Shown: in pieces, positions 1 to 64,000 of the stretch | Position numbering within the stretch: the first letter of the stretch is position 1 | How the letters are laid out: each line of letters opens with the position of its first letter | Assembly: GCF_020736365.1 (NCBI RefSeq) | Contig: NZ_CP085988.1 | Coordinates: 3,540,001 to 3,604,000, forward strand | Direction: 5' to 3' | DNA: 64,000 nt | Origin: Clostridium sp. M62/1 | GTDB taxonomy: Bacteria > Bacillota > Clostridia > Lachnospirales > Lachnospiraceae | Made by a program: the position numbers and the translations under genes | Notes under the pieces: model-generated | Told to the model about the DNA's origin: nothing | The model's database searches: none | What the model saw: only the letters and a program-made list of their open reading frames with translations

Positions 1-555
1 AATCTCATCTGTGCTGAACACACGGCCCGGATTGGAGGCTAACAGATAGAGAATGTCAAATTCGATCGGGGTGAGCTTAATCTCCTCGTCATACACGGTG
101 ACCTTGTGATTGTCCTTGTTGATGACAAGGCCCCTGATGGAAATCTCATTTTTCGCGCCCTGCAGCGCGCTGCTCTGCGGATTCAGCTGCGTGTAGCGGC
201 GCAGCTGGGATTTCACCCTGGCCGTCAGCTCCAGAGGGTTGAAGGGCTTTACCACATAGTCGTCGGCCCCTGTCCCCAGTCCCAGAATTTTGTCCAGATC
301 GGTGGAGCGCGCGCTCAGCATGATGATGGGGATATTGTTTGTTTCCCGGATCTTCCTGCACATTTCCAGGCCGTCCATTCCCGGCATCATAATATCCAGA
401 AGCACCAGGTGGATGTTCTCCCTGTCGAGAATGTCAAGACCCTCCTTTGCATTCTCCGCCTTAAAAACCCTGTATCCGTCGCTGACCAGATAGATCTCTA
501 CCAAATCTGCGATCTCCTTCTCGTCATCCACTACCAGTATATTAATTTCTGCCAT
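1..555 (-). CDS. OmpR/PhoB-family response regulator (partial, 3' end beyond window)
   Basis: This is the DNA-binding response regulator of a two-component system. The N-terminal receiver domain has the acidic pair at residues 10-11, the phospho-accepting Asp54 in LLDIMMPGMDG, and the conserved Lys103 in VVKPF. A winged-helix output domain starts near residue 130 and is cut by the window edge at LYLLASNPGRVFSTDEI, so about 50 residues are missing. ATG at 555 is preceded by GGGAGG. The domain type is OmpR/PhoB/VanR. Its place next to the polyphosphate genes would fit a phosphate or envelope regulator, but that is inference, since the partner kinase lies outside the window. Confidence 0.9.
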   Translation of the reverse strand, partial: MAEINILVVDDEKEIADLVEIYLVSDGYRVFKAENAKEGLDILDRENIHLVLLDIMMPGMDGLEMCRKIRETNNIPIIMLSARSTDLDKILGLGTGADDYVVKPFNPLELTARVKSQLRRYTQLNPQSSALQGAKNEISIRGLVINKDNHKVTVYDEEIKLTPIEFDILYLLASNPGRVFSTDEI

Positions 556-836
556 GAAAAAACCTCCCTTGTCTGTATGCTGAGCCTTCCGCGTCTTTCT
601 GCTCTCCCGCTTCCTCCGATCGCAGCCGACTTTAACAACAGTTTACCATAAGAGCGGAAAAATTGCTTTACTTTTCTCTTACATTTGAGCAAAGATGGCA
701 GACCCGCATCAGCTCCCCTCCCTCACGAGCGAGAAGCTTGCCTGCATTTCGCGCCGGCACGGCTTGGAGGCAGACATTTCCAGCGGAAAATCCGGCCTTA
801 CCTCTTCTTTCAGATGGGAAAAGTGGGAAAAGAAGG
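556..836. other. Intergenic region between ppk and the response regulator
   Basis: No convincing gene is visible on either strand. The short frames here lack ribosome sites and resemble no family I know. The stretch should hold the promoter of the leftward response-regulator gene, but I could not identify a clear -35/-10 pair. Confidence 0.5.
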
Positions 837-890
837 AAAGCCCGCCGCCAGACAGGCCCTGACTCTGGGCTGTGTCTGACGGCGGGCTTT
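837..890 (-). terminator. Rho-independent terminator after ppk
   Basis: An 11-bp perfect stem, AAAGCCCGCCG at 837-847 pairing with CGGCGGGCTTT at 880-890, encloses a second imperfect pairing. Pyrimidine-rich tails lie on both sides, so it could work in both directions. It lies 10 nt beyond the ppk stop codon. Confidence 0.8.
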
Positions 891-900
891 CTCTCTTTTA

Positions 901-3099
901 TTACTGCTCTCTCGGAATGAATACGCGTCTGTTGGCAGGATCCGCGGACTCCTCCACGGCCTTTGCGGCCTGAATGGCTTCCTCGCAGAACTGTTCCTGC
1001 GCATTGACCTTCTGGCGTCCCCTCAGAGATTTTCTGACGTAGGTTCCATCGGCCTGCAGAAGATAGGCCTTCACATTGTCTGCAAGCTGCACGTCCAGGA
1101 TATGGATCAGACGTTCCTTTAACCTCTCATCCTCCACCGGGAACAGGATCTCCACACGGCGGTCCAGATTCCTGGGCATCCAGTCTGCGCTTCCCATATA
1201 GACCTCCTGGTTTCCGCCGTTCTCAAACAGGAAGATGCGGCTGTGCTCCAGGAAATTGCCCACAATGGAGTGCACTTCGATATTCTCGCTGAGTCCCGGC
1301 ACTCCCGCCTTCAGGCAGCAGATTCCCCTGACAATCAGCTGGATCTTTACGCCTGCACAGGAGGCTTCGTAAAGATTTGCGATAATCTCCTTATCGCAGA
1401 GGGAATTCATCTTGGCTGCTATCCTGGCATGTCTTCCCTCCCTGGCAGACTTGATCTCTCTCTGGATCAGGCGCAGGAACTTACCCCGCAGCCAGAGAGG
1501 CGCCAGGGAGAGCTTGTTCCAGCCAAGAGGCTCCGAGTAGCCGGACAGCATATTGAACACGGCTGTGGCGTCCTCGCCGATCTGGCGGCTGCAGGTGAAG
1601 AGGCCGCAGTCTGTGTAGAGCTTGGCTGTGGAATCATTGTAGTTTCCCGTTCCCAGATGAACATAGCGGCGGATTCCGTCCTCTTCCTTTCTGACAACCA
1701 GCGTGATCTTGCTGTGGGTCTTGAGTCCCAGAAGGCCGTAGATAACATGGCAGCCGGCCTTCTCAAGCATTTTGGCCCAGTTAATATTATTCTCCTCGTC
1801 AAAGCGGGCCTTCAGCTCCACTAACACCGACACCTGCTTTCCATTGTCCGCAGCCTCGGCCAGGGCCGCAATGATCGGAGAATTTCCGCTGACCCGGTAG
1901 AGTGTCTGCTTGATGGCCAGAACCTCCGGATCTCTGGCCGCCTTCTTTATGAAGTTTACCACAGGCTCAAAGGTTTCAAAGGGATGGGTTAACAGGATGT
2001 CGCCCTTCCTGATGTTTGTGAAAATATCGTCGTCGTTCATCAGAGCCGGAACCGGCTGAGGCGTATAGCCGGGAGCCTTGAAGCGGTCGAATCCCGGAAG
2101 GCCGTATACCTTCATCAGCACAGTCAGATCCAGGGGCCCGCTGATCTCGTAGATCTCGTCGTTTGTCACCTTCAGCTCTTTTTTCAGAATCTTTAACAGC
2201 CTCTTGTCCGCCTTCTCCTCAATGTCCAGGCGGATGGCCTCTCCCCACTGGCGCTTCTTGAGCTGGCGCTCAATCTCCTTTAACAGATCCTCCGCCTCGT
2301 CCTCGTCAATGCTCAGATCCGCATTTCTCATGACGCGGAAGGGATGGGAGCAGATAATGTCATAGTTCAAAAACAGCTTCTCGATGTTCCTCTCAATCAC
2401 TTCCTCCAGGAAGATAATCGATGCCTGGCCCGGTGCATTTTTCCCTGTCTGTTCCTTTCCTGCACTCTCACTTTTCTCCTCATCATCCTTCTCTTCCATC
2501 TCCGGCGGGATAACCACCACGCGGGGAAGGCCGCTGGGAACACGCACCATGGCAAAGTCGATCTCCGAATCCCCCTTTTTCTTCTTCACCAGGGCGGCGA
2601 TATTCAAGGACTTGTTTCTGATAAGGGGAAACGGCCTTGAGGAGTCCACGGCCATGGGAGTCAGCACCGGGTAAACCATCTCCTCAAAATACCGGTCCAC
2701 AAAAGCAGCTTCCTGTTTTGTCAGGTTCTCATGGGAAGTGATCACCTTCAGGCCGTTCTGGCGCAGCGCAGGGAGAAGGGAGCGGTTATAGATCCGGTAC
2801 TGCTCCTCCACCAGCTCATGAGTTTTGATTCCGATGGCCGCAAGCTGCTCTGATGCAGTCATGCCGGCAATATCCGGTTTCGTATAGTTGGCGTGGATCA
2901 TATCCTTTAACGACGCCACTCGCACCATGAAAAATTCATCCAGGTTGGAGGCTGTAATACTTAAAAATTTCAGCCTGTCAAACAGAGGCGTAGACTTGTC
3001 CCTTGCCTCTCCCAGCACTCTGTAGTTAAAGTCCAGCCAGCTCAGTTCACGGTTTACATAATTTTTAGGATCCCAGAATTTCTCGTCATTTGCGGCCAT
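901..3099 (-). CDS. ppk: Polyphosphate kinase 1
   Basis: PPK1 reversibly polymerises the gamma-phosphate of ATP into inorganic polyphosphate. The 732-residue length is normal for PPK1. Visible hallmarks are the N-terminal NRELSWLDFNYRVL block, the autophosphorylated histidine at about residue 462 in LKTHSKITLV, the second phospholipase-D-like element YVHLGTGNYND, and the C-terminal RNLDRRVEILFPV. The start ATG at 3099 follows AAAAGGAGG with an 8-nt gap. Only 2 nt separate it from the stop of the upstream exopolyphosphatase gene, so synthesis and breakdown of polyphosphate are co-transcribed. An acidic/lysine-rich insert at about residues 205-225 looks like a surface loop. Confidence 0.97.
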   Translation of the reverse strand: MAANDEKFWDPKNYVNRELSWLDFNYRVLGEARDKSTPLFDRLKFLSITASNLDEFFMVRVASLKDMIHANYTKPDIAGMTASEQLAAIGIKTHELVEEQYRIYNRSLLPALRQNGLKVITSHENLTKQEAAFVDRYFEEMVYPVLTPMAVDSSRPFPLIRNKSLNIAALVKKKKGDSEIDFAMVRVPSGLPRVVVIPPEMEEKDDEEKSESAGKEQTGKNAPGQASIIFLEEVIERNIEKLFLNYDIICSHPFRVMRNADLSIDEDEAEDLLKEIERQLKKRQWGEAIRLDIEEKADKRLLKILKKELKVTNDEIYEISGPLDLTVLMKVYGLPGFDRFKAPGYTPQPVPALMNDDDIFTNIRKGDILLTHPFETFEPVVNFIKKAARDPEVLAIKQTLYRVSGNSPIIAALAEAADNGKQVSVLVELKARFDEENNINWAKMLEKAGCHVIYGLLGLKTHSKITLVVRKEEDGIRRYVHLGTGNYNDSTAKLYTDCGLFTCSRQIGEDATAVFNMLSGYSEPLGWNKLSLAPLWLRGKFLRLIQREIKSAREGRHARIAAKMNSLCDKEIIANLYEASCAGVKIQLIVRGICCLKAGVPGLSENIEVHSIVGNFLEHSRIFLFENGGNQEVYMGSADWMPRNLDRRVEILFPVEDERLKERLIHILDVQLADNVKAYLLQADGTYVRKSLRGRQKVNAQEQFCEEAIQAAKAVEESADPANRRVFIPREQ

Positions 3100-3101
3100 T
3101 G

Positions 3102-4667
3102 TTATACCCTCCTTTTATGTTTCAGCACTGGCTGAATTCCAAAAATTTCTTCAAAAAACTCTGCCGTATTATCGAAAGACGCCCGCTCCAGAATAATGGT
3201 TTCCTGGCAGGTGGCAGTAATCAGCAGCTTCCCGTCCTTCACAGCCAGAGACGCGCCGGCCAGCTTCTGCCTCTGGCTCTTGTCCAGGGCATTGGCCAGG
3301 CGCAGGATCGCAGTCAGCTTGGCAATCAGGATGGTTACAGCCCGCTTTGTCAGGCCCCTTCCCTCATACTGGGACAGATCCGACTCCAGATGTACCCCGT
3401 TGTAGGCAAATTCCTGATTGCAGTAGCGGACTACATTGGCCACAATCTCCCTCTCCAGATGGGAGATTCCGATGATCTCTGTGGCCATGATAATCTGGTA
3501 GGAGCTCTGGGTCTCCCTGCTGGAGCTGATAAACTTTCCGCAGTCATGGAGAATCGCCGCTATCCTCAGGAGAAGCCTCTCCCTCTCTCCCAGGCCGTGG
3601 TATTTTTTCGTCACATCGAAAAGCTCTGAGGCCATGCGGTCCACTTCCTGAATATGGGCTCCATGGCATTTATAGCGCTTTGCCATATTTCTGGCAGCCG
3701 ACAGAATATCCCCGTTAAAGTCATGGCGCAGCTTCACCAGCTTTTTCTCCTGGGCATACTCAGCCGCTATCCCATCGCAGAGGCTGACGCCGGGAATCCA
3801 TACGGTTTCAGCCCCTGTCATCTCCAGTACTCTTCCATAGATGATAGCGCTGGGCACAAGGATCGATGCGTACTCCCGGTCCACTCCGTAATAATCCTCA
3901 ATCTCCTCCGGCCTCATGGACAGCAGCCGATTGTAGAAGCTCCTGAACTGCTCAGCCGAAACACGGTCTGACTCCATATGGCGGATACCGCTCTTTGCCA
4001 TAAACAGGATGCTCTCGCCTGTGGCAATCAGGCATTTGATCTCCCGCTCCTTTAAGTAAATGCGCTTAAAGGGATAGAGCTCATTGTCCACGAGCTCCTC
4101 CATCACCGGAACCACCTCGCCTGCACTTAGATTCCAGCGGGAAATCATCTCCCTCATGCGCAGTCCCCCCAGAAAAATATTCTGGGTGGATACCAGCATA
4201 TCCTTGTCAAACAGGGAGATCTGCGTGCTTCCGAAGCCGACATCGATGATTGCCGTACCTTTCTGAACGGTTTTCTGGAAAGCCGCATCCTTGGACGCAA
4301 CCGCCTTATAGCTCATAAGCCTCAGTTCGGAATTGTTGATGGATTTGACAATCAGGCCTGTACGGACCTGAATCTGATCCAGCACAATCTGGCTGTTTTT
4401 CGCCTCCCTCATGGCGCTGGTGGCGTAGGCCCGGTACTCTGTGATCCGGTAGCTCTTCATGATCTCTGTAAAATTTCTCAGAACCTGGCACATCTCCTTA
4501 ACCAGGCCGTAGCCGATTTTTCCATCATTGTAAGTATCTTTTCCCAAAGCAAGGACGTGGCGCAGGTGATCTACCTCCCGGATGCCGAAGCTCTGGGAGA
4601 TCTCATAGATTCCCATCTCAAGCTCAAAGGAACCCACGTCGATTGCCGCAAACATTTTAATTGCCAT
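3102..4667 (-). CDS. ppx: Ppx/GppA-family exopolyphosphatase with C-terminal HD domain
   Basis: The enzyme hydrolyses terminal phosphates of polyphosphate and possibly pppGpp. The N-terminal half is the actin-like ASKHA fold, with the first phosphate loop in AAIDVGSFELEMGIYE and a second glycine-rich motif IIDVGFGSTQISLFD. The C-terminal third is an HD-type domain with AAILHDCGKFI. At 521 residues it matches two-domain bacterial Ppx. ATG 4667 follows GGAGG with a 6-nt gap and overlaps the upstream ATPase gene by 11 nt; ppk follows after 2 nt. The context supports Ppx over GppA activity, but the sequence cannot separate the two. Confidence 0.93.
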   Translation of the reverse strand: MAIKMFAAIDVGSFELEMGIYEISQSFGIREVDHLRHVLALGKDTYNDGKIGYGLVKEMCQVLRNFTEIMKSYRITEYRAYATSAMREAKNSQIVLDQIQVRTGLIVKSINNSELRLMSYKAVASKDAAFQKTVQKGTAIIDVGFGSTQISLFDKDMLVSTQNIFLGGLRMREMISRWNLSAGEVVPVMEELVDNELYPFKRIYLKEREIKCLIATGESILFMAKSGIRHMESDRVSAEQFRSFYNRLLSMRPEEIEDYYGVDREYASILVPSAIIYGRVLEMTGAETVWIPGVSLCDGIAAEYAQEKKLVKLRHDFNGDILSAARNMAKRYKCHGAHIQEVDRMASELFDVTKKYHGLGERERLLLRIAAILHDCGKFISSSRETQSSYQIIMATEIIGISHLEREIVANVVRYCNQEFAYNGVHLESDLSQYEGRGLTKRAVTILIAKLTAILRLANALDKSQRQKLAGASLAVKDGKLLITATCQETIILERASFDNTAEFFEEIFGIQPVLKHKRRV

Positions 4668-5970
4668 AGCTTCCCTCCTTATTGCTCATTCCTGTTCCCA
4701 GAAGGTGCGTGATGAACTGTGCCGCCGTCCTGCCCGACAGGCCGCCGTGGCTTAACTCCCACTGGTTTGCGAGGAGCAGGAGCTCCTCTCTCGGAATCTC
4801 TACATGGTATTTTTCAGCCAGAACGCTGACGATGTTCTGAAATTCTTTCTTGTCCGGTGCTCCGTAGTAGATGGTAACACCAAACCGGGCCACCAGGGAG
4901 AGCTTTTCCTGAACGGTGTCGTTTTTATGGAGATCGTCATCAAGCTCTCTCTTGTCGCTGAATTTCTCGCGAATCAGATGGCGGCGGTTTGAGGTGGCAT
5001 AGATCAGCACATTGTCCGGCTTTCTGCCAAGTCCGCCCTCGATCATGGCCTTCAGATATTTATATTCGATCTCGTACTCCTCAAAGGAGAGATCGTCCAT
5101 GTATACAATAAATTTATAGTTTCTGTCCTTGATCTGTTCCAGAATATCGGACAGGCATTGAAACTGGTGCTTGTAGACCTCAATCATGCGCAGGCCTCTG
5201 TCATAGTACTCATTGAGAATCGCCTTAATGCTCGAGGATTTTCCGGTGCCGCTGTCTCCAAAGAGAAGCACGTTGTTTGCCTCTCTCCCCTCGATGAAGG
5301 CCTCCGTATTTTCCACCAGCTTTTTCTTCTGCCGCTCATAGCCCACCAGATCTCTGAGGTACACATGCTCCACGCTGGTGATGGGCTCTATTGTCACATC
5401 GCCTTCCTCCCCGGTGACGCGGAATGCCTTGTTGAGTCCGAATTTTCCCACGCCGAATTCCCGGTAAAATTCAGCGGTCCTGCTTCGAAATTCCTCATCG
5501 CTTCCGGCCTTTCCCAGAGCCTTGGAGAGTTCCACAATCCGGCTGCGGATACGGCTGTTGAAACAGCGGCCTTTTTGGGAGCGGCCGCGGTAGCTGCCAA
5601 TCACTGCCCACAAGCCAAAATCCTCTCCCTCTTCGCTTCTCTGGTCAAGGAGCCTCAGATCATAGGAAAACAGCCGTCTGAATACAGCAAAATCGTAAAG
5701 TGCCAGTTCACTCAGGCTTCCTTTTGCCTCCCCCCGGATTTCACATGCCACACTGTAGGCATTTTCGTCAATGGCCAGGCAGAGAGCCAGAAAACAGTGC
5801 CACAGGTTTCCCTCAAACCCGTACGCATCAGCCAGCTCAATCAGGCTTCCTGCACACCAGGCGGACTCCTCTGTGAATCCTTCTCCTCTCTCTTCCTCCA
5901 GAAGGCTGCCCATCCGCTGGAACAGCTCTCCGTATTTTAAATTTCTGTATAGTATCAGACTGTTTCTCAT
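4657..5970 (-). CDS. DUF815-family AAA+ ATPase, first gene of the polyphosphate operon
   Basis: This is a putative AAA+ ATPase of unknown substrate. Residues about 1-190 are helical and unlike anything I recognise. The P-loop GDSGTGKSSSIKAIL begins near residue 240, and Walker B is FIVYMDDLSFEEYE. The remainder resembles DUF815 proteins. I chose ATG 5970 (protein begins MRNSLILYRN) because a GAGAGGAAG ribosome site lies just upstream; an in-frame extension to 6066 has no such signal. The overlap with ppx implies translational coupling, but a role in polyphosphate metabolism is inferred only from position. Confidence 0.85.
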   Translation of the reverse strand: MRNSLILYRNLKYGELFQRMGSLLEEERGEGFTEESAWCAGSLIELADAYGFEGNLWHCFLALCLAIDENAYSVACEIRGEAKGSLSELALYDFAVFRRLFSYDLRLLDQRSEEGEDFGLWAVIGSYRGRSQKGRCFNSRIRSRIVELSKALGKAGSDEEFRSRTAEFYREFGVGKFGLNKAFRVTGEEGDVTIEPITSVEHVYLRDLVGYERQKKKLVENTEAFIEGREANNVLLFGDSGTGKSSSIKAILNEYYDRGLRMIEVYKHQFQCLSDILEQIKDRNYKFIVYMDDLSFEEYEIEYKYLKAMIEGGLGRKPDNVLIYATSNRRHLIREKFSDKRELDDDLHKNDTVQEKLSLVARFGVTIYYGAPDKKEFQNIVSVLAEKYHVEIPREELLLLANQWELSHGGLSGRTAAQFITHLLGTGMSNKEGSYGN

Positions 5971-6248
5971 CCTGCTCTTCCTCTCCCTTCCCGGGCCTTT
6001 ACCTGATTTTTTCCGTCCATTTACCGGAATTTTACAAAACGAGGAGCCTCCCTCAGCCTGCATCATCCGGCAAAAATGCCTGCCTTGCTTCGGGCGCTCC
6101 TCGTCTCATCACCGGCCGTTTTTGCCGTCTGGTTCTATCTGATTCTATTTTCTCTAAAGCAGCTTCCTCATGGCCCCTCTCAGAGAGGCTAAGGGGACGC
6201 TTTCTGCGGTCTGGCTGCCGGCCGCAGAATCAGAATATGTAAACACTC

Positions 6249-7376
6249 TTAATAATTACCCAGTATCCTCATATGATTGGCCTCCCCGGCCACAGAACGC
6301 AGGGCATTAATCATATCAGGATCGTCCAGATTTCCCTCAATATCCACGAAGAACCGGTACTCCCAGTTTCTTCCCGGAATCGGGCGGGATTCAATCATCT
6401 GCATATTCAGATGGCTGAACGCAAAGTGATTCAGCATGTTATAGAGAGTGCCGCTCTCGTGGGGCAGCTCAAAGCAGATGCTCACCCGATTGGCCGCCTC
6501 CCGGTAAACGGGCTTTCTGGACAGAATCAGAAAGCGGGTGGTATTATTCTGACTGGAATTAATTCCCTCCGCCAGAATTTTAAGTCCATAGATCTTCGCT
6601 GCCTCGGCGCTGGCTACAGCAGCCTGGGTGCGGTCATTCTCATCCTTTACCCGCTTTGCCGCCACGGCATTGTTCTCCACGCTCACCTGCTTCCAGTCTC
6701 TTCTGGCATTCAGATACTCTGCCGACTGCATCAGGGCCTGGGGGTGGGCAGACACGGTCCGGATGTCGGAAAGCTCTGCGTCCCCGGTGCCTAACAGGCA
6801 GTGGCAGACCGGCACAAACACTTCTGCCACAATGTAATTCTCATACTTGAGAAGGAGATCATAATTGTCCGTCACAGCTCCTGCCGAGGAGTTCTCGATG
6901 GGAAGGACTGCATAGTCTGCATCGCCCTCATACACGGCCTTTGCTGCATCCTCGAACCGGCGCACATGGAACATGTCTGCTCCCTCCCCGAAATACCGGA
7001 GCACCGCTGCATGGCTGTAGGCTCCCTCCAGCCCCTGGTACACGACCCGGACGCCCTTCTTTTCAATGTCCTTCACCTTCTGAAACCCGAAATCCAGGGC
7101 CGTCTGTCCATTCTGCATCAGCCGGTACTGGTAGCGGCGGCTCAGCGTCATCATCTGCAGGAACAGTTCTCCCACCGCCTGCTTCATAAATTCTCCATCC
7201 GCCATGGCGGTGACAGTCTCTATCTTTTCTTTTTCCCTCTGGGGATCATAGACAGCCTTTCCTGTCTGTATCTTGAACTGGGCCACATCGGCGCAGAGCT
7301 TCATCCGCTCCTCAAACAGCCTGACGATCTCGCCGTCAATTTTGTCCAGCTTCTTCCTTATTTCCTGTAAGTCCAT
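6249..7376 (-). CDS. pheA: Bifunctional chorismate mutase / prephenate dehydratase (P-protein)
   Basis: The protein converts chorismate to prephenate and then to phenylpyruvate in phenylalanine synthesis. Residues 1-90 form an AroQ-type chorismate mutase (LQEIRKKLDKIDGEIVRLF). A prephenate dehydratase domain follows (VVYQGLEGAYSHAAVLRYFG, and LPIENSSAGAVTDNYDLL), then a C-terminal ACT domain with ESRPIPGRNWEYRFFVD, the site of phenylalanine feedback. The length of 375 residues is typical. The start is ATG 7376 after GGAG. It overlaps the end of plsC by about 41 nt, so the two form one transcript. Confidence 0.97.
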   Translation of the reverse strand: MDLQEIRKKLDKIDGEIVRLFEERMKLCADVAQFKIQTGKAVYDPQREKEKIETVTAMADGEFMKQAVGELFLQMMTLSRRYQYRLMQNGQTALDFGFQKVKDIEKKGVRVVYQGLEGAYSHAAVLRYFGEGADMFHVRRFEDAAKAVYEGDADYAVLPIENSSAGAVTDNYDLLLKYENYIVAEVFVPVCHCLLGTGDAELSDIRTVSAHPQALMQSAEYLNARRDWKQVSVENNAVAAKRVKDENDRTQAAVASAEAAKIYGLKILAEGINSSQNNTTRFLILSRKPVYREAANRVSICFELPHESGTLYNMLNHFAFSHLNMQMIESRPIPGRNWEYRFFVDIEGNLDDPDMINALRSVAGEANHMRILGNY

Positions 7377-8106
7377 GCTGCTCTCTCTCCAACATCTCAA
7401 GTATTCGCTCCCGCGTATAGGCTCCCGGGAATTTTCTCTGCTCCGGCGAAAGCTCCTTTACGATAAAGGGCTCCCCAAACTCAATGGTTACATGGGCCGG
7501 CCGGATAATCGGGATATGCTTCTCGAAAATATCGGCAGTTCCCGTAATAGCAACCGGGATAACGGGGCATCCCGATTTCTCGGCTATCTTCAGGCTTCCC
7601 TCCTTAAAGGGCAAAAGCTCTGTCTCCAACGCATTTCTGTTTCTCGTCCCCTCCGGGAAAATCCAGATGGAAACGCCTCTTTTGATCTTTTCGATTCCCT
7701 GAAGGATTGTCTTGAGTCCCTCTTTCACATTTTCCCTGTCCATGAACAGGCAGTTTACCTGCACCATCCACTGGGACAAGAACGGCCATTTTATCATTTC
7801 CTTCTTTGCGACAAAGCCGAGAAGGCCTGGCACCGTCGTATAGCCTACCAGGATGTCAAAATAGCTTCTGTGATTGCCCACATAGAGCACAGGACGGTCC
7901 GCCGGAATATTCTCAGCTCCCTTTACCGTAACCTTCACGCCGGACACCTTTAAAATCACAGAAAATGCCCGCTTTACGATGTTCAGGCTCTTCCACTCCG
8001 CTGTTTCCCAGTCCTTCTCTCCCAGCTTTTTTAAGCGGTAGAGGACGCCTGATGAGAACAGCAGAAAGCAGATCAGAAAGCCTGCAACCAGTATAAATCT
8101 AATCAT
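7336..8106 (-). CDS. plsC: 1-acyl-sn-glycerol-3-phosphate acyltransferase
   Basis: The enzyme acylates lysophosphatidic acid to phosphatidic acid at the inner membrane face. A single N-terminal transmembrane segment occupies residues 1-22. The HX4D catalytic motif is NHRSYFD, followed by the acceptor-binding IFPEGTRNRN and a VPVAITGT block. At 256 residues it has the usual size. ATG 8106 follows GAGGTGAAAAC, and a good vegetative promoter lies 24-52 nt upstream. The 3' end overlaps pheA, an arrangement with no obvious metabolic link. Confidence 0.94.
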   Translation of the reverse strand: MIRFILVAGFLICFLLFSSGVLYRLKKLGEKDWETAEWKSLNIVKRAFSVILKVSGVKVTVKGAENIPADRPVLYVGNHRSYFDILVGYTTVPGLLGFVAKKEMIKWPFLSQWMVQVNCLFMDRENVKEGLKTILQGIEKIKRGVSIWIFPEGTRNRNALETELLPFKEGSLKIAEKSGCPVIPVAITGTADIFEKHIPIIRPAHVTIEFGEPFIVKELSPEQRKFPGAYTRERILEMLEREQHGLTGNKEEAGQN

Positions 8107-8129
8107 GTTTTCACCTCTCTGTCTGTTCT

Positions 8130-8158
8130 ATTATATAGAAAGGAGGACTCAAATACAA
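8130..8158 (-). promoter_or_regulatory. SigmaA-type promoter for plsC-pheA
   Basis: On the minus strand TTGTAT (8158-8153) and TATAAT (8135-8130) are separated by exactly 17 nt, with plsC starting 24 nt downstream. Confidence 0.75.
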
Positions 8159-8330
8159 GTCAGAAATGTGTAAAATACTTGTTCAGAATCCTGTTTTACG
8201 GAATTTTCAGAAGGTTTTTAAAAAGAAATGAACATCCCTGCCGCAAATGACGTTTTATCAACAAGTCAGAGCAGCATTTCTGCACCGCCGCCAGTCCTTT
8301 GCTCCCTCTTCCCGTCTCCTTCTGCCGCCC

Positions 8331-9860
8331 CTACAAAAGAGGCGACAGCAGCCGGCTGCACTGCTCTTTAAAGCGCACAGTCAGGCTCCTGGACTGGTAG
8401 ATATCCATGGTCACCTCCCGGCACTGCTCCAGGTCTTTCTCAAAAATATCCTCCATCTCCCGGGTGGTCTGGCTGTTGTATATCACCGCATTGACCTCAA
8501 AGTTCAGCTCAAAGCTTCTGATGTCCATATTGGCCGTACCGTAGCAGCACACATTCCCGTCCACGCAGACGCCCTTGGCGTGAAGAAATCCGTTCTCATA
8601 GGTGTAGCACCTGGCCCCGGCCCGCAGCAGATCTCCCACGTAAGAATAGGTAGCCCAGTAGACGAAGGGGTGATCCGGCTTGCAGGGAATCATCAGTCTT
8701 ACATCCACTCCGGATCTGGCCGCTATCTGGAGAGCTGACAGCACCGCATCATCCGGCACAAAATAAGGCGTCTGGATATAGATATGCTTCTTTGCCTTAT
8801 GAAAAAGCTCCAGGTAATTATCCCTGATCTGCCGGTACATGGTATCGGGGCCGCTGGCAATGATCTGGACTCCCACCTCCGGTATGTGAACACAGGAGTA
8901 TTTTCCGGAATCCTCCCGCATCTGTTCCCGGTCCGTGGGAATATGGGGTTCAAAATATTCTGCATTCTTAAAGAGATTCTCCCCGGCCGCATAGTTCCAG
9001 TCCAGCGCAAAGCGGATCTGCAGCCCCAGCACAGCCTCCCCGCAGAATTTCAGGTGCGTATCTCTCCAATAGCCGAATTTCGGATCCTTAGACACATACT
9101 CACGGCCGATATTAAAGCCTCCCACATATCCATACCGCCCGTCTATGACAACAATCTTTCTGTGGTTTCTGTAGTTGACGCGCAGATTCAGCCGCCCGAG
9201 CACCGGCGGAAAGAAAATGCCCACCTGTACCCCTGCCCGCCTGAGCCTGTCCCACTGTTTTGCCGGCATAAAGCGGCCGCCCATTCCGTCTGCCAGAATC
9301 CGCACCTCCACTCCTTCCTCCGCCTTCCTCTCCAAAATCGGGGCAATGGAGCCGAACACTTCATCATTTTTGATAATATAATACTCGATGTGGATATATC
9401 GCCTGGCTGCCTCAAGCTCTCTCCTCAGATCGGCAAATTTTTCCTCACCGTCTGTAAAAATCCGAACCTGGTTGTTGGTGGTAAGCACGCTCCCCGAGGT
9501 GTCCAGGTTATAGAGCACAAGGGATTCATAATCTCCCGCCAGCTCTCCCAGCAGAGCCAGATTCCTGCTTTTAATATAGCCTTCCTGGATTCTGGCAGGC
9601 AGATTCAGCCGGTCCTCCACCTCCTTGATGCGGAACATCCGGCTTTTTTTGAAGTCCTGGCAGAACAGAAGATAAAAGATAATCCCGAACACAGGGATAA
9701 AATTGAGCGCCAGAAGCCAGGCCCAGACGGTCTTCGGATCTCTTCGCTGAAAAAATACGATGCCGACGGACAAAATCAGATTGACGAAAAAAATATGATC
9801 AGAAATCCAGACACACACAGCCTGGGCAGTTTCCCAGAAAATCTCTACCATGGCAGGCAC
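8331..9860 (-). CDS. cls: Cardiolipin synthase (phospholipase D family)
   Basis: The enzyme joins two phosphatidylglycerol molecules into cardiolipin and glycerol. Two transmembrane helices fill residues about 18-65. Two HKD active-site motifs follow: HRKIVVIDGRYGYVGGFN and HAKGVCVDGNVCCYGTANMD. The 509-residue length fits the family. The assigned start is GTG 9860, with GGAGG 11 nt away. An in-frame ATG lies three codons further in, but its distance to the ribosome site is too long. It ends 224 nt before plsC, another phospholipid gene. Confidence 0.95.
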   Translation of the reverse strand: MPAMVEIFWETAQAVCVWISDHIFFVNLILSVGIVFFQRRDPKTVWAWLLALNFIPVFGIIFYLLFCQDFKKSRMFRIKEVEDRLNLPARIQEGYIKSRNLALLGELAGDYESLVLYNLDTSGSVLTTNNQVRIFTDGEEKFADLRRELEAARRYIHIEYYIIKNDEVFGSIAPILERKAEEGVEVRILADGMGGRFMPAKQWDRLRRAGVQVGIFFPPVLGRLNLRVNYRNHRKIVVIDGRYGYVGGFNIGREYVSKDPKFGYWRDTHLKFCGEAVLGLQIRFALDWNYAAGENLFKNAEYFEPHIPTDREQMREDSGKYSCVHIPEVGVQIIASGPDTMYRQIRDNYLELFHKAKKHIYIQTPYFVPDDAVLSALQIAARSGVDVRLMIPCKPDHPFVYWATYSYVGDLLRAGARCYTYENGFLHAKGVCVDGNVCCYGTANMDIRSFELNFEVNAVIYNSQTTREMEDIFEKDLEQCREVTMDIYQSRSLTVRFKEQCSRLLSPLL

Positions 9861-9963
9861 GGCTCAGAACACCTCCTCCCAGACGCCAAAAGGGAAATTG
9901 GACTATTCTATCAGAATATGCGGCTGTCCATCCCCTCAGGGACGTTTCACAAAGTGTTTCCTG

Positions 9964-10143
9964 TCAGCGGAACTGGTTTTTCTCCCTGTCATAAGTATAT
10001 CCGGCCCGGGCCAGTTTTGATACAAGCTCCTCCCTGTCCGCCTCAAAATCCTCGCAGAAGTCATCCAGACTGCTGTAGGAATCGCGAAGCTTTGTATTGA
10101 CAAAGCTCAGGCACATTATCGGGTCCTTTGGTATGATTCTCAT
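9964..10143 (-). CDS. DUF4250-type small protein
   Basis: This 59-residue protein begins MRIIPKDPIMCLSFVNTKLR and ends YDREKNQFR. The pattern PKDP-M-LS-VNT-LRD followed by a Y-YD-EKNQF tail is what I recognise as DUF4250, a small family common in Lachnospiraceae and of unknown function. Its ATG overlaps the stop of the upstream small gene as ATGA, so it is translationally coupled within the dinB transcript. Confidence 0.82.
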   Translation of the reverse strand: MRIIPKDPIMCLSFVNTKLRDSYSSLDDFCEDFEADREELVSKLARAGYTYDREKNQFR

Positions 10144-10382
10144 TTCTCTTCCTCCTCAAATTCCACGGTGACGTAATAGCCCCTGGCATTCTCCTCAATT
10201 TTCTTCACAACGCCGTGATCTGCCTTCAGCCGGTCATTTAACCGGAACAGGCCGGACATGGCCACAGCCGGCTCTATCATATAGTTAACGTTAAAAGGCG
10301 TCACCGACTCACTGACCTCCACTACCTGCCCCTCCTTCACCAGTCCCGGGCGTTCCATTTTAAATACAATTTCCTTTTTCAT
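10140..10382 (-). CDS. Small conserved-looking protein between dinB and the DUF4250 gene
   Basis: I do not recognise the family. The 80 residues are MKKEIVFKMERPGLVKEG at the start and an acidic YVTVEFEEEEK tail, with a probable beta-barrel-like pattern. ATG 10382 is preferred over ATG 10388 because GGAGG (10394-10390) is 7 nt from the former and only 1 nt from the latter. It lies about 100 nt after the dinB stop and its stop overlaps the next start codon as ATGA. Confidence 0.7.
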   Translation of the reverse strand: MKKEIVFKMERPGLVKEGQVVEVSESVTPFNVNYMIEPAVAMSGLFRLNDRLKADHGVVKKIEENARGYYVTVEFEEEEK

Positions 10383-10479
10383 ATCCATTCCTCCAAACAA
10401 GTCACGCAAGCAGCCCTTTGCCCTGCGGCTCCGGCCTGCTTCTGCCGCCCAAACCAGTCTGCTACCCCGCCTCAATCTG

Positions 10480-11757
10480 CTACTCCACCTCAATCTCTGT
10501 ATAGTCCAGCTTCTTCTCCGCCCGAACTGCACGGCCGGCCATGTGCTCAACGGGCTTTTTCAGAAAGGAGGCCCTCATAATCGCATCATTGCCAAACCTG
10601 GTCCGTATGGAATCCACCGCATGATCCAGCTTTTCCAGCTTCTCATAGTCTTCCCCTCCGAAAATATTCATCTGCCTGGCGCATCCCTCGTCCCGGATGC
10701 GGCTGGTGGAGATTCCCAGAAGGCGGATTGGAGAGCCGTCCCAGAGCTCCTCGAACAGACGGCAGGCCGCCTCGTGGAGCTCTGCGGTGATATTTGTGGG
10801 CGTCTCAAACACACTCTGGTGGGAGACGGTCTTCAGGCTGGTGTCCTTGATGGACACAGAGATTCCCTCCGCCTTCACATGGCTGTCCCTGAGCCTTCGC
10901 CCCACTGTCTCCGCCAAGGACAAGAGCACCATCCTGGCCGTTCCTGCATCCGTCACGTCAAAGGGGATTGTCGTGCTGTTTCCGTAATTCTTATTGTCCG
11001 GCTCCTCTGCTTCCACCACTCCCGCATCCCTGCCGTTGGCAAAATTCCAGATAACTTCCCCATGCTTTTTCAGGTGACTGCGCAGAAGCTCCGGATCAGT
11101 CCTGGCCAGATCCCCGATGGTGTGTATGCCCAGGCGCTTCAGGCTGCGCTCCGTAGCACCTCCCACGAAAAACAGCTCCCTGACAGGAAGAGGCCACATC
11201 TTCTCCTCAATCTCTTCCGGAAACAGCGTGTGAACCAGGTTGGGCTTCTTAAAGTCAGAGGCCATTTTAGCCAGCAGCTTATTGGAGGAGACTCCGATAT
11301 TCACTGTAAAGCCAAGCTCCCTGTAAATCCTCTCCCTTATAGCCTCCGCTGCCTGCCTTGGCGGACCGAAGAGCTTCTCCATGCCTGTCATATTTACAAA
11401 GGCTTCGTCAATGCTGTACTGCTCCACCTCGGGCGAATACTCCCTGAGAAGTCTGATAAAGGCTTCCGACGACTTTCTGTACAGCTGATAGTTGGCCGGC
11501 ACCAGCTTCAGACCGGGACATTTTTTCCTTGCCTCCAGGATAGACTCCCCTGTCCGCACACCGAACTTCTTGGCTGACTGAGACTTTGCGAGAATAATTC
11601 CCCTTCGGGACTGCCTGTCGCCCCCGACGGCGCACAGCTCCTCCCGGAGATCTACCGTTCCTCCCAGATGCCTCAGCCGATACACCGCCTCCCAGGACAG
11701 GAATGCACTGTTTACGTCTACATGAAAAATAACCGGCCTTACCTGTGGATTACTCAA
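10480..11757 (-). CDS. dinB: DNA polymerase IV (Y-family, translesion)
   Basis: This is an error-prone polymerase for lesion bypass. The palm carries the metal-binding aspartate in FHVDVNSAFLSWE near residue 13 and the catalytic SIDEAFVNMTG near residue 118. A little-finger domain covers about residues 240-370. Its length is 425 residues. Unlike E. coli DinB, it has an insertion TVDLREELCAVGGDRQSRRG after the first motif, as in other Clostridia. A clear sigmaA promoter lies about 180 nt upstream, leaving a long leader with three direct repeats. Confidence 0.95.
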   Translation of the reverse strand: MSNPQVRPVIFHVDVNSAFLSWEAVYRLRHLGGTVDLREELCAVGGDRQSRRGIILAKSQSAKKFGVRTGESILEARKKCPGLKLVPANYQLYRKSSEAFIRLLREYSPEVEQYSIDEAFVNMTGMEKLFGPPRQAAEAIRERIYRELGFTVNIGVSSNKLLAKMASDFKKPNLVHTLFPEEIEEKMWPLPVRELFFVGGATERSLKRLGIHTIGDLARTDPELLRSHLKKHGEVIWNFANGRDAGVVEAEEPDNKNYGNSTTIPFDVTDAGTARMVLLSLAETVGRRLRDSHVKAEGISVSIKDTSLKTVSHQSVFETPTNITAELHEAACRLFEELWDGSPIRLLGISTSRIRDEGCARQMNIFGGEDYEKLEKLDHAVDSIRTRFGNDAIMRASFLKKPVEHMAGRAVRAEKKLDYTEIEVE

Positions 11758-11818
11758 GTCTCTTCACCTCACGATTCTGCTCAACTGATAGAATGATACA
11801 ACAATTTTTGCGGGGGCG

Positions 11819-11901
11819 GTTTCTTCTCTATAGAACCCGCTTGCTGGGTGGTTTCTTCGCTATGCACCCCTCCTGCCGCGCGGTTCCTTCGCTATGCGTC
11901 G
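11819..11901. repeat. Three degenerate direct repeats in the dinB leader
   Basis: Units of the form GGTTYCTTCKCTAT occur at about 11819, 11850 and 11882, spaced 31-32 nt, each followed by a C-rich or G-rich stretch. They lie inside the transcribed leader between the dinB promoter and dinB, so they could form RNA structure. Confidence 0.6.
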
Positions 11902-11936
11902 TTTTCAGTGAAATCTTTACTGCTCTCTTTTCTGAA

Positions 11937-11965
11937 ATTATAGCAGAGGAGAGGGAGATGTTCAA
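11937..11965 (-). promoter_or_regulatory. SigmaA-type promoter of the dinB operon
   Basis: TTGAAC (11965-11960) and TATAAT (11942-11937) on the minus strand are separated by 17 nt. I see no LexA-like operator overlapping it. Confidence 0.75.
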
Positions 11966-12458
11966 TCAGGGCATATAAAAATAAAGAAGGGAAATGCAGC
12001 CAGGGGGCTCTGTTTTTTGCAGGCCCCCATAGGGAAAACTCATGACCAGTACGCTCCCCCCTGAACAGGACATCACTTTTTCTGATTGTTTTTTGCATCT
12101 GTCTTGCAGGAATTGGCTGTATGGCTTATACTAGAATGAGCTGCGGCAGAATGTGTATTTTCAGGTAAATTTCCCATATCAGAGGTCTGTTCTCTGTTAG
12201 ATATATACCGTCTGCCAATATGAAACTTCCTTTCTTTCCGCCTTTTCCATGAGGCAGGGCAGATTCTTTCTGTTTCGGCAGGAAGCAGGAAGTCGGTTTT
12301 CTGTCTCTGTCTGCCCCGCCGAGCAAATAAGCCGGGCAGGGATGAGCGCTCGCCTCAGTTTCTGCCTTACCTGCAGCTAAAAAACGGGACAGGCTTTCCT
12401 GCCCCCTCGGACACAGATATGAAACGAAACATAAATTTTTAGATCTGGAGATGTACTT
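11966..12458. other. Non-coding interval upstream of nhaC
   Basis: About 490 nt without a believable gene. The minus-strand frame of 66 codons at 12126-12326 has no ribosome site and low-complexity composition. The only clear structure is a terminator-like hairpin near 12379-12405. Confidence 0.5.
12379..12405 (-). terminator. Terminator-like hairpin facing left
   Basis: Read on the minus strand, GGGGCAGG and CCTGTCCC pair (one mismatch) around a 4-nt loop and are followed by GTTTTTT. No leftward gene ends here, so it may belong to an unannotated small RNA or an antisense transcript of the nhaC leader. Confidence 0.5.
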
Positions 12459-13787
12459 ATGGTAGCTAATCTAACACTGGCAGCCTTTCTCGGCGGACTT
12501 GTCGTCAGCCTGGTATTTGGTTTTCCCCTGGTATGCGCTCTGCTTTTCGGACTGGTTCTTTTTATCGCCTATGCCCGGTATATGAAGATCGGCGTCCGGA
12601 ACATTGCCATGCTGCTTGCTGTGGGAATAAAAAAATCAAAAAATATCCTCATGATTTTTATTCTGATCGGCTTTCTCACCGCCCTGTGGCGGGCCTGCGG
12701 AACCATTCCCTTCATCGTATTTTACGGGATGAAGCTCATTATCCCTCCATTTTTTATGGTATCCGTATTTTTTCTGTGCTGTTTTGTCTCCTTCCTTATG
12801 GGAACCTCTTTCGGTACAGCCAGCACAGTAGGCGTGATCTGCATGATCATGGCAAAATTAAACGGAGCTTCCCCCGTGCTGGTAGGCGGCGCTGTTCTCT
12901 CAGGAATCTTTTTCGGAGACCGCTGTTCTCCCATGTCATCCAGCGCCAGCCTGGTGGCTTCCCTGACGGAAACAAAGCTGTATGACAATATCCGGCGGAT
13001 GTTTCTTTCCTGTATTGTGCCGTTTTTTCTTACCTGCGTTCTGTACCAGCTTCTTGGAGGGCGCGCGGAGAGTTCTTCCGGCGTCTCCGGCTTAATGGAT
13101 GAATTTCACCAGATGTTTGATCTCTCCTGGTACGTCGTCATTCCTGCTGCCGTGATTCTCATTCTCTGTATGCTGAAATGGGATGTTAAGCTGGTAATGG
13201 CCATCAGCGCTGTGCTCAGCTTCCTTCTCTGCCTTCTGGTTCAGCACATGGGGGTGAGGGAGGTGATCAGCTGCATGTTTGCGGGCTTCACCCCTGAGGG
13301 CGACAGCGAGCTTGTGCCGCTTCTCTCCGGCGGCGGCCTGTTCTCCATGATTAACGTAGGCCTGATTGTTCTGATTTCTTCCTCCTATCTGGGCATTCTG
13401 GAGGAAACAGGACTTCTCAAAAATATTCAGCGCATACTGGCAGGCATGTCGAAAAAATTCGGCCGTTTTCCCGCCATGTGCGCTGCCGGAATCGCCACTT
13501 CCATGTTCAGCTGCAACCAGACACTGGCCTCCATGCTCACCTGTGAACTGTGCAGAGGAGAATATGATAACAAGGAGGAGCTGGCTCTGGATCTGGAAGA
13601 CTCCGTCATCGTCCTGGCAGCCCTGATTCCCTGGTCCATTGCCGGTTCTGTACCTCTCGCAACCATCGGAGCCGGAAGCATGAGCTTTCTGTTTGCCTTT
13701 TATCTCTATTTGCTTCCCGGGTGGAGGATTCTGACTGAGGCCATCGGAAAGAGGAGATTCAAAAAAGGGGAAAAACGGGATAGATAG
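12459..13787 (+). CDS. NhaC-family Na+/H+ antiporter
   Basis: This inner-membrane secondary transporter is predicted to exchange Na+ (or an organic substrate) for protons. The 442 residues form about 11-12 hydrophobic segments. Conserved NhaC-like blocks include SFLMGTSFGTASTVGVI, GIFFGDRCSPMSSSASL and the C-terminal SNCNQT-like FSCNQTLASML. ATG 12459 follows GGAG with an 8-nt gap. It is a single-gene unit facing away from dinB and ends convergently with the PTP gene. Substrate assignment within NhaC-type carriers (sodium, malate/lactate, amines) cannot be made from the sequence. Confidence 0.85.
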   Translation: MVANLTLAAFLGGLVVSLVFGFPLVCALLFGLVLFIAYARYMKIGVRNIAMLLAVGIKKSKNILMIFILIGFLTALWRACGTIPFIVFYGMKLIIPPFFMVSVFFLCCFVSFLMGTSFGTASTVGVICMIMAKLNGASPVLVGGAVLSGIFFGDRCSPMSSSASLVASLTETKLYDNIRRMFLSCIVPFFLTCVLYQLLGGRAESSSGVSGLMDEFHQMFDLSWYVVIPAAVILILCMLKWDVKLVMAISAVLSFLLCLLVQHMGVREVISCMFAGFTPEGDSELVPLLSGGGLFSMINVGLIVLISSSYLGILEETGLLKNIQRILAGMSKKFGRFPAMCAAGIATSMFSCNQTLASMLTCELCRGEYDNKEELALDLEDSVIVLAALIPWSIAGSVPLATIGAGSMSFLFAFYLYLLPGWRILTEAIGKRRFKKGEKRDR

Positions 13788-13869
13788 AAAAAGAGAAATG
13801 ATTAAAAACTGGAAAATAGGGCAGGAAACAGACAGGCAGGGTAAGAAAAAAAGAAAGTGTAAATCTGTA

Positions 13870-13912
13870 CATCGGGTCCCGGAGCGTCAAGATGATGCTC
13901 CGGGGCCCGATG
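13870..13912 (-). terminator. Strong hairpin terminator between nhaC and the PTP gene
   Basis: A 16-bp stem with one mismatch (13870-13885 with 13897-13912) surrounds an 11-nt loop. On the minus strand a T-rich tail follows after about 12 nt. It lies 4 nt beyond the PTP stop and probably serves both convergent genes. Confidence 0.7.
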
Positions 13913-13915
13913 CCG

Positions 13916-14377
13916 TTACAGTTTCTTTTCAGACAGGTACTGCAGAAAGGCCTGGCAGCCTTCTGCAATATCGTCATAGGTGACATCAAAGTTGCCGGTA
14001 TACCACGGGTCAGCGATGTCACGGGGAGAGGCGGAAAAGTCCAGAAGACGGAAGATTTTTCCATCCGGATCGCCGCCGGCAATGCGGCGCATGTTGGAAA
14101 TATTGCGGGAGTCCATGCCCAGAAGATAATCATAGGCAGCGTAATCCTTCCGCGTCATCTGAACGGCGTATTTTTCCGCTGTGGAAATGCCGTATCTGCG
14201 CAGCTTCTCACGGGTTCCCGGGTGGACGGGGTTTCCGATCTCCTCCGTGCTGGTGGCAGCGGAAGCGATGAAAAACTCCTGCTCTCTGTGTAATTTTTTT
14301 ACCATGTCTTTTAAGACAAATTCTGCCATGGGGGAGCGGCAGATGTTGCCGTGGCAAATGAAAAGTACTTTTATCAT
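13916..14377 (-). CDS. Low-molecular-weight protein tyrosine phosphatase
   Basis: This cytoplasmic tyrosine phosphatase has the LMW-PTP fold. The CX5R active site is CHGNICRSP at residues 9-17, and the general-acid loop is DPWYTGNFD near residue 127. At 153 residues it is complete. ATG 14377 follows GGAGGG. The first ten codons are the crossover target of integrative elements: a diverged second copy of this 5' end sits at 19261-19293, so the present start region was probably supplied by an inserted element. Confidence 0.95.
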   Translation of the reverse strand: MIKVLFICHGNICRSPMAEFVLKDMVKKLHREQEFFIASAATSTEEIGNPVHPGTREKLRRYGISTAEKYAVQMTRKDYAAYDYLLGMDSRNISNMRRIAGGDPDGKIFRLLDFSASPRDIADPWYTGNFDVTYDDIAEGCQAFLQYLSEKKL

Positions 14378-14410
14378 AATCTCTATATCCCTCCATAAGT
14401 CTGCAAGCCC

Positions 14411-14445
14411 TTGATTTTACTGGGTTTTTCGGACTTTCGGTTTTT
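14411..14445 (-). repeat. Element-end repeat, copy next to the intact PTP gene
   Basis: Starting with TTGATTTTACTGGG on the plus strand, this stretch is closely related to 19226-19255 (TTGATTTTACAGGC...), in the same orientation. The two copies flank the hsdS/fic/IS256/tnpV segment, as expected for attachment-site arms of an element integrated at the PTP 5' end. Confidence 0.6.
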
Positions 14446-14500
14446 CTTCAAATTTTCATAAGTCTCTATAAATCTATGTAGGATATCTTAAAAAGAACAG

Positions 14501-15847
14501 TCAGGGAACAACTACTCGCTTTATCAAACTAGGACAAGTAAAAGGTATGTTGGTGCCTGTACCACCTAGCGCTGAGCAAAGGCGTATTCCATCTTGAATA
14601 AAGGCGTGGGTTTTACAGAGTAACAAAAGGTACGGCATATACAATGTTTTTGTGTAGTCACGAAGCACATGAAGCTCAGTTGTTCCGGCACCATATCCAT
14701 TAGGAAGATCGTGAATCACAGCAGATTTTCTATTCTGAAAACACGGAGTTATTTTTGCAATGACAACATCATTGTTGGCAAAATGTGTAAATCCGGATTT
14801 TACATTCTTCCACAACTTTTCCTCAAAGGTGTGGTCGTTGTTAAAGCCATCTTGTAAAAGCGGCATTGGCATAAATCCAACTACGGTGTCATCAGAAACA
14901 GCATTTCTTGGATTGACTGCAAGCAGGGAACCCATTCTAATCCACGCCCAGCTATCTGGAATATCGAACGGTATCTCGTCATCGATACAGCGCTCGATTC
15001 CGTCCAACTTCTCATAATGAGAATTATCCCTTCTGAAAATGATGGATTCGTGCTTATCACGCTTGATTTTGCCTGCCTTAATCAACTGCTCTTTCTCAGC
15101 ACGAATGCGTTCTAGGAGAACGGATGCTGGTTCGTCAGCAGGGTCTTGGGGAACAAGTTTGCCTTGAATCGCTTCCTGTAAGATGGATTTTTTGAGTCGT
15201 GTCGGAAAGTCAGTGTTATAGGCTTGCAATGCATTTTCTTTTTTTCCATACAAATCAACCATCGGTATAACTTCCAAAAGTTTAGTAACGATTTGTTCCT
15301 GTTCTTTAATAGGCGGGATAGGAATAAATAGCTCTGCTATAGTTGATGGACGCAATTCCGTTTGATTTGTCGAACCTTCTCCTAATTTTTCAAGGAAAGG
15401 CTGGTAGTATTTCAAAACATAGAATAAATAATCTTTTTTCAACTGATTACAAGCTCGGATAATCGTCACGTGAGAATCTGGAACGATAATAGAATCATTT
15501 ATCCGATCACTATCACGAAACATTCCAATTCGCCCCAGTGTACCATTTCCAGTTGAATTTATAATAATATCTTCATCAACCATGTACTCTTCAACAGGAT
15601 ATTTTTCAAATATTCGCATATCTAAAAATTTGGCTAATGAAATATCTATCTCGCCAAGTTTTACATTACACTTCTGAGCAAATACATAGACACTTCCATC
15701 AGATGCATACTTTGGTGATTTGCCACGTTTGATTTCCTTAATAACAAGATTTTTTAGTCTTGCCCATTCCCATGAATCTGGGATCTCAAACGGAACCTCG
15801 TCCGCAATACATACAGGCTCATTTTTCCCAACTTTCTCATAAGGCAA
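14501..15847 (-). pseudogene. hsdS: Orphan type I restriction specificity subunit HsdS, truncated
   Basis: HsdS recognises DNA for type I restriction-modification. Two target-recognition domains are visible, each opened by a characteristic motif (VPFEIPDSWEWARL and IPFDIPDSWAWIRM). They are separated by a central conserved helix with IPPIKEQEQIVTKLLEVIP and KLVPQDPADEPASVLLERI. The frame ends at SLIKRVVVP, before the second conserved helical region. On the N-terminal side only a TTG start (15847) is available, and the in-frame sequence reaches a stop about 50 nt further upstream. No hsdM or hsdR is present in the window. It is therefore either a silent cassette of a phase-variable hsdS locus or a relic. 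Confidence 0.85.
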
Positions 15848-15882
15848 ATTATCGGAACTAACACTCCAAAAAAATTTATCTC

Positions 15883-15911
15883 TTCCAAAGTGTCAAATTG
15901 ACACTTTGGAA
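15883..15911. repeat. Perfect 14-bp inverted repeat between hsdS and fic
   Basis: TTCCAAAGTGTCAA at 15883-15896 and its exact complement at 15898-15911 surround a single A. On the minus strand a T7 run follows about 13 nt after the stem. It may be a weak terminator for fic, an operator, or a recombination site for hsdS inversion. Confidence 0.75.
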
Positions 15912-15933
15912 CCAACTTTTGATACTTTGAAAA

Positions 15934-16833
15934 TTATCTTACTTCATATGGGATTCTGAAATAATCCAAATACGCCTTATATCGATCCTGTGCGGTCAGG
16001 CAGGTATCTGTCAGATAGCCTTTTTCATTGTCCCACTCCTTCAATCCTCTATAGTAGAACATCTTCAGATTATCCTCAATAATAAATGGAACAATATTAT
16101 ATTTCAAACATTCTTTGAACATAATCAGCCTGCCCACACGACCGTTACCATCCTGAAACGGATGGATTCGCTCAAACCTTACATGGAAATCCAGAATATC
16201 CTCAAAGGTCTTTTCTTCTTTTGCATTGTACTCTGTCAGCAATGTTTTCATCTTACCGGCAACTTCTTCTGGTAGAGCAGTATCCATGCCGCCCACCTCA
16301 TTGGGCAATTTCTTATAATCCCCCACTGCAAACCAGTCTTTTCTGGAATCGCTGGTTCCGCTTTTCAAAGTCAGATGAAGCTCTTTAATAAACTTCTCAG
16401 TCAAAGCAGATTTTGCATGGTCGATAATCATATCAATACATCGAAAATGATTTGACGTTTCAATCACATCATCTACATTAAGAACTTCATTCTCTATGCC
16501 GATGGTATTGGTCTCGAAAATATATCTGGTCTGATCATGGGTCAGACGACTTCCCTCAATATGGTTTGAGTTATACGTTAAATCAATTTGTGTTTTATGG
16601 TAAATACCGCCGGAATATTTACTTGCTTTTTGTTCCTGCAAGATATCCAGCAGTGTAAGTGGACGTTCTTTCTTTTTATTGGAACGCTCTGGTTTTTCGG
16701 CGTTCTCCGGAATATTCCAGGTCTTTCCGGTAAGAAAAGCGCCCTGCACACGCCCATGAGCACAGTAATTTCTCACACTGCGTTCCGATATACTCCATTT
16801 TTTTGCTATTTCAGCAACTGAAAGGTATCGCAT
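15934..16833 (-). CDS. Fic-family protein (AMP-transferase fold) with N-terminal HTH
   Basis: Fic proteins transfer AMP or other nucleotide parts onto target side chains. The active-site loop is HPFQDGNGRVGRLIM, matching HPFx(D/E)GNGRxxR. An upstream SRLTHDQTRYIFETNT block lies in the region where class II Fic proteins place an inhibitory helix. Residues 1-50 look like a small helix-turn-helix (SVAEIAKKWSISERSVRNYC). The start is ATG 16833, with GGAGG 7 nt upstream; a longer in-frame start at 16863 lacks this. It lies between an orphan hsdS and an IS256 element; type I restriction loci often carry fic genes. Confidence 0.92.
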   Translation of the reverse strand: MRYLSVAEIAKKWSISERSVRNYCAHGRVQGAFLTGKTWNIPENAEKPERSNKKKERPLTLLDILQEQKASKYSGGIYHKTQIDLTYNSNHIEGSRLTHDQTRYIFETNTIGIENEVLNVDDVIETSNHFRCIDMIIDHAKSALTEKFIKELHLTLKSGTSDSRKDWFAVGDYKKLPNEVGGMDTALPEEVAGKMKTLLTEYNAKEEKTFEDILDFHVRFERIHPFQDGNGRVGRLIMFKECLKYNIVPFIIEDNLKMFYYRGLKEWDNEKGYLTDTCLTAQDRYKAYLDYFRIPYEVR

Positions 16834-17012
16834 CTGCTTTCCTCCGCTATCAATCGAATCCAATACTATACGAATCTACACTATAGTATATCACATTACC
16901 GGCAACAAATCCAATATCTCTTTCATTTATTAATATGTTTTTGCCGATTTCAGAAGTTTCAATTATCAAAACATATCACGGCTTATTTTGCCAGCGGATT
17001 GTGTCAATAGTT

Positions 17013-18345
17013 TTTCGCAAAATTAAAATCTTGCCGTTTGGCAGCCGGTAGTCAGCCGGCTATGATATCAGACAGCTGATCCTCTTCTGGATTGAAAAGA
17101 TGATCCATATTCATGTAACGTCTGGCTCCCCAGCTTGTTGCTGCTACATGACGCAGTCTGGCACATACGAGCATCAAGGCGCTCTGCCCGTCAGGAAAAG
17201 CGCCGATCGCTTTTGTACGGCGTTTAATCTCACGGTTGAGACGCTCAATCGCGTTATTGGTCCGGAGCCGGGTCCAATGCTGCGTAGGAAAATCCATATA
17301 GGTCAAGGTTTCCTCGATTCCGTCCTCCACCTTTTTGGCAGCTTTGGCAAGCTTCATAGACCGGAGTTTTTCCGATACCTGGAGCGCTTTTTCACGAGCA
17401 GCATCCTTGCTCTCCTGTGCATGGATCGCCTTGAGCATAAGCGCTACCGTTTTCATCTTGTTACGGGGCGTAACAGAAAATATATTTCTGTAAAAATGAA
17501 CTGTACAACGCTGATATCTGGCATCCGGAAAGACTTCTGGAATCGTTTCAAGCATGCCGAGGTTCTTGTCGCCAATGATCAATCGAACACCAGTAAGCCC
17601 GCGTTCCTTCAGCCATACGAAGAAAGAACGCCAGCTTTCACGATCTTCCTTCATCCCTTCAGCGGCACCAAGGATCTCCCGGCAGCCATCCTGGCTGACG
17701 CCAATGGCAACAAGAACAGAAACATTCTGGATTTCGCCGCCCCAGCTGCGTTTCAGGTAAACGCCATCTACGTAAACATAAGGATAGCTTCCAGAAAGCG
17801 GACGGGTACGCCAGGTTTCGATATGTTCATAAGCCTTTTTGTTCAGGTTACTGATGGTTCCAGGAGATACTTTTGTTCCCCATAAAGCCTCGGTGATATC
17901 CTCAACGCGGCGTACAGAAACACCGGCCAGATACATCTCAATCAGAGCTTCTTCCACGGAAGATTCTCTGCGGCGATATCTTTCAATAATGGCCGTCTCG
18001 AAAGGAATGCCCTTGAGTTTTGGAACTTTCAGCTCCACTTCGCCTGCAGCTGTATGGAGATTCCGTTTATAATGGCCGGAACGATATCCCTGGCGATCAG
18101 AAGAACGCTCATACTTTTCAGCGTTAACTAATTCGTCGGCTTCCTTATCAAGCAGGGCATTTAAAGTCTCCTCAACACTGCTGCGGACAAGATCCTTTAA
18201 ATCGTGCTTTATTAAATCCTCATTTAGCTGTATAATCTTATCAGACATGGTTTTATAGCCTCCTTTGATAGATTTGGTTGTGGTGACTTAATTTTACCAA
18301 ACGGCTATAGACCATGTCTATTTTTATGAAATTAATTTTGCGAAA
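17013..18345 (-). mobile_element. IS256-family insertion sequence
   Basis: The element is about 1.33 kb and contains one transposase gene. A perfect 14-bp terminal inverted repeat, TTTCGCAAAATTAA, occurs at 17013-17026, with its complement at 18332-18345. A second inverted motif (GCCGTTTGG) lies just inside both ends. I could not see a matching target duplication, so the exact ends may be a few bases further out. Confidence 0.8.
17052..18248 (-). CDS. IS256-family transposase (mutator type)
   Basis: This DDE transposase catalyses copy-out/paste-in transposition. At 398 residues it is full length. Acidic catalytic residues are visible in YVYVDGVYLKR, in RLIIGDKNLGM and in the final NNAIERLNREIKRR, in the family order. 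The N-terminal LDKEADELVNAEKYERSSDR block is typical. ATG 18248 follows AAGGAGG. No frameshift or stop is seen, so it may be active. Confidence 0.95.
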   Translation of the reverse strand: MSDKIIQLNEDLIKHDLKDLVRSSVEETLNALLDKEADELVNAEKYERSSDRQGYRSGHYKRNLHTAAGEVELKVPKLKGIPFETAIIERYRRRESSVEEALIEMYLAGVSVRRVEDITEALWGTKVSPGTISNLNKKAYEHIETWRTRPLSGSYPYVYVDGVYLKRSWGGEIQNVSVLVAIGVSQDGCREILGAAEGMKEDRESWRSFFVWLKERGLTGVRLIIGDKNLGMLETIPEVFPDARYQRCTVHFYRNIFSVTPRNKMKTVALMLKAIHAQESKDAAREKALQVSEKLRSMKLAKAAKKVEDGIEETLTYMDFPTQHWTRLRTNNAIERLNREIKRRTKAIGAFPDGQSALMLVCARLRHVAATSWGARRYMNMDHLFNPEEDQLSDIIAG

Positions 18346-18766
18346 TTAATTATACGTCATCTGCCAGCGTCCTATTATTCACGTATTTATTCACCAATTT
18401 TCGATTATTAAAAATCACGCACACTTCATTCGTTTTTGTGTTCATATTTTATTAAACGCCCATGCTGGGCAAACAAAATGGCGAAGTGCTTATCGTAACA
18501 CTTCGCCGAAAGCCTAATCGGTTTGAGCATAATATGCTTGATTAGGTCTGTTTTAATATTTTATGTAATTTAACTGAATTTAAACGCTCAAATGTGCTTT
18601 CCAATCTGTCGGCATATTCATTGCAGTAAAACTAAGCACACTACCATTATTCTGAAACAGCTTGTACCCATGAAGCAAACATTTTCTATGATGGATTCAC
18701 CAAATTCCCTTTTTAGAGATATACTGATAATTAGATGCCAAAATCGAATATGTCCTGTATTGTCAA
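18346..18766. other. Non-coding interval with two hairpins, downstream of tnpV
   Basis: No gene is visible. A 9-bp perfect stem (GGCGAAGTG with CACTTCGCC) lies at about 18480-18507. A second hairpin follows at about 18514-18546 (CCTAATC with GATTAGG, plus an inner AGCAT/ATGCT pair) and has a TCTGTTTT tail on the plus strand. They may end transcripts of the mobile segment. Confidence 0.55.
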
Positions 18767-19135
18767 TTATCTATAAATCAATTCGTCCAGTACAATTTCT
18801 TCCACACGGTTGTGGATACTATTCATTCTCTGAATCCATTCCCACTGATTATCTTCTTTCATCTTCTCAGTTACAGACTCAGCTTCCTGCATCTGTTTGA
18901 TAATCACCTGTAACCTACTCTGTGCCTGCTCATTGGCATCTGCAAGATAAGTCCAGAGCTGACAACTTAAAATCAAATCGTTATACAGCATCGGATTATT
19001 TTCTTTCAAATATTCACGGTGCATACATCCATATTTTCCAATACGTCGTTCTTCTTCCGGCAGATTCCAGTCCGGAATGTAGTAATCTCCGACCAGTACA
19101 TAATCAATCCCATTTTCTCTTCTTCTGTCCTTCAT
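18767..19135 (-). CDS. tnpV: TnpV-like transposon-encoded protein
   Basis: The 122 residues match the TnpV type of small protein found in Clostridial and Tn4451-like transposons: GDYYIPDWNLPEEERRIGKYG, then KYG-MHREYLKENNPMLYNDLILS and a helical Gln/Glu-rich C-terminus. The function is not established. ATG 19135 overlaps the stop of the preceding chimeric ORF (ATGA), and GAGG sits 8 nt upstream. Confidence 0.85.
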   Translation of the reverse strand: MKDRRRENGIDYVLVGDYYIPDWNLPEEERRIGKYGCMHREYLKENNPMLYNDLILSCQLWTYLADANEQAQSRLQVIIKQMQEAESVTEKMKEDNQWEWIQRMNSIHNRVEEIVLDELIYR

Positions 19136-19293
19136 AAGTTTAACCTCGATTCATGATTTTTTGTCACATCGAGACTCACTGGTGTAGTAGTGGTGTAGTA
19201 GACACCTTCCGAAGTCCGGAAACCATTGATTTTACAGGCTTTTCCGGGACTTTTCAAGATACTGCCGTGGCAAACGAAAAGTATTCTAATCAT
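19132..19293 (-). CDS. Chimeric 53-codon ORF: PTP N-terminus fused to mobile-element sequence
   Basis: The frame starts MIRILFVCHG, matching the first ten residues of LMW-PTP (MIKVLFICHG in the intact gene). It then continues as SILKSPGKACKINGF and YYTTTTP, which is not phosphatase. It has a good ribosome site (AAGGAG, 10-nt gap), and its stop is coupled to tnpV by ATGA. I read it as the junction left when an element integrated into the 5' end of a PTP gene. The host start codon and ribosome site would then drive the element's first genes. Confidence 0.6.
   Translation of the reverse strand: MIRILFVCHGSILKSPGKACKINGFRTSEGVYYTTTTPVSLDVTKNHESRLNL
19226..19255 (-). repeat. Element-end repeat, copy next to the PTP fragment
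   Basis: Begins TTGATTTTACAGGC on the plus strand. It corresponds to 14411-14445 in the same orientation, with scattered substitutions. A weaker third relative begins near 19313. Confidence 0.55.
19261..19293 (-). other. Diverged duplicate of the PTP 5' end (attachment-site junction)
   Basis: About 31 of 37 bases in this region match 14341-14377, the start of the intact PTP gene, including TGCCGTGGCAAA and GAAAAGTA. Duplicated gene ends of this kind mark the attachment sites of integrative elements. Confidence 0.7.
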
Positions 19294-19456
19294 CTATCTA
19301 AAACTCCTTGAATTTACTGTATTTCCTTGATTTATCGGTACTTTCCCTCGTTCGCTCTTTCCTCCTGCCCGTGGCATATCGCAGCATAAATCAGCACATC
19401 TTTTCCCTCAAAAGTAGTAAAAAAAGTAGTAAATTAAGGGCTGTTTCCCCATTTTA

Positions 19457-20567
19457 CTACTCGGCATTTACTACCCTTTTCAGTTCCTCTTTTGCGTCGT
19501 CGTAACCTATGTGCGTATAAGTGTTCAAGGTTACTCCGATGTCAGAGTGTCCCATAAGGTACTGTAAGGTTTTCGGGTTCATGCCGCTTTTTGCCATATT
19601 GGAGCAAAAGGTATGTCTGCAAATGTGCGGCGTAACTTTCGGCATTTGCACTTTATAAATACTGTTGTACTTCTCGCAGATATGCTGAAAATATTTCTCC
19701 CAGTGCAGAGCGGCCATAGGCATATCATTCTTATCCAAATATAAGAAGCCACATTTGAAGCCACATTTGCCGTCAATCATAGGTTCCACCCGCGGCCTCT
19801 TCCTGTTGGAGATAATACGCTCAAAGCACTCATACACTTCATCAGACATGGGAATTTCTCTTGTCCCGCAAGTGGTCTTTGTATCTTCTATCACATATTC
19901 CATGTTCCTCTTTCGTTGGAGCTGATGATTGACACTGATTTTTCTGTTCTTCATATCAATATTCGCAAGTGTCAGTCCAACAAATTCAGAGATACGCAGC
20001 CCGGTCTTAAACAGAATATATATTCCCTCATAGTATCTGCAAAAATGCTTGTCGTTCGCCAAAAATTCAAGGAAAGCCCTTTCCTGCTTTCTTGTGATTG
20101 CTTCTCTTGTCACACTGTCATTCACAACAACAGTAGCAAGTTGAAATTCAAACGGATTTTTGCGTATCAAATCATCATCAACCGCCATTTGAAATGCAGG
20201 TCTAACGACACCTCTAATAGAGTGAATGGAGCTGTAACCCCGTCCGTCTTTCTGCAATTTTATCAGCCAGCACTTCGCGTCAGACAACTTAACCTTGTCA
20301 ATTCTTCTTTTACCAAATTCTTCTTTCTTGATAATTATTGAGGACAAAGTTATAATTTGCTTCCGTGTTGTGCCGCACCCCTGTTTTCTGCAACAGGTAC
20401 TTTCTAACCAGTTGTTCCACCGTCATTTCTCCGCCGCGTGGGACAATTTCATCATCAATATCTTTCAATATCAATTTTTCCTTTTCTCTTAAAGAAAGGT
20501 CGTCCCGGTGTTGGCTCTCTCCGTTGCGGAGAATACGATTTCGTCTGTCCCGTCTTTTTCCGCTCAT
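19457..20567 (-). pseudogene. int: Tn916-type tyrosine integrase, internally deleted and frameshifted
   Basis: Conjugative-transposon integrases of this class excise and insert Tn916/Tn1549-like elements. The catalytic domain is intact: the first Arg in LFKTGLRISEF, HICRHTFCSNM, and the Tyr in MGHSDIGVTLNTYTHIG. Two lesions are visible. First, ESQHRD runs directly into DLSLREKE, so about 35 residues of the arm-binding domain are missing. Second, the frame breaks near 20335 between YNFVLN and IIKKEEFGKR. A 12-nt tandem duplication also gives KCGFKCGF. The start is ATG 20567 (GGAG, 7-nt gap). It is therefore inactive as one chain. Confidence 0.9.
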
Positions 20568-20613
20568 GTCCATGCTCCTTTCATACAAAAAGAGCCCTGC
20601 CGTGATATGCTAA

Positions 20614-20622
20614 ATTATACCA
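20614..20622 (-). promoter_or_regulatory. Extended -10 promoter for the integrase gene
   Basis: The minus strand reads TGGTATAAT, an extended -10 element, 47 nt before the integrase start codon. There is no good -35. Confidence 0.5.
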
Positions 20623-20789
20623 TAGGCAGAGCCCCTTTTCTATTCTTAATTTAAGCAGCACTGAAAACGGAGAGGTGGAATTTAAAATTTCATTTTTGGC
20701 AACTCTTTCATGCAGACTGGGGGCTGGGATTTCCTCCTTTCCTGTGGTATACTGAGACTATCAGAACATTTCAAAAAGGAGGAACCTCC

Positions 20790-22007
20790 ATGCTAAAAGG
20801 AAAAACCGTGCTGCTGGGCGTTTCCAGCAGCATTGCCGCTTATAAAGCTGCTTCCCTAGCGTCTTTGCTGGTGAAGCAGCACGCCAACGTCCATGTGCTC
20901 ATGACCCAAAACGCCACCCGCTTTATCTCCCCCATGGTCTTTGAGACCCTCACTGGCAACAAGGCCCCGGCAGACACCTTTGACCGGTGCTTCCAGTTCG
21001 ACGTGGAGCACATCTCCCTGGCCAAGCAGGCGGACATAGTCATGGTGGCTCCGGCCACCGCCAACGTAGCCGCCAAATTGGCCCACGGTATCGCCGACGA
21101 CATGCTCACCACCACGGTGCTGGCCTGCAAGTGCCCCAGACTCCTCTCCCCAGCCATGAACACCCAAATGTATGAGAACCCCGTGACCCAGGACAACCTG
21201 CGAATTCTCCGGGAATACGGCTGGCAGGTGGTAGAGCCCGCCAGCGGTCACCTGGCCTGCGGGGACAGCGGCAAGGGCAAGCTCCCGGAGCCGGAGGTGC
21301 TGCTGGACTGGATTTTGCAGACCATTGCCCGGGAAAAGGACATGGCCGGACTGAAGGTGCTGGTCACCGCCGGCCCCACCCAGGAGGCTCTCGACCCGGT
21401 GCGGTATCTCACCAACCACTCCTCCGGGAAAATGGGCTACGCGATTGCCAAGGCTGCCGCCCGCCGGGGCGCCCAGGTAACGCTGGTTACCGGCCCCACC
21501 GCTTTGGAGCGTCCCCGGTTCGTGGAGACCGTGGAAATCGTTTCAGCGGAGGATATGTTCCGGGAAGTCACCGCCCGGGCCCCGGAGCAGGACATCATCA
21601 TCAAGGCGGCGGCGGTGGCGGATTACACTCCTGTCCAGGTTGCCCAGGACAAAGTGAAAAAATCCGACAACGACCTGTGCATCCCCTTGAAGCGTACCCA
21701 GGACATCCTGCAAACTCTGGGGGACCACCGCCGGGAAGGCCAGTTCCTCTGCGGTTTTTCCATGGAGACCCGGGATATGGTGGAAAACTCCCGGAAAAAG
21801 CTGGAGAAAAAGCACGTGGACATGATTGCCGCTAATAACCTAAAGGAAGCCGGGGCGGGCTTTGCCGTGGACACCAACCTGCTGACCCTCATCACCCGGG
21901 ACGGGGAAAAATCTCTGTCCCTTATGAGCAAGGACGAGGCTGCCGACGTCCTGCTGACGGAGATTCTGAGGCTGCGGGATTTGAAAAATCACCCCCGGGA
22001 AAACTAA
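20790..22007 (+). CDS. coaBC: Phosphopantothenoylcysteine decarboxylase / synthetase
   Basis: This bifunctional flavoprotein converts 4'-phosphopantothenate to 4'-phosphopantetheine in coenzyme A synthesis. The CoaC half begins GKTVLLGVSSSIAAYKAA, with the active-site PAMNTQMYENP and ASGHLACGDSGKGKLPEP. The CoaB half begins VLVTAGPTQEALDPVRYLTNHSSGKMGYAIA, here identified by residues around 190-215. The 405-residue length is normal. ATG 20790 follows AAGGAGG, and TATACT lies about 40 nt upstream. Codons end heavily in G or C, unlike flanking genes. A second chromosomal copy outside the window is likely. Confidence 0.96.
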   Translation: MLKGKTVLLGVSSSIAAYKAASLASLLVKQHANVHVLMTQNATRFISPMVFETLTGNKAPADTFDRCFQFDVEHISLAKQADIVMVAPATANVAAKLAHGIADDMLTTTVLACKCPRLLSPAMNTQMYENPVTQDNLRILREYGWQVVEPASGHLACGDSGKGKLPEPEVLLDWILQTIAREKDMAGLKVLVTAGPTQEALDPVRYLTNHSSGKMGYAIAKAAARRGAQVTLVTGPTALERPRFVETVEIVSAEDMFREVTARAPEQDIIIKAAAVADYTPVQVAQDKVKKSDNDLCIPLKRTQDILQTLGDHRREGQFLCGFSMETRDMVENSRKKLEKKHVDMIAANNLKEAGAGFAVDTNLLTLITRDGEKSLSLMSKDEAADVLLTEILRLRDLKNHPREN

Positions 22008-22019
22008 CCGGAAAACACA

Positions 22020-22058
22020 GGCGGAGAAGCCAAAATAAAACTTCTCCGCCCTTATTTT
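22020..22058 (+). terminator. Rho-independent terminator after coaBC
   Basis: Perfect 10-bp stem GGCGGAGAAG (22020-22029) with CTTCTCCGCC (22041-22050), followed by CTTATTTTT. Confidence 0.88.
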
Positions 22059-22116
22059 TCCTTATTCGCGGCGACCACCTTCGCGTCGGCACTGCCGTCC
22101 GGCAGGCGGGAGACCT

Positions 22117-22672
22117 CAATGCAGTTGCCAATCCAGACCGCCGCAGGCATTGTGGACAGTCCGCTCCTGGCTGCTCCACAGGGTATAGCGGTCCCGGCTG
22201 AACCGGATGAGGAACCGGTTAGCGCAGCTCAAAACCTCCTCCAGCATGATACTCAGGGCGTACTTGTCCATGGAAACCTGTCGGTGATTGCTCCCTGAAA
22301 GGAACTTGTACAGCCTGTATGCTGGATTTCTTTTGCTGAGATTTTTCGCCCCAGCCCCGGTTCAGGCCGACCAGATGAGCTTTGGCCTCCTGATATTGCT
22401 GGCAAGCTGTTTTCTCCAGTAGGATTTCCGTATCACAGACGTCCTGCAAAAGCCGGAAGAGCATCTCCGTCCGGGAGACCCGGCGGGCGTCGGCAGCCTG
22501 AATTTCAGCGTCCTCCTGGCCGCGCATCATCCACTGGCTGTGGATGGAAAGAAGATTGGGATAATAGAGCCGCAGCTGCTTAACGGGCAGATACCCCGGC
22601 AACTGTCGGGCGTTGGGAGCGGCCATAGAGCATCCGCCCCAGGTGCCAGTCGAAGGTACGGATGAATTTCAA
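22117..22672 (-). pseudogene. sbcD: sbcD/sbcC exonuclease remnants
   Basis: SbcCD is the hairpin-cleaving nuclease complex. A TTG start overlapping the AraC stop opens with KFIRTFDWHLGRMLYGR, the SbcD N-terminus, but the frame then breaks. Another frame (to 22219) carries LRLYYPNLLSIHSQWM and VSRTEMLFRLLQDVCDTE, which resemble the SbcD C-terminal part, so the nuclease core is deleted. Further on, a third frame reads YALSIMLEEVLSCANRFL and FSRDRYTL, like a piece of SbcC. The original order sbcD-sbcC is kept, reduced to about 550 nt. Confidence 0.7.
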
Positions 22673-23457
22673 AGGAACTCCTCCTTTTCCGTTTGTCGTC
22701 TGCTGTATTCCCGGGGGAAAACGCCGAAGTGCTTTTTGAACATCCGTGAAAAGCTGAAAATGTCCGGATACCCAGTGGACAGGGCCGCCTTCCCTGGAGA
22801 ATACCCGTGCTCTGTCATGAGCTGGCAGGCACGCCCCATCCGGTAATCCGTCAGGTACTGCTGGGGGGATTTCCCTGTCTTTTTCCGGAACAGGGTGCTG
22901 AAATAGGAGCGGTTCAGGTTCAGCTTCCCCGCAAGTTCCCCAATGGACACGTCCCGCATATAGTTGGCTTCCAGATAAGTTCTGGCCTGCTCCACATAGT
23001 CCTCGCCGCCGGCGGGCTTTTCCTCCAGGGCCGCCAGCAGCTGAAACGCCTTTCCGCAGAGGAACAGTTCCCGGCCATCTGTCTGGTTCTCCGCCTCCAA
23101 CATGGAGCTGAAAATGCTCCCGCATCGGGACGCGTTCACCACTGCCTCCTGCAAAAGGCACTCCGGCAGAGGAATGCCGCAGGTAAAACCAATCCAAATA
23201 TACTCCCAGGGTTCCCGACGATCGGCCTCATAATAGGTGACTTCAAAGGGCCGAATGACGAACATCTGCCCTGCCCGCACCGGGCTTTCCTTCCCTTCGG
23301 CGGTAAAGGCTCCCCTGCCCTGGATCACATAATGCAAAAGCCAGTAAAACCGCGCCGCCGGGCCGAAGGAGTGGCCTGGCGCACAGGCTTCCCAGCCGCA
23401 GTCCACCGGGTTAATATCGTGCCAATGGCGGTTCACCAGCAGTATTTGCTTATCCAT
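22669..23457 (-). CDS. AraC-family transcriptional regulator
   Basis: A sugar-type AraC activator. The N-terminal cupin-like sensing domain covers residues about 10-150 (HYVIQGRGAF, VRAGQMFVIRPFEVTYYEADR). The double helix-turn-helix covers about 165-262 (VSIGELAGKLNLNRSYFSTLF and TGYPDIFSFSRMFKKHFG). I chose ATG 23457 because GGGAGG is 7 nt upstream; the in-frame sequence beyond it is the divergent promoter region. It faces away from the GH4 gene and probably controls it. GC-rich third codon positions match coaBC and GH4. Confidence 0.93.
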   Translation of the reverse strand: MDKQILLVNRHWHDINPVDCGWEACAPGHSFGPAARFYWLLHYVIQGRGAFTAEGKESPVRAGQMFVIRPFEVTYYEADRREPWEYIWIGFTCGIPLPECLLQEAVVNASRCGSIFSSMLEAENQTDGRELFLCGKAFQLLAALEEKPAGGEDYVEQARTYLEANYMRDVSIGELAGKLNLNRSYFSTLFRKKTGKSPQQYLTDYRMGRACQLMTEHGYSPGKAALSTGYPDIFSFSRMFKKHFGVFPREYSRRQTEKEEFL

Positions 23458-23612
23458 TCTGCACCCTCCCATTTGCAAGAATACTGCTAACATTTTACCA
23501 AAGAAATCACACACCGTGCAATAGGCTTTTCTCCGGCCCGGTGGTATCATAATGCCAGGAAAGCCCTCTGGAAATCCAGGGGGCGGAATCATCATAAGCA
23601 GGAGGATGCTAT

Positions 23613-24977
23613 ATGAATAAGATCACTTTTATGGGCGCGGGCAGCACCGTGTTTGTCCGCAATGTGCTGGGAGACTGCATGTGTACCCAATCCCTCCGGG
23701 ACTGGGAATTCGCTCTGTACGACATCGATCCCGTCCGCTTGCAGGAGAGCTTTGAGATCATCTCCGCCATGAACAGGACCAAGGGCGGACACGGGAAGGT
23801 CACCGCCTATCTGGGAGTTGAAAATCGGAAGGAAGCCCTCCGGGGGGCCCGATTCGTAATCAACGCCATCCAAGTGGGCCTCTATGACCCCTGCACCATC
23901 ATCGACTTCGAGGTACCCAAGAAGTACGGTCTGCGCCAGACCATCGGCGATACCCTGGGGATTGGCGGCATCATGCGTGCCCTGCGCACCATTCCCGTCA
24001 TGGACGACTTCGCCAGGGATATGCAGGAAGTCTGCCCGGATGCCCTGTTCCTCAACTACACCAACCCTATGGCCATGCTCTCCGGCTACATGCAGCGGTA
24101 CACGGGCATCGAAACCGTGGGCCTGTGCCACAGCGTCCAGGTGTGCTCGGAATTCCTGCTGAAGGAACTGGGCATGGAGGACAAGCTGGAAGGCCGCCGG
24201 GAGCGCATTGCCGGCATCAACCACATGAGCTGGCTGTTGGAGCTGCGGGACAAAGACGGCAACGACCTGTATCCGGAAATCCGCCGCCGGGCCAAGCTGG
24301 CTGTGGACGCCCACCTCTATGGGGAAACTCAGGACGCCCCCGACTGGGTGGAGAAAACCCGCTATGACCTGGTGCGTCTGGACTACATCCGCCGTTTTGG
24401 CTACTACTGCACGGAATCCATCGAGCACAACTCCGAATACAATATGTTCTACATCAAATCCAAATATCCGGAGCTCATTGACCGCTACCATATCCCTCTG
24501 GACGAATACCCCCGCCGCTGCGTAGAGCAGATTGCCGGCTGGGAAAAGGAACGGGACGAGCTGCGCGCCCAGAAAAAGCTGGAGCACGAACGTTCTCGGG
24601 AATACGCTTCCTACATTATAGAGTCCATTGTCACGGGCACACCCTACAAAATCGGAGGAAACGTACTTAACACCGGAGGCCTCATTGAAAACCTGCCCTC
24701 CGACGCCTGTGTGGAGGTGCCCTGCCTCATTGACGGCATGGGGGTACATCCTTGCCGGGCGGGCCGCCTGCCGGTGCAGTGTGCCGCCATGAACATGACC
24801 AACATCAATGTGCAGCTGCTGACCATCGAAGCCGCCGTGACCCGGAAGAAAGAGCACATCTATCAGGCCGCCATGCTGGATCCCCATACCGGCAGCGAGC
24901 TGGACCCGGACACCATTGTCAAGCTGGTGGACGACCTTATTGAGACCTACGGGAACTGGTTACCCGCGTATCATTAA
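23613..24977 (+). CDS. Glycoside hydrolase family 4, probable alpha-galactosidase
   Basis: GH4 enzymes cleave glycosides by an NAD+- and Mn2+-dependent redox mechanism. Residues 3-30 form the NAD-binding site (ITFMGAGSTVFVRNVLGD). LNYTNPMAM, the metal-binding GLCHSVQV and AGINHMSWLLEL follow; the CHSVQ version is the one I associate with MelA-type alpha-galactosidases. The length of 454 residues is usual. ATG 23613 follows GGAGG with a 7-nt gap. No transporter gene accompanies it, so uptake must be encoded elsewhere. Confidence 0.92.
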   Translation: MNKITFMGAGSTVFVRNVLGDCMCTQSLRDWEFALYDIDPVRLQESFEIISAMNRTKGGHGKVTAYLGVENRKEALRGARFVINAIQVGLYDPCTIIDFEVPKKYGLRQTIGDTLGIGGIMRALRTIPVMDDFARDMQEVCPDALFLNYTNPMAMLSGYMQRYTGIETVGLCHSVQVCSEFLLKELGMEDKLEGRRERIAGINHMSWLLELRDKDGNDLYPEIRRRAKLAVDAHLYGETQDAPDWVEKTRYDLVRLDYIRRFGYYCTESIEHNSEYNMFYIKSKYPELIDRYHIPLDEYPRRCVEQIAGWEKERDELRAQKKLEHERSREYASYIIESIVTGTPYKIGGNVLNTGGLIENLPSDACVEVPCLIDGMGVHPCRAGRLPVQCAAMNMTNINVQLLTIEAAVTRKKEHIYQAAMLDPHTGSELDPDTIVKLVDDLIETYGNWLPAYH

Positions 24978-24982
24978 AAAGT

Positions 24983-25528
24983 TTGAAAAAGAAGCTACCT
25001 GAACTCCGTGATGCCATTGACGGCTATATCACAGTGGAACAGGCCGGCAAACTCAAGGTGAACAAGGCTCATTATGAAAACCTTGAATCCTGGAAAGCAG
25101 AGCTTGAAGAACTCATTCTTGCGCCCGCCGCTCCCTACCAGCAGGAACTTTCCATTCTTCAAACTGCTCCAGGTATCCGCAGTGACTTCACTGCCATCGG
25201 GATCATTTCCGAGATCAGTACCAATATGGAGGCTTTTCCTTCGGCGAAACACTTATGCTCATGGGCCGGACTGACTCCGGCCAACAATGAAAGCGCAGGA
25301 AAGAAAAAATCTGTCCGGGTTTCCAAGGCCGGATGCTATATCAGGCCACTGCTGGTGCAGTGTGCCAATGCTGTCGTTACCAGCAAAAAGCATCCTGAAA
25401 TACGCAACCGTTATCTCCGTATAAAAAGCGTTGCGGTCACAAGAAGGCAATTATCATTGCGAGAAATCAAGGTTATCAGATCAAGTCAGCAACTGCATAA
25501 CCTTAACTTTTCAGAATTCAATTTTTAA
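24983..25528 (+). pseudogene. IS110-family transposase remnant (C-terminal part, frameshifted)
   Basis: The frame contains the IS116/IS110/IS902 C-terminal domain: TAPGIRSDFTAIGIISEI, FPSAKHLCSWAGLTP and NNESAGKKKSVRVSKAG. The N-terminal DEDD catalytic domain is missing; the fragment starts only a few bases after the GH4 stop. Near 25422 one base seems lost from an A run. After it another frame continues as KKRCGHKKAI, the usual ending. It marks the right border of the GC-rich block. Confidence 0.88.
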
Positions 25529-25554
25529 AGCAGCCACCGAAAGGTGGCTGCTTT
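25527..25554 (+). terminator. Hairpin terminator after the IS110 remnant / jetD
   Basis: Perfect 12-bp stem AAAGCAGCCACC/GGTGGCTGCTTT with a GAAA tetraloop. An A/T-rich flank on the left side could give a tail for leftward transcription, so it may also end the Wadjet operon. Confidence 0.75.
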
Positions 25555-25681
25555 GTCATGCGATTAAGGGAATAAATACCCTTTACCTTTCATTTTCAAT
25601 CTTGTACCTCTGCATAACTCCTGTATTTCTTCGCAAATAATATCTGCCTCCATATCGGTATGCAGGTCATCCCATAGATTT

Positions 25682-26893
25682 TCACAGCTCATAATAGCTG
25701 ACTATCTCCTGCTCCAGCTTCACACCCCGCTCCAGCATATATTCTGCCAGTTCCCGGTACATCTCCTGTTTTTCCAGAGACTTCAGGCGCACTCGATCCT
25801 GCTCTGTCAGCGGATGCAGGCAGGACTGAAAGCGTACGTCTTCCAATTCCGCGCGCGACATCCGGTACATCTGAAACGGGATACCGGTCACACGGCACAA
25901 ATGCTCATGGATATAAAGCCCTCCAGCGTCGATATCTCCGAAATGGCGGTAGACAAGCGTTGGATTGTCGGAAAATATTTTTTTCAGGAAGTCTCTCTGA
26001 TAACGGGTGGCATAACCGCCCAGATAAAATAGAGCTGTTTTCGAGCTGTCACACCTCAGCCAGGAGGTATAGTTTTCCACCGTAGTAAAAACCGCCGTTT
26101 TGACCGTTATCTGCTCAATCTTATACAGTTCATCAGCAAAAAATTCAATACCGTTGGGAAACGCCCCAATCTCCAGTTCTTTCCCAAGGATGCGTACCGT
26201 CATATCCCCCTTCAGGCACAGCTTCTGCTTTTCCCGTGTAATATGATATTCCTCCAGGATCTCGTCTTCCAGCTCTGCTGGGCCGCATGGACGGCCCAGG
26301 CAGTCCCGGAGTGCCCTGCAAACGGATCCCAGCACATTTTCCTCCAGATATTTGGAGTCCCCGTAGATCAGCAGAGAAGCTTCGCGCAGATACAGTTCTT
26401 TCTCATTATTCTCAATAAAGACAAGTGCTTTGAGAAGGTCTTCCGTCTGATGATATCGGGGCGGAATCCTGTTCTTTTCCAGAGCCTGACGCAGCTTTAT
26501 ACACTCCTGTTCCGCTGCGGGCGAACGTCCGCTGTACCCGGCAATCAGCCCTTCCACGTACTTCCGTTTCGCAGATTTTGGCTCATATCCATATTTTGTT
26601 TCCAGATAGTCCTCGATCTCGCCGATTTTTTCATCCACCAGATAAATGCTCTGGATCTCGCTGCTGAATCCCTCTGTCTCATAGGTCACAAATCCTTCTT
26701 GACTGCACCGGAAAATCGCCTGATTCACTGCCTCAATCTGTGTCATATCGCCGTCGTTGCGGCTGTAATTCTTATAAAGCTGAGACGGATTCAGTTTTGT
26801 CCGTCTCGTAATCACATTGGTCCCCCTGTCTTTTTTGCTCTTCCTGTATTTATCCGCCAGGGCAGCCAGCAGCTTTTCTTCGTAATTCACCAT
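25682..26893 (-). CDS. jetD: Wadjet nuclease subunit JetD
   Basis: JetD is the topoisomerase-VI-like nuclease that cuts circular DNA trapped by the JetABC motor. The 403 residues have an N-terminal DUF3322-like part and a C-terminal DUF2220/Toprim-like part, with the acidic motif FGDIDAGG at Asp320 and Asp322. ATG 26893 follows GAGGGG, which overlaps the end of jetC (10 nt between genes). Beyond the TGA at 25682 the same frame stays open for about 39 codons (beginning KNLWDDLHTDMEADII) before a TAA at about 25564. This may be a premature stop or a chance extension. Confidence 0.9.
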   Translation of the reverse strand: MVNYEEKLLAALADKYRKSKKDRGTNVITRRTKLNPSQLYKNYSRNDGDMTQIEAVNQAIFRCSQEGFVTYETEGFSSEIQSIYLVDEKIGEIEDYLETKYGYEPKSAKRKYVEGLIAGYSGRSPAAEQECIKLRQALEKNRIPPRYHQTEDLLKALVFIENNEKELYLREASLLIYGDSKYLEENVLGSVCRALRDCLGRPCGPAELEDEILEEYHITREKQKLCLKGDMTVRILGKELEIGAFPNGIEFFADELYKIEQITVKTAVFTTVENYTSWLRCDSSKTALFYLGGYATRYQRDFLKKIFSDNPTLVYRHFGDIDAGGLYIHEHLCRVTGIPFQMYRMSRAELEDVRFQSCLHPLTEQDRVRLKSLEKQEMYRELAEYMLERGVKLEQEIVSYYEL

Positions 26894-26903
26894 ATCTGTC
26901 CCC

Positions 26904-29900
26904 TCACCGGCTGCTGTACGCCTTTTCTTCATGGAACTGCACGATCCCCAGCTGCATACTGTCCGCGCGCACACGCAGCGCAGGCAGGATTACCTCGCAC
27001 TCGTTCCCGATGGATTCCGTCTTATCCGGAGAGCAAAAGATTACCTGGAGTCTCTGCTCCCGCATGAATTTCAGCATCAATTTCACATTGCCGGGATCCA
27101 TCTTGGCAAACGGCTCATCGATAAATACGAGACGTGTGGAATTGGTACGCTGGTTGTAAATCAGCAAAAGGGCCGACGACAGGATCAGCAGATACGGGAT
27201 TTGCACTTCCGCCCCGGAGTTGAAACCAGTCTGCCGGGATAATTTTGCCCGGTCCAGGATCTGGTTGCTGATCAGAATCTCATAATTCATATAGTTCCGG
27301 TAGTCGGCAAAACGGGCAATCGTTTCTTCACTGTTCTTTTCGATGATCCGGTTGATGATCTGCTTCATCTCTGTTTCTAACCGCTCGCCTTCCTCATCGG
27401 ACACAGAGGTCAGCATATCGAAAGCGATCTGTCCGTCTGCATTGCCTCCCAGCTGCTCCCGCTCGTCCAGATATCGGGCGTATTCAATCACCTTTGCGTA
27501 TTCTGACCCGTCCTTTACATAGTGGACATCAAACTGATATTTTGCAGCAAAGCTCAGCTTTGCCAGTTCTCCGTTGATCTGCCTTAAATCTTCTCTGGCA
27601 CGCTCACAGGATTTCAGAATCGTCAGCACAAATTCATTTTTAAATATGTCCTCATATCTGCGGGTCTGCTCTTCCAGTTTCTGACGGATTTCCTGAAGAT
27701 TGTCCATCCAGATGCGCTCTCTTCTGCCTGCATACCGTTCTCTTCCCTCCGTCCCTCTGGGCAGCATGCGTCCGGCATGTTTTGCGTTATAATCCGCCTG
27801 CTTCTGCGTCAGATCTCTTTCATGCTGCGTGATACTGTTTCCTATACGCCGTCTGGTATCTTCCGCCAGCAGGCCGCCCGGACCTTTCTTTCCATTTTTC
27901 AGGTATTTTTCATAGGCCTCTACCGTCCGCTGCACGATGGTATAGTACCCGGTCTGATATTCCCGGTACCGCTTCTCCTGTTCGGCCAGTTCCCCTGATT
28001 TTGCCTCTATCTTCTCTCCGCATCTGGATATGGTCGTGTCCTGTCCGCTTTTCTCCTGAAGTTTTGCGTTATATTCGTTCTGCACCGCTTTCTGTTCATC
28101 TGAAAGCCGGCCAGCCAGCTCGTTCAGCTCCAGATATTCCTGATTATTCTCCTGCGCTTTTTTCAGGCGCTCCAGCTGCGCCTCCGACGCCCTGGCGTTT
28201 TCCGACGCGGCCTGGTATTTTCGGTGGGCGTCATAGTCATACTCCTGAAACATCTCCCGATTCTGGGCCATACGGTTCTTCTGATCTTCAAGCTCCTTTT
28301 TCTCTGCCAGTTTTGCTTTCCTCTCCTCGTTGAGCCTGGAAATCTCTTTTTCCGCGCGGAGCCGGTTCAGTTCAAACGTCTTCTGTCCAAGATAATAGGA
28401 ACGGAGCCTGTCAAAACGCAGAAAATAGCTGTCCATAGCTACGGACACGCGGCCTTCCCTGGAAATGGCATTTTCATATTCCTTCACAGCATTTCGCTCC
28501 ACCGCATGCATTCTTCCCAGCTGATAATCAAAATACTGTTTTGCCACCGGGTTTTTGATCTCCAGTTTAAATACCGCTGAGTCTTCTTCCACATGTACTT
28601 TTTTCTTCATCAGCAGCTTTGTGTTGAACAGATGGGCATAACGATGTTCCGAACGGTTCAGCACGTCATCTGCAATATCATAATACTGAGGGTCCACCAG
28701 GATCGTATACCGGCGCGGTCCCAAAAATGCCTCGATGGCGTCCCTCCATTTTTCATCTGTGAGTCCAATCACGTATTCACAGGCAAACTGTGCTTTCGAC
28801 CGGATGTTTCTCTTTTCAAATTCACGGTTGATCTCATCACGCAGCCCCACATACTCTGGAATCTGAGCAAACGTATTGCGATGTTTTTTACAATCCTCTA
28901 TGATCCGGTGCTGCACGTCCAGACTCCGGTTCAGTTCTGCCAGATCCCTCTCGGTATCTGCCGCTCTCATCACCAGTCCGTCGTAACACTCGTTTATTTT
29001 CTGTTTGAACCTGGATACTGCCGCCGCCTTTTCCGCAGCCGTGTGCCCGCGCCCGCAGAGGGACGCCAGCACGTTCTGACCCTCCATCCGTTTTTCCTTT
29101 TCAAAAAACTGATTCATCAGTTCGCTGACCACGGCCTGAAAATGCTCCAGCTTTCTGCACAGAGCCATCAGCGTCCTCTTCTCAGCCTCCAGTTCCTCTA
29201 ATTTTCGTCTTTCTTCTGCGATCATCCGGGTACTGTCCAGCTGCTCCAAACTGACTCTGGCCTGCACCAGCTGAGCGTCAATTTCTTTTTTTCTTCCATC
29301 CAGAATCTCCAGTTCCCTCTCCAGATCTTCCTTTCTTCTCTGTGCCAATTCCTGTTCAGCTGTCTGGCGCTCAATCTCCCGGTTCAAATCTTTCCTCTTT
29401 TTATAGATGATGCGGATATCATCAGCCAGCAGACGGTTTTTCTCGCTCTCCCATGCATCGTACTCCCCAAGAATCCCATCCAGCTCGTTAATCTCCTGCT
29501 GGATAATCTCAAAATTCTCGTTCAGCCGCTCAATGTTCTCCTTCGCCTGAATCAGTTTCCCGAAATCCACGTTCCGTTCTTCCAGGACGCTCTCCCGGAT
29601 AAACCGGTCAATCCTGGCGTTCGGATCGTATGACATGATTCCCCGAAGCTTGCGCAGATAGATGGGAAGCTGTCCCAGATTCAGCTTCAGTCCCGTCATC
29701 TGCAAAAATTTCGGCAATCCCTGCTCCCGGTTCATCAGCGTCAGTCTGTATCTTTTTTGAAGGAACGACGCGCTGCAGGGCATCGTGACGCCGTTCTCTT
29801 CATAAGTATGTTCCACCTGCTCCATGACCCTCCGGTCCATCACGTAACGATACGTCTGGCAATTATTGGACGCGCTGGTCTCAATTACCGTCCCCAGCAA

Positions 29901-30221
29901 AAAAGACTTATCCTCCACATCGTCAAAATACTCCAGCACAATGTGGCTGTACACGTTTGGCACCCGGTCCGCCGGGCGCATGTACGTCCCGGCTGTGGCA
30001 TCCAGAAGACCTCTCGTATAGGAGGACAGCGTACGGCTTCCTTTACTCTCCGACGACTTGTTAAATACCGTATCTCCGTAAGCGGCATATTTAATTGCAT
30101 CCAGCATGACGGATTTTCCGTTGCCGTTCTTCCCTGCAATCAGCGTAAAAAAACCGATGGGAGCCGTCACATTGGAAAATCCATACCAGTTGATCAGCCG
30201 CACTTTTTTTAGCAGGATCAT
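26904..30221 (-). CDS. jetC: Wadjet SMC-like ATPase JetC
   Basis: JetC is the MukB/SMC-like motor that extrudes DNA loops and senses small circular DNA. The 1,105 residues start with a P-loop, GKNGNGKS, at residues 30-37. Two long coiled-coil arms (rich in Glu, Lys, Arg and Gln) flank a central hinge-like region near residues 460-620. At the C-terminus come a signature-like FNSGAEVQIPYLL and Walker B LVFIDEPFAKMD with Asp1035-Glu1036. Its ATG overlaps the jetB stop as ATGA. Confidence 0.94.
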   Translation of the reverse strand: MILLKKVRLINWYGFSNVTAPIGFFTLIAGKNGNGKSVMLDAIKYAAYGDTVFNKSSESKGSRTLSSYTRGLLDATAGTYMRPADRVPNVYSHIVLEYFDDVEDKSFLLGTVIETSASNNCQTYRYVMDRRVMEQVEHTYEENGVTMPCSASFLQKRYRLTLMNREQGLPKFLQMTGLKLNLGQLPIYLRKLRGIMSYDPNARIDRFIRESVLEERNVDFGKLIQAKENIERLNENFEIIQQEINELDGILGEYDAWESEKNRLLADDIRIIYKKRKDLNREIERQTAEQELAQRRKEDLERELEILDGRKKEIDAQLVQARVSLEQLDSTRMIAEERRKLEELEAEKRTLMALCRKLEHFQAVVSELMNQFFEKEKRMEGQNVLASLCGRGHTAAEKAAAVSRFKQKINECYDGLVMRAADTERDLAELNRSLDVQHRIIEDCKKHRNTFAQIPEYVGLRDEINREFEKRNIRSKAQFACEYVIGLTDEKWRDAIEAFLGPRRYTILVDPQYYDIADDVLNRSEHRYAHLFNTKLLMKKKVHVEEDSAVFKLEIKNPVAKQYFDYQLGRMHAVERNAVKEYENAISREGRVSVAMDSYFLRFDRLRSYYLGQKTFELNRLRAEKEISRLNEERKAKLAEKKELEDQKNRMAQNREMFQEYDYDAHRKYQAASENARASEAQLERLKKAQENNQEYLELNELAGRLSDEQKAVQNEYNAKLQEKSGQDTTISRCGEKIEAKSGELAEQEKRYREYQTGYYTIVQRTVEAYEKYLKNGKKGPGGLLAEDTRRRIGNSITQHERDLTQKQADYNAKHAGRMLPRGTEGRERYAGRRERIWMDNLQEIRQKLEEQTRRYEDIFKNEFVLTILKSCERAREDLRQINGELAKLSFAAKYQFDVHYVKDGSEYAKVIEYARYLDEREQLGGNADGQIAFDMLTSVSDEEGERLETEMKQIINRIIEKNSEETIARFADYRNYMNYEILISNQILDRAKLSRQTGFNSGAEVQIPYLLILSSALLLIYNQRTNSTRLVFIDEPFAKMDPGNVKLMLKFMREQRLQVIFCSPDKTESIGNECEVILPALRVRADSMQLGIVQFHEEKAYSSR

Positions 30222-30859
30222 TCCTCTTCCTCCTCAAATTCATCCGGAACTATTTCTTCTGGGCCTTCTTCTTCCGGTTCTTCTTTTAAATATTCCCGCG
30301 CCACAGTCTGAAACTGTGGGAGATCCCAGCCGAATTGCAGCGATGGATAGAGCTGAATTTTCATATCCTCGCCCTCCTCATCATCGTTGAAATTGATCAG
30401 GCTGTATTTTTTAAACAGGCGAAGCGCTGCGCTAAATTCCGTGCGCGTCAGCTGAACATCATAGGACTTGATCTTGTCAATCAGATCCCCTCTCGTCACA
30501 AAATTTCCTTCGCTGTAACCGAGATTTTCCAGATATACTTTCCAGAGCACCAGCAGCAGATGATACTGCAGCGTCGAAAACGTCACCACATTGGCCCGTT
30601 TCAAGCCTACTGTATCCGCATCCTCTTCGCTGGCAGCCAGCATGCACACTCCCGTCTTCTCCTCCACGATCATATCAAAACCAATCATTCGCAGGTACTC
30701 GGAAATATCCTGTCGATTGGATTCTCTGGAGGCAAACTGATACAGTTTTTCATCCTTATCCCGCAGTATGAAAGTGGACTCCAGCAGTTTTCGTATGCAG
30801 CGTTTGAACAAATGTCCGCTTTCCTCTTTTATCGTTATCCGCAAACTGATATCGCTCAT
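30218..30859 (-). CDS. jetB: Wadjet subunit JetB (DUF4194, MukE-like)
   Basis: JetB is the KITE/MukE-like accessory subunit that binds the JetA kleisin. The 213 residues match DUF4194: a winged-helix pattern with FSTLQYHLLLVLWKVYLE, FVTRGDLIDKIKSYDV and TRTEFSAALRLFKKYSLI. The tail is very acidic (EEPEEEGPEEI). ATGA overlaps occur at both ends with jetA and jetC, which shows tight coupling. Confidence 0.9.
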   Translation of the reverse strand: MSDISLRITIKEESGHLFKRCIRKLLESTFILRDKDEKLYQFASRESNRQDISEYLRMIGFDMIVEEKTGVCMLAASEEDADTVGLKRANVVTFSTLQYHLLLVLWKVYLENLGYSEGNFVTRGDLIDKIKSYDVQLTRTEFSAALRLFKKYSLINFNDDEEGEDMKIQLYPSLQFGWDLPQFQTVAREYLKEEPEEEGPEEIVPDEFEEEEE

Positions 30860-32268
30860 GTTTTCTTCCTCTTTATGCTGATATTGCTGATTCTGGCGGC
30901 CTCGGTCTCCACCATGCCCTTCCTGAATTCCACTTCATAAGGAAACCCTGACGTCCCCGAATAAATCATACTTGCCGCGATCATCGTCGCATCGTCCCTG
31001 GTATGTACTCCGCATTCTTCCACAGAAATCTGATCTCTGCCTCTCATGATCTCATCGAAATGTTTCTCCACGTTGTCCATACTGTACCGATCGGGCGTCT
31101 CCGTCAGAAGTTCGTCCGTCAGCCGCTGTTTCTCTTCTTCCGACAATTCCTCACAGACTAAGCCCGCATTTTTTTGATTGGGATTTCGCTTTTTCCGCCG
31201 TTCAAAAGACTTTCTTCCGATATATCCCATGCTCATGAGGCGGTGTGTTTCTGAAAGCTTTGAGAGTGCTTCCGCCCGGTTCTCTTCGTTCAGATTTTTC
31301 AAAAACAGAAGTATCCGGTTCAGTTCATGCTCCAGATTGGTATTTTCACTCAGTACCATCATCATCCGGGTAGAATACAGATTGTAGTAGTTGTTGATTT
31401 TCCGGTCAATGTAAGACATCTCCTGCTCATATTCCAGGTTAATGAAGCTGTCCAGCTCGTTAAACAGACGGTCAATCTTCTCCTTTGCCTGAATCTCGTC
31501 TGTGTTTTCTATTTTTCTATACTCCTGGATCATCCGGTCATAAAGCTCCGAGTGGCGCAGTTTTCTCAGCATCCGGTCAATGTCCGAAATGTAAGAAGGA
31601 ATCAGACCACTTTTCTTAATGAAAAAATAATCATTGAAAAAACGGTTCAGGAGTTCATCCTTCATCAAAAACTGACCGAAACTGTTGGCGTCTGCCATCT
31701 TCATAACTGCACGCATAATTTCACGGATACTGTCTTTCAGAATCAGAAGTTCATTTTTCAAGTCACATTCATTTTCTACCAGTGGAATCAGGATGTTCTG
31801 ATACGGACGTATCGACCGGGCATTGTCTTTGCTGAAGGAAAATTTCAGGATTTCATACATGGAAAAAATATAATTCGTAATCGCGCCATTGGCGTCTCCA
31901 TCAAAAATCTTATGGATTGCGTCAATCAGCTTACGGCAGTATGCCGATACGGACGCGATATTGTCCCCGCTGCGCCCGATTTCCTGCGGAGTAATCCATC
32001 CGCATGCACGAAAATACCTGAGAATTGTGGAGGCGTTCTCCTGAGGAGTTTTCCCGCCAGCAATCTCTTCTCCAATATTTTCCGTTTCTATGGAGTATGT
32101 GCAATTTTGAAGATACAGAATCAGTGTGTTTCTGGCGTCCGTTTCGTACAAAACAGAGATTTCCTTTGATTTTTCGATCAGCTGGCTGATACATTCAAAA
32201 TAGAGCACCCGATTTCTGCAGCAAAAAGGATTAAAAAATTTCTCGTTCAATGTTTCAAAAAAAGACAT
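30856..32268 (-). CDS. jetA: Wadjet subunit JetA (DUF5716 type, kleisin-like)
   Basis: JetA is the kleisin-like bridge of the Wadjet complex. The N-terminus MSFFETLNEKFFNPFCCRNR and the following helical protein of 470 residues fit the DUF5716 JetA family, which differs from the DUF3375 JetA of type I systems. This suggests a Wadjet type II locus. It is the first gene of the jetABCD operon. ATG 32268 has AGAGGAG about 13 nt upstream, a little far. Confidence 0.88.
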   Translation of the reverse strand: MSFFETLNEKFFNPFCCRNRVLYFECISQLIEKSKEISVLYETDARNTLILYLQNCTYSIETENIGEEIAGGKTPQENASTILRYFRACGWITPQEIGRSGDNIASVSAYCRKLIDAIHKIFDGDANGAITNYIFSMYEILKFSFSKDNARSIRPYQNILIPLVENECDLKNELLILKDSIREIMRAVMKMADANSFGQFLMKDELLNRFFNDYFFIKKSGLIPSYISDIDRMLRKLRHSELYDRMIQEYRKIENTDEIQAKEKIDRLFNELDSFINLEYEQEMSYIDRKINNYYNLYSTRMMMVLSENTNLEHELNRILLFLKNLNEENRAEALSKLSETHRLMSMGYIGRKSFERRKKRNPNQKNAGLVCEELSEEEKQRLTDELLTETPDRYSMDNVEKHFDEIMRGRDQISVEECGVHTRDDATMIAASMIYSGTSGFPYEVEFRKGMVETEAARISNISIKRKKT

Positions 32269-32317
32269 GTATGTACTGTATCTCCTCTAAAAAGTAGTGC
32301 GTATCCTATTGATTTTT

Positions 32318-32347
32318 ATCATAACATACAGCAGCATCAGCGTACAA
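32318..32347 (-). promoter_or_regulatory. Likely promoter of the Wadjet operon
   Basis: TTGTAC (32347-32342) and TATGAT (32323-32318) on the minus strand, 18 nt apart, about 50 nt before jetA. Confidence 0.5.
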
Positions 32348-32754
32348 GGGGCAACACGGCTCACAGCGGGATAATTTTTATCCTGAACTGTCAGACACGT
32401 ATCTGTCAGGTATGTCTGTTGCCGAACTTGTACTTTAGATTTGCATGACGGTCGAACATCATCAGGGCTGACTTTCCTTTCCGCAAAATCTCCGTCTATG
32501 TCAGGCAGGACAGATATCACGTCATGGAGGGTAAACTCAACGCCCGGGGCATGTCAATCTTCCTCTCCCTGGACAGATAAACGGACAAAAAGGGAATTTC
32601 CGTTTTGTTTTCTCCCTCTTTCAGCGGGAAGGAGCGGACGATTTTACTTAATCTTTCCAAATCCTTATTCACTCCGGCACCTCTCTTTGCAGGATCTTCC
32701 TGCCTTTTTATTTCAAGACAATCTCACAGTCTCATGTATCCCAATAAAAATCTG
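32348..32754. other. Interval upstream of the Wadjet operon with a fic-like relic
   Basis: No intact gene is visible. Around 32385-32430 (minus) the frame YLTDTCLTVQDKNY is almost the same as YLTDTCLTAQDRYK near the C-terminus of the Fic protein at 15934-16833. The preceding residues differ, so this is at most a short fragment of a second fic gene. Confidence 0.45.
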
Positions 32755-33558
32755 CTACGCAAACAGCTGCTCCAGCGTAATCAGTACGCCGTCCTCTTCA
32801 TTGGACGGGCATACATGCTCTGCTGCATGTTTTACGCTTTCCGGAGCATTTTCCATCGCATAGCTGTATCGGCAGTATTGGAGCATTTCGATATCATTTC
32901 CCCCATCTCCAAAGGCTGCACACTGTTCCGGTGAAATTCCCCATCGCTCTGCAAGCCGTCTGATGCCGGATGCCTTGTGACAGCCCGGTACGATCAGATC
33001 GATGGATCCATGACCGCTGGTTGTAGGTTCCGCTTTTCCTTTCAGGCGTTCACAGAACATGTCATAGTAAAAATAAGTTTTTTCCTCCGGAACCGTCGGC
33101 GCGAATTTCAGTATCTGATCCTTTACCTCTTTCAAATCGTCTGCCCACTTCAGTCGGTGATAGTAGATTTTAGTAAGATCAAAAAACTCCTGGCTTACTG
33201 TTCCCTTCTGACAGTATGCGCTTTCCACTCCGCACAGAACATTTGATATTTCAGGATATTCCCTGCACAGATCAATGATCCGATCGACCGTTTCTTTCGG
33301 CATATCCGCCGTAAAGACCAGCTCTCCTCTGTCTTTTACAAAGGCCCCGTTTTCCGCTACAAAGGACAGCTCATCACAGTAACCCGGGAACAGAGCTCTC
33401 AGCTGATAATATTGATTTCCGCTGGCCACAACAAAATTGCATCCAGCGTTCTCCATGCGGGATAATATCCTCTTAAAGCGGGGAATATCATACGTATAGT
33501 CAGAGCGGACAAACGTACCGTCTATGTCCACAGCAACCAGTTTTATATCATGATTCAT
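32755..33558 (-). CDS. Cof-type HAD-superfamily hydrolase
   Basis: This is a cytoplasmic HAD-IIB phosphatase, commonly acting on sugar phosphates or nucleotides. Motif I is VAVDIDGTFVRSD (nucleophile Asp near residue 10). Motif II is the VASGN region, and motif III/IV is FGDGGNDIEMLQYC near residue 220. The C2-type cap lies between them. The length of 267 residues is typical. It is the second of two enzyme genes downstream of the HPr-like ORF. The sequence gives no substrate. Confidence 0.92.
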   Translation of the reverse strand: MNHDIKLVAVDIDGTFVRSDYTYDIPRFKRILSRMENAGCNFVVASGNQYYQLRALFPGYCDELSFVAENGAFVKDRGELVFTADMPKETVDRIIDLCREYPEISNVLCGVESAYCQKGTVSQEFFDLTKIYYHRLKWADDLKEVKDQILKFAPTVPEEKTYFYYDMFCERLKGKAEPTTSGHGSIDLIVPGCHKASGIRRLAERWGISPEQCAAFGDGGNDIEMLQYCRYSYAMENAPESVKHAAEHVCPSNEEDGVLITLEQLFA

Positions 33559-33699
33559 ATGGTTCGTTCCTTTCTATGGTGCTGTCTCGTTTCTGAAGCA
33601 GACAAACTGCCCACTGTCAGGACACCGCTGTGTCAGAGCCTGAATGTTCGGCGGCTTCTTCTGTTCCCGCCGCACCGGGCGCGGATCACCCTCTGCCCC

Positions 33700-34299
33700 T
33701 CATCGAAAGCTGTTTTCAATCACTCCCGGCAGCAGCTTATAGATCGAGCCGCCAATTTTTCTCTCAAACATCTCTTTGATTTCCAGCGTTTTTCTCCAGC
33801 GGTCAACCGTAAAAGGCGGCGTCCCGTAGCGAAGCGCCACATCCACAAACCTCTTTTCCAGGAGGCAGAAGCCCGTTGGAAGCGCCAGCGCGTCACACAG
33901 CTGGACCAGCCGGTCATAGTCGTCGTAGGCAGCTCCCCTAATAAAGCCCTCCATAAACAGGTAATCCTCTTCAGACATATCGAAGGTGCCAATGGACGTT
34001 TTAATATCCTGTATCATAAAGGCGTGGGTTATGCAGATTTGCGCCGCCTTCTCCCATCCGCGCTCCATGCAGAAGCGGTAGCCGTCTATTAAATGCTTTT
34101 CCGATGTAACTCCGGCGTATCTTCCAATATCGTGCAGCAGCCCATAGCAATAGGCCCTGTCAGAAGATAAGTCCTCACACTGTGCAGCTATATTTTTGCA
34201 GGCAAGAGCAACGAAGCGGGAGTGTTCGATCCACCTCCCCGGATTCAGCCGCCCTGCCCATTCTAATTCTTTCTCTGCAGTTTTACAGTTCAGTTCCAA
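33700..34299 (-). CDS. HD-domain hydrolase
   Basis: The 199-residue protein has an HD metal-dependent phosphohydrolase pattern: H at WIEHSRFVALAC, the paired LLHDIGRYAG, and a later ICITHAFMI histidine. Family members act on nucleotides or phosphate esters; no more can be said. The C-terminal third (LPTGFCLLEKRFVDVALRYG) resembles small HD proteins of Clostridia. It lies between the HAD gene and the HPr-like ORF on the same strand. Confidence 0.88.
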   Translation of the reverse strand: MELNCKTAEKELEWAGRLNPGRWIEHSRFVALACKNIAAQCEDLSSDRAYCYGLLHDIGRYAGVTSEKHLIDGYRFCMERGWEKAAQICITHAFMIQDIKTSIGTFDMSEEDYLFMEGFIRGAAYDDYDRLVQLCDALALPTGFCLLEKRFVDVALRYGTPPFTVDRWRKTLEIKEMFERKIGGSIYKLLPGVIENSFR

Positions 34300-34377
34300 T
34301 ACTCTGTTCCTTTCTCGAGCAAAAGGGCCTGACCCTTACCCGTCAGACCCTTATGCAGCAAATCGGCCCGCTGCTGT

Positions 34378-34617
34378 CTAACACCCGCTTATATAAGAGG
34401 TTACGACTGCCATATAGTCTCTGGGCTCATCAAAGGTCAGCGAAAGCGGCAGGTAACTGCCGTTTTTCTGATATTCCTTCTCCAGTTCACGCTGAATCAG
34501 ATACTGTCTTGTTATGTCTGTCTTCTGACCGTTTGGAGAACATACCATAACCCGCCCGCTGCATTTGTTTACTGTCTCTAAGAAACCTTTCAGATTCAGA
34601 ATATATACTTTTATCAT
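34378..34617 (-). CDS. Small protein, possibly HPr-like
   Basis: The 79 residues begin MIKVYILNLKGFLETVNKCS. The pattern of an N-terminal beta strand, a helix with VNKCSGRVMVCSPNG, and a hydrophobic end recalls HPr-like small proteins. There is no phosphorylatable His at the usual place, so the family assignment is weak. ATG 34617 has GGGAGG 5 nt upstream, which argues that the gene is real. Confidence 0.55.
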   Translation of the reverse strand: MIKVYILNLKGFLETVNKCSGRVMVCSPNGQKTDITRQYLIQRELEKEYQKNGSYLPLSLTFDEPRDYMAVVTSYISGC

Positions 34618-34691
34618 AGGCACCTCCCGACAGCCTTCTGCTGTTATGATTATTATAGCGCCTGGGATAGAGGTATAATATCTTTATCCTG

Positions 34692-35609
34692 TCACGTTTT
34701 ATCACAATTCTGCCACCTGCGGCGGTACTGAAGCGGGGTGCAGCCTGCAAACTCACGGAAGACTTTTCCGAAATAACTGGCATTTCCCAATCCGCAGGCA
34801 TATCCGGCTTCTGTGATCGGCATCTGGCTGTCCGCCAGTATCTGGCAGGCCATCTGCAGCCGGTAGCTTTTTATGTACTCTGCCGGCGTCATATGAAGGC
34901 AGTTCTGAAAGGCCCGGTAACACTCCCGCTCGCTCAGAAACACGCATCCGGCAAGTTCCGGAATGGAAATTTTCTCGGTGTAATGCTCATGCACGTAGAC
35001 CATCATCTGCTTTACTTTGTCAGCGGTCCGATTCTCCCTCTGGGGGTTATCCTGCAGCAGGGCGAAACTGATTTTACATAACTGCACCCAAATCTTAGAC
35101 AGGGCTTCTCTTATGTTTATCTCATAGCCAAAGTCCCTCTCCGCCAGGAGAAATGCCCCGCGGATGGAATCGATCAGAGCAGACTGTTCCGGCTGATCCG
35201 GATACAGGGCAAGAATCTCTATCTGCGGCGCTGTGATGAGCGGTGTAATATATTTTTGCTCAATCAGACTTCCCTGACCGCCCGCAAGCAGCTTGGGATC
35301 AAAAATATGAATCAGCTGTATATTTTTCTCCCTGTGGGACCTTATCTTTGTCATGTGCAGGACATTGGAATTGACCATGCCCGCTGTACCGGCGGGAAAA
35401 ACTGCTGTTTTATGAGGCGTACAGTACTGTATCTCCCCGCTTTCTATGTAAAACAATTCTATGGCTCTGTGCCAGTGCCATGGGACAAAGCGCTCCCGGT
35501 AATAGTCCAGCTCTGCCTGGGATGCGGTATATGGGAAATCCAGAGTGCGGTACGGCAGCTTTTCTTCTTTGCTGCCTGTCATAAATTCTAAATTACGGGT
35601 AATTCTCAT
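34692..35609 (-). CDS. AraC-family regulator with N-terminal cupin
   Basis: The 305 residues comprise a cupin-type sensing half (WHWHRAIELFYIESGEIQYC, FPAGTAGMVNSNVLHM) and a C-terminal double HTH (ISIPELAGCVFLSERECYRAF; ACGLGNASYFGKVFREF). This type usually activates carbohydrate genes in response to a small molecule. It is encoded upstream of the small HPr-like, HD and HAD genes on the same strand. Its target is not apparent. Confidence 0.92.
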   Translation of the reverse strand: MRITRNLEFMTGSKEEKLPYRTLDFPYTASQAELDYYRERFVPWHWHRAIELFYIESGEIQYCTPHKTAVFPAGTAGMVNSNVLHMTKIRSHREKNIQLIHIFDPKLLAGGQGSLIEQKYITPLITAPQIEILALYPDQPEQSALIDSIRGAFLLAERDFGYEINIREALSKIWVQLCKISFALLQDNPQRENRTADKVKQMMVYVHEHYTEKISIPELAGCVFLSERECYRAFQNCLHMTPAEYIKSYRLQMACQILADSQMPITEAGYACGLGNASYFGKVFREFAGCTPLQYRRRWQNCDKT

Positions 35610-35640
35610 TTCGGATGCCTCCCCCTGCTGATTGACCTGT

Positions 35641-35678
35641 AAAAGCGGCAGTGCCCCTCTGAAGGAGCATTGCCGCTT
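35641..35678. terminator. Hairpin upstream of the AraC gene
   Basis: AAGCGGCAGTGC and GCATTGCCGCTT pair, with one G-U, around an 11-nt loop. A short T run follows on the minus strand. Confidence 0.5.
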
Positions 35679-35815
35679 CTCTTCTGTCTCAGGGTTCTAA
35701 GCCTGACTGATATTTCCGGCCGGAATCATCCAGGCGAAATTTTTTGCCAAAGGTTTAAAATCACAGTTTTCAGAGACTTCATGAGCCTGCCTGTACGGGA
35801 AGATCGTGATGTTTC

Positions 35816-35852
35816 CAAAAGCTTCAAAGCTGCCGGAGAGAGCTTTGAAGCT
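35816..35852 (-). terminator. Terminator after the Cys-rich gene
   Basis: Perfect 12-bp stem AGCTTCAAAGCT/AGCTTTGAAGCT with a 9-nt loop, followed by TTTT on the minus strand, 14 nt past the stop of the Cys-rich gene. Confidence 0.7.
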
Positions 35853-35865
35853 CCTCCTCTGCTCT

Positions 35866-36216
35866 TTAAAAATCCATATCTTCCGATTCTTCTTTTCCGC
35901 AGTCTGTGCAGATATCCCTGGAGGATGCGCCGCCCACGGATACATAGGTATCGCCCACAGCCGCTGCAGCACCGAAAGATACAGGCACAGCTACGCAGAT
36001 GTCCTGGGTGATAGTGAAAGAGCATGTTCCGTTTTTCTGTCCGCTGCAGGAGGTCTTTCCCGGAGTTACAACGGGCTCGCCGCAGCATTTGGTGTACGTC
36101 ACTCCTGCTTCTGCGTAGGGAGTAATAGTCACAGGAACGCAGATGGATGCGCTCTGGTAGCCCGTAGCAGGGCAGGTCTGGTTCTCAGTCTCTGTTTTTA
36201 AAATATCGTTATTCAT
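35866..36216 (-). CDS. Cysteine-rich protein of unknown function
   Basis: The 116 residues contain nine cysteines, including the pairs TKCCGE and CTDC. Repeated beta-like blocks (ASICVPVTITPYAEAG and QDICVAVPVSFGAAAAV) suggest an internal duplication. There is no signal peptide or membrane segment. Proteins of this appearance occur in Clostridial spore formers, and a surface or spore-coat role is possible but unproven. ATG 36216 follows AAGGAG with an 8-nt gap. Confidence 0.7.
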   Translation of the reverse strand: MNNDILKTETENQTCPATGYQSASICVPVTITPYAEAGVTYTKCCGEPVVTPGKTSCSGQKNGTCSFTITQDICVAVPVSFGAAAAVGDTYVSVGGASSRDICTDCGKEESEDMDF

Positions 36217-36295
36217 GATAAATTCTCCTTCAAAATTAATAGGTTCATATTACTTTATGAAGGATGGGACTTGTTTGTTACCGTACCCTGTGTTC

Positions 36296-37240
36296 CTATA
36301 TTCCCTCGTCTCCGAAGAAATCCGTATCCATCTTTTTTATTTTATACACATACTCTGTGGTGACGCCGAAATCGTACTCAATCATCAGCTCTGTCAGCCT
36401 CCTGCCGTCGACCAGAATCACCTTTGTCGTATGCTGCTTTTTGGCGTAAGCCGCGGCATCTTTTGAAAACTGGGCCGTTGTGATAAACAGCCCCTTTGTG
36501 GCGCCCTGACCGGCTAATGCTCCTACAAATTTCTGAATCTCCAGTCTTCCCACCGTTGTGTCGGGGGCCCACTTTTTCGCCTGAATATAAATCAGATTAA
36601 ATCCCAGTTTATCCTCATAGATAATGCCGTCTATCCCCTCGTCGCGGCTTGACTGGGTCACGGTTCCTGCCGCAGGCTCCCCGTATCCCAGAGCCTTCAG
36701 AAGCCTGACCACCATTTTCTCAAAAAATTCAGGCGTCTGTTCACAGACTGCCGAAAGCAGTTCATCTGCCAGCTTGCTGTTGATCTCTGCGTGAGCCCTC
36801 TCCAGTATCTCCTGGGGGGTCTCTGAGACGGCATCCTCCCTCTTGGCCTCTTTTTTCTTCCCTGTCAGGGCAGGAGGATGGGAAGGCGCAGGTTCCCCCT
36901 CTCTCCTTTTAAACTCCTGAAAGGAGGGATACCTTTCCAGTACAGAATCGTCAATGACCTCTCCCGACTTAAAAAGCCGTTCTCCTTCTTCTGTAATCCG
37001 GAATTCTGCCCGCTTGGGGCTTTCTATCAGCCCTGCTTTTTTCAGATACGTCCTGCACCATCCCAGCCGGTTAAGCCACACCGGCTGCCTGCCGCTGGGC
37101 AGCATCTGGGCCATCTCCTCCTCTGTCAGTTCAAAATCCCGGATCACCTGCTCCTTAATATCCTTAAGGGTATGTACCTTTCTGTCTGACAGGGCCCTTA
37201 AAAATGAATGGTACATCTCAAAATATTTTGGCACCGCCAT
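36296..37240 (-). CDS. mrr: Mrr-type restriction endonuclease
   Basis: Mrr enzymes cut methylated or otherwise modified DNA. Residues 1-90 form the Mrr winged-helix DNA-binding domain (YHSFLRALSDRKVHTLKDIK, PVWLNRLGWCRTYLKKAGL). Residues about 175-290 form the PD-(D/E)XK nuclease domain, with FFEKMVVRLLKALGYG, the catalytic Asp in SRDEGIDGIIYED, and the QAK motif in LIYIQAKKW. The full length of 314 is normal. ATG 37240 follows GGGAGGTG. It lies in the defence island beside the RT gene. Confidence 0.95.
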   Translation of the reverse strand: MAVPKYFEMYHSFLRALSDRKVHTLKDIKEQVIRDFELTEEEMAQMLPSGRQPVWLNRLGWCRTYLKKAGLIESPKRAEFRITEEGERLFKSGEVIDDSVLERYPSFQEFKRREGEPAPSHPPALTGKKKEAKREDAVSETPQEILERAHAEINSKLADELLSAVCEQTPEFFEKMVVRLLKALGYGEPAAGTVTQSSRDEGIDGIIYEDKLGFNLIYIQAKKWAPDTTVGRLEIQKFVGALAGQGATKGLFITTAQFSKDAAAYAKKQHTTKVILVDGRRLTELMIEYDFGVTTEYVYKIKKMDTDFFGDEGI

Positions 37241-37282
37241 CAGTTCACCTCCCAGTCCTTTTCTCTCCCCGATGATACAGCA

Positions 37283-37311
37283 AGTATATCATATACTCAG
37301 GAAACTTTGAA
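37283..37311 (-). promoter_or_regulatory. Likely promoter of mrr
   Basis: TTCAAA (37311-37306) and TATACT (37288-37283) on the minus strand, separated by 17 nt and about 43 nt before the start codon. Confidence 0.55.
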
Positions 37312-37352
37312 GCGTCTTTAAATGGGGTGAAATCAGTGGCATGCAGACATTT

Positions 37353-38070
37353 TTAGACTGCTATGCCTATACTCCTTCTATAATCTAGAGGACTAGGTCC
37401 TCCGAGTGTTGATTTGATTTGATCTTTACAATACCAATACATATAACTGTCTATCTCCTGGATAAATGCCTCTACACTATATTGAGCCCAATTACGTCCA
37501 TAAAACAGTTCTGTTTTGAAATGACCAAAGAAACCCCCACATGCAGAATTATCTGGTGAACAACCTTTCTTGGATATAGATCGTGTGAAGTTTGCATCTT
37601 ACATTATCTGAATTCATTCCGATCAGCGATAGTGGCATCCTCTGTCAGAATATACAATCGTTTTCTCGTTTGATTTAAGTATAGCAATGGCATTCCTCAG
37701 CATAGTATTTACAAGTTCTGCGTTCAGAGAAGTACCTATTGTCTAACTTACTAGCATACCGTCAAGGCAGTCGATTATCGGAGACAGATATATTTTTCCA
37801 GCTTTTATAGAAAATTCTGTAATATCAGTAAGCCATTTCTCGTTTGGTTTGGCAGCACGGAAGCCTCTATCTATAACATTCTCCACAGCCGGTGTTATTT
37901 CACCTTTATAAGAGTTGTATTTCTGTCTGAGTTTTCGTCTGATTATTAGATTCTCTTGCTTCATAATACGGCGAACTACTTTTTCAGAAGCCTTTGTACC
38001 TTCATAATACAAAATAAAAAGTGAATATCTCTCTTTTCTGGGTAGAATCTGCTTTTCAAATTACATTTCT
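37353..38070 (-). pseudogene. IS3-family transposase (OrfB) remnant
   Basis: The reading direction gives KASEKVVRRIMKQENLIIRR, then the integrase core start NEKWLTDITEFSIKAGKIYL, SPIIDCLDG, YSDRGCHYR, and finally KKGCSPDNSACGGFFGHFKT and NWAQYSVEAFIQEIDSYMYW. Several positions where Trp is expected carry TAG or TGA, for instance directly after DGMLVS and after CHYR. The 5' half is missing. It is decayed by point mutations, separates mrr from the giant RT gene, and shows old mobility of this spot. Confidence 0.85.
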
Positions 38071-38141
38071 GATTAAATTCCGTCTTACACTGCAAACTAA
38101 ACCATTTCTGGTTCCCATACCCTTTTCCAAATTAATTGTTT

Positions 38142-38192
38142 TATCATCTTTTTTATGATATATTTGACATAATACAACAATATTTTCAATAT
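38142..38192 (+). promoter_or_regulatory. Promoter-like region with inverted repeat upstream of the RT gene
   Basis: TATCAT/ATGATA (38142-38147 and 38155-38160) form a 6-bp inverted repeat. It is followed by TTGACA (38164-38169) and, 17 nt on, CAATAT (38187-38192). The -10 is poor and close to the ribosome site AAGGAG (38199-38204). The true start of transcription may therefore lie further upstream. Confidence 0.4.
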
Positions 38193-38211
38193 TTTGACAA
38201 GGAGAACCCAT

Positions 38212-41200
38212 ATGGCTGAATCTTATCTCAGTTACATCAAACATAACGTCAAAATCAGGGACATCTGTCGTATCCTTGGTATCCCTGTCTACTCCGGCAC
38301 TTCCGGCGATCGGTGTTCCTGCCCCTTTCATGACGATCACACTCCCTCTATGTACCTTTATAACGACTCAAACCTAGCTTATTGCTTTTCCTGTCAGAAA
38401 AGCTGGGACAATCTGGAGTTTATCGGTGAAAAGCTGGATTTAGACTTTCAGGGACGCCTTTCATGGATGGAAAAACATTTTCCCGAGCTTTTAAAGCAAA
38501 AGAAGACTTTCCCTGTTTTCCCCCAAAAAACTCTTCAAAGCGGCTATGATATTGCATTTCAGGCGTATTCCAATATGTCAGATAAAGAACAGCGCCTGCT
38601 AAAGGAATTTTGTGGTCATCGCGGCTTTGAAGAACCGTTTTTTGAAAAACAATCTATTTTCTGTGCGGCAAAAAATAAGCTGTCTTCTCTCTACTGCCGC
38701 AGTGAAAACTCAACTGATGCAAATTTAACTATAGAGGAGAGGCTAAAGCTTGAAGACTGCAAACTGGTCATAAAGCTTCCCTGGCAGGAAAGGCAGACGG
38801 CGCCCAGGTACAGCGATCATTTTTCCCGCGACGGCATTATTATTCCTCTCAGAGATTCCTCCGGCAAGCTCGCAGGGTTCGCTCAGCGCGCCCTTGATGG
38901 CACACAGCCCAAATATCTGTTTTCAAAAAATCTTCCGAAGAAAACTCTGCTCTATGGGATCGACTCTCTCAAAAAACGGCTCTCGGCTGCAAAAGCAAAC
39001 CAGAAAACAGATATTTTTATCGTGGAGGGAATCTTTGACGCCCTGCGCATTGAATCCCTGGAAAAGAAAAATATTTCTGCTCTGGCTGTTCTGGGAAACC
39101 GTCTGACTAAGACTCAGGCAGGGGAGCTTCAAAATGTTCTGTCCGGCAGCAGCGGACTGTCTATCCATATCTGCATGGATGCTGACCGTGCTGGAAGAAC
39201 CGGAAATCTCGAAACTCTGAAAAGTCTCTGGGCATATTCTGATTTCATGAAATACTATATAGACTTTTGGGTTCCGCTGGGAGAAAAGGATCCCGATGCC
39301 GCCATACAGGCCGCCCTGAAAACTCCATCCGGCACAGGTGCTTCCTCTAAATCCGGCAGCAGCAGGGCAAAAAAGTATTTTAAAAGGTTGTCTGTGTTTG
39401 AGTATATCGTATACTGTCTTCTGCCAGCGGACAATGAACTCCTCCTGTCCCCCCTCACCTCCAAAAGCAGCGTCAGAACAGCCTATCAGAATCTTTCCAC
39501 TGAGGCTAAGCTTCTGTGCCTGAGCCGAGTCCGCTACCTCTTTTCGCACAGCACATGGGATGAGATCTTCCACCTATATGGCAGTATCATCGCTGATTCG
39601 AACCATTCAGGAATGCAGAGCTCCGGCAATACCTCTGCAGATTCTGAAGCATTTTTCTACCGTCTGATTCATGCTTATGTTACAGACTCCTCCGTAGGTG
39701 AAAATGACAGAACTGCTTTCGCAGTCCCGGCTGTTCCCTATGATGCCATGTATCACTTTAAAACTGCCCTACAGATTGCAAAAACAAGCTACGACCGAGA
39801 ATCGCTCCCCCTGGATCAGGCATCCTGGGAAAGAATCCTGAGCTGCGCCGATACCTTTTTTGCTTTTTTCAGAGAAACCTTTGAGGAACACAGAAATATA
39901 AAAATTCCGCTTTTGAGCATTTACTACCCCAAAAAGCTGAATGAATACAGGATGAAATCTGTCTACATCCACGAAAGACTGATTCTTCAGCAGTATATCC
40001 TAAATGAGCTCCTCAGGGCTGATGACAGAAACTGTGAGGCTCTGGTTCCTGCTGTCCGTTACAGTCAGAGCACTGGCCGTCTGTACACTACCTTTTGGAA
40101 CCAGACAGACGAAACTGACGATACCTTGAGCTTTGCCTACCAGATTGATATGGATGTCCTGTCCGGGCAAAGCGATCTGGAACACGGAATGTTCCGAAAC
40201 TACTATGACTGCTGGAAGGGGTATATTGAATATATCCAGGACGGTATTTCCCGTTTAAACAGCGATAATGTCTACCGGGTCAAACTGGACATCCGGGGAT
40301 ATTATGACCATATTCCCAGGTACGCGGTGAGAAATGTTCTGTTTAAAACTATCAGCGAATTGATCCGGATCGACAATAATAAATTTTCCCTCTTCTTCGG
40401 AAAAAATAGCGCAGAAGAAAGTATCGATCTGCAGGAAAAAGCAGAAACTGTCACCCGCTGGATCCTAGATGAATTGTACGAACCATATTTCTATGATCCT
40501 CAAACAGGCGAAAGGCGAAAAAAAGACCATTCAACAGTTGGTATCCCTCAGGGTCCAAACCTTTCCGCCTATATCGCCAACATCATTCTGTTTGATATGG
40601 ATCAAAAAATCAGGCAGTACATAAAAAAAGTGAATCCCGCTGACTCGGAGAGCCCAATCCAAGTGCGCTATGCACGCTATGTAGATGACATGATTATCAT
40701 AGCCTCCAATGCGCGTGATCTGAATCATATAAAGGATTTAATTCTGAATGAGCTCTATTCCATGGGACTTACCCTCAGTCCCAAAACTGATCAAGAAGAC
40801 AGTATTTCCAAGGAGGAAGCCCTGGAATGGACGACCAGTGAGAAAGGAGGCCTCGGGGTTTCTGCTTCCTTCGATTTTCCTGATGATACTCTGGACGACA
40901 CGCTAGATGACCTCGACGGCTATGAGGTAACTGACCGAAGAAGCGCTCTCAAACTGCTACAGAGTTCTCTGTATCTTACCGATGACGAGCTTTTATCCAA
41001 AAAGATTGATACAAAGCAGTTTATCCAGACTCTGTTCCGGACAGAGGAAATCCGTTTCGGTGACATGGTGCGAATCTCTGAGATTCTGCTGTTAAAACTA
41101 TCCTCTTCCCACTTGCCTGAGTCAACAGCTGATCCCGTTCCCACTCTTCTGGAACAGTTTACAGAGCTTTGGAAGCTGGGACGGCAGGAGAGTCCCGAAG

Positions 41201-44200
41201 GTTCCCTCTTTCAAAGCGAGGGTATCGAAATTTTCGCCTTTATTGAGGGATGCGGGAAAATTTTAAAGAGCAGGTTCTCTCTCCGCTTCCGAAACCAGCC
41301 CAGGCAGGATGCCTGTAAGAAAATTTCGGAATACTTTCGCCAGGAGAACGGCCTCTCTGCCATAAGCTGTATACTGCAGAAGCAGACGCTTCTAGCTAAA
41401 AACAGATGGATTCTGCTGCTTCGCCTGGCAGAGATTTGCTCTTATCTGCAAGTTTCCGGAGCGCAGATTCGCTCCGAGCTGGTGGGTCATGTGCCTAATG
41501 AATATACCTACAGGTGGTTCTATGCCCTAGAAGAGCATGCCTCCTGCTCCTTAAAGACAGATTTTCCAAGGTGTACAGAGGAAAAAACCCTGACTGACTT
41601 TCACCATGCTGTTTCTCTTCTTTCTGCTCTTTCTCTGCCCGACCGCGAATCAAAAGAAGCGCAGAAAGCTAGCAAGGATTCTTCTTCTGATGAGATTCAG
41701 CAATATAATGCAGTTCAGGAGCGCTTTAAAGAAATACAGTCAAGCCTGAGAGAAAGCTCGGAAAGCACGGTATCCACTGGATCTTCGACCATGCTAGGCC
41801 GATGCCTGAATTGCTGGTTCTCCAATCAGGATACACCGCCGGACACAGAAGGAAATGCAGGACTCCTCTCTCTGTCTCTCCTTACGCTTCTGGGCATAAT
41901 ACAGGATTCTGTGAAGGCAGACATTATATCTCTGATTCCAGAATATCAGAATCATTTATTTCAGGTACGGGATGCCTGGAGTTACTGTCTCCCTATCCTG
42001 CCAGGCGTCGGTTATCCAGGCCTTATTATGGCAAAGGCTTCCATGGATGTAAATGCAAGCTATATCTTGATGCGTACTGATTTTATCAGCAGCCCGATGG
42101 TAGAACCTAGCAAAAACTGGGATGAAACTGCGCCTGACAAGAACTCATCTGCTTCTTCTGCTTATCATTTATATAAAAGCAGCCTTAAGGCAGGTTTTGT
42201 CCCCCTGGATACACTGATTCCTGCCTTTGAATACGACGCTCTGTCACCCGACAAGTGCCAGATTATGTTTAAATGCCTAGTTCAGCTTTACAAACCTTTA
42301 TATGAAATGTTCAAAAAACTTGCAAAAATTGCTTCCACAAAAATAGGCAGCATATCGAATACAGAATATTCTGTTATTCTTTCCAAAAAGCATATTTTTG
42401 TCAGGAAGTCTGCCGGTAGTTCTCCTTTTGAAATCCAGGCTATCGCCTACCTGCTTCCAAAAAGCACAGCCGGCGATGGTGTCCTGATAGAACAGGGCAA
42501 AGGACGTTTTTCCTTTAAACCGCTGTATGGAGACGGAATATCTCTGTGGAAAGTCGGCTGGATCCTGAGGGATATTTGCAGTTTTGACGCCCTGCGGTTA
42601 AAATTTTTCAATATGGAAGCTCCCACGTCAGACATCGAACTGCTGGTCTCCATGATGGAATACACCTTTAACCGCCTGACAGGAAGCAGCGCCGCCGCTC
42701 TTAATGCCCACAGAAGCCTTCTATCCTACGAATGTTCTGTCAACAGGGCGCTCTCTATAACAGAGCAGTTTCTGTCCTGCCCGAAAGATCGGGCTGTCCT
42801 TCTGGAAGAGAATGCTGCCGTTGATTCCTTCATCAGCTATCGGATGAATATTGCGGGAGGGTTATCAGCTCCCTGGGAATTCAGTTATTTTGCTGCGGTC
42901 TGGGCCAAGTCCTATCTTCGAAGCGGATTTACACGCCTTATGAAACTGGCGCAGCAGGAACCCTGCCGTACCAAAACAAATTCCTGCGCACTCCGCCGCG
43001 TCCCCTTAAGCTATCTCTGCCTAGCTGACAGAATCATGGAGCTTGCTGCAAAGCTGCCGGAAGGCAGCCATTCCTGCAGCGGACTTAAGGTTCTGGAGTG
43101 TGGACTCAGAGCTGACGCCGCTCTGATCCAGCTTCGTATGCAAACCCTGGAGCTTTTGGAATCCTTCAGCTCAGAACAGATGGAGCATTTAAAGAAACAG
43201 TCCGAAGAGCTTCCTCTTTCCGCGCTCGGACTGGACGATACCCAGCCGCTAATGTTTTATAACGCTGAATTATACCCTCTTGTCAAGAATCTGCTCGATC
43301 GCAAACATGACAGGGCTGTCGGCAAAGTAACTCATCTGGGCTGGATTGTCCTCCTGAAATGGCTTCTGGATTTTGACAACTGTGACGCAGACGGAACACT
43401 GACAGGCTTTCTGAAGGACTGGTGCGGCAGGCTTACCAGATATGCGGATTCCAAAACAGCGCAGGATGGTTCCACAAAGCCCCAAGAACTCCCCTTCCCA
43501 TTTGAGCAGATGGAGTCTTTTCTCTCCCTCTGGACAAGGGAAAATACCGAAACCTTTTTTGAAAGCTGCTGTCAGATAGATCAGAAAACAGGCACTGCCG
43601 TCCAGACAAAGCATACTGACTTTCAGTATATGCACGCTGCAAACAAATTCGTATCTGTCATAGTGGACGGAAACATGATGAGAAAGCCAAATTATTTTCT
43701 CACCTTCAGCAAGCTGACAAACGCTCTGATTTCAGTGGAGGAGGATGAGAGCGGGCAAAAGGTTTATACACAGAGCGTCAGAGGAGGAACCGTTACCGGT
43801 ATTTCTATCGTGGAAATCCGTCTGGGTAAAATCATTCAGAACTGTGAAAAAGCATGTACAGAGCAGAAACAGATGCCTGCAAAGCAGGAAGAGGAGCAGG
43901 CAGAAAAATATTCCGCCTCCCTGCCAGAGCTTCCGCAGGCGGCTTCGGAGCAGGTAGAAAAAACGGCGGCAGAAACAGCTTCTGTTTCCTGCCCTCCCCC
44001 TGAGCCGCCTCAGCCTCCTGAATGCGAAACGTCTTCTCCAGTCTCCCCCGAAGGCGCAAACCCTGCCGAAAAATTGGAGGTGCTTCTGAAAGACAGCCTG
44101 AGAAAACGGACAAAACGTTTTTCCAACTATGACCGGATTGCCCTGTTTCAGTTTGACACAAAGAGCAGTTATTATCATCCCTGTACAGAGATCTGCAAAT

Positions 44201-45885
44201 ATGCCCGCACATGCAAGGGAGTGGAAGCTGATACAGATACGCTGGAATACAGCTGTGAAGAATTTCGCCGGCAAAAGCTTCTGGAAAAGGTCCTGGAACT
44301 CTGTGAAGCCCTGAAAATTGACATTCTCCTGCTGCCAGAATACTCGGTACGCCCGGAAACTGTCCGTTTTCTACGGGAATTAATGGAAAATAAACATAAA
44401 AGGGATCCTTCCTCCTACACTTTTTCTATCTGGGCTGGAACATTCCGAATCCCTCCGAACTATCAGTTTGACAGCGACACCTTCCAAGAACTCTCAGGAA
44501 GAACGGACATTTTCCACTCTGCCGTCCTACCGGTTATTATGCAGGTTCCGGGAAGCGAAAATTTTGCTGCTTACTGCCGCAGATTTAAAAAATATCCATC
44601 CGTTACACTGAATGAGGATATTAATACTTATGTTCCTCATACGGAGCCGTACAAACCTGTCACCGAAGCAATATGGACAGAAAAAAAATATCAAACGGGA
44701 GAATGTTTAAAAGGAAGTCCGCACCTTTACTTTGACGCAAGAGATCACGTGACAGAGCTGATCTGCGCTGAGCTGTTCGCCCTGTCATCTCCGGGAAACA
44801 TGATGAGCTTTGCAGACCGTTCCTACCAGCTTTACCGGCAGTATGCGTGTCCTGAGCCTGCTTTGGGGGATGCCGCTGAAAAAAGTCGAGCAAAAAATGA
44901 AAATGACTTCTTCAAGGCAGCGATGGACGACATTCGCCTGTATGGGGAATCTATTTCTCTCTACAGAAAAGACAGCTGTGTCTGCCGTAAGTCTATTCTG
45001 CTGATACCTGCCTGCACAACCAGGGCGGCTGATTACTATATACTCGGGCAGGCTAACTACCTTGGCACAGGAACCAATACGGTATTCTGTAATGGTTCAG
45101 GCAGACTGGCTCAGGGAGGAAGCTGTTTTATTGGTCAGAATTCCTGGGACGACAGAAAAAACATGGGAGTGAAGGAGGATGCATTTCAGGTGACAAGTAT
45201 TTACCATGGACTTCTTCCTGGAATTTATCAACAGACCTCCAGTCAGCCTGGCAGGGGCGCTCTCGGCCCGAATGAGCAGGCCCTTCTGGTATGCGACGTC
45301 ACCCCTGAGCTCGATAAGCGCAGCCCAAATCCAGAGTCCATGAAAAATTCTCTTGAGCTGGTTGCGCACATTCCGATTCTGGAGGAACGCATCTACAGCA
45401 ATGAATGCCTGAGGTACTGCTGGTCAAGGGAGGAGGTTCCCCTTCTGGCATCTGATCGGAAAAAACAGTGCCAAATGATTCAGAGCTCTATACAACGCTC
45501 TGTACAGAGCACCAGAAACATGTTCGAGAACCTTAGCAGGCATTTAACTAATTGGAAGAACATAACGCCTCCGCTGTCCTTCAGCGATCCTGAACCATAT
45601 ATAATTTATGAGACATTGACTGAGCTGGGAAGGAAATACCATTCTGAATGGCTCGCGGAGCGCGGAAGACATTACTATCGCTGTCATCGTCTATTCCCCA
45701 GGTACTGGATTCCTGAAACAGCGCTGGACTGGCTCTATGTGGAAGTAGACTATTCAAAATTTATAGAAGCAGTAAACCATAAAGATGAAAAAGCGGGGAA
45801 TAACAAAAATTATCAGATTTCAGTTCCTCCTCTGGTGTCAGTTTCTCCGGAAAATGAAACAGATAAAATGGAACATAACAATTGA
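38212..45885 (+). CDS. Primase-reverse transcriptase-nitrilase fusion, putative defence protein
   Basis: This single 2,557-codon gene carries several modules. The order is: CHC2 zinc finger (Cys37-X2-His40, Cys58-X2-Cys61); DnaG-like core strand region near residues 205-240 (GIIIPLRDSSGKLAGFAQRA, KYLFS); Toprim with Glu272 (FIVEGIFDAL) and Asp323-X-Asp325 (CMDADRAGRTGN); reverse transcriptase with Asp693 (KLDIRGYYDHIP), GIPQGPNLSAY from 777 and YVDD at 823-826; about 1,100 residues of unknown helical sequence; a Pro/Glu-rich linker near 1930-2000; and a nitrilase domain with Glu2043 (LLLPEYSV), Lys2126/2127 and Cys2185 (LICAELF), followed by GGSCFIG. All catalytic residues are present. RT-nitrilase proteins are known as DRT-type anti-phage systems; the primase part is unusual. 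ATG 38212 follows AAGGAG. It stands alone, with no partner gene. Confidence 0.9.
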   Translation: MAESYLSYIKHNVKIRDICRILGIPVYSGTSGDRCSCPFHDDHTPSMYLYNDSNLAYCFSCQKSWDNLEFIGEKLDLDFQGRLSWMEKHFPELLKQKKTFPVFPQKTLQSGYDIAFQAYSNMSDKEQRLLKEFCGHRGFEEPFFEKQSIFCAAKNKLSSLYCRSENSTDANLTIEERLKLEDCKLVIKLPWQERQTAPRYSDHFSRDGIIIPLRDSSGKLAGFAQRALDGTQPKYLFSKNLPKKTLLYGIDSLKKRLSAAKANQKTDIFIVEGIFDALRIESLEKKNISALAVLGNRLTKTQAGELQNVLSGSSGLSIHICMDADRAGRTGNLETLKSLWAYSDFMKYYIDFWVPLGEKDPDAAIQAALKTPSGTGASSKSGSSRAKKYFKRLSVFEYIVYCLLPADNELLLSPLTSKSSVRTAYQNLSTEAKLLCLSRVRYLFSHSTWDEIFHLYGSIIADSNHSGMQSSGNTSADSEAFFYRLIHAYVTDSSVGENDRTAFAVPAVPYDAMYHFKTALQIAKTSYDRESLPLDQASWERILSCADTFFAFFRETFEEHRNIKIPLLSIYYPKKLNEYRMKSVYIHERLILQQYILNELLRADDRNCEALVPAVRYSQSTGRLYTTFWNQTDETDDTLSFAYQIDMDVLSGQSDLEHGMFRNYYDCWKGYIEYIQDGISRLNSDNVYRVKLDIRGYYDHIPRYAVRNVLFKTISELIRIDNNKFSLFFGKNSAEESIDLQEKAETVTRWILDELYEPYFYDPQTGERRKKDHSTVGIPQGPNLSAYIANIILFDMDQKIRQYIKKVNPADSESPIQVRYARYVDDMIIIASNARDLNHIKDLILNELYSMGLTLSPKTDQEDSISKEEALEWTTSEKGGLGVSASFDFPDDTLDDTLDDLDGYEVTDRRSALKLLQSSLYLTDDELLSKKIDTKQFIQTLFRTEEIRFGDMVRISEILLLKLSSSHLPESTADPVPTLLEQFTELWKLGRQESPEGSLFQSEGIEIFAFIEGCGKILKSRFSLRFRNQPRQDACKKISEYFRQENGLSAISCILQKQTLLAKNRWILLLRLAEICSYLQVSGAQIRSELVGHVPNEYTYRWFYALEEHASCSLKTDFPRCTEEKTLTDFHHAVSLLSALSLPDRESKEAQKASKDSSSDEIQQYNAVQERFKEIQSSLRESSESTVSTGSSTMLGRCLNCWFSNQDTPPDTEGNAGLLSLSLLTLLGIIQDSVKADIISLIPEYQNHLFQVRDAWSYCLPILPGVGYPGLIMAKASMDVNASYILMRTDFISSPMVEPSKNWDETAPDKNSSASSAYHLYKSSLKAGFVPLDTLIPAFEYDALSPDKCQIMFKCLVQLYKPLYEMFKKLAKIASTKIGSISNTEYSVILSKKHIFVRKSAGSSPFEIQAIAYLLPKSTAGDGVLIEQGKGRFSFKPLYGDGISLWKVGWILRDICSFDALRLKFFNMEAPTSDIELLVSMMEYTFNRLTGSSAAALNAHRSLLSYECSVNRALSITEQFLSCPKDRAVLLEENAAVDSFISYRMNIAGGLSAPWEFSYFAAVWAKSYLRSGFTRLMKLAQQEPCRTKTNSCALRRVPLSYLCLADRIMELAAKLPEGSHSCSGLKVLECGLRADAALIQLRMQTLELLESFSSEQMEHLKKQSEELPLSALGLDDTQPLMFYNAELYPLVKNLLDRKHDRAVGKVTHLGWIVLLKWLLDFDNCDADGTLTGFLKDWCGRLTRYADSKTAQDGSTKPQELPFPFEQMESFLSLWTRENTETFFESCCQIDQKTGTAVQTKHTDFQYMHAANKFVSVIVDGNMMRKPNYFLTFSKLTNALISVEEDESGQKVYTQSVRGGTVTGISIVEIRLGKIIQNCEKACTEQKQMPAKQEEEQAEKYSASLPELPQAASEQVEKTAAETASVSCPPPEPPQPPECETSSPVSPEGANPAEKLEVLLKDSLRKRTKRFSNYDRIALFQFDTKSSYYHPCTEICKYARTCKGVEADTDTLEYSCEEFRRQKLLEKVLELCEALKIDILLLPEYSVRPETVRFLRELMENKHKRDPSSYTFSIWAGTFRIPPNYQFDSDTFQELSGRTDIFHSAVLPVIMQVPGSENFAAYCRRFKKYPSVTLNEDINTYVPHTEPYKPVTEAIWTEKKYQTGECLKGSPHLYFDARDHVTELICAELFALSSPGNMMSFADRSYQLYRQYACPEPALGDAAEKSRAKNENDFFKAAMDDIRLYGESISLYRKDSCVCRKSILLIPACTTRAADYYILGQANYLGTGTNTVFCNGSGRLAQGGSCFIGQNSWDDRKNMGVKEDAFQVTSIYHGLLPGIYQQTSSQPGRGALGPNEQALLVCDVTPELDKRSPNPESMKNSLELVAHIPILEERIYSNECLRYCWSREEVPLLASDRKKQCQMIQSSIQRSVQSTRNMFENLSRHLTNWKNITPPLSFSDPEPYIIYETLTELGRKYHSEWLAERGRHYYRCHRLFPRYWIPETALDWLYVEVDYSKFIEAVNHKDEKAGNNKNYQISVPPLVSVSPENETDKMEHNN

Positions 45886-45996
45886 GCAGACGGGCTGAAC
45901 CATCACTCCCTATTGAAAGCAGAGTAGTTATTCTCTTCTCGGATAACAGGAATAACAGGACATAGCAAAATAGCCCTCTCAGAGAATATCGCAAAA

Positions 45997-46055
45997 AAAT
46001 CGGCTCCCAAGCGAAGCCTGAATGCTTCCAGGGGAGCCGATTTGCTGATTTTCAT
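45997..46055 (+). terminator. Terminator after the RT gene
   Basis: Perfect 12-bp stem AAATCGGCTCCC (45997-46008) with GGGAGCCGATTT (46032-46043), inner loop 23 nt, then GCTGATTTTCATTTTTA. It is about 110 nt past the stop. Confidence 0.8.
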
Positions 46056-46179
46056 TTTTATTTAATTTAGAAATTTTTTTGCAAGTTGCTATTGCGTTTT
46101 CCTTCCGCAACAGCATCTTTTATATCAAACCACAGGCCTCATCCTTGAGACTCACAAAAATGACGTTTTGACAGCCCGT

Positions 46180-46761
46180 CTACTTCTCTCCCTCTGCAGT
46201 CTCTTCCTCAGCTTCCGTATTGTGAACCGCATACACCGTCACAACCACAGCGTCCAAATCTGTCTGCAGATCTACATCCTTGTCGGAGGCGATGGCCAGA
46301 TCCCTTACCTTGATGGAATCTCCCACTCTCATATCTCCCACATCCAGCTCGATCTTTTCTACCAGAGCAGACGGCAGAGCCCTGTAGGAAACCTCATGAA
46401 GCACCTGCTGGAGCACTCCTGTCGTAACCTTCTCGTGGTTCAGCAGATGAATCTCTGCCACGGAGTGAACCTTCTCGCCGCTTACAAGGGCCTGAAAATC
46501 GATCTCCTCAACCTGTCCTTTCATGGAATTGTAGTCAACTTCCTTGATCAGAACATCCATGTCCTGACCGTCCACGTTCAGCATAATCTGGCTGCCGCGT
46601 CCGCTTGTCTTGAGAAGACGCTCCGCATCAGCCTTTACAATTTTAATCGGTATGGAGCCTTTAATCTCTTTTCCAAATACGTTTCCGGTAACAAATCCTT
46701 CCCGTCTAAGCCTCTTGGCCTTCACATCCATGCTTCTCTTCTCAGCTTTTAAAGTATTCAT
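46180..46761 (-). CDS. rplY: 50S ribosomal protein L25 / general stress protein Ctc
   Basis: It binds 5S rRNA in the large subunit. Residues 1-90 form the L25 domain (LKAEKRSMDVKAKRLRREG). Residues about 100-185 form the TL5/Ctc C-terminal beta domain (VSGEKVHSVAEIHLLN, GVLQQVLHEVSYRALP), followed by an acidic tail. The length of 193 is that of the long Ctc version. A single-gene unit, it starts the core genome again after the island. Confidence 0.95.
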   Translation of the reverse strand: MNTLKAEKRSMDVKAKRLRREGFVTGNVFGKEIKGSIPIKIVKADAERLLKTSGRGSQIMLNVDGQDMDVLIKEVDYNSMKGQVEEIDFQALVSGEKVHSVAEIHLLNHEKVTTGVLQQVLHEVSYRALPSALVEKIELDVGDMRVGDSIKVRDLAIASDKDVDLQTDLDAVVVTVYAVHNTEAEEETAEGEK

Positions 46762-47312
46762 TTATCTTTTCCTCCATCAAACTGACTGCCTGGGATGCTT
46801 AGCTGCCTTCAAATTTCGTCTGTTGGAAATAGGTTCGGTTAAGTATCTCTCTTTCTTTGTTACATCTGTATTATAACACTTCTGTCAAGACAATTTTGCA
46901 CAAATTCCAGATTGATTTTTCCTATTTTATGGTATTTTTTATGGTTATCTGCTAATTTCGAAAAAATCTTCACTTTTTCTATCTGATATCTTCCGGCAGC
47001 TCAGCCGTTTTCCTCCGTTTATAGGGCAGCGATTTCCCGTAAACGATCTGTAAAAATATTTTTTATGAATAAAACAGAACCGCTCTGGAAATACCTAAAA
47101 TGGAACTGTCCATTTTTCATCCGCTAAACAGCACAGTCTGCCGCTTTCCGGGCAGCAGCTTTTTCACCTGCTCCCTGCAATTTACAGCGTGCATTCCTTT
47201 GTTTCATCACATACTACAAAGAGTCAAGCATCCGCTCTGCGGACTGGCGGAAAACCGGGTTTTGCGGTTTTCCAGAACTTGCGGCAAGAAATGTGATAAG
47301 GAGGAAAGCGAT
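46762..47312. other. Divergent intergenic region between rplY/ctc and spoIVB
   Basis: About 550 nt. On the minus strand an extended -10 (TGTTATAAT, with TATAAT at 46875-46870) probably drives ctc, with no good -35. Close to spoIVB a 9-bp hairpin, GGAAAACCG/CGGTTTTCC, lies at 47249-47273. The frame open from 47100 is an upstream extension of spoIVB without a start signal. Confidence 0.5.
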
Positions 47313-48614
47313 GTGACTAGAAAAGAAAAACTTCGCCGCCTGCTGACAGGCGTTTTCTGGATCAGCCTCGTTTGTTCACTGGTCTTTACCTGGTTTTACA
47401 TGAACAGGGCAATCCCCGATAAGCTGAACCTGGTGGTGGATGAAACGGAGAGCTTCCATTTTCCCCTTCCGGTGAAGGTCACGCTGGAAAGCGAGAGTGA
47501 GGAGGTAGTTGTGAGAAATGGCTCCAACATCCCCTCTGATCAGATTCATCTTCAGATTAATAAGCCCTTTTCCCTGTATTCTTCCAATGAGGGAACGTAT
47601 CATCTGAATTTAAAGCTGTTTGGCATTATTGATTTTAAGGATATTGAAGTGGATGTCTCAGACACGAAGTACGCCATTCCCTGCGGCATGCCGGTAGGCA
47701 TTTACATGAAATCCGACGGCCTCATGGTGATCGGAACCGGACAGGTAGAGACGAAGGATGGCTCAACCATTGATCCGGCTGAAGGTGTTCTGAAATCAGG
47801 AGACTACATTGAAGCCATCAACGGAGAGCCTGCCCACGACAAGGACGACATGATTGAAGCCGTCGCAAATGCGAAGGGCTCGCCCATCAAGCTGGATGTG
47901 CGGCGGGATAATCAGACAATGGAGGTCACGATGACCCCTGTGGAAACAAAGGACGGCGATTACAAGCTGGGCATCTGGATCCGCGATGACACCCAGGGCA
48001 TCGGCACCATGACGTATGTCACCCAGTCCGGCGAATACGGCGCTCTGGGCCATGGGATCAGCGACAGCGACACGGGACTTCTGGTGAGTACCAGCGGCGG
48101 CGAGCTGTACGACACGGAGATTATGGGAATTGAAAAGGGTTCCATGGGAAAGCCGGGCGTCCTCTCTGGCGTGATCTATTACGGCGGCCAGTCGAAGCTC
48201 GGAACCATTGAGGCCAACACCGAGCAGGGCATTTTCGGTACCATTGACAGCCGGATGTGGAAGGAAATAGACAAAATGCTGGGGGAAGGTCCCGGACGTG
48301 AGCCCATCCCCATTGGCTACCGCCAGGATGTCAAAAAAGGGCCCGCCTTCATCAGAAGCTGCATTTCCGGTGAACCCCGCGACTACGCCATCGAGATACA
48401 GAAAGTCGATTATTCCACTGCCCACAAAAATAAAAGCCTGGTCATCAAGGTGACAGATCCAGAGCTTTTAAGCCTCACCGGCGGAATCGTTCAGGGAATG
48501 AGCGGCAGCCCTATCATCCAGGACGGGAAGCTAATCGGGGCCGTTACCCACGTTTTTATTCAGGACTCCACCAAGGGATATGGAATTTTTATCGAAAACA
48601 TGCTGGAGCACTGA
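47313..48614 (+). CDS. spoIVB: SpoIVB peptidase (S55 family)
   Basis: SpoIVB is secreted from the forespore and cleaves SpoIVFA to set off sigmaK activation. One N-terminal membrane anchor lies at residues about 11-31 (LTGVFWISLVCSLVFTWFY). A PDZ domain follows (GDYIEAINGEPAHDKDDMIE). The S55 protease domain has the catalytic His in GALGHGISD and Ser in GMSGSPIIQDGKLIGAVTHV. I chose GTG 47313 because AAGGAGG lies 8 nt upstream; the frame upstream of this point has no signal. At 433 residues it has the family size. Confidence 0.95.
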   Translation: MTRKEKLRRLLTGVFWISLVCSLVFTWFYMNRAIPDKLNLVVDETESFHFPLPVKVTLESESEEVVVRNGSNIPSDQIHLQINKPFSLYSSNEGTYHLNLKLFGIIDFKDIEVDVSDTKYAIPCGMPVGIYMKSDGLMVIGTGQVETKDGSTIDPAEGVLKSGDYIEAINGEPAHDKDDMIEAVANAKGSPIKLDVRRDNQTMEVTMTPVETKDGDYKLGIWIRDDTQGIGTMTYVTQSGEYGALGHGISDSDTGLLVSTSGGELYDTEIMGIEKGSMGKPGVLSGVIYYGGQSKLGTIEANTEQGIFGTIDSRMWKEIDKMLGEGPGREPIPIGYRQDVKKGPAFIRSCISGEPRDYAIEIQKVDYSTAHKNKSLVIKVTDPELLSLTGGIVQGMSGSPIIQDGKLIGAVTHVFIQDSTKGYGIFIENMLEH

Positions 48615-48736
48615 GGCCGGTGAAAAGCCCCAAAAGGCCACACATCCGGTGGAACCCGGCCTCATCGGATGGCCTTTCAGGCGGTTCAGCAGGTTCACTC
48701 GGCCTCTTGGCATCACCTCTCTGTTCTGACTTCTGA

Positions 48737-48811
48737 GCCCTGACTCTTCGCCCTGCCTCTTCATCGCTCTGCCTCTTCATTGCCCTGACTCTTCAGCACT
48801 CTGACTCTTCG
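48737..48811. repeat. Five tandem 15-16-bp repeats, CYCTGMCTCTTC type
   Basis: Copies of CCCTGACTCTTC / CTCTGCCTCTTC follow each other about every 15-16 nt between the convergent spoIVB and the next gene. No long open frame needs them. Confidence 0.7.
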
Positions 48812-48819
48812 TCCTCCTC

Positions 48820-49266
48820 TCACTTCCAGAACCGCACATACTGCTTTCCATAATTTCCCCACCAGGTTTCCGCTCTCTCCCTGCCGTTTTCATCGGTTCC
48901 CCTGAAATACATGGTGGAAAACAGCATCTCTGTCTCGTTAAGCCTCACGGCCGCCTGAAGCAGCCCTTCCTCCATGGGAAAAATGACGCCGTTTTTTTCT
49001 CCGGCCCTCTGCTCTATCCACTTCAGTTCCCGGATCTCCTGGCCTGTAAGCTCCTTTTCTGCCCTTTCTCTTTCCTTAGGACTCAGACTGAACAGGTAAA
49101 AGTCGAGAAAACTGTTGTCCTCCCCGTACTTTTCCTTCAATCTTAAAAAATGCTCAAAAGCCTCCCTGCCATCCATTGCGACGATCTCATTTTCATAAGA
49201 ATCGAGGCCCTCGCGTATGGCTTCAAAATACAAAAATCCCCGCTCTCTAAGCTCTCTGCCTGTCAT
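48820..49266 (-). CDS. Conserved-looking hypothetical protein
   Basis: The family is not known to me. The 148 residues are highly charged and helical for the first 100 (SYENEIVAMDGREAFEHFLR). The end has a beta-rich block, LNETEMLFSTMYFRG, and WWGNYGKQYVRFWK. It occupies the place where spoIIIAD would be expected downstream of spoIIIAC, separated by a 164-nt polypurine tract. No signal peptide or membrane segment is seen. Confidence 0.65.
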   Translation of the reverse strand: MTGRELRERGFLYFEAIREGLDSYENEIVAMDGREAFEHFLRLKEKYGEDNSFLDFYLFSLSPKERERAEKELTGQEIRELKWIEQRAGEKNGVIFPMEEGLLQAAVRLNETEMLFSTMYFRGTDENGRERAETWWGNYGKQYVRFWK

Positions 49267-49299
49267 AGTTCCTCCCTGTCCGTTTTGGACTATGTCCCT

Positions 49300-49415
49300 T
49301 GCTTCCTTTATCTGTTTCTTTTTGTTTCCTTTTGGTTTCTCTTATTTCCTTTAACTTCCTTTTATTTCCCTTTATTTTCCTTTATTTTCTTCTTTTTCCT
49401 TCTCTTTGAAGACAT
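49300..49415. repeat. Low-complexity polypurine tract downstream of spoIIIAC
   Basis: The minus strand consists almost only of A and G, with repeated GGAAATAAA-like units for more than 100 nt. It lies exactly where the spoIIIA operon is interrupted. Confidence 0.75.
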
Positions 49416-49430
49416 CCATCTGCTTTTCTC

Positions 49431-49625
49431 TCACAGAGCAAACAGCTCCTTCATCGTCTCAAACAGCTCGTAGATATACGGAACCATCCAGAACAGCACC
49501 AGCACCAGCCCTGCAAGGCTGGTCAGAAACGCCTGCTCCTCCCTTCCGCTGTGCTTTAACACCTGGCAGATAACAGACACCAGAATCCCCACTGCCGCAA
49601 TCCGAAATATCAGGCTGACTCCCAT
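49431..49625 (-). CDS. spoIIIAC: Stage III sporulation protein AC
   Basis: This is a small membrane subunit of the SpoIIIA-SpoIIQ channel between mother cell and forespore. The 64 residues contain two membrane helices (LIFRIAAVGILVSVICQVL and FLTSLAGLVLVLFWMVPYI) and match SpoIIIAC length and pattern. ATG 49625 follows AAAGGAG. It comes 178 nt after spoIIIAB, a wider gap than usual. spoIIIAD to spoIIIAH do not follow. Confidence 0.9.
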   Translation of the reverse strand: MGVSLIFRIAAVGILVSVICQVLKHSGREEQAFLTSLAGLVLVLFWMVPYIYELFETMKELFAL

Positions 49626-49803
49626 TTTTTCTCCTTTCCACAATCACAGCTTTTCTGTCATCCGCACTGTTCTTTTCAGCTAAACTGCCCCTTCTGCTTC
49701 CTTCTCCACGGCTGTCTGTTCCGTTCAGCGTTTTTCCCCTGGTTTTCTTTCCGATCCTGCTCCGCTCTCCTGCCCCTCCTGCCGGTCTTTGTCCCCCAGT
49801 CTT

Positions 49804-50331
49804 CTACACCAGAATGACTGCCAGGAACAGGCCGGCCATGACTCCTGCGCTGGTATACAGTCTCCGTTTCTGGGCAATCTCCCTGGAAATCCCCTCAATC
49901 TCTTCTTCCAGCTCTTCCAGATACAAAAGGATCGTCCTCTCCTGCATTTCCCTGTCCAGATAGCCCAGATGCTCCCCAAAGGAGATGAGCTGCTCTCCCT
50001 CCCGCTCTGTCAGAGGGCTGGTCTCCAGAAATTTATGGGCCTCCTCCTTCCAGATGTCAAAAAAGCTCTCCCCGCTGCCCTGCATCAGGCGGTCTGACAC
50101 CCGCCTAAAAAGCTCTCCCTCTGCTCTCCCTGCCCGCTTTCCCGTTCTGTCAAATCCTTCCGCCAGCGGCACATTGGCATACAGGATTTCCCCCTTCAGG
50201 TGGATCACCAGCACGCGAATGCGCTTTAACAGGGCCAGCCGCTCCGACAGACGCGCCGCCATCCCTGCCCCCATTGCACTGCAGGAGGTGATCACAAGGA
50301 CTGTCCCCACCAGTTTTATTAAAGCAGACAT
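49804..50331 (-). CDS. spoIIIAB: Stage III sporulation protein AB
   Basis: This is a membrane component of the SpoIIIA apparatus, made in the mother cell. The 175 residues begin with an N-terminal membrane helix (LIKLVGTVLVITSCSAMG). A cytoplasmic helical domain with RIRVLVIHLKGEILYANVPL and FGEHLGYLDREMQERTI follows, and the end is hydrophobic (VMAGLFLAVILV). ATG 50331 follows GGGAGGGGGAG and overlaps the spoIIIAA frame. Confidence 0.93.
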   Translation of the reverse strand: MSALIKLVGTVLVITSCSAMGAGMAARLSERLALLKRIRVLVIHLKGEILYANVPLAEGFDRTGKRAGRAEGELFRRVSDRLMQGSGESFFDIWKEEAHKFLETSPLTEREGEQLISFGEHLGYLDREMQERTILLYLEELEEEIEGISREIAQKRRLYTSAGVMAGLFLAVILV

Positions 50332-51307
50332 CTCTCCCCCTCCCGTCGAGAATCTGTTCCACCGTTCCCGGCCCCCTTCTGCCGCTCAGAACCAGAATCC
50401 GCTCAAACAGTCTGTCCCGAAACAGCTCCCGAAAGGCCGGCTTTGCCTCCACATCCTGATAGGAGGTTCCGTGGGCCGTGGCAATCAGGCTGCACCCGCA
50501 GCCTGCCGCATAGCGCAGCGCCTCCAGATCCTCCCTTCCGCCAATCTCGTCCACCGCCAGCACCTGAGGTGCCATGGAGCGGATCAGCATCATCATTCCC
50601 TGAGCCTTTGGACAGCCGTCCAGCACATCGCTTCTCATCCCCACATCATTCTGGGCAATTCCCTGAAAGCAGGCTGCAATTTCCGACCGCTCGTCCACAA
50701 TCCCCACGGTTTTCCCCTCCATATATCCACAGCCGTCAGAAATTTTCCTCACAAGATCGCGAAGAAGGGTGGTTTTCCCGCAGCAGGGCGGGGAGAGGAT
50801 GAGCACCGGATACAGCTCGCCCCTGTCTCTGTCTATGAGATAAGGGAGCACGGAATCAGAACATCCTCTGATCTGGCGGGCCACCCGGACATTCAGGCAG
50901 GTGACCGGCTTAATGGCCTTCACCCTGCTGCCGTCAGTGACAGCTCTTCCCGCCACCCCGATCCGGTGTCCGCCTGCCACAGTCAGAAATCCCTGTCTGA
51001 GCTCATCCTCAAAGGCATAGAGAGAGTATCTGGCCGCACATTCAAGGGTCTCCTCTATCTCTCTCTGAGATACCACGAGAGCCCGGCCAGTCCCTCCCCT
51101 TTCCGGGCCCGTTTCTGAGACAGCAGAGAGCAGCTCTCCCCCTTCTCCCACTGCATACTCCCTTCCCCCTGCCCTGACGAGGAGGGGACGCCCGCTTCTG
51201 AGCCGGATTTCCTGAAGCTCCGTGCACTGTTTCACCGCAGGCCCCAGAATATCCCTGAGACCTCTGGAAAAAATCTGAAGAAGATTTTCTTCTGCCTGTC
51301 CTGTCAT
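50150..51307 (-). CDS. spoIIIAA: Stage III sporulation protein AA (secretion-type ATPase)
   Basis: This cytoplasmic ATPase related to type II/IV secretion ATPases powers the SpoIIIA channel. The P-loop is LSPPCCGKTTLLRDLVR near residue 170. A Walker-B-like VLAVDEIGGREDLEAL and the ATAHG motif follow. ATG 51307 has GGGGAG 6 nt upstream. The frame stays open for 182 nt into spoIIIAB, adding about 60 residues of unlikely composition after QILDGRGRDV. A normal protein would end near 50330. I suspect a small indel close to the end. Confidence 0.9.
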   Translation of the reverse strand: MTGQAEENLLQIFSRGLRDILGPAVKQCTELQEIRLRSGRPLLVRAGGREYAVGEGGELLSAVSETGPERGGTGRALVVSQREIEETLECAARYSLYAFEDELRQGFLTVAGGHRIGVAGRAVTDGSRVKAIKPVTCLNVRVARQIRGCSDSVLPYLIDRDRGELYPVLILSPPCCGKTTLLRDLVRKISDGCGYMEGKTVGIVDERSEIAACFQGIAQNDVGMRSDVLDGCPKAQGMMMLIRSMAPQVLAVDEIGGREDLEALRYAAGCGCSLIATAHGTSYQDVEAKPAFRELFRDRLFERILVLSGRRGPGTVEQILDGRGRDVCFNKTGGDSPCDHLLQCNGGRDGGASVGAAGPVKAHSRAGDPPEGGNPVCQCAAGGRI

Positions 51308-51493
51308 GCTGTGCTCCCCTTTCTGGCTCTTCTGTGATGGGCCATTTGGGAACAGCCGCTTTTCTGCTCCTTTGGCCCTTCTCCTTTTGCTGACAGTCTG
51401 TCCTTCTCTTTTAATCGTAAAGGGCTCCTGCACCTCACTCCATATATATGAGGGGACAGGCAGATTATGTCTGATTTCGGTGTTCTTCTTAGC

Positions 51494-52576
51494 CTATGCC
51501 TTCACCGCCCACCTCATTTTCGTGGACTTGGCCCGGCTGTTTCTGGCGCACTCCTCTGCCGACGGCCGGATCACCTCCTGCGCGATCTCGCTGTACAGGC
51601 CGGCTCTCTTATATTCTCTGAAGGATTTTTTTACAAGCCTGTCCTCACCGGAATGGAAGGTCAGAATAGCAGCCTTTCCTCCTGATTTGAGAGCAGACGG
51701 CAGCTTCTCCAGAAAGGCATACAGCACCTCAAACTCACTGTTTACATCGATACGGAGGGCCTGGAAGGTTCTGGCGCAGGACTTCTTCACTGCCTCCTTT
51801 CTCTCCTTTTCCGGCAGAAAGGAAAGCGCCTCCTCCACTGCCTCCCGAAGCTGTGTGGTGGTATCGATCCTTCCTCCCCGTTTCAGCCGGCTGAATACCG
51901 TATGGGAGATTTCCTCTGCATAGGGTTCGTCTGAATTTTCCATCAGCATCCCGCAAAATTCCTCCCTGTCCATCCCTTTCAGCCTCTCAGCCGCCGTCTC
52001 CCCCCTGGTGGGATCCATTCTCAGATCCAGGGGGCCTTCATACTTGTAGGTAAAGCCTCGTTCCGGATTGTCAATCTGCATGGAGGAAACTCCCAGATCT
52101 GCCAGAATAAAATCAAATGGCCCTGCCTCCTCAGCTACCTTGTCAATGTCGGCAAAATTCATGAGCTTCACCGTCAGAATATCCGGCCCAAAGCCGGCGT
52201 CCGCCAGTCTTTTTTTCGTCTTTTCCGACTCGATGGGGTCCACGTCCAGGCCGTAAATATGCCCCTGTCCCTGCAGCTTTTTCAGCATTTCCCTTGTGTG
52301 TCCGCCATATCCCAGGGTGGCATCCAGCCCCACCTGTCCCGGCCTGATATCAAAAAAGTCCAGAATCTCCTTCACACAGATGGAAATATGCATTCCCGCA
52401 GGCGTCCCTCCCTTCTGAATCACCTTCTCCACCGTATCCCGGTACTTTTCCGGATTCAGCTCCTTGTACTTTTCTTTGTAACTTCTGGGATGGGTTCCCT
52501 TATAGCGGACACGCCTTTTATGTACCGGCTCTGTCCCTTTTCCTTCCTCTCTTCTGTTCTCTGTATCTATACTCAT
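51494..52576 (-). CDS. rsmH: 16S rRNA (cytosine1402-N4)-methyltransferase RsmH
   Basis: It methylates C1402 of 16S rRNA in the decoding centre. After an N-terminal extension of about 85 basic/charged residues (typical for Lachnospiraceae versions, KEKYKELNPEKYRDTV), the SAM-binding motif is GLDATLGYGGHTREML. FILADLGVSSMQIDNPERGF and the C-terminal ILTFHSGEDRLVKK follow. I chose ATG 52576 because AAAAGGAG lies 7 nt upstream; a longer frame to 52729 lacks this. It is not in a mra/fts cluster, and is followed by spoIIIAA. Confidence 0.93.
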   Translation of the reverse strand: MSIDTENRREEGKGTEPVHKRRVRYKGTHPRSYKEKYKELNPEKYRDTVEKVIQKGGTPAGMHISICVKEILDFFDIRPGQVGLDATLGYGGHTREMLKKLQGQGHIYGLDVDPIESEKTKKRLADAGFGPDILTVKLMNFADIDKVAEEAGPFDFILADLGVSSMQIDNPERGFTYKYEGPLDLRMDPTRGETAAERLKGMDREEFCGMLMENSDEPYAEEISHTVFSRLKRGGRIDTTTQLREAVEEALSFLPEKERKEAVKKSCARTFQALRIDVNSEFEVLYAFLEKLPSALKSGGKAAILTFHSGEDRLVKKSFREYKRAGLYSEIAQEVIRPSAEECARNSRAKSTKMRWAVKA

Positions 52577-52638
52577 ATGCGTTCTCCTTTTCTGTTTCCT
52601 GACGGGTTTTTCTGTTTTTACAACAGATTCTTCCGGCT

Positions 52639-54042
52639 TCAGCATGGAAACTCCTCTGTCTGCTCTTCTGCCCCTGCCTTCTGCTCCCGCTCTTGTGCTT
52701 TCCCGCCCTCTGTTTCGCCCTTCTTCCATCTCCTGATGGCGTCAAGTCTCTCTCCCGTCACCATTTCCTCCCCCTGGTTCGTAGGCTCATAGTAGATCCT
52801 GTCCTTCAGGGAGTCCGGAAGGCACTGCATTCTCGTCATCTTCTCTGCCGTGCTGTGGGCATACTGGTAGCCCTCCCCGTAGTGGAGCTCTGCCATAAGC
52901 TTTGTGGGGGCGTTTCGTATCACCAGAGGCACCGGCTCATCCTCCAGCTCCCGCACGTCCTTTTTTGCCGCCTCACAGGCCCTGTAGGAAGAATTGGACT
53001 TGGGCGCCATGGAGAGATAGATTACCGTGTGGACAAGATTTACGTCGCACTCCGGCATTCCCAGAAAGTGGCAGGCCTGATAGGCAGCCACAGCCAGTGA
53101 AAGGGCCCTGCTGTCTGCCATCCCAATATCCTCGCTTGCAAACCGGATCAGCCGCCTTGCCACATACAGGGGATCCTCCCCTGCTTCCAGCATCCGTTCC
53201 AGCCAGTATACGGCGGCATCCGGATCGGAATTTCTCATGGATTTGTGGAGGGCGGAAATCAGGTTATAATGCTCCTCCCCCTTCTTGTCATAGAGAAGGC
53301 TCTTCTTTCCGATGCACTGCTTTATCACCTCCCGGCTCACAACTGTGCGGTCCCCATGAATTTCCCCGTTGGTGACAGCCATCTCCAGCACATTTAAGGC
53401 TGTCCTCGCATCTCCCCCGGCAAACCGGGCAATCATATCAAGCAGCTCCTCTTCTATCTCCACCTTGAGGTAGCCGTATCCCCTGCTGCTGGTCAGGGCA
53501 TGTTTAAGAAGGGCCGTCAGCTCCTCCCTGCTCAGCTCCTTCAGGACAAAAACACGGCATCTGGACAAAAGAGCGCTGTTTATCTCAAAGGAAGGATTTT
53601 CCGTAGTCGCGCCAATGAGAATGATGCTTCCCCTCTCCACATAGGGCAGAAAGGCATCCTGCTGGGCCTTGTTGAAGCGGTGTATCTCGTCCACAAATAC
53701 CACAGTCTTCATCCCCCTGTGCCTGGCTTCCTCCGCCTTCGCCATTACCTCCCTGATTTCCTTAATCCCGCTGGTGACGGCGCTGAAATTGATAAAGCCG
53801 GCATTTGTCCTGTTAGCAATGATGCCGGCCAGCGTTGTCTTCCCCACTCCGGGAGGCCCCCAGAAAATCATGGATGAAACCTTATCCCGCTCAATCAGGT
53901 TGCGAAGCAGCATCCCCTCTCCGAGGAGATGGGACTGCCCGACAAACTCCTCCAGGCTCTCCGGCCGCATCCGGCTGGCCAGAGGGCTGTAGACCGGCGC
54001 ATTGTCAAACATGGATATCTGTTCCATATCTCTCTGTTTCAA
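52639..54042 (-). CDS. rarA: Replication-associated recombination ATPase RarA/MgsA
   Basis: This AAA+ ATPase acts at stalled replication forks. The P-loop is FWGPPGVGKTTLAGII, Walker B is VVFVDEIHRFNKAQQDAFLP, and sensor 1 is LIGATTENPSFEIN. The C-terminal tetramerisation domain has LYVARRLIRFASEDIGMAD. I start it at TTG 54042, which has GGAGG 8 nt upstream; the next in-frame ATG (54027) has only a weak site. The C-terminal 35 residues are Gly/Glu/Lys-rich and not conserved in appearance. Confidence 0.93.
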   Translation of the reverse strand: MKQRDMEQISMFDNAPVYSPLASRMRPESLEEFVGQSHLLGEGMLLRNLIERDKVSSMIFWGPPGVGKTTLAGIIANRTNAGFINFSAVTSGIKEIREVMAKAEEARHRGMKTVVFVDEIHRFNKAQQDAFLPYVERGSIILIGATTENPSFEINSALLSRCRVFVLKELSREELTALLKHALTSSRGYGYLKVEIEEELLDMIARFAGGDARTALNVLEMAVTNGEIHGDRTVVSREVIKQCIGKKSLLYDKKGEEHYNLISALHKSMRNSDPDAAVYWLERMLEAGEDPLYVARRLIRFASEDIGMADSRALSLAVAAYQACHFLGMPECDVNLVHTVIYLSMAPKSNSSYRACEAAKKDVRELEDEPVPLVIRNAPTKLMAELHYGEGYQYAHSTAEKMTRMQCLPDSLKDRIYYEPTNQGEEMVTGERLDAIRRWKKGETEGGKAQEREQKAGAEEQTEEFPC

Positions 54043-54453
54043 ACTTCTTTCCTCCTGTATCCGTCTCTGTTTACCCGGCCTGTCCCGGGACACGATTTTT
54101 CTGCCCTGCTTTCTCTGCTTTGCTTTTTCTGCCTTTTACTGCAGAAGTATTGGAAAGCTCTTATGCAGCGTATTATACACGGTTTCCTCCCCATTTCCTA
54201 TTTTTTATGCCCAAAATTTTCAGACCGGACTTATTCAGAGTCAGTTTTCCTGATGTCCTGACTTTTCGTATTCGGAACCATGGAAATTTCCTGATGCCCA
54301 CATTTCGTTTTTCTCTCCACAATCCGGCATTTTCGTGATAAACTGTCCAAAGAAACGTATAACCTGAGGTATATCCTGAGCCAGAAAAGCAAAACCTTGC
54401 AGAAAGCATCTGACCCGTCCGTCCCGGTCAGATCAGAAACGGAGAAAACTGCC

Positions 54454-55290
54454 ATGCGAAAAGAAATACTCACCATCAGCGAATTTGCTTCCCTGCGGGG
54501 CATCACCGCCGAAACCCTGCGCCATTATGACAGGATCGGGCTTTTGAAGCCGGCATTTACCGACTCCTCAACGGGGTACCGCTATTACTCGATTCTGCAG
54601 TATGAACAGCTTTCCACCATTCTGGAGCTGCGCCAGATGGGCATGAGTCTCTCTGAGATCCGAAGCTTCTTTGAAGATCGAAACCCTCATTCTGCTCTGG
54701 AGCTTTTAACAGAGCGAAAGCTTGTCCTGCAGGCAGAAATTCAAAAGCTGCGTCAGCTGGAGACAGCCGTTTCCTCTAAGATCTCACACCTGGAGGATAT
54801 TCTGTCCCGCAAAGCCTCGGATCCGCCGCGCCTTGTGACCCTTCCGGAGCGGAAGGCCCTGGTCTGGAAAACTCCCCTGGACAGTGATGTAGACATAGGC
54901 TACGGCTTTGCCGATCTGGAAGAACATCTGAATGAGGTGGCTCCTATTTTTGCCGCCAACCGCTATGGTCTTCTGATGCCCGCCTCTGTGCTGAAAACGG
55001 GAGAAAAACGCTCTTCCCTTCTCCTCTTTACAGACGAACCGGCCCATCTCTCCGGCGCCGAGGCGGTAGAGGTGCGCCGGATTCCAGGGGGCCTTTACGC
55101 CTCTGCCCTCCTCTATCAGCCGGAGACAGACGATCTCTCAGAGGTCAAACGGCTGAGCCGCTCCTATCAGAGCCAGGGATACCGCACAGAGGGGGAAATC
55201 ATTTTTATTTCCCAAATCGATTTGTCCGTCACAGGGTGCAGGGATCAGGTGCTGTACGAGGTTCAGCTTCCCCTTGTCCCCTGCATCTGA
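54454..55290 (+). CDS. MerR-family regulator with effector-binding domain
   Basis: The N-terminal MerR winged helix (LTISEFASLRGITAETLRHY, SSTGYRYYSILQYEQLSTI) is followed by a coiled coil (residues about 95-120) and a GyrI/BmrR-type ligand-binding domain. The total is 278 residues, as in BltR/BmrR multidrug regulators. It lies directly upstream of a MATE exporter gene whose promoter has the typical 19-bp MerR spacer. ATG 54454 follows GGAG with a 9-nt gap. Confidence 0.92.
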   Translation: MRKEILTISEFASLRGITAETLRHYDRIGLLKPAFTDSSTGYRYYSILQYEQLSTILELRQMGMSLSEIRSFFEDRNPHSALELLTERKLVLQAEIQKLRQLETAVSSKISHLEDILSRKASDPPRLVTLPERKALVWKTPLDSDVDIGYGFADLEEHLNEVAPIFAANRYGLLMPASVLKTGEKRSSLLLFTDEPAHLSGAEAVEVRRIPGGLYASALLYQPETDDLSEVKRLSRSYQSQGYRTEGEIIFISQIDLSVTGCRDQVLYEVQLPLVPCI

Positions 55291-55296
55291 CAAAGG

Positions 55297-55342
55297 TCTG
55301 CGGCCAGGAAGCCTAAATCCAGGCTGCAGATTTTTCTTTTTT
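55297..55342 (+). terminator. Terminator between merR and the MATE gene
   Basis: TCTGCGGCC (55297-55305) pairs with GGCTGCAGA (55322-55330), one mismatch, followed by TTTTTCTTTTTT. Confidence 0.75.
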
Positions 55343-55345
55343 CTC

Positions 55346-55376
55346 TTGACTTTTGTGTAACACAAAGGTTTATATT
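55346..55376 (+). promoter_or_regulatory. MerR-type promoter/operator of the MATE gene
   Basis: TTGACT (55346-55351) and TATATT (55371-55376) are 19 nt apart, the over-long spacer that MerR-family activators correct. The spacer holds a perfect 7-bp dyad, TTTGTGT-A-ACACAAA (55352-55366). Confidence 0.82.
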
Positions 55377-55447
55377 GTTCAGGCAGGGCTGACAGAAGGA
55401 TCTTCTGGCTGTGCCCTGCCAATACAGCACTTAAGGGGGATAATGAT

Positions 55448-56878
55448 TTGAAAGAAAATACTTCGGGCAGCAGAAGCTTAAATAATGGCTTAAATAACAG
55501 CTCAGATAATCGTTCACATAATAATACTCTGCTGACAGAGCGCCTGCCCCGCCTGTTTCTGCTCTTTGTTCTTCCTGCGGTCATCTCCATGGTCATCTCA
55601 GGAACACAGAGCATGATAGACGGAATTTTTCTCGGCCGCTTTGCAGGGGTCAATGCCATGGCAAGCGTCAATATTGCAGGGCCCTACATGCAGATTATCA
55701 CAGGCTGCACCATGGTTATCTGCATCGGAACCTTCAGCTATCTGGGACGGACGCTGGGAGAAAACACGAACCCGCAGAAGGCCAAGGACATCTTCCGGAC
55801 GGCTGTCGTGTCCCTTGCGGCATGCGCTCTGATACTCATGGCAGCGGGACTTTTCCTCTCCCGTCCCCTGGCTCTCCTCCTGGGGGCCAATGAAGTGCTC
55901 CTAGATGAGACAGCACTCTATATCAGGACAGTGGCAGTTTTTATCCCTGCCATCTGCTTCATGATGCATTTCGGATTCACAGCAAGGCTTCTTGAAAAGC
56001 CTCACCTGTACCTGATTGCCACGCTCTGCTGCGTAAGCTGCAACGTGATCATGGACTACCTTGCTGTCAAGGTTCTGGGACTGGGCGTAGTAGGCGCGGC
56101 GGCGGCCACAGGCCTTTCCTACCTGTCCGGCCTTCTCGTAGTAGTGCGCCCCTTCCTGAGCAGAAAATCCATCGTGAACCTGTTTGAAGGCACCTTTCAC
56201 TGGGATATTCTGAGAAGCTCTGCCTTTAACGGTTCCTCTGAGGGGATCACAAGCATTTCCGCCGCCCTGACCATGTACCTGTTCAACACAGCTTTCATGG
56301 GCTTTGCCGGGGAAAGCGGAGTGGCCGCATTTACAGTCATCAACTATGCCGGAAATTTTGTAGTGCTCGTCATGTTCGGAGTCTCCGACGGAATCAGCAC
56401 CCTTGTCAGCTACAACTACGGGGCGAAGCTCCTCCTGCGCGTGAAAAAAACTCTGAGGGCAGCCCTGATGATCAATTTCTGCATCGGTCTTTTGATCTTC
56501 ACCGTTCTCCATCTGTTCAGCCGGCAGATGGTGGGAATTTTCGTATCTGACAACGAGTTCGTCACAGCCATGGCGGTACAGGGAGCCGCCCTCTACAGCT
56601 TTTGCTTCCTGATGAACGGCTTCAACATTGTGCAGTCCGGCTACTATACCTCCATGGGAGATGCCCTCGCCTCCGTGATCATCTCAGCCAGCCGCGGGAT
56701 TGTCTTTATCTCCACGGGTATTTTCCTTCTGCCTCAGTTTCTGGGCATAAACGGCGTATGGCTGACGCCTCCCTTTGCAGAGCTGATGACCGTTCTGGTG
56801 TGCCTGATCATTGGCCGGGTCCGCTCTGCTGACCGCGAAATATCCGAAGAAACCGCTCCCCGTACTTCTCCAGCTTAA
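55448..56878 (+). CDS. MATE-family multidrug efflux transporter
   Basis: This Na+- or H+-coupled exporter of toxic organic cations is predicted to have 12 membrane segments in two halves (FVLPAVISMVISGTQSMIDG opening the first, AFNGSSEGITSISAALTMYL the second). Of its 476 residues the first 30 are polar and Asn/Ser-rich. The start is TTG 55448, preceded by AAGGGGG; an ATG 5 nt upstream is out of frame. The upstream merR gene and its operator indicate induction by a drug-like ligand. Confidence 0.93.
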   Translation: MKENTSGSRSLNNGLNNSSDNRSHNNTLLTERLPRLFLLFVLPAVISMVISGTQSMIDGIFLGRFAGVNAMASVNIAGPYMQIITGCTMVICIGTFSYLGRTLGENTNPQKAKDIFRTAVVSLAACALILMAAGLFLSRPLALLLGANEVLLDETALYIRTVAVFIPAICFMMHFGFTARLLEKPHLYLIATLCCVSCNVIMDYLAVKVLGLGVVGAAAATGLSYLSGLLVVVRPFLSRKSIVNLFEGTFHWDILRSSAFNGSSEGITSISAALTMYLFNTAFMGFAGESGVAAFTVINYAGNFVVLVMFGVSDGISTLVSYNYGAKLLLRVKKTLRAALMINFCIGLLIFTVLHLFSRQMVGIFVSDNEFVTAMAVQGAALYSFCFLMNGFNIVQSGYYTSMGDALASVIISASRGIVFISTGIFLLPQFLGINGVWLTPPFAELMTVLVCLIIGRVRSADREISEETAPRTSPA

Positions 56879-58823
56879 CCTCTCCGACTCCCGTGACACA
56901 GAGCATCTCCTCCCTGGTGGCCGGCTTTACCGCGCACATGGCCACCAGGGTCTTATCTGAAAAGATAATGTAGGGCGGAACCTGTTCCTGCCTTGCAATC
57001 TCCATCCGGAGGCTTCGAAGCTCCTCAAACAGCGGCTCGTCCTCCTTTTTAAGTCCGGCAGCAATCACTTTTTCCCGCTGCCTTTCTCCCCGCCCCTTTC
57101 TGCGGCGTTCTGAGTTTCCGCCTGTCCTCTCTCCTGTTTCCTCCCTTGCCAGCTTCATCACCATACGAAGACCGTCGTTCTCTTTATGGCAGTCTTTCTC
57201 TTTCCCCTTCCCGCACGCTCTCCTCTTCTCCCACTCCCCCAGAAACTCCTCTCCCTTCTCTGTCAGTTTGACAATCATGTAGGAGTCATCCGTCAGACGA
57301 AGGTATCCCTCCAGCAGGAGGTGATTGAAGATATCCCGGAGCCTGTGGAGAGCCATACCTCTGCACGCCCCGAAAAACGGATTCTCCTCCATCCGGTACT
57401 GCCTGACTTTCGCCGTACTGCCTCCGTGGACGGTATTGAGAATCACCTGGATTCCGTACCTCTGGCGGCACGCCTTCACACAGCCCAGAAAAGCTCCGGC
57501 CTGTTCTGTTATGTCAACCGTTTCAAAGTTCGTCATACAGTTCCTGCAGTTTCCGCAGTAATTGTCCCCATATTCCCCGAAATACCTGAGCATATATCCT
57601 CTCAGGCATTCATTTGTAAAACAGTAGAAGGTCATTTTCCGGAGCCGCTCAAAATCTCTCTCCCTCACAATTTCCCTGGCAATATCGTCCAGCTCCTCAT
57701 TCTCCCCGCCCTTTTCAATAAAGAGCTGATTTGTGATAACATCCTGACCGCTGTAATACAGGATGCACTCCGCCGGCTCCCCATCGCGCCCGGCCCTGCC
57801 TGCCTCCTGATAGTAGCTCTCCATGTTTTTCGGCATACTGTAGTGGAGCACATACCGCACATTGGACTTGTCAATTCCCATACCGAATGCATTGGTGGCA
57901 ACCATCACTGGCTTCCGGTCATAGATGAAATCCTCCTGATTCTTCCGGCGCTCCTCGTCAGACAAGCCCGCATGATAGCGGGTGGCAGGGACTCCCTCCC
58001 ACTGGAGCTTCCCGCAGACCTCCTCCACCTGCTTTCTCGTCAGGCAGTAGATAATCCCACTGTCCTTCGGATGCATTGCCACATAGCTTTTCACCGCGCC
58101 AAACCTGTCCTGAACCTTCTCCACCGAAAACCAGAGATTGGGCCTGTCAAAACCCGTAGCCGCCATAAACGGACGGTCCAACAGCAGCAGATCGATCACG
58201 TCTGCCTTCACCTCATCGGTGGCCGTGGCCGTAAACGCAGCTATCACGGGCCTTTTGGGCAGGCGGCTCACAAACTCCGGTATTTTCAGATACCCCGGCC
58301 TGAAATCCTGCCCCCACTGGGAGACACAGTGAGCCTCGTCCACTGCCAGCATGGAAATCTCAGCATTTTTCGCAAAGTCCAGAAAGCTCTCCGTCAGCAG
58401 CCGCTCCGGTGCGACATAGATAATCTTATACTGTCCATTCCCGGCCAGCTTTAATGCTTTGAAATACTGATTCTGTGTGAGAGAGCTGTTCAGATAGGCG
58501 GCATGGATGCCGGCCTGGTTCAGAGCTGTAACCTGATCCTTCATAAGAGAGATAAGAGGTGAAACCACAATGGTAATTCCGTCCATCAAAAGGGCGGGAA
58601 TCTGATAGCAGAGAGATTTGCCGGCCCCGGTGGGCATGATTCCAAAAGTATCTCTTCCGCTCAGGATGCTGTCTATCAGCTCCTGCTGGCCCTCCCGGAA
58701 CGAGTCATAGCCAAAATAGTATTTGAGGGCCTGAAGGGGAGTCCCCCTCTCTGCTCCCGGCCCCTCCCTGCCTTCTTCTCCTTCGCAGAATTCTCCCCGG
58801 GATTCCTTCCATCTTTCATCCAT
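56808..58823 (-). CDS. recQ: ATP-dependent DNA helicase RecQ
   Basis: This 3'-5' helicase works in recombination and fork repair. Motif 0 is YFGYDSFREGQQELI, the P-loop is MPTGAGKSLCYQIPAL, and the DEAH motif is VDEAHCVSQWGQDFRP. Motif VI is QEAGRAGRDGEPAEC. The zinc-binding region is CLRGYMLRYFGEYGDNYCGN, and an HRDC domain lies near the C-terminus (FEELRSLRMEIARQEQVPPY). At 671 residues it is longer than average because of a charged insert before HRDC. ATG 58823 follows GGGAGG. Its 3' end overlaps the end of the MATE gene on the other strand by 71 nt. Confidence 0.95.
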   Translation of the reverse strand: MDERWKESRGEFCEGEEGREGPGAERGTPLQALKYYFGYDSFREGQQELIDSILSGRDTFGIMPTGAGKSLCYQIPALLMDGITIVVSPLISLMKDQVTALNQAGIHAAYLNSSLTQNQYFKALKLAGNGQYKIIYVAPERLLTESFLDFAKNAEISMLAVDEAHCVSQWGQDFRPGYLKIPEFVSRLPKRPVIAAFTATATDEVKADVIDLLLLDRPFMAATGFDRPNLWFSVEKVQDRFGAVKSYVAMHPKDSGIIYCLTRKQVEEVCGKLQWEGVPATRYHAGLSDEERRKNQEDFIYDRKPVMVATNAFGMGIDKSNVRYVLHYSMPKNMESYYQEAGRAGRDGEPAECILYYSGQDVITNQLFIEKGGENEELDDIAREIVRERDFERLRKMTFYCFTNECLRGYMLRYFGEYGDNYCGNCRNCMTNFETVDITEQAGAFLGCVKACRQRYGIQVILNTVHGGSTAKVRQYRMEENPFFGACRGMALHRLRDIFNHLLLEGYLRLTDDSYMIVKLTEKGEEFLGEWEKRRACGKGKEKDCHKENDGLRMVMKLAREETGERTGGNSERRRKGRGERQREKVIAAGLKKEDEPLFEELRSLRMEIARQEQVPPYIIFSDKTLVAMCAVKPATREEMLCVTGVGEVKLEKYGERFLRIFRGQQSGPGQ

Positions 58824-58867
58824 CCGCTCTTCCTCCCTTCTTCGCTGCATGCGGCCTGCCAGGTATC

Positions 58868-59848
58868 TTAAAAGCCCTGAAATCCTCTCTCCGGACACAG
58901 TATTCTCTTTCCGAGAAGCTCTTCCACCGCCGCCAGATAGGCCTCCATGCTGCCCGCCTTTCGGATCTTCTTTGCCTCTTTTTCACTGTCCGGAAACAGG
59001 GTGAGCATATACGTCCAGAGCTCTTTCATCTTAAACAGCGTATTTCTGTTTCCTGACATCACCTCCCGGTAACCATTCAGGAGATCCTCATGAAAATCCC
59101 TGAAACGCTTCTCATCCAAAGGATTTTTCCCTGTCTCCATCCATTCTGCAAGTCCCGGATTGGCAATCACGCCCCTCCCAAGCATCACGCACTCCGTCTC
59201 CGGAAATTCCGCCCGGAACCGGGAAAGCTCCTCCGGCGTAAAAATATCTCCGTTGTAGCAGAGCTTCACTCCGCAGGCTCTCTCCTTAGCCAGCCGGAAC
59301 GCCTCCCAGTGGGGAGTATTTTTATAAAAATCCGTCTGCACCCTGGGATGGATGATCAGCTCGCTTAAGGGGAATCTGAGGTACAGCTCCAGAAGCTCCT
59401 CAAACCCCTCCGAGCTCTCCTTTCCCAGCCTGGTCTTAATCGAAACCCTCATGCCCATGTTCTCTGCACAGTCAAAAATCTCATCCAGAAAACACTCCAG
59501 CCGTTCTCTCAGCTGTGCAGCGAGAAATCCGGAGCCCTTCCCCTTGGCTGCCACCGTCCCGGACGGGCACCCCAGGTTCAGATTCACTTCCCTGTATCCC
59601 AGCTCCCAGAGTCCCCTCATAGCCGAACAGAACGCTTCCGCATCATTAGTCAGAATCTGGGGCACAAGCAGAATCCCCCTGTTATGCTCCGGCAGCACAT
59701 CATTCCTTTCCCTGGAAGTCATAGCTTTATTCAGATGGGGTGAGAGAAACGGAGTAAAATATTTGCCGATTCGGCCGAAATGCCTGTGATAAGCGTTCCT
59801 GTAGACATAACCTGTAATCCCCTCCATGGGGGCCAAATAGTAATTCAC
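58868..59848 (-). CDS. dus: tRNA-dihydrouridine synthase
   Basis: This FMN enzyme reduces uridine to dihydrouridine in tRNA D-loops. The N-terminus reads YLAPMEGITGYVYRNAYHRH. The catalytic Cys is in VNLNLGCPSGTVAAKGKGSG, FMN contacts are in IKTRLG and LCYNGDIFTPEE, and LGRGVIANPGL follows. The 326 residues are complete. It is encoded 44 nt upstream of recQ. Confidence 0.95.
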   Translation of the reverse strand: MNYYLAPMEGITGYVYRNAYHRHFGRIGKYFTPFLSPHLNKAMTSRERNDVLPEHNRGILLVPQILTNDAEAFCSAMRGLWELGYREVNLNLGCPSGTVAAKGKGSGFLAAQLRERLECFLDEIFDCAENMGMRVSIKTRLGKESSEGFEELLELYLRFPLSELIIHPRVQTDFYKNTPHWEAFRLAKERACGVKLCYNGDIFTPEELSRFRAEFPETECVMLGRGVIANPGLAEWMETGKNPLDEKRFRDFHEDLLNGYREVMSGNRNTLFKMKELWTYMLTLFPDSEKEAKKIRKAGSMEAYLAAVEELLGKRILCPERGFQGF

Positions 59849-60239
59849 TAAACCTTCTCCTTAACCATTTAATAATCGTGTTTTGGCTCTCTTCGGGCGC
59901 CAGCGGCTCAGCGCAGGTATAATGCCGCTCTGCGGACATTATACCATATCCTCCGGATATGGCAGCCTCCGGCGGAATTTAGCGCCCGGTTTTCAGCAGT
60001 AAATGCTGAAACCGGCATGCGCAGGTATAATGACTGCTTCGCAGTCATTATACCCTATTTCCCCTCCTGTGTCATTCCTCCCCAAAATAAAATTTCCGTA
60101 AACTCCCTGCCGTTTTGCAGCCTCTCTTCTGCCGCTTCCCTTCTTCCATCTCCTTTTGTCCCTTCCACAGAAGACAGTAAAAAATTTCACTTCAGTCTCC
60201 CCGGAGACACCCTCTCCTGCTGCCATCCCCCTTGCGCAG
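59849..60239. other. Intergenic region with repeated hairpins
   Basis: No gene is visible. It contains two related hairpins (59916-59945 and 60024-60054), a third smaller inverted repeat near 59991-60015, and no recognisable promoter for dus. Confidence 0.6.
59911..60054. repeat. Duplicated GCGCAGGTATAATG hairpin unit
   Basis: GCGCAGGTATAATG occurs at 59911-59924 and 60019-60032. In each copy it opens a hairpin closed by CATTATACC. The second is perfect: 14-bp stem GGTATAATGACTGC with a TTC loop. Confidence 0.8.
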
Positions 60240-60299
60240 AAAACAGGGAGAAGTTTTATTGTGACTTTGCTGGAACAATAAAACTTCTCCCTGTTTTCC
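60240..60299 (-). terminator. Long perfect hairpin after the opuC operon
   Basis: A 24-bp perfect inverted repeat (60240-60263 and 60276-60299) encloses a 12-nt loop, with A4 and T4 at the outer ends. It lies 6 nt past the transporter stop codon and is longer than most terminators. Confidence 0.75.
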
Positions 60300-60305
60300 C
60301 TCCCA

Positions 60306-61886
60306 CTATTTTCTCGCATATTCCGGCAGGTTCTCAACAAGGAAGTTGTGGGCAACCTCCTCTGCCTTCTGTCCTTCTTCATCTACCAGGTAGTTTAACT
60401 CTGCCATGGTATCGGTGGACAGCACGTCTGCCAGGGCCTCTGTAACATCTGCAATCTCCGGGTACTGTTCCATGATCTCCTCACGGAATACGGGAACTGC
60501 ATAGTAAGGCGGAAATACTCCCTGATCATCCTCCAGGATTACCAGGTCAAATTTCTTCAGCAGTCCGTCTGTGGAGTAGGCGTCGATGACCTGCCCCTCT
60601 CCGCTCATAAGCGCTGTGTATCTGGCGGAGCCGTCCACTCCCACCTTGTTGAAATTAATTCCGTACCTGTCCTCCACTCCCAGGAGACCGTCCTCGCGGT
60701 TCATAAATGCCAGAGTCGAGCAGATCGTGACAGGTCCGCCTATCTTTTTCAGATCGCTGATCGTCTCTAGTCCATACTGCTCTGCAATTTCCTTGGTCGT
60801 AGAAAGTGTGTAAGTATTATTGACATTCAGGGAATTGAGCACATCCAAACCGTACTGCTCCTTCATTCCCTTAACAGAGTCTGTATAGACCTGCTCCACG
60901 TCAGAGCTGGCCGGGTTCTTCAGGATATTCACATAAAGCGTTCCCGTGTAATCCACATATCCGTCGATCTCCCCGCTCTCTATGGATGACAGGCAGACAG
61001 AGCCGGCTCCCAGATCCGGGATGGTTTCCACGTCAATTCCCAGATCCCGCTCGATGGCCTCCGAAAGCATATAGGCAAAAATTTCATTCTCAGAGAAATC
61101 CATGCTGGCAATTCTGATATCGGCTGTCTTTTTCCCCTGGAAAAGGCTTGCAGAAAACAGAGCCACAAGCAGGGCAACAGCCACTGCGATAACCACGCAC
61201 TCCCTCTTTTTGCGGCGCCTCTTCTCGTCCTTATTCTTGCCCTCCAGAAGGCTCACAGGCGTCACAATCGTTTCTATGGCCGCGAATACTCGGTCCACCA
61301 GAAGGGCCAGAATACAGGCCGGAATAGCTCCCGCCAGGATCATCACATTGCTGACAGTTCTGATTCCGGAGAATACCAGATAGCCCAGTCCGCCGCCGCC
61401 CACATAGGCGGCCAGAGTCATAAGTCCTACCGCGGAAACAGCGGAGATTCTCACACCTGTCATAATCACAGGAAGGGCCATGGGAAGCCTTACCTTAAAC
61501 AGGATCTGGCTCTTGGTAAGTCCGATTCCCTCTGCTGCCTCCAACATCTGGTCACTGATATTCATAAGCCCTGCATACGTATTCTTGATAATCGGAAGCA
61601 GAGAATAGATGACAACCAGAAAGATGGCCGGCTTCATACCGATTCCGAACACCGGGATGGCAAGTCCCAGAAGAGCCATGCTGGGCACTGCCTGCACTAC
61701 GTTGGCAAAGGCCAGAACAGGCTTGCTGGCAGGCCGTATATAGGCAATCAGGATTCCCAGGGGAACGCCGATCAGGATGGCCGCCACAAGAGCCAGCACC
61801 GTAAGCTCAATATGCTCCACCAGAAGGGAGAGAATCTCCTGACTGGATGAGTTGAAATATTCAATCAAATCTGCAAACAGCTTCAT
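60306..61886 (-). CDS. opuCB: Osmoprotectant ABC transporter permease fused to substrate-binding protein
   Basis: It imports glycine betaine, choline or carnitine. Residues about 1-215 form the permease with five or six membrane helices and the EAA-like contact loop (EAAEGIGLTKSQILFKVRLP). A linker and another membrane helix near 230-250 lead to an extracellular OpuAC/OsmX-type binding domain (residues about 260-526; IPDLGAGSVCLSSIESGEID, DGYVDYTGTLYVNIL). Such permease-receptor fusions are known. ATG 61886 shares one base with the stop of the ATPase gene (TAATG). Confidence 0.93.
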   Translation of the reverse strand: MKLFADLIEYFNSSSQEILSLLVEHIELTVLALVAAILIGVPLGILIAYIRPASKPVLAFANVVQAVPSMALLGLAIPVFGIGMKPAIFLVVIYSLLPIIKNTYAGLMNISDQMLEAAEGIGLTKSQILFKVRLPMALPVIMTGVRISAVSAVGLMTLAAYVGGGGLGYLVFSGIRTVSNVMILAGAIPACILALLVDRVFAAIETIVTPVSLLEGKNKDEKRRRKKRECVVIAVAVALLVALFSASLFQGKKTADIRIASMDFSENEIFAYMLSEAIERDLGIDVETIPDLGAGSVCLSSIESGEIDGYVDYTGTLYVNILKNPASSDVEQVYTDSVKGMKEQYGLDVLNSLNVNNTYTLSTTKEIAEQYGLETISDLKKIGGPVTICSTLAFMNREDGLLGVEDRYGINFNKVGVDGSARYTALMSGEGQVIDAYSTDGLLKKFDLVILEDDQGVFPPYYAVPVFREEIMEQYPEIADVTEALADVLSTDTMAELNYLVDEEGQKAEEVAHNFLVENLPEYARK

Positions 61887-63019
61887 TATGACTCCTCCTT
61901 TCCTGAATCAGCGATAAACTGGCGGCTCAGGGTGTTGATCAGGGTACTTCTCGTGATCAGTCCCTCAATGATTCCCTGGCTGTTTACCACCGGAAGGGTG
62001 GACAGGTGGTGCTCATCAAACAGAGTCAGCAGATCCACAATGGAGCTGTCCGGCCCGACAGAGGTGAATTCCCGGTACATGAAATCCTCCGCCGGACGTT
62101 TGATCTCATGAACCCCGATGAGGGACTCTGCAAACAGTACGCCGTAGAGTCTTCCCTTCTGATCCGTGATCATCAGCGTATCTACCTTTTTGCGTCCCAT
62201 GGTCTCAATACACTTGAAAATCGGCATCTTCGGATGGCAGCACACCGGATCGGAAATCATAATATCCCTTGTCTTGATAAACTCCGGCGAAGTCCAGATT
62301 CTCTTGGGACCGATGAAGTTGCGCACAAAATCGTTGGCCGGGTTCTTCAGAATATTTTCCGGAGTGTCAAACTGGGTGATCCGCCCCTCCTCCATGATGC
62401 AGATCCGGTCGGCCAGACGGATGGCCTCGTCCATGTCGTGGGTTACAAACACGATCGTCCGCTTTAACGCCGCCTGCATGTCAATCAGGGCGTTCTGAAT
62501 CTGGGTTCTCGTAATGGGATCCAGAGCTGAAAACGGCTCGTCCATCAGGATAATCTCCGGATCTGCCATAAAGGCCCTCACAACGCCGGCCCTCTGCTGC
62601 TGACCGCCTGACATCTCCGACGGATAAGCGTCCATAAAGGTAGCCGGATCCAGGTTTACCATATTCATCAGGCGGATGGCATTCTCCTCCATCCGGTCCT
62701 TGTCCTTACTCTTCATCCTCGCGATAATCTCGATGTTCTCCCTGATTGTCATATGGGGGAACAGGCCTATCTGCTGGATTACGTATCCCATTCGCCTCCT
62801 CAGCGCAATGGTGTCCATATGGGAGATATCCCGCCCGTTGATCTCCACCGTTCCGTCTGAAGGCAGAATCAGCTTGTTAATCATCTTTAAGGTAGTCGTC
62901 TTGCCGCATCCGCTCTCTCCCAGGAGAACCACAAACTCCCCGTCCGGGATCTGAAAGCTGATGTCATCAATTATTTTTTTACCATGAAAGGTTTTGGAAA
63001 CATGTTTGAATTCAATCAT
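61886..63019 (-). CDS. opuCA: Osmoprotectant ABC transporter ATP-binding protein with CBS domains
   Basis: This is the ATPase of the glycine-betaine/choline importer. The P-loop is LLGESGCGKTTTLKMI, the signature is EMSGGQQQRAGVVRAF, and Walker B is IILMDEPFSALDPITR. Two C-terminal CBS domains (residues about 255-370) are known in OpuC/OpuA ATPases as ionic-strength or c-di-AMP sensors. I chose ATG 63019 (MIEFKHVSKTF) for its GGAGGG site 7 nt upstream; the longer frame runs through the riboswitch terminator and is not coding. Confidence 0.95.
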   Translation of the reverse strand: MIEFKHVSKTFHGKKIIDDISFQIPDGEFVVLLGESGCGKTTTLKMINKLILPSDGTVEINGRDISHMDTIALRRRMGYVIQQIGLFPHMTIRENIEIIARMKSKDKDRMEENAIRLMNMVNLDPATFMDAYPSEMSGGQQQRAGVVRAFMADPEIILMDEPFSALDPITRTQIQNALIDMQAALKRTIVFVTHDMDEAIRLADRICIMEEGRITQFDTPENILKNPANDFVRNFIGPKRIWTSPEFIKTRDIMISDPVCCHPKMPIFKCIETMGRKKVDTLMITDQKGRLYGVLFAESLIGVHEIKRPAEDFMYREFTSVGPDSSIVDLLTLFDEHHLSTLPVVNSQGIIEGLITRSTLINTLSRQFIADSGKEES

Positions 63020-63086
63020 CTGATCACCCTCCTGCATGTCCAGTTCCCATAGGCCGTCCGGCCTGTCTGAAGCAACATACAATACA

Positions 63087-63117
63087 GAAAAGAAAAACCG
63101 CCTGCAGTGCAGGCGGT
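63087..63117 (-). terminator. Attenuator terminator in the opuC leader
   Basis: Perfect 10-bp stem ACCGCCTGCA/TGCAGGCGGT around a single base, followed on the minus strand by TTTTTCTTTT. It lies between the riboswitch aptamer and opuCA, as expected for a transcription-controlling riboswitch. Confidence 0.88.
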
Positions 63118-63162
63118 GAAAGGTTTCTGAAAAAACGCATAAAGAAACTAAGACGTATTGCC

Positions 63163-63311
63163 AGATACGCAAATCCTTCCAATGTCTGCGAGATTAGCTG
63201 ACGGGTTCGGAAAAGAAGGTTTCCTATGGCAGAAATTTCAAAGCCAGGACGCACCCGTGCTTTCACCTGCTGCAATTCACCCCAAAAATTGGTTCTCCCG
63301 CTGCCGTATCT
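63163..63311 (-). ncRNA. Cyclic di-AMP riboswitch (ydaO/yuaA type)
   Basis: The minus-strand leader contains the conserved ydaO blocks: GGGAGAACCA, TTGGGGTGAATTGC, and the diagnostic CCGAACCCGTCAGCTAATC, followed by TCGCAG and GGAAGGA. The ends pair as a 7-bp P1 helix (AGATACG with CGTATCT). In this class, c-di-AMP binding favours termination, so high c-di-AMP would shut off osmolyte import. The order promoter, aptamer, terminator, opuCA fits exactly. Confidence 0.9.
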
Positions 63312-63345
63312 TACGGCATTAGACGTTCTGCATTGATTAGTTTTT

Positions 63346-63374
63346 ATTATACTATAAATAACAAATAAATACAA
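63346..63374 (-). promoter_or_regulatory. SigmaA-type promoter of the opuC operon
   Basis: TTGTAT (63374-63369) and TATAAT (63351-63346) on the minus strand, 17 nt apart, about 35 nt before the riboswitch. Confidence 0.8.
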
Positions 63375-63480
63375 TGAATTTTACATAAATTTTGAGTTAT
63401 AACGTAAAATCCAGTCTACAATGCAGGTTTCCCGATTTTATGACTGAAATTTCAGCATTCTGACACCTGCTTCCTGCCTT

Positions 63481-64000
63481 CTACGTGGACAGATCTACCC
63501 GGTCCCAGCCTGCACTCCTGTCCGCCTGGCCTTTCCTCCCTTCCCCTGGGTCTGCCGTCATGCACCCTGCTGCCCAGAAAAGAGCCCGGTGCCTTTCCAT
63601 CACAACATCACGAAGAATCCCTCCCGGGGCCGGAAATCCGTTGAGTCCCGCGTCCGTGCAGGCCCAGTCCAGGCGGTAGATAAAGTCCGCCGCGTCGAGA
63701 AGCTCCCGTTTGGATCTGAGCTTCACCGCCTGCTCAAATTCTGAAAAGCTGTCAAACTCCCTCATTTTTCTCACACACTCCCCCACGTCGCAGATTTTCT
63801 CCGGCCAGGAAAGGCTGTCGAACATACCGAGGGCCCACTCCATGACGTACAGATTTTCGTACTGCCAGGAGAAGTGAATTCTCGCAGCCTCCTCTGAAAA
63901 ATCGTCCTCCAGATACGTCTTCTCGGCTGGGGAGAAAAATTCATCTGCCCGGAAATGCTCGATAATTTCCCTGACAAACTCTCTCGCCTGCTGAGGCTTC
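63481..64000 (-). CDS. DUF4272 protein (partial, 5' end beyond window)
   Basis: The visible C-terminal 172 residues carry what I recognise as DUF4272: SEEAARIHFSWQYENLYVMEW, ALGMFDSLSWPEKICDV, RSKRELLDAADFIYRLDW and VVMERHRALFWAAGC, then WDRVDLST at the end. The function of the family is unknown. The start is beyond position 64000. Confidence 0.82.
   Translation of the reverse strand, partial: KPQQAREFVREIIEHFRADEFFSPAEKTYLEDDFSEEAARIHFSWQYENLYVMEWALGMFDSLSWPEKICDVGECVRKMREFDSFSEFEQAVKLRSKRELLDAADFIYRLDWACTDAGLNGFPAPGGILRDVVMERHRALFWAAGCMTADPGEGRKGQADRSAGWDRVDLST

What the first reader, a model, noticed from the sequence alone, without database searches (positions are those of the whole stretch)
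38212..45885. One polypeptide joining a DnaG-like primase, a reverse transcriptase and a nitrilase
The sequence shows intact key residues of all three catalytic modules: CHC2 zinc ligands (Cys37, His40, Cys58, Cys61), Toprim Glu272 and Asp323/325, RT Asp693 and YVDD 823-826, nitrilase Glu2043-Lys2126/7-Cys2185. Established: RT-nitrilase fusions exist among defence-associated reverse transcriptases (DRT type 1, Unknown-Group RTs), and some DRTs carry an archaeo-eukaryotic primase instead. I do not know of a described system in which a complete bacterial DnaG-type head (zinc finger, core, Toprim) precedes the RT. Inference: the primase head could make or bind the primer that the RT extends, and the nitrilase could act as effector on a nucleotide or amide signal once phage infection is sensed.
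Basis: partly seen in the sequence, partly recalled or inferred. Interest (0 to 1): 0.96.

Follow-up and report, generated by a model that had tools for sequence, protein, structure and literature searches.

The report
Primase–reverse transcriptase–nitrilase defence protein (UG29)
One 2,557-residue bacterial protein carries a DnaG-type primase, a reverse transcriptase and a nitrilase in a row, all with their active-site residues; it belongs to a catalogued group (UG29) and likely defends against phages by building DNA on one of its own residues, which would control the nitrilase.

Summary
Window 38212-45885 (+) is one open frame of 2,557 aa with a complete DnaG head (zinc finger, polymerase core, Toprim), an RT and a nitrilase, supported by profiles and predicted folds. 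In 149 aligned proteins the Toprim acids E272, D323 and D325, the RT aspartates and the nitrilase tetrad are invariant; the zinc ligands are in 144, five being gapped there. The architecture is already catalogued: PADLOC's RT_UG29 profile covers residues 1-2540. My paper searches found no study of it. New here: position 884, in a flexible loop behind the RT, is Ser/Tyr/Thr in 146 of 149, the only Ser/Thr-Tyr mixed column of the protein by my criterion, exchanged at least twice. It aligns, with low confidence, with Ser402, on which DRT1 starts its DNA. Natural two- and three-gene versions exist, and two relatives sit beside DRT1's partner Drt1b. I propose that the RT primes on Ser884, the DnaG head primes a second strand, and the nitrilase is the effector. 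Placement is firm; the priming site is predicted; the second-strand role is a guess.

The parts
38212..45885 (+). UG29 gene, 2,557 aa, ATG start with AGGAG-like ribosome site at about 38200
38233..38505 (+). CHC2 zinc-binding domain of DnaG type (residues about 8-98; C37, H40, C58, C61)
   Evidence: Pfam 4.3e-10; ligands in 144 of 149 proteins, the other 5 gapped there
38530..39693 (+). DnaG RNA-polymerase core with Toprim (residues about 107-494; E272, D276, D323, D325, D360; R226, K234, Y235)
39739..40956 (+). reverse transcriptase domain (residues about 510-915; D693, Y698, Y823-V-D-D826)
40861..40863 (+). Ser884, predicted protein-priming residue
   Evidence: S/T/Y in 146 of 149; only mixed Ser/Thr-Tyr column by the criterion; pairs with DRT1 Ser402 in 9 of 16 HHalign runs and 1 of 3 MAFFT runs
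40957..41631 (+). helical domain after the RT, like that of DRT4, AbiK, AbiA and Abi-P2 (residues about 916-1140)
41632..44124 (+). middle region of about 830 aa, mostly helical with a beta-rich part near residues 1795-1868; fold not identified
   Evidence: residues 1191-1364 were in neither model
44125..45342 (+). nitrilase domain (residues 1972-2377; E2043, K2126, E2135, C2185)
45343..45882 (+). C-terminal helical tail after the nitrilase
36296..37240 (-). neighbour: Mrr-type restriction endonuclease
   Evidence: Pfam Mrr_cat 9e-33
25682..32268 (-). neighbour: Wadjet JetABCD genes
   Evidence: Pfam JetA 1.5e-86, DUF4194, SbcC_Walker_B, JetD_C

Best explanation
This gene encodes one protein of the RT group UG29 in which a DnaG-type primase head, a reverse transcriptase and a nitrilase follow one another, and it likely works as a single-protein phage-defence device in which the RT would start DNA on its own Ser884, the primase head would prime a second strand on that tethered DNA, and the nitrilase would then arrest the infected cell. 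Steps: (1) Shown by sequence: three modules with intact key residues, kept together in 149 aligned proteins from Firmicutes to Proteobacteria. (2) Inferred: the RT begins without a nucleic-acid primer on Ser884, which becomes covalently joined to the DNA, as DRT1 does on Ser402. (3) Guess: the DnaG head, which runs straight into the RT where a helicase-binding domain would be expected, makes short RNA primers on the RT's own DNA; the RT extends them to a duplex, comparable to DRT7, where an RT is fused to another kind of primase. (4) Inferred from DRT1: DNA made on the protein assembles the nitrilase and holds it quiet; phage replication enzymes release it, and it harms the cell.
For: Full-length UG29 profile match. 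DnaG active site: in 66 of 66 dereplicated heads the zinc ligands, R137, R226, E272, D276, D323, D325 and D360 are the residues found in 28 of 28 cellular DnaGs; Y235 in 65 of 66; K234 is Lys/Arg in 66 of 66 (Lys in 63) and K243 Lys/Arg in 65 of 66 (Lys in 47). RT residues D693, Y698, Y823-V-D-D826 and nitrilase E2043, K2126, E2135, C2185 are in 149 of 149. Site 884 is S 122, Y 23, T 1, P 1, D 1, N 1, the only column that is at least 93% Ser/Thr/Tyr with Ser/Thr and Tyr both at 5% or more; the Ser/Tyr label changes at least twice on the RT tree, forced by starred branches. It pairs with DRT1's priming serine in 9 of 16 HHalign runs, the other 7 giving no pair, and in 1 of 3 MAFFT runs; that serine was located through 9YFD and its function is reported in PMC13275509. 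The loop is poorly ordered in the model (881-890 mean pLDDT 55), as the DRT1 loop 382-478 is unresolved. Drt1b follows UG29 in L025 and L039. Modules diverged together (r 0.88-0.96). Wadjet and Mrr genes adjoin.
Against: I found no experiment on any UG29 protein. Around 884 the HHalign per-position confidence is zero, the region's probabilities are 8% or less, 7 of 16 runs give no pair (3 end before it, 4 global runs fail), and two of three MAFFT modes pair S884 four residues away, with 412. The DRT1 authors state that S402 is not conserved in other class 3 DRTs. The middle of UG29 shows no detectable sequence kinship to DRT1's helical domain. Nothing here shows that the DnaG head is active or which template it uses. 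Drt1b was seen for 2 of 137 scanned neighbour proteins. The UG29 RT was not placed among other UG groups, whose PADLOC scores are nearly tied.
Confidence: 0.42

Rival explanations
1. Primase-first model: the DnaG head makes an RNA primer on phage or host single-stranded DNA, the RT extends it, and the nitrilase is the effector; Ser884 is structural.
For: DnaG active-site residues kept directly in front of the RT; separate but adjacent primase, RT and nitrilase-bearing genes in L020.
Against: A conserved Ser/Tyr near DRT1's priming place would be unexplained. The three class 3 DRTs tested in PMC13275509 (DRT1, DRT5S, DRT5L) start on protein without template.
Confidence: 0.2
2. Sensor model: the DnaG head is used to bind phage replication DNA or a phage helicase or SSB and gates a DRT1-like RT-nitrilase; its polymerase activity is not needed.
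For: DRT1 activity depends on the T4 Dda helicase (abstract and passages of PMC13275509); DnaG zinc domains bind single-stranded DNA (recalled).
Against: Metal-binding and NTP-site residues of the head are kept (66 of 66 for E272, D276, D323, D325, D360, R226), which a pure binder would not need.
Confidence: 0.2
3. Toprim as effector: the head acts as a nuclease, as in retron Eco2, and the nitrilase serves assembly.
For: In retron Eco2 an RT-Toprim fusion uses Toprim as effector (PMC13275509 section; abstract of PMC12405507 in a listing); Toprim acids invariant.
Against: The zinc finger and R226, K234/Arg, Y235 and K243/Arg outside the Toprim fold are kept as well; the nitrilase residues are invariant.
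Confidence: 0.08
4. Replication protein of a mobile element (primase plus polymerase), not defence.
For: Primase and polymerase in one chain; integrase and transposases in the window; two plasmid matches.
Against: The 80 kept viral loci show short RT-only matches, 6 of 50,697 phage records match in the primase part only, 2 of 72,556 plasmids match; the nitrilase would be unexplained; defence genes adjoin.
Confidence: 0.1

Closest known systems
RT_UG29 (PADLOC-DB 2.0.0, PDLC03767)
   Same: Whole-length profile match, residues 1-2540, 1792 bits
   Different: No difference found; the group is a profile, and my paper searches found no study of its mechanism
DRT1 (UG1, class 3; structure 9YFD)
   Same: RT, helical part and nitrilase in one chain; nitrilase residues; a Ser in a loop behind the RT; Drt1b next to some members
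   Different: 1,229 aa, no DnaG head, no detectable sequence kinship in the middle region
DRT7 (UG10)
   Same: Primase-type domain fused to an RT
   Different: There a primase-polymerase of archaeo-eukaryotic type (passages), here a bacterial DnaG/Toprim primase and a nitrilase as third module
Cellular DnaG primase
   Same: Zinc domain, polymerase core, Toprim and their active-site residues
   Different: The RT begins about 15 residues after the core, where a helicase-binding domain would be; UG29 heads form one side of a branch against 28 DnaGs of the phylum
Retron Eco2 (RT-Toprim)
   Same: RT and Toprim in one protein
   Different: There Toprim is the effector and an ncRNA is needed (abstract in listing); here a whole DnaG head precedes the RT, and no Rfam family matches nearby

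Membership tests
RT_UG29 (PADLOC) | Full-length match to the group's profile | tested here: met
   1792 bits, residues 1-2540, profile 1-2276 of 2280
Class 3 UG/Abi DRT | UG-type RT in one protein with a nitrilase (or phosphohydrolase) | tested here: met
   RT profiles, nitrilase fold and residues; class definition from a passage of PMC13275509
Class 3 UG/Abi DRT | RT falls in the class 3 clade of the RT tree | not tested
   UG29 RT was not placed among other UG groups; PADLOC RT scores after UG29 are nearly tied (Drt1a 59.8, UG34 59.2, UG10_large 58.5 bits)
[quoted passage not shown]
   Only a candidate priming residue can be named
DRT1 (UG1) | Full-length match to Drt1a | tested here: not met
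   Best stretch 660-858 only, 59.8 bits; the DRT1 in L088 scores 1347 bits over profile 4-1176
DRT1 (UG1) | Conserved priming Ser402 | tested here: inconclusive
   S884 pairs with it in 9 of 16 HHalign and 1 of 3 MAFFT runs; 7 HHalign runs give no pair, 2 MAFFT modes pair position 412
DnaG primase | Zinc domain, polymerase core, Toprim with active-site residues | tested here: met
   (Pfam DNAG_N just under its cut-off)
DnaG primase | Helicase-binding domain directly after the core | tested here: not met
   DnaG cores align to about residue 495 and RT folds start at about 510, leaving no room; no such Pfam match at E up to 1
DRT7 (UG10) | Archaeo-eukaryotic primase-polymerase domain | tested here: not met
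   No such Pfam match at E up to 1; best stretches of the UG10 profiles lie in the RT part (772-858, 637-859; a second UG10_large stretch is not shown); the primase present is DnaG
Retron | Adjacent msr-msd ncRNA | tested here: inconclusive
   No Rfam family at gathering score in 30000-50000; retron RNAs missing from Rfam would not be seen

The most novel reading that the evidence does not exclude
UG29 is a self-contained double-strand DNA writer with a built-in executioner: one polypeptide starts a DNA strand on its own Ser/Tyr884, primes and makes the complementary strand with a captured DnaG primase, and uses the duplex it carries to hold a nitrilase in check until phage replication enzymes disturb it. 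It would be a DnaG-based, independently assembled counterpart of DRT7's RT-primase fusion.
Probability: 0.25. Interest if true: 0.9.

Novelty: new member of a known kind. Interest (0 to 1): 0.68.

Why it matters
UG29 is listed in a defence database but my searches found no study of it. It joins three chemistries in one chain: primer synthesis by a DnaG-type primase, DNA synthesis by an RT that probably needs no primer, and a nitrilase. If the second-strand idea holds, bacteria recruited two unlike primases (AEP type in DRT7, DnaG here) to finish DNA that an RT began on its own protein. The predicted priming site makes this directly testable with a few point mutants, above all S884A (should fail) against S884Y (should work, since Ser and Tyr were exchanged at least twice in nature). 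Natural two- and three-gene versions offer handier proteins for biochemistry.

Tried and rejected
Rejected or weak: (a) Pfam gives no nitrilase, and the profile search of PDB sequences finds none; supported by fold and HHalign instead. (c) An empty insertion site: SpoIVB was found in 8 of 8 genomes of the genus and L25 in 4 of 8, but in the other genomes with both they lie on different contigs, so no clean comparison. (d) A defence-island statistic: 137 of 203 chosen neighbour proteins (up to three per side, 150-1200 aa) were scanned with PADLOC, without a control set, so no enrichment is claimed. (e) Known ncRNA: no Rfam family at gathering score. (f) Virus carriage: 80 of 89 viral relatives were kept, all short RT-only matches. 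(g) Foreign origin by composition: the gene's G+C (0.44-0.48) is low, but so is much of 14-20 and 30-48 kb, so this says little. (h) An RT tree among all UG groups was not attempted.

Rows dropped: of 121 proteins (query included) 7 of 2,150 aa or less were left out of the 114-row alignment; these fragments keep every key residue that they cover. The 149-row set is those 114 plus 35 loci, with some near-copies (131 rows under 92% RT identity). Of 41 UG29 loci, 35 had one frame over 2,300 aa, 4 run off their contig and 2 are split genes. Four rows without S or Y at 884 had no label in the tree count; two of them, P0069 and P0075, have a Tyr next to the site. The searches list 120 of 189 and 120 of 338 relatives and 80 of 166 loci. 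One DRT1 row of 1,250 aa or less was dropped (119 kept). Structure models used 44 sequences each.

Full report

WHAT IT IS. PADLOC's RT_UG29 profile covers residues 1-2540 with 1792 bits. The three-part architecture is thus that of a catalogued candidate group. My paper searches (listings, the long ones capped) gave no study of UG29 or of a DnaG-RT-nitrilase protein. The library lacks most subscription papers. The likely source of the group (Mestre and others 2022; link to UG29 recalled) is not held, so its authors may have described these domains.

CONSERVATION. 189 relatives were found, 120 listed. Of 166 loci in named genomes 80 were kept, and L009-L049 (41) are UG29 by their long matches: Lachnospiraceae and Oscillospiraceae, alpha-, beta-, gamma- and deltaproteobacteria, Verrucomicrobiota, Planctomycetota and Acidobacteriota. 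In an alignment of 149 proteins (114 with the query, plus 35 loci; some near-copies), E272, D276, D323, D325, D360, D693, Y698, the YVDD motif, E2043, K2126, E2135 and C2185 are in 149 of 149; R226 and Y235 in 148, D362 and K234 in 143; the zinc ligands are in 144, the other 5 being gapped there. Beside 28 cellular DnaGs of the phylum, 66 dereplicated heads keep the primase-specific residues (R137 and R226 66 of 66, Y235 65, K234 Lys/Arg 66, K243 Lys/Arg 65) and form one side of a branch with SH-aLRT 100. Distances of primase, RT, middle and nitrilase parts correlate at 0.88-0.96; the best of 200 permutations was 0.07. So this is a stable assembly with its active sites under selection.

SPLIT VERSIONS. 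In Pseudoalteromonas (L025) the protein is two overlapping genes, residues 1-1209 and 1209-2521. In Aureimonas phyllosphaerae (L020) it is three: primase 16-445, RT plus helical part 501-1763, and a nitrilase-bearing part 1766-2547, with the key residues intact. A search with the third gene found the Aureimonas protein itself and four more, 49-80% identical; some of these lie on short contigs and may be cut pieces. The modules appear to act as a set that need not be one chain.

PARTNERS. Drt1b, the membrane partner of some DRT1 systems, lies next to UG29 in L025 and L039; a DEDDh/RNase T-like exonuclease lies next to it in L016, L018, L021 and L022. Among 137 of 203 chosen neighbours these families counted 2 and 5. 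In the window, Wadjet JetABCD and an Mrr nuclease adjoin. UG29 is rare among relatives: 1 of 397 genomes of the family sample and 1 of 8 of the genus, the window's own each time (E up to 1e-100). This fits an acquired defence gene but does not prove defence.

THE PRIMING RESIDUE. DRT1 makes DNA without template, starting on Ser402 (PMC13275509: abstract and passages; the sections on DNA synthesis and overall structure read whole). Ser402 corresponds to S416 of the DRT1 in L088, which is Ser in 119 of 119 DRT1s. In UG29 the loop behind the palm holds S884: S 122, Y 23, T 1, P 1, D 1, N 1 of 149. Over all 2,557 positions (columns at least 90% filled) it is the only one that is at least 93% Ser/Thr/Tyr with Ser/Thr and Tyr both at 5% or more (that alignment gives S 119, Y 26). 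On a quick RT tree built without these columns (131 rows, four unlabelled) the Ser/Tyr label needs two changes, both forced by starred branches: an alphaproteobacterial clade and a Pseudomonas clade (long branches are present, and direction cannot be told). The three-gene version has Tyr too. Exchanges between two amino acids that can carry DNA are what a priming residue would show. HHalign pairs S884 with S416 in 9 of 16 runs; 3 runs end before it and 4 global runs fail; MAFFT pairs it with 416 in one mode and with 412 in two. Confidence there is low: zero per position, run probabilities of 8% or less. The DRT1 authors say that S402 is not conserved in other class 3 DRTs. The UG29 loop is poorly ordered in the model (881-890 mean pLDDT 55), as DRT1's loop 382-478 is unresolved.

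MECHANISM. Shown: architecture, intact residues, kinship. Inferred: phage defence, priming on S884, nitrilase as effector. Guess: the DnaG head primes the second strand. For DRT7 a review reports preprint evidence that an RT fused to a primase-polymerase makes duplex-like DNA on protein (passage of PMC13213688). UG29 could be a separate solution with another primase. The RT starts where DnaG's helicase-binding domain would follow, so the head seems no longer tied to a helicase and is placed on the RT.

LIMITS. I found no test of a UG29 protein; about 830 residues in the middle have no assigned fold; the RT was not placed among all UG groups.

Noticed in passing
window 25682-32268 (-): Wadjet JetABCD genes about 6 kb from the UG29 gene.
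   Followed up: partly
window 14501-20347: Lone type I specificity subunit, Fic protein, Mutator-family transposase and a phage-type integrase in a stretch of low G+C.
   Followed up: partly
window 37743-38012 (-): Fragment of an integrase-core (rve) transposase directly upstream of UG29, under the Pfam cut-off.
   Followed up: no
L020 813-8549: Three-gene version of UG29 in Aureimonas phyllosphaerae: separate primase, RT and nitrilase-bearing genes.
   Followed up: yes
L025 9983-18286: Two-gene version in Pseudoalteromonas followed by a Drt1b membrane-protein gene; Drt1b also follows UG29 in Psychromonas (L039).
   Followed up: yes
L016, L018, L021, L022 downstream of UG29: A DEDDh (RNase T-like) exonuclease gene follows UG29 in alphaproteobacteria; it may trim the DNA product.
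   Followed up: partly
L020 813-2063 and 6075-8546: PADLOC model RTasDnaG-like matches both the primase gene (310 bits) and the nitrilase-bearing gene (247 bits) of the same locus, so the model may be built from two unlike proteins.
   Followed up: no
   Followed up: no
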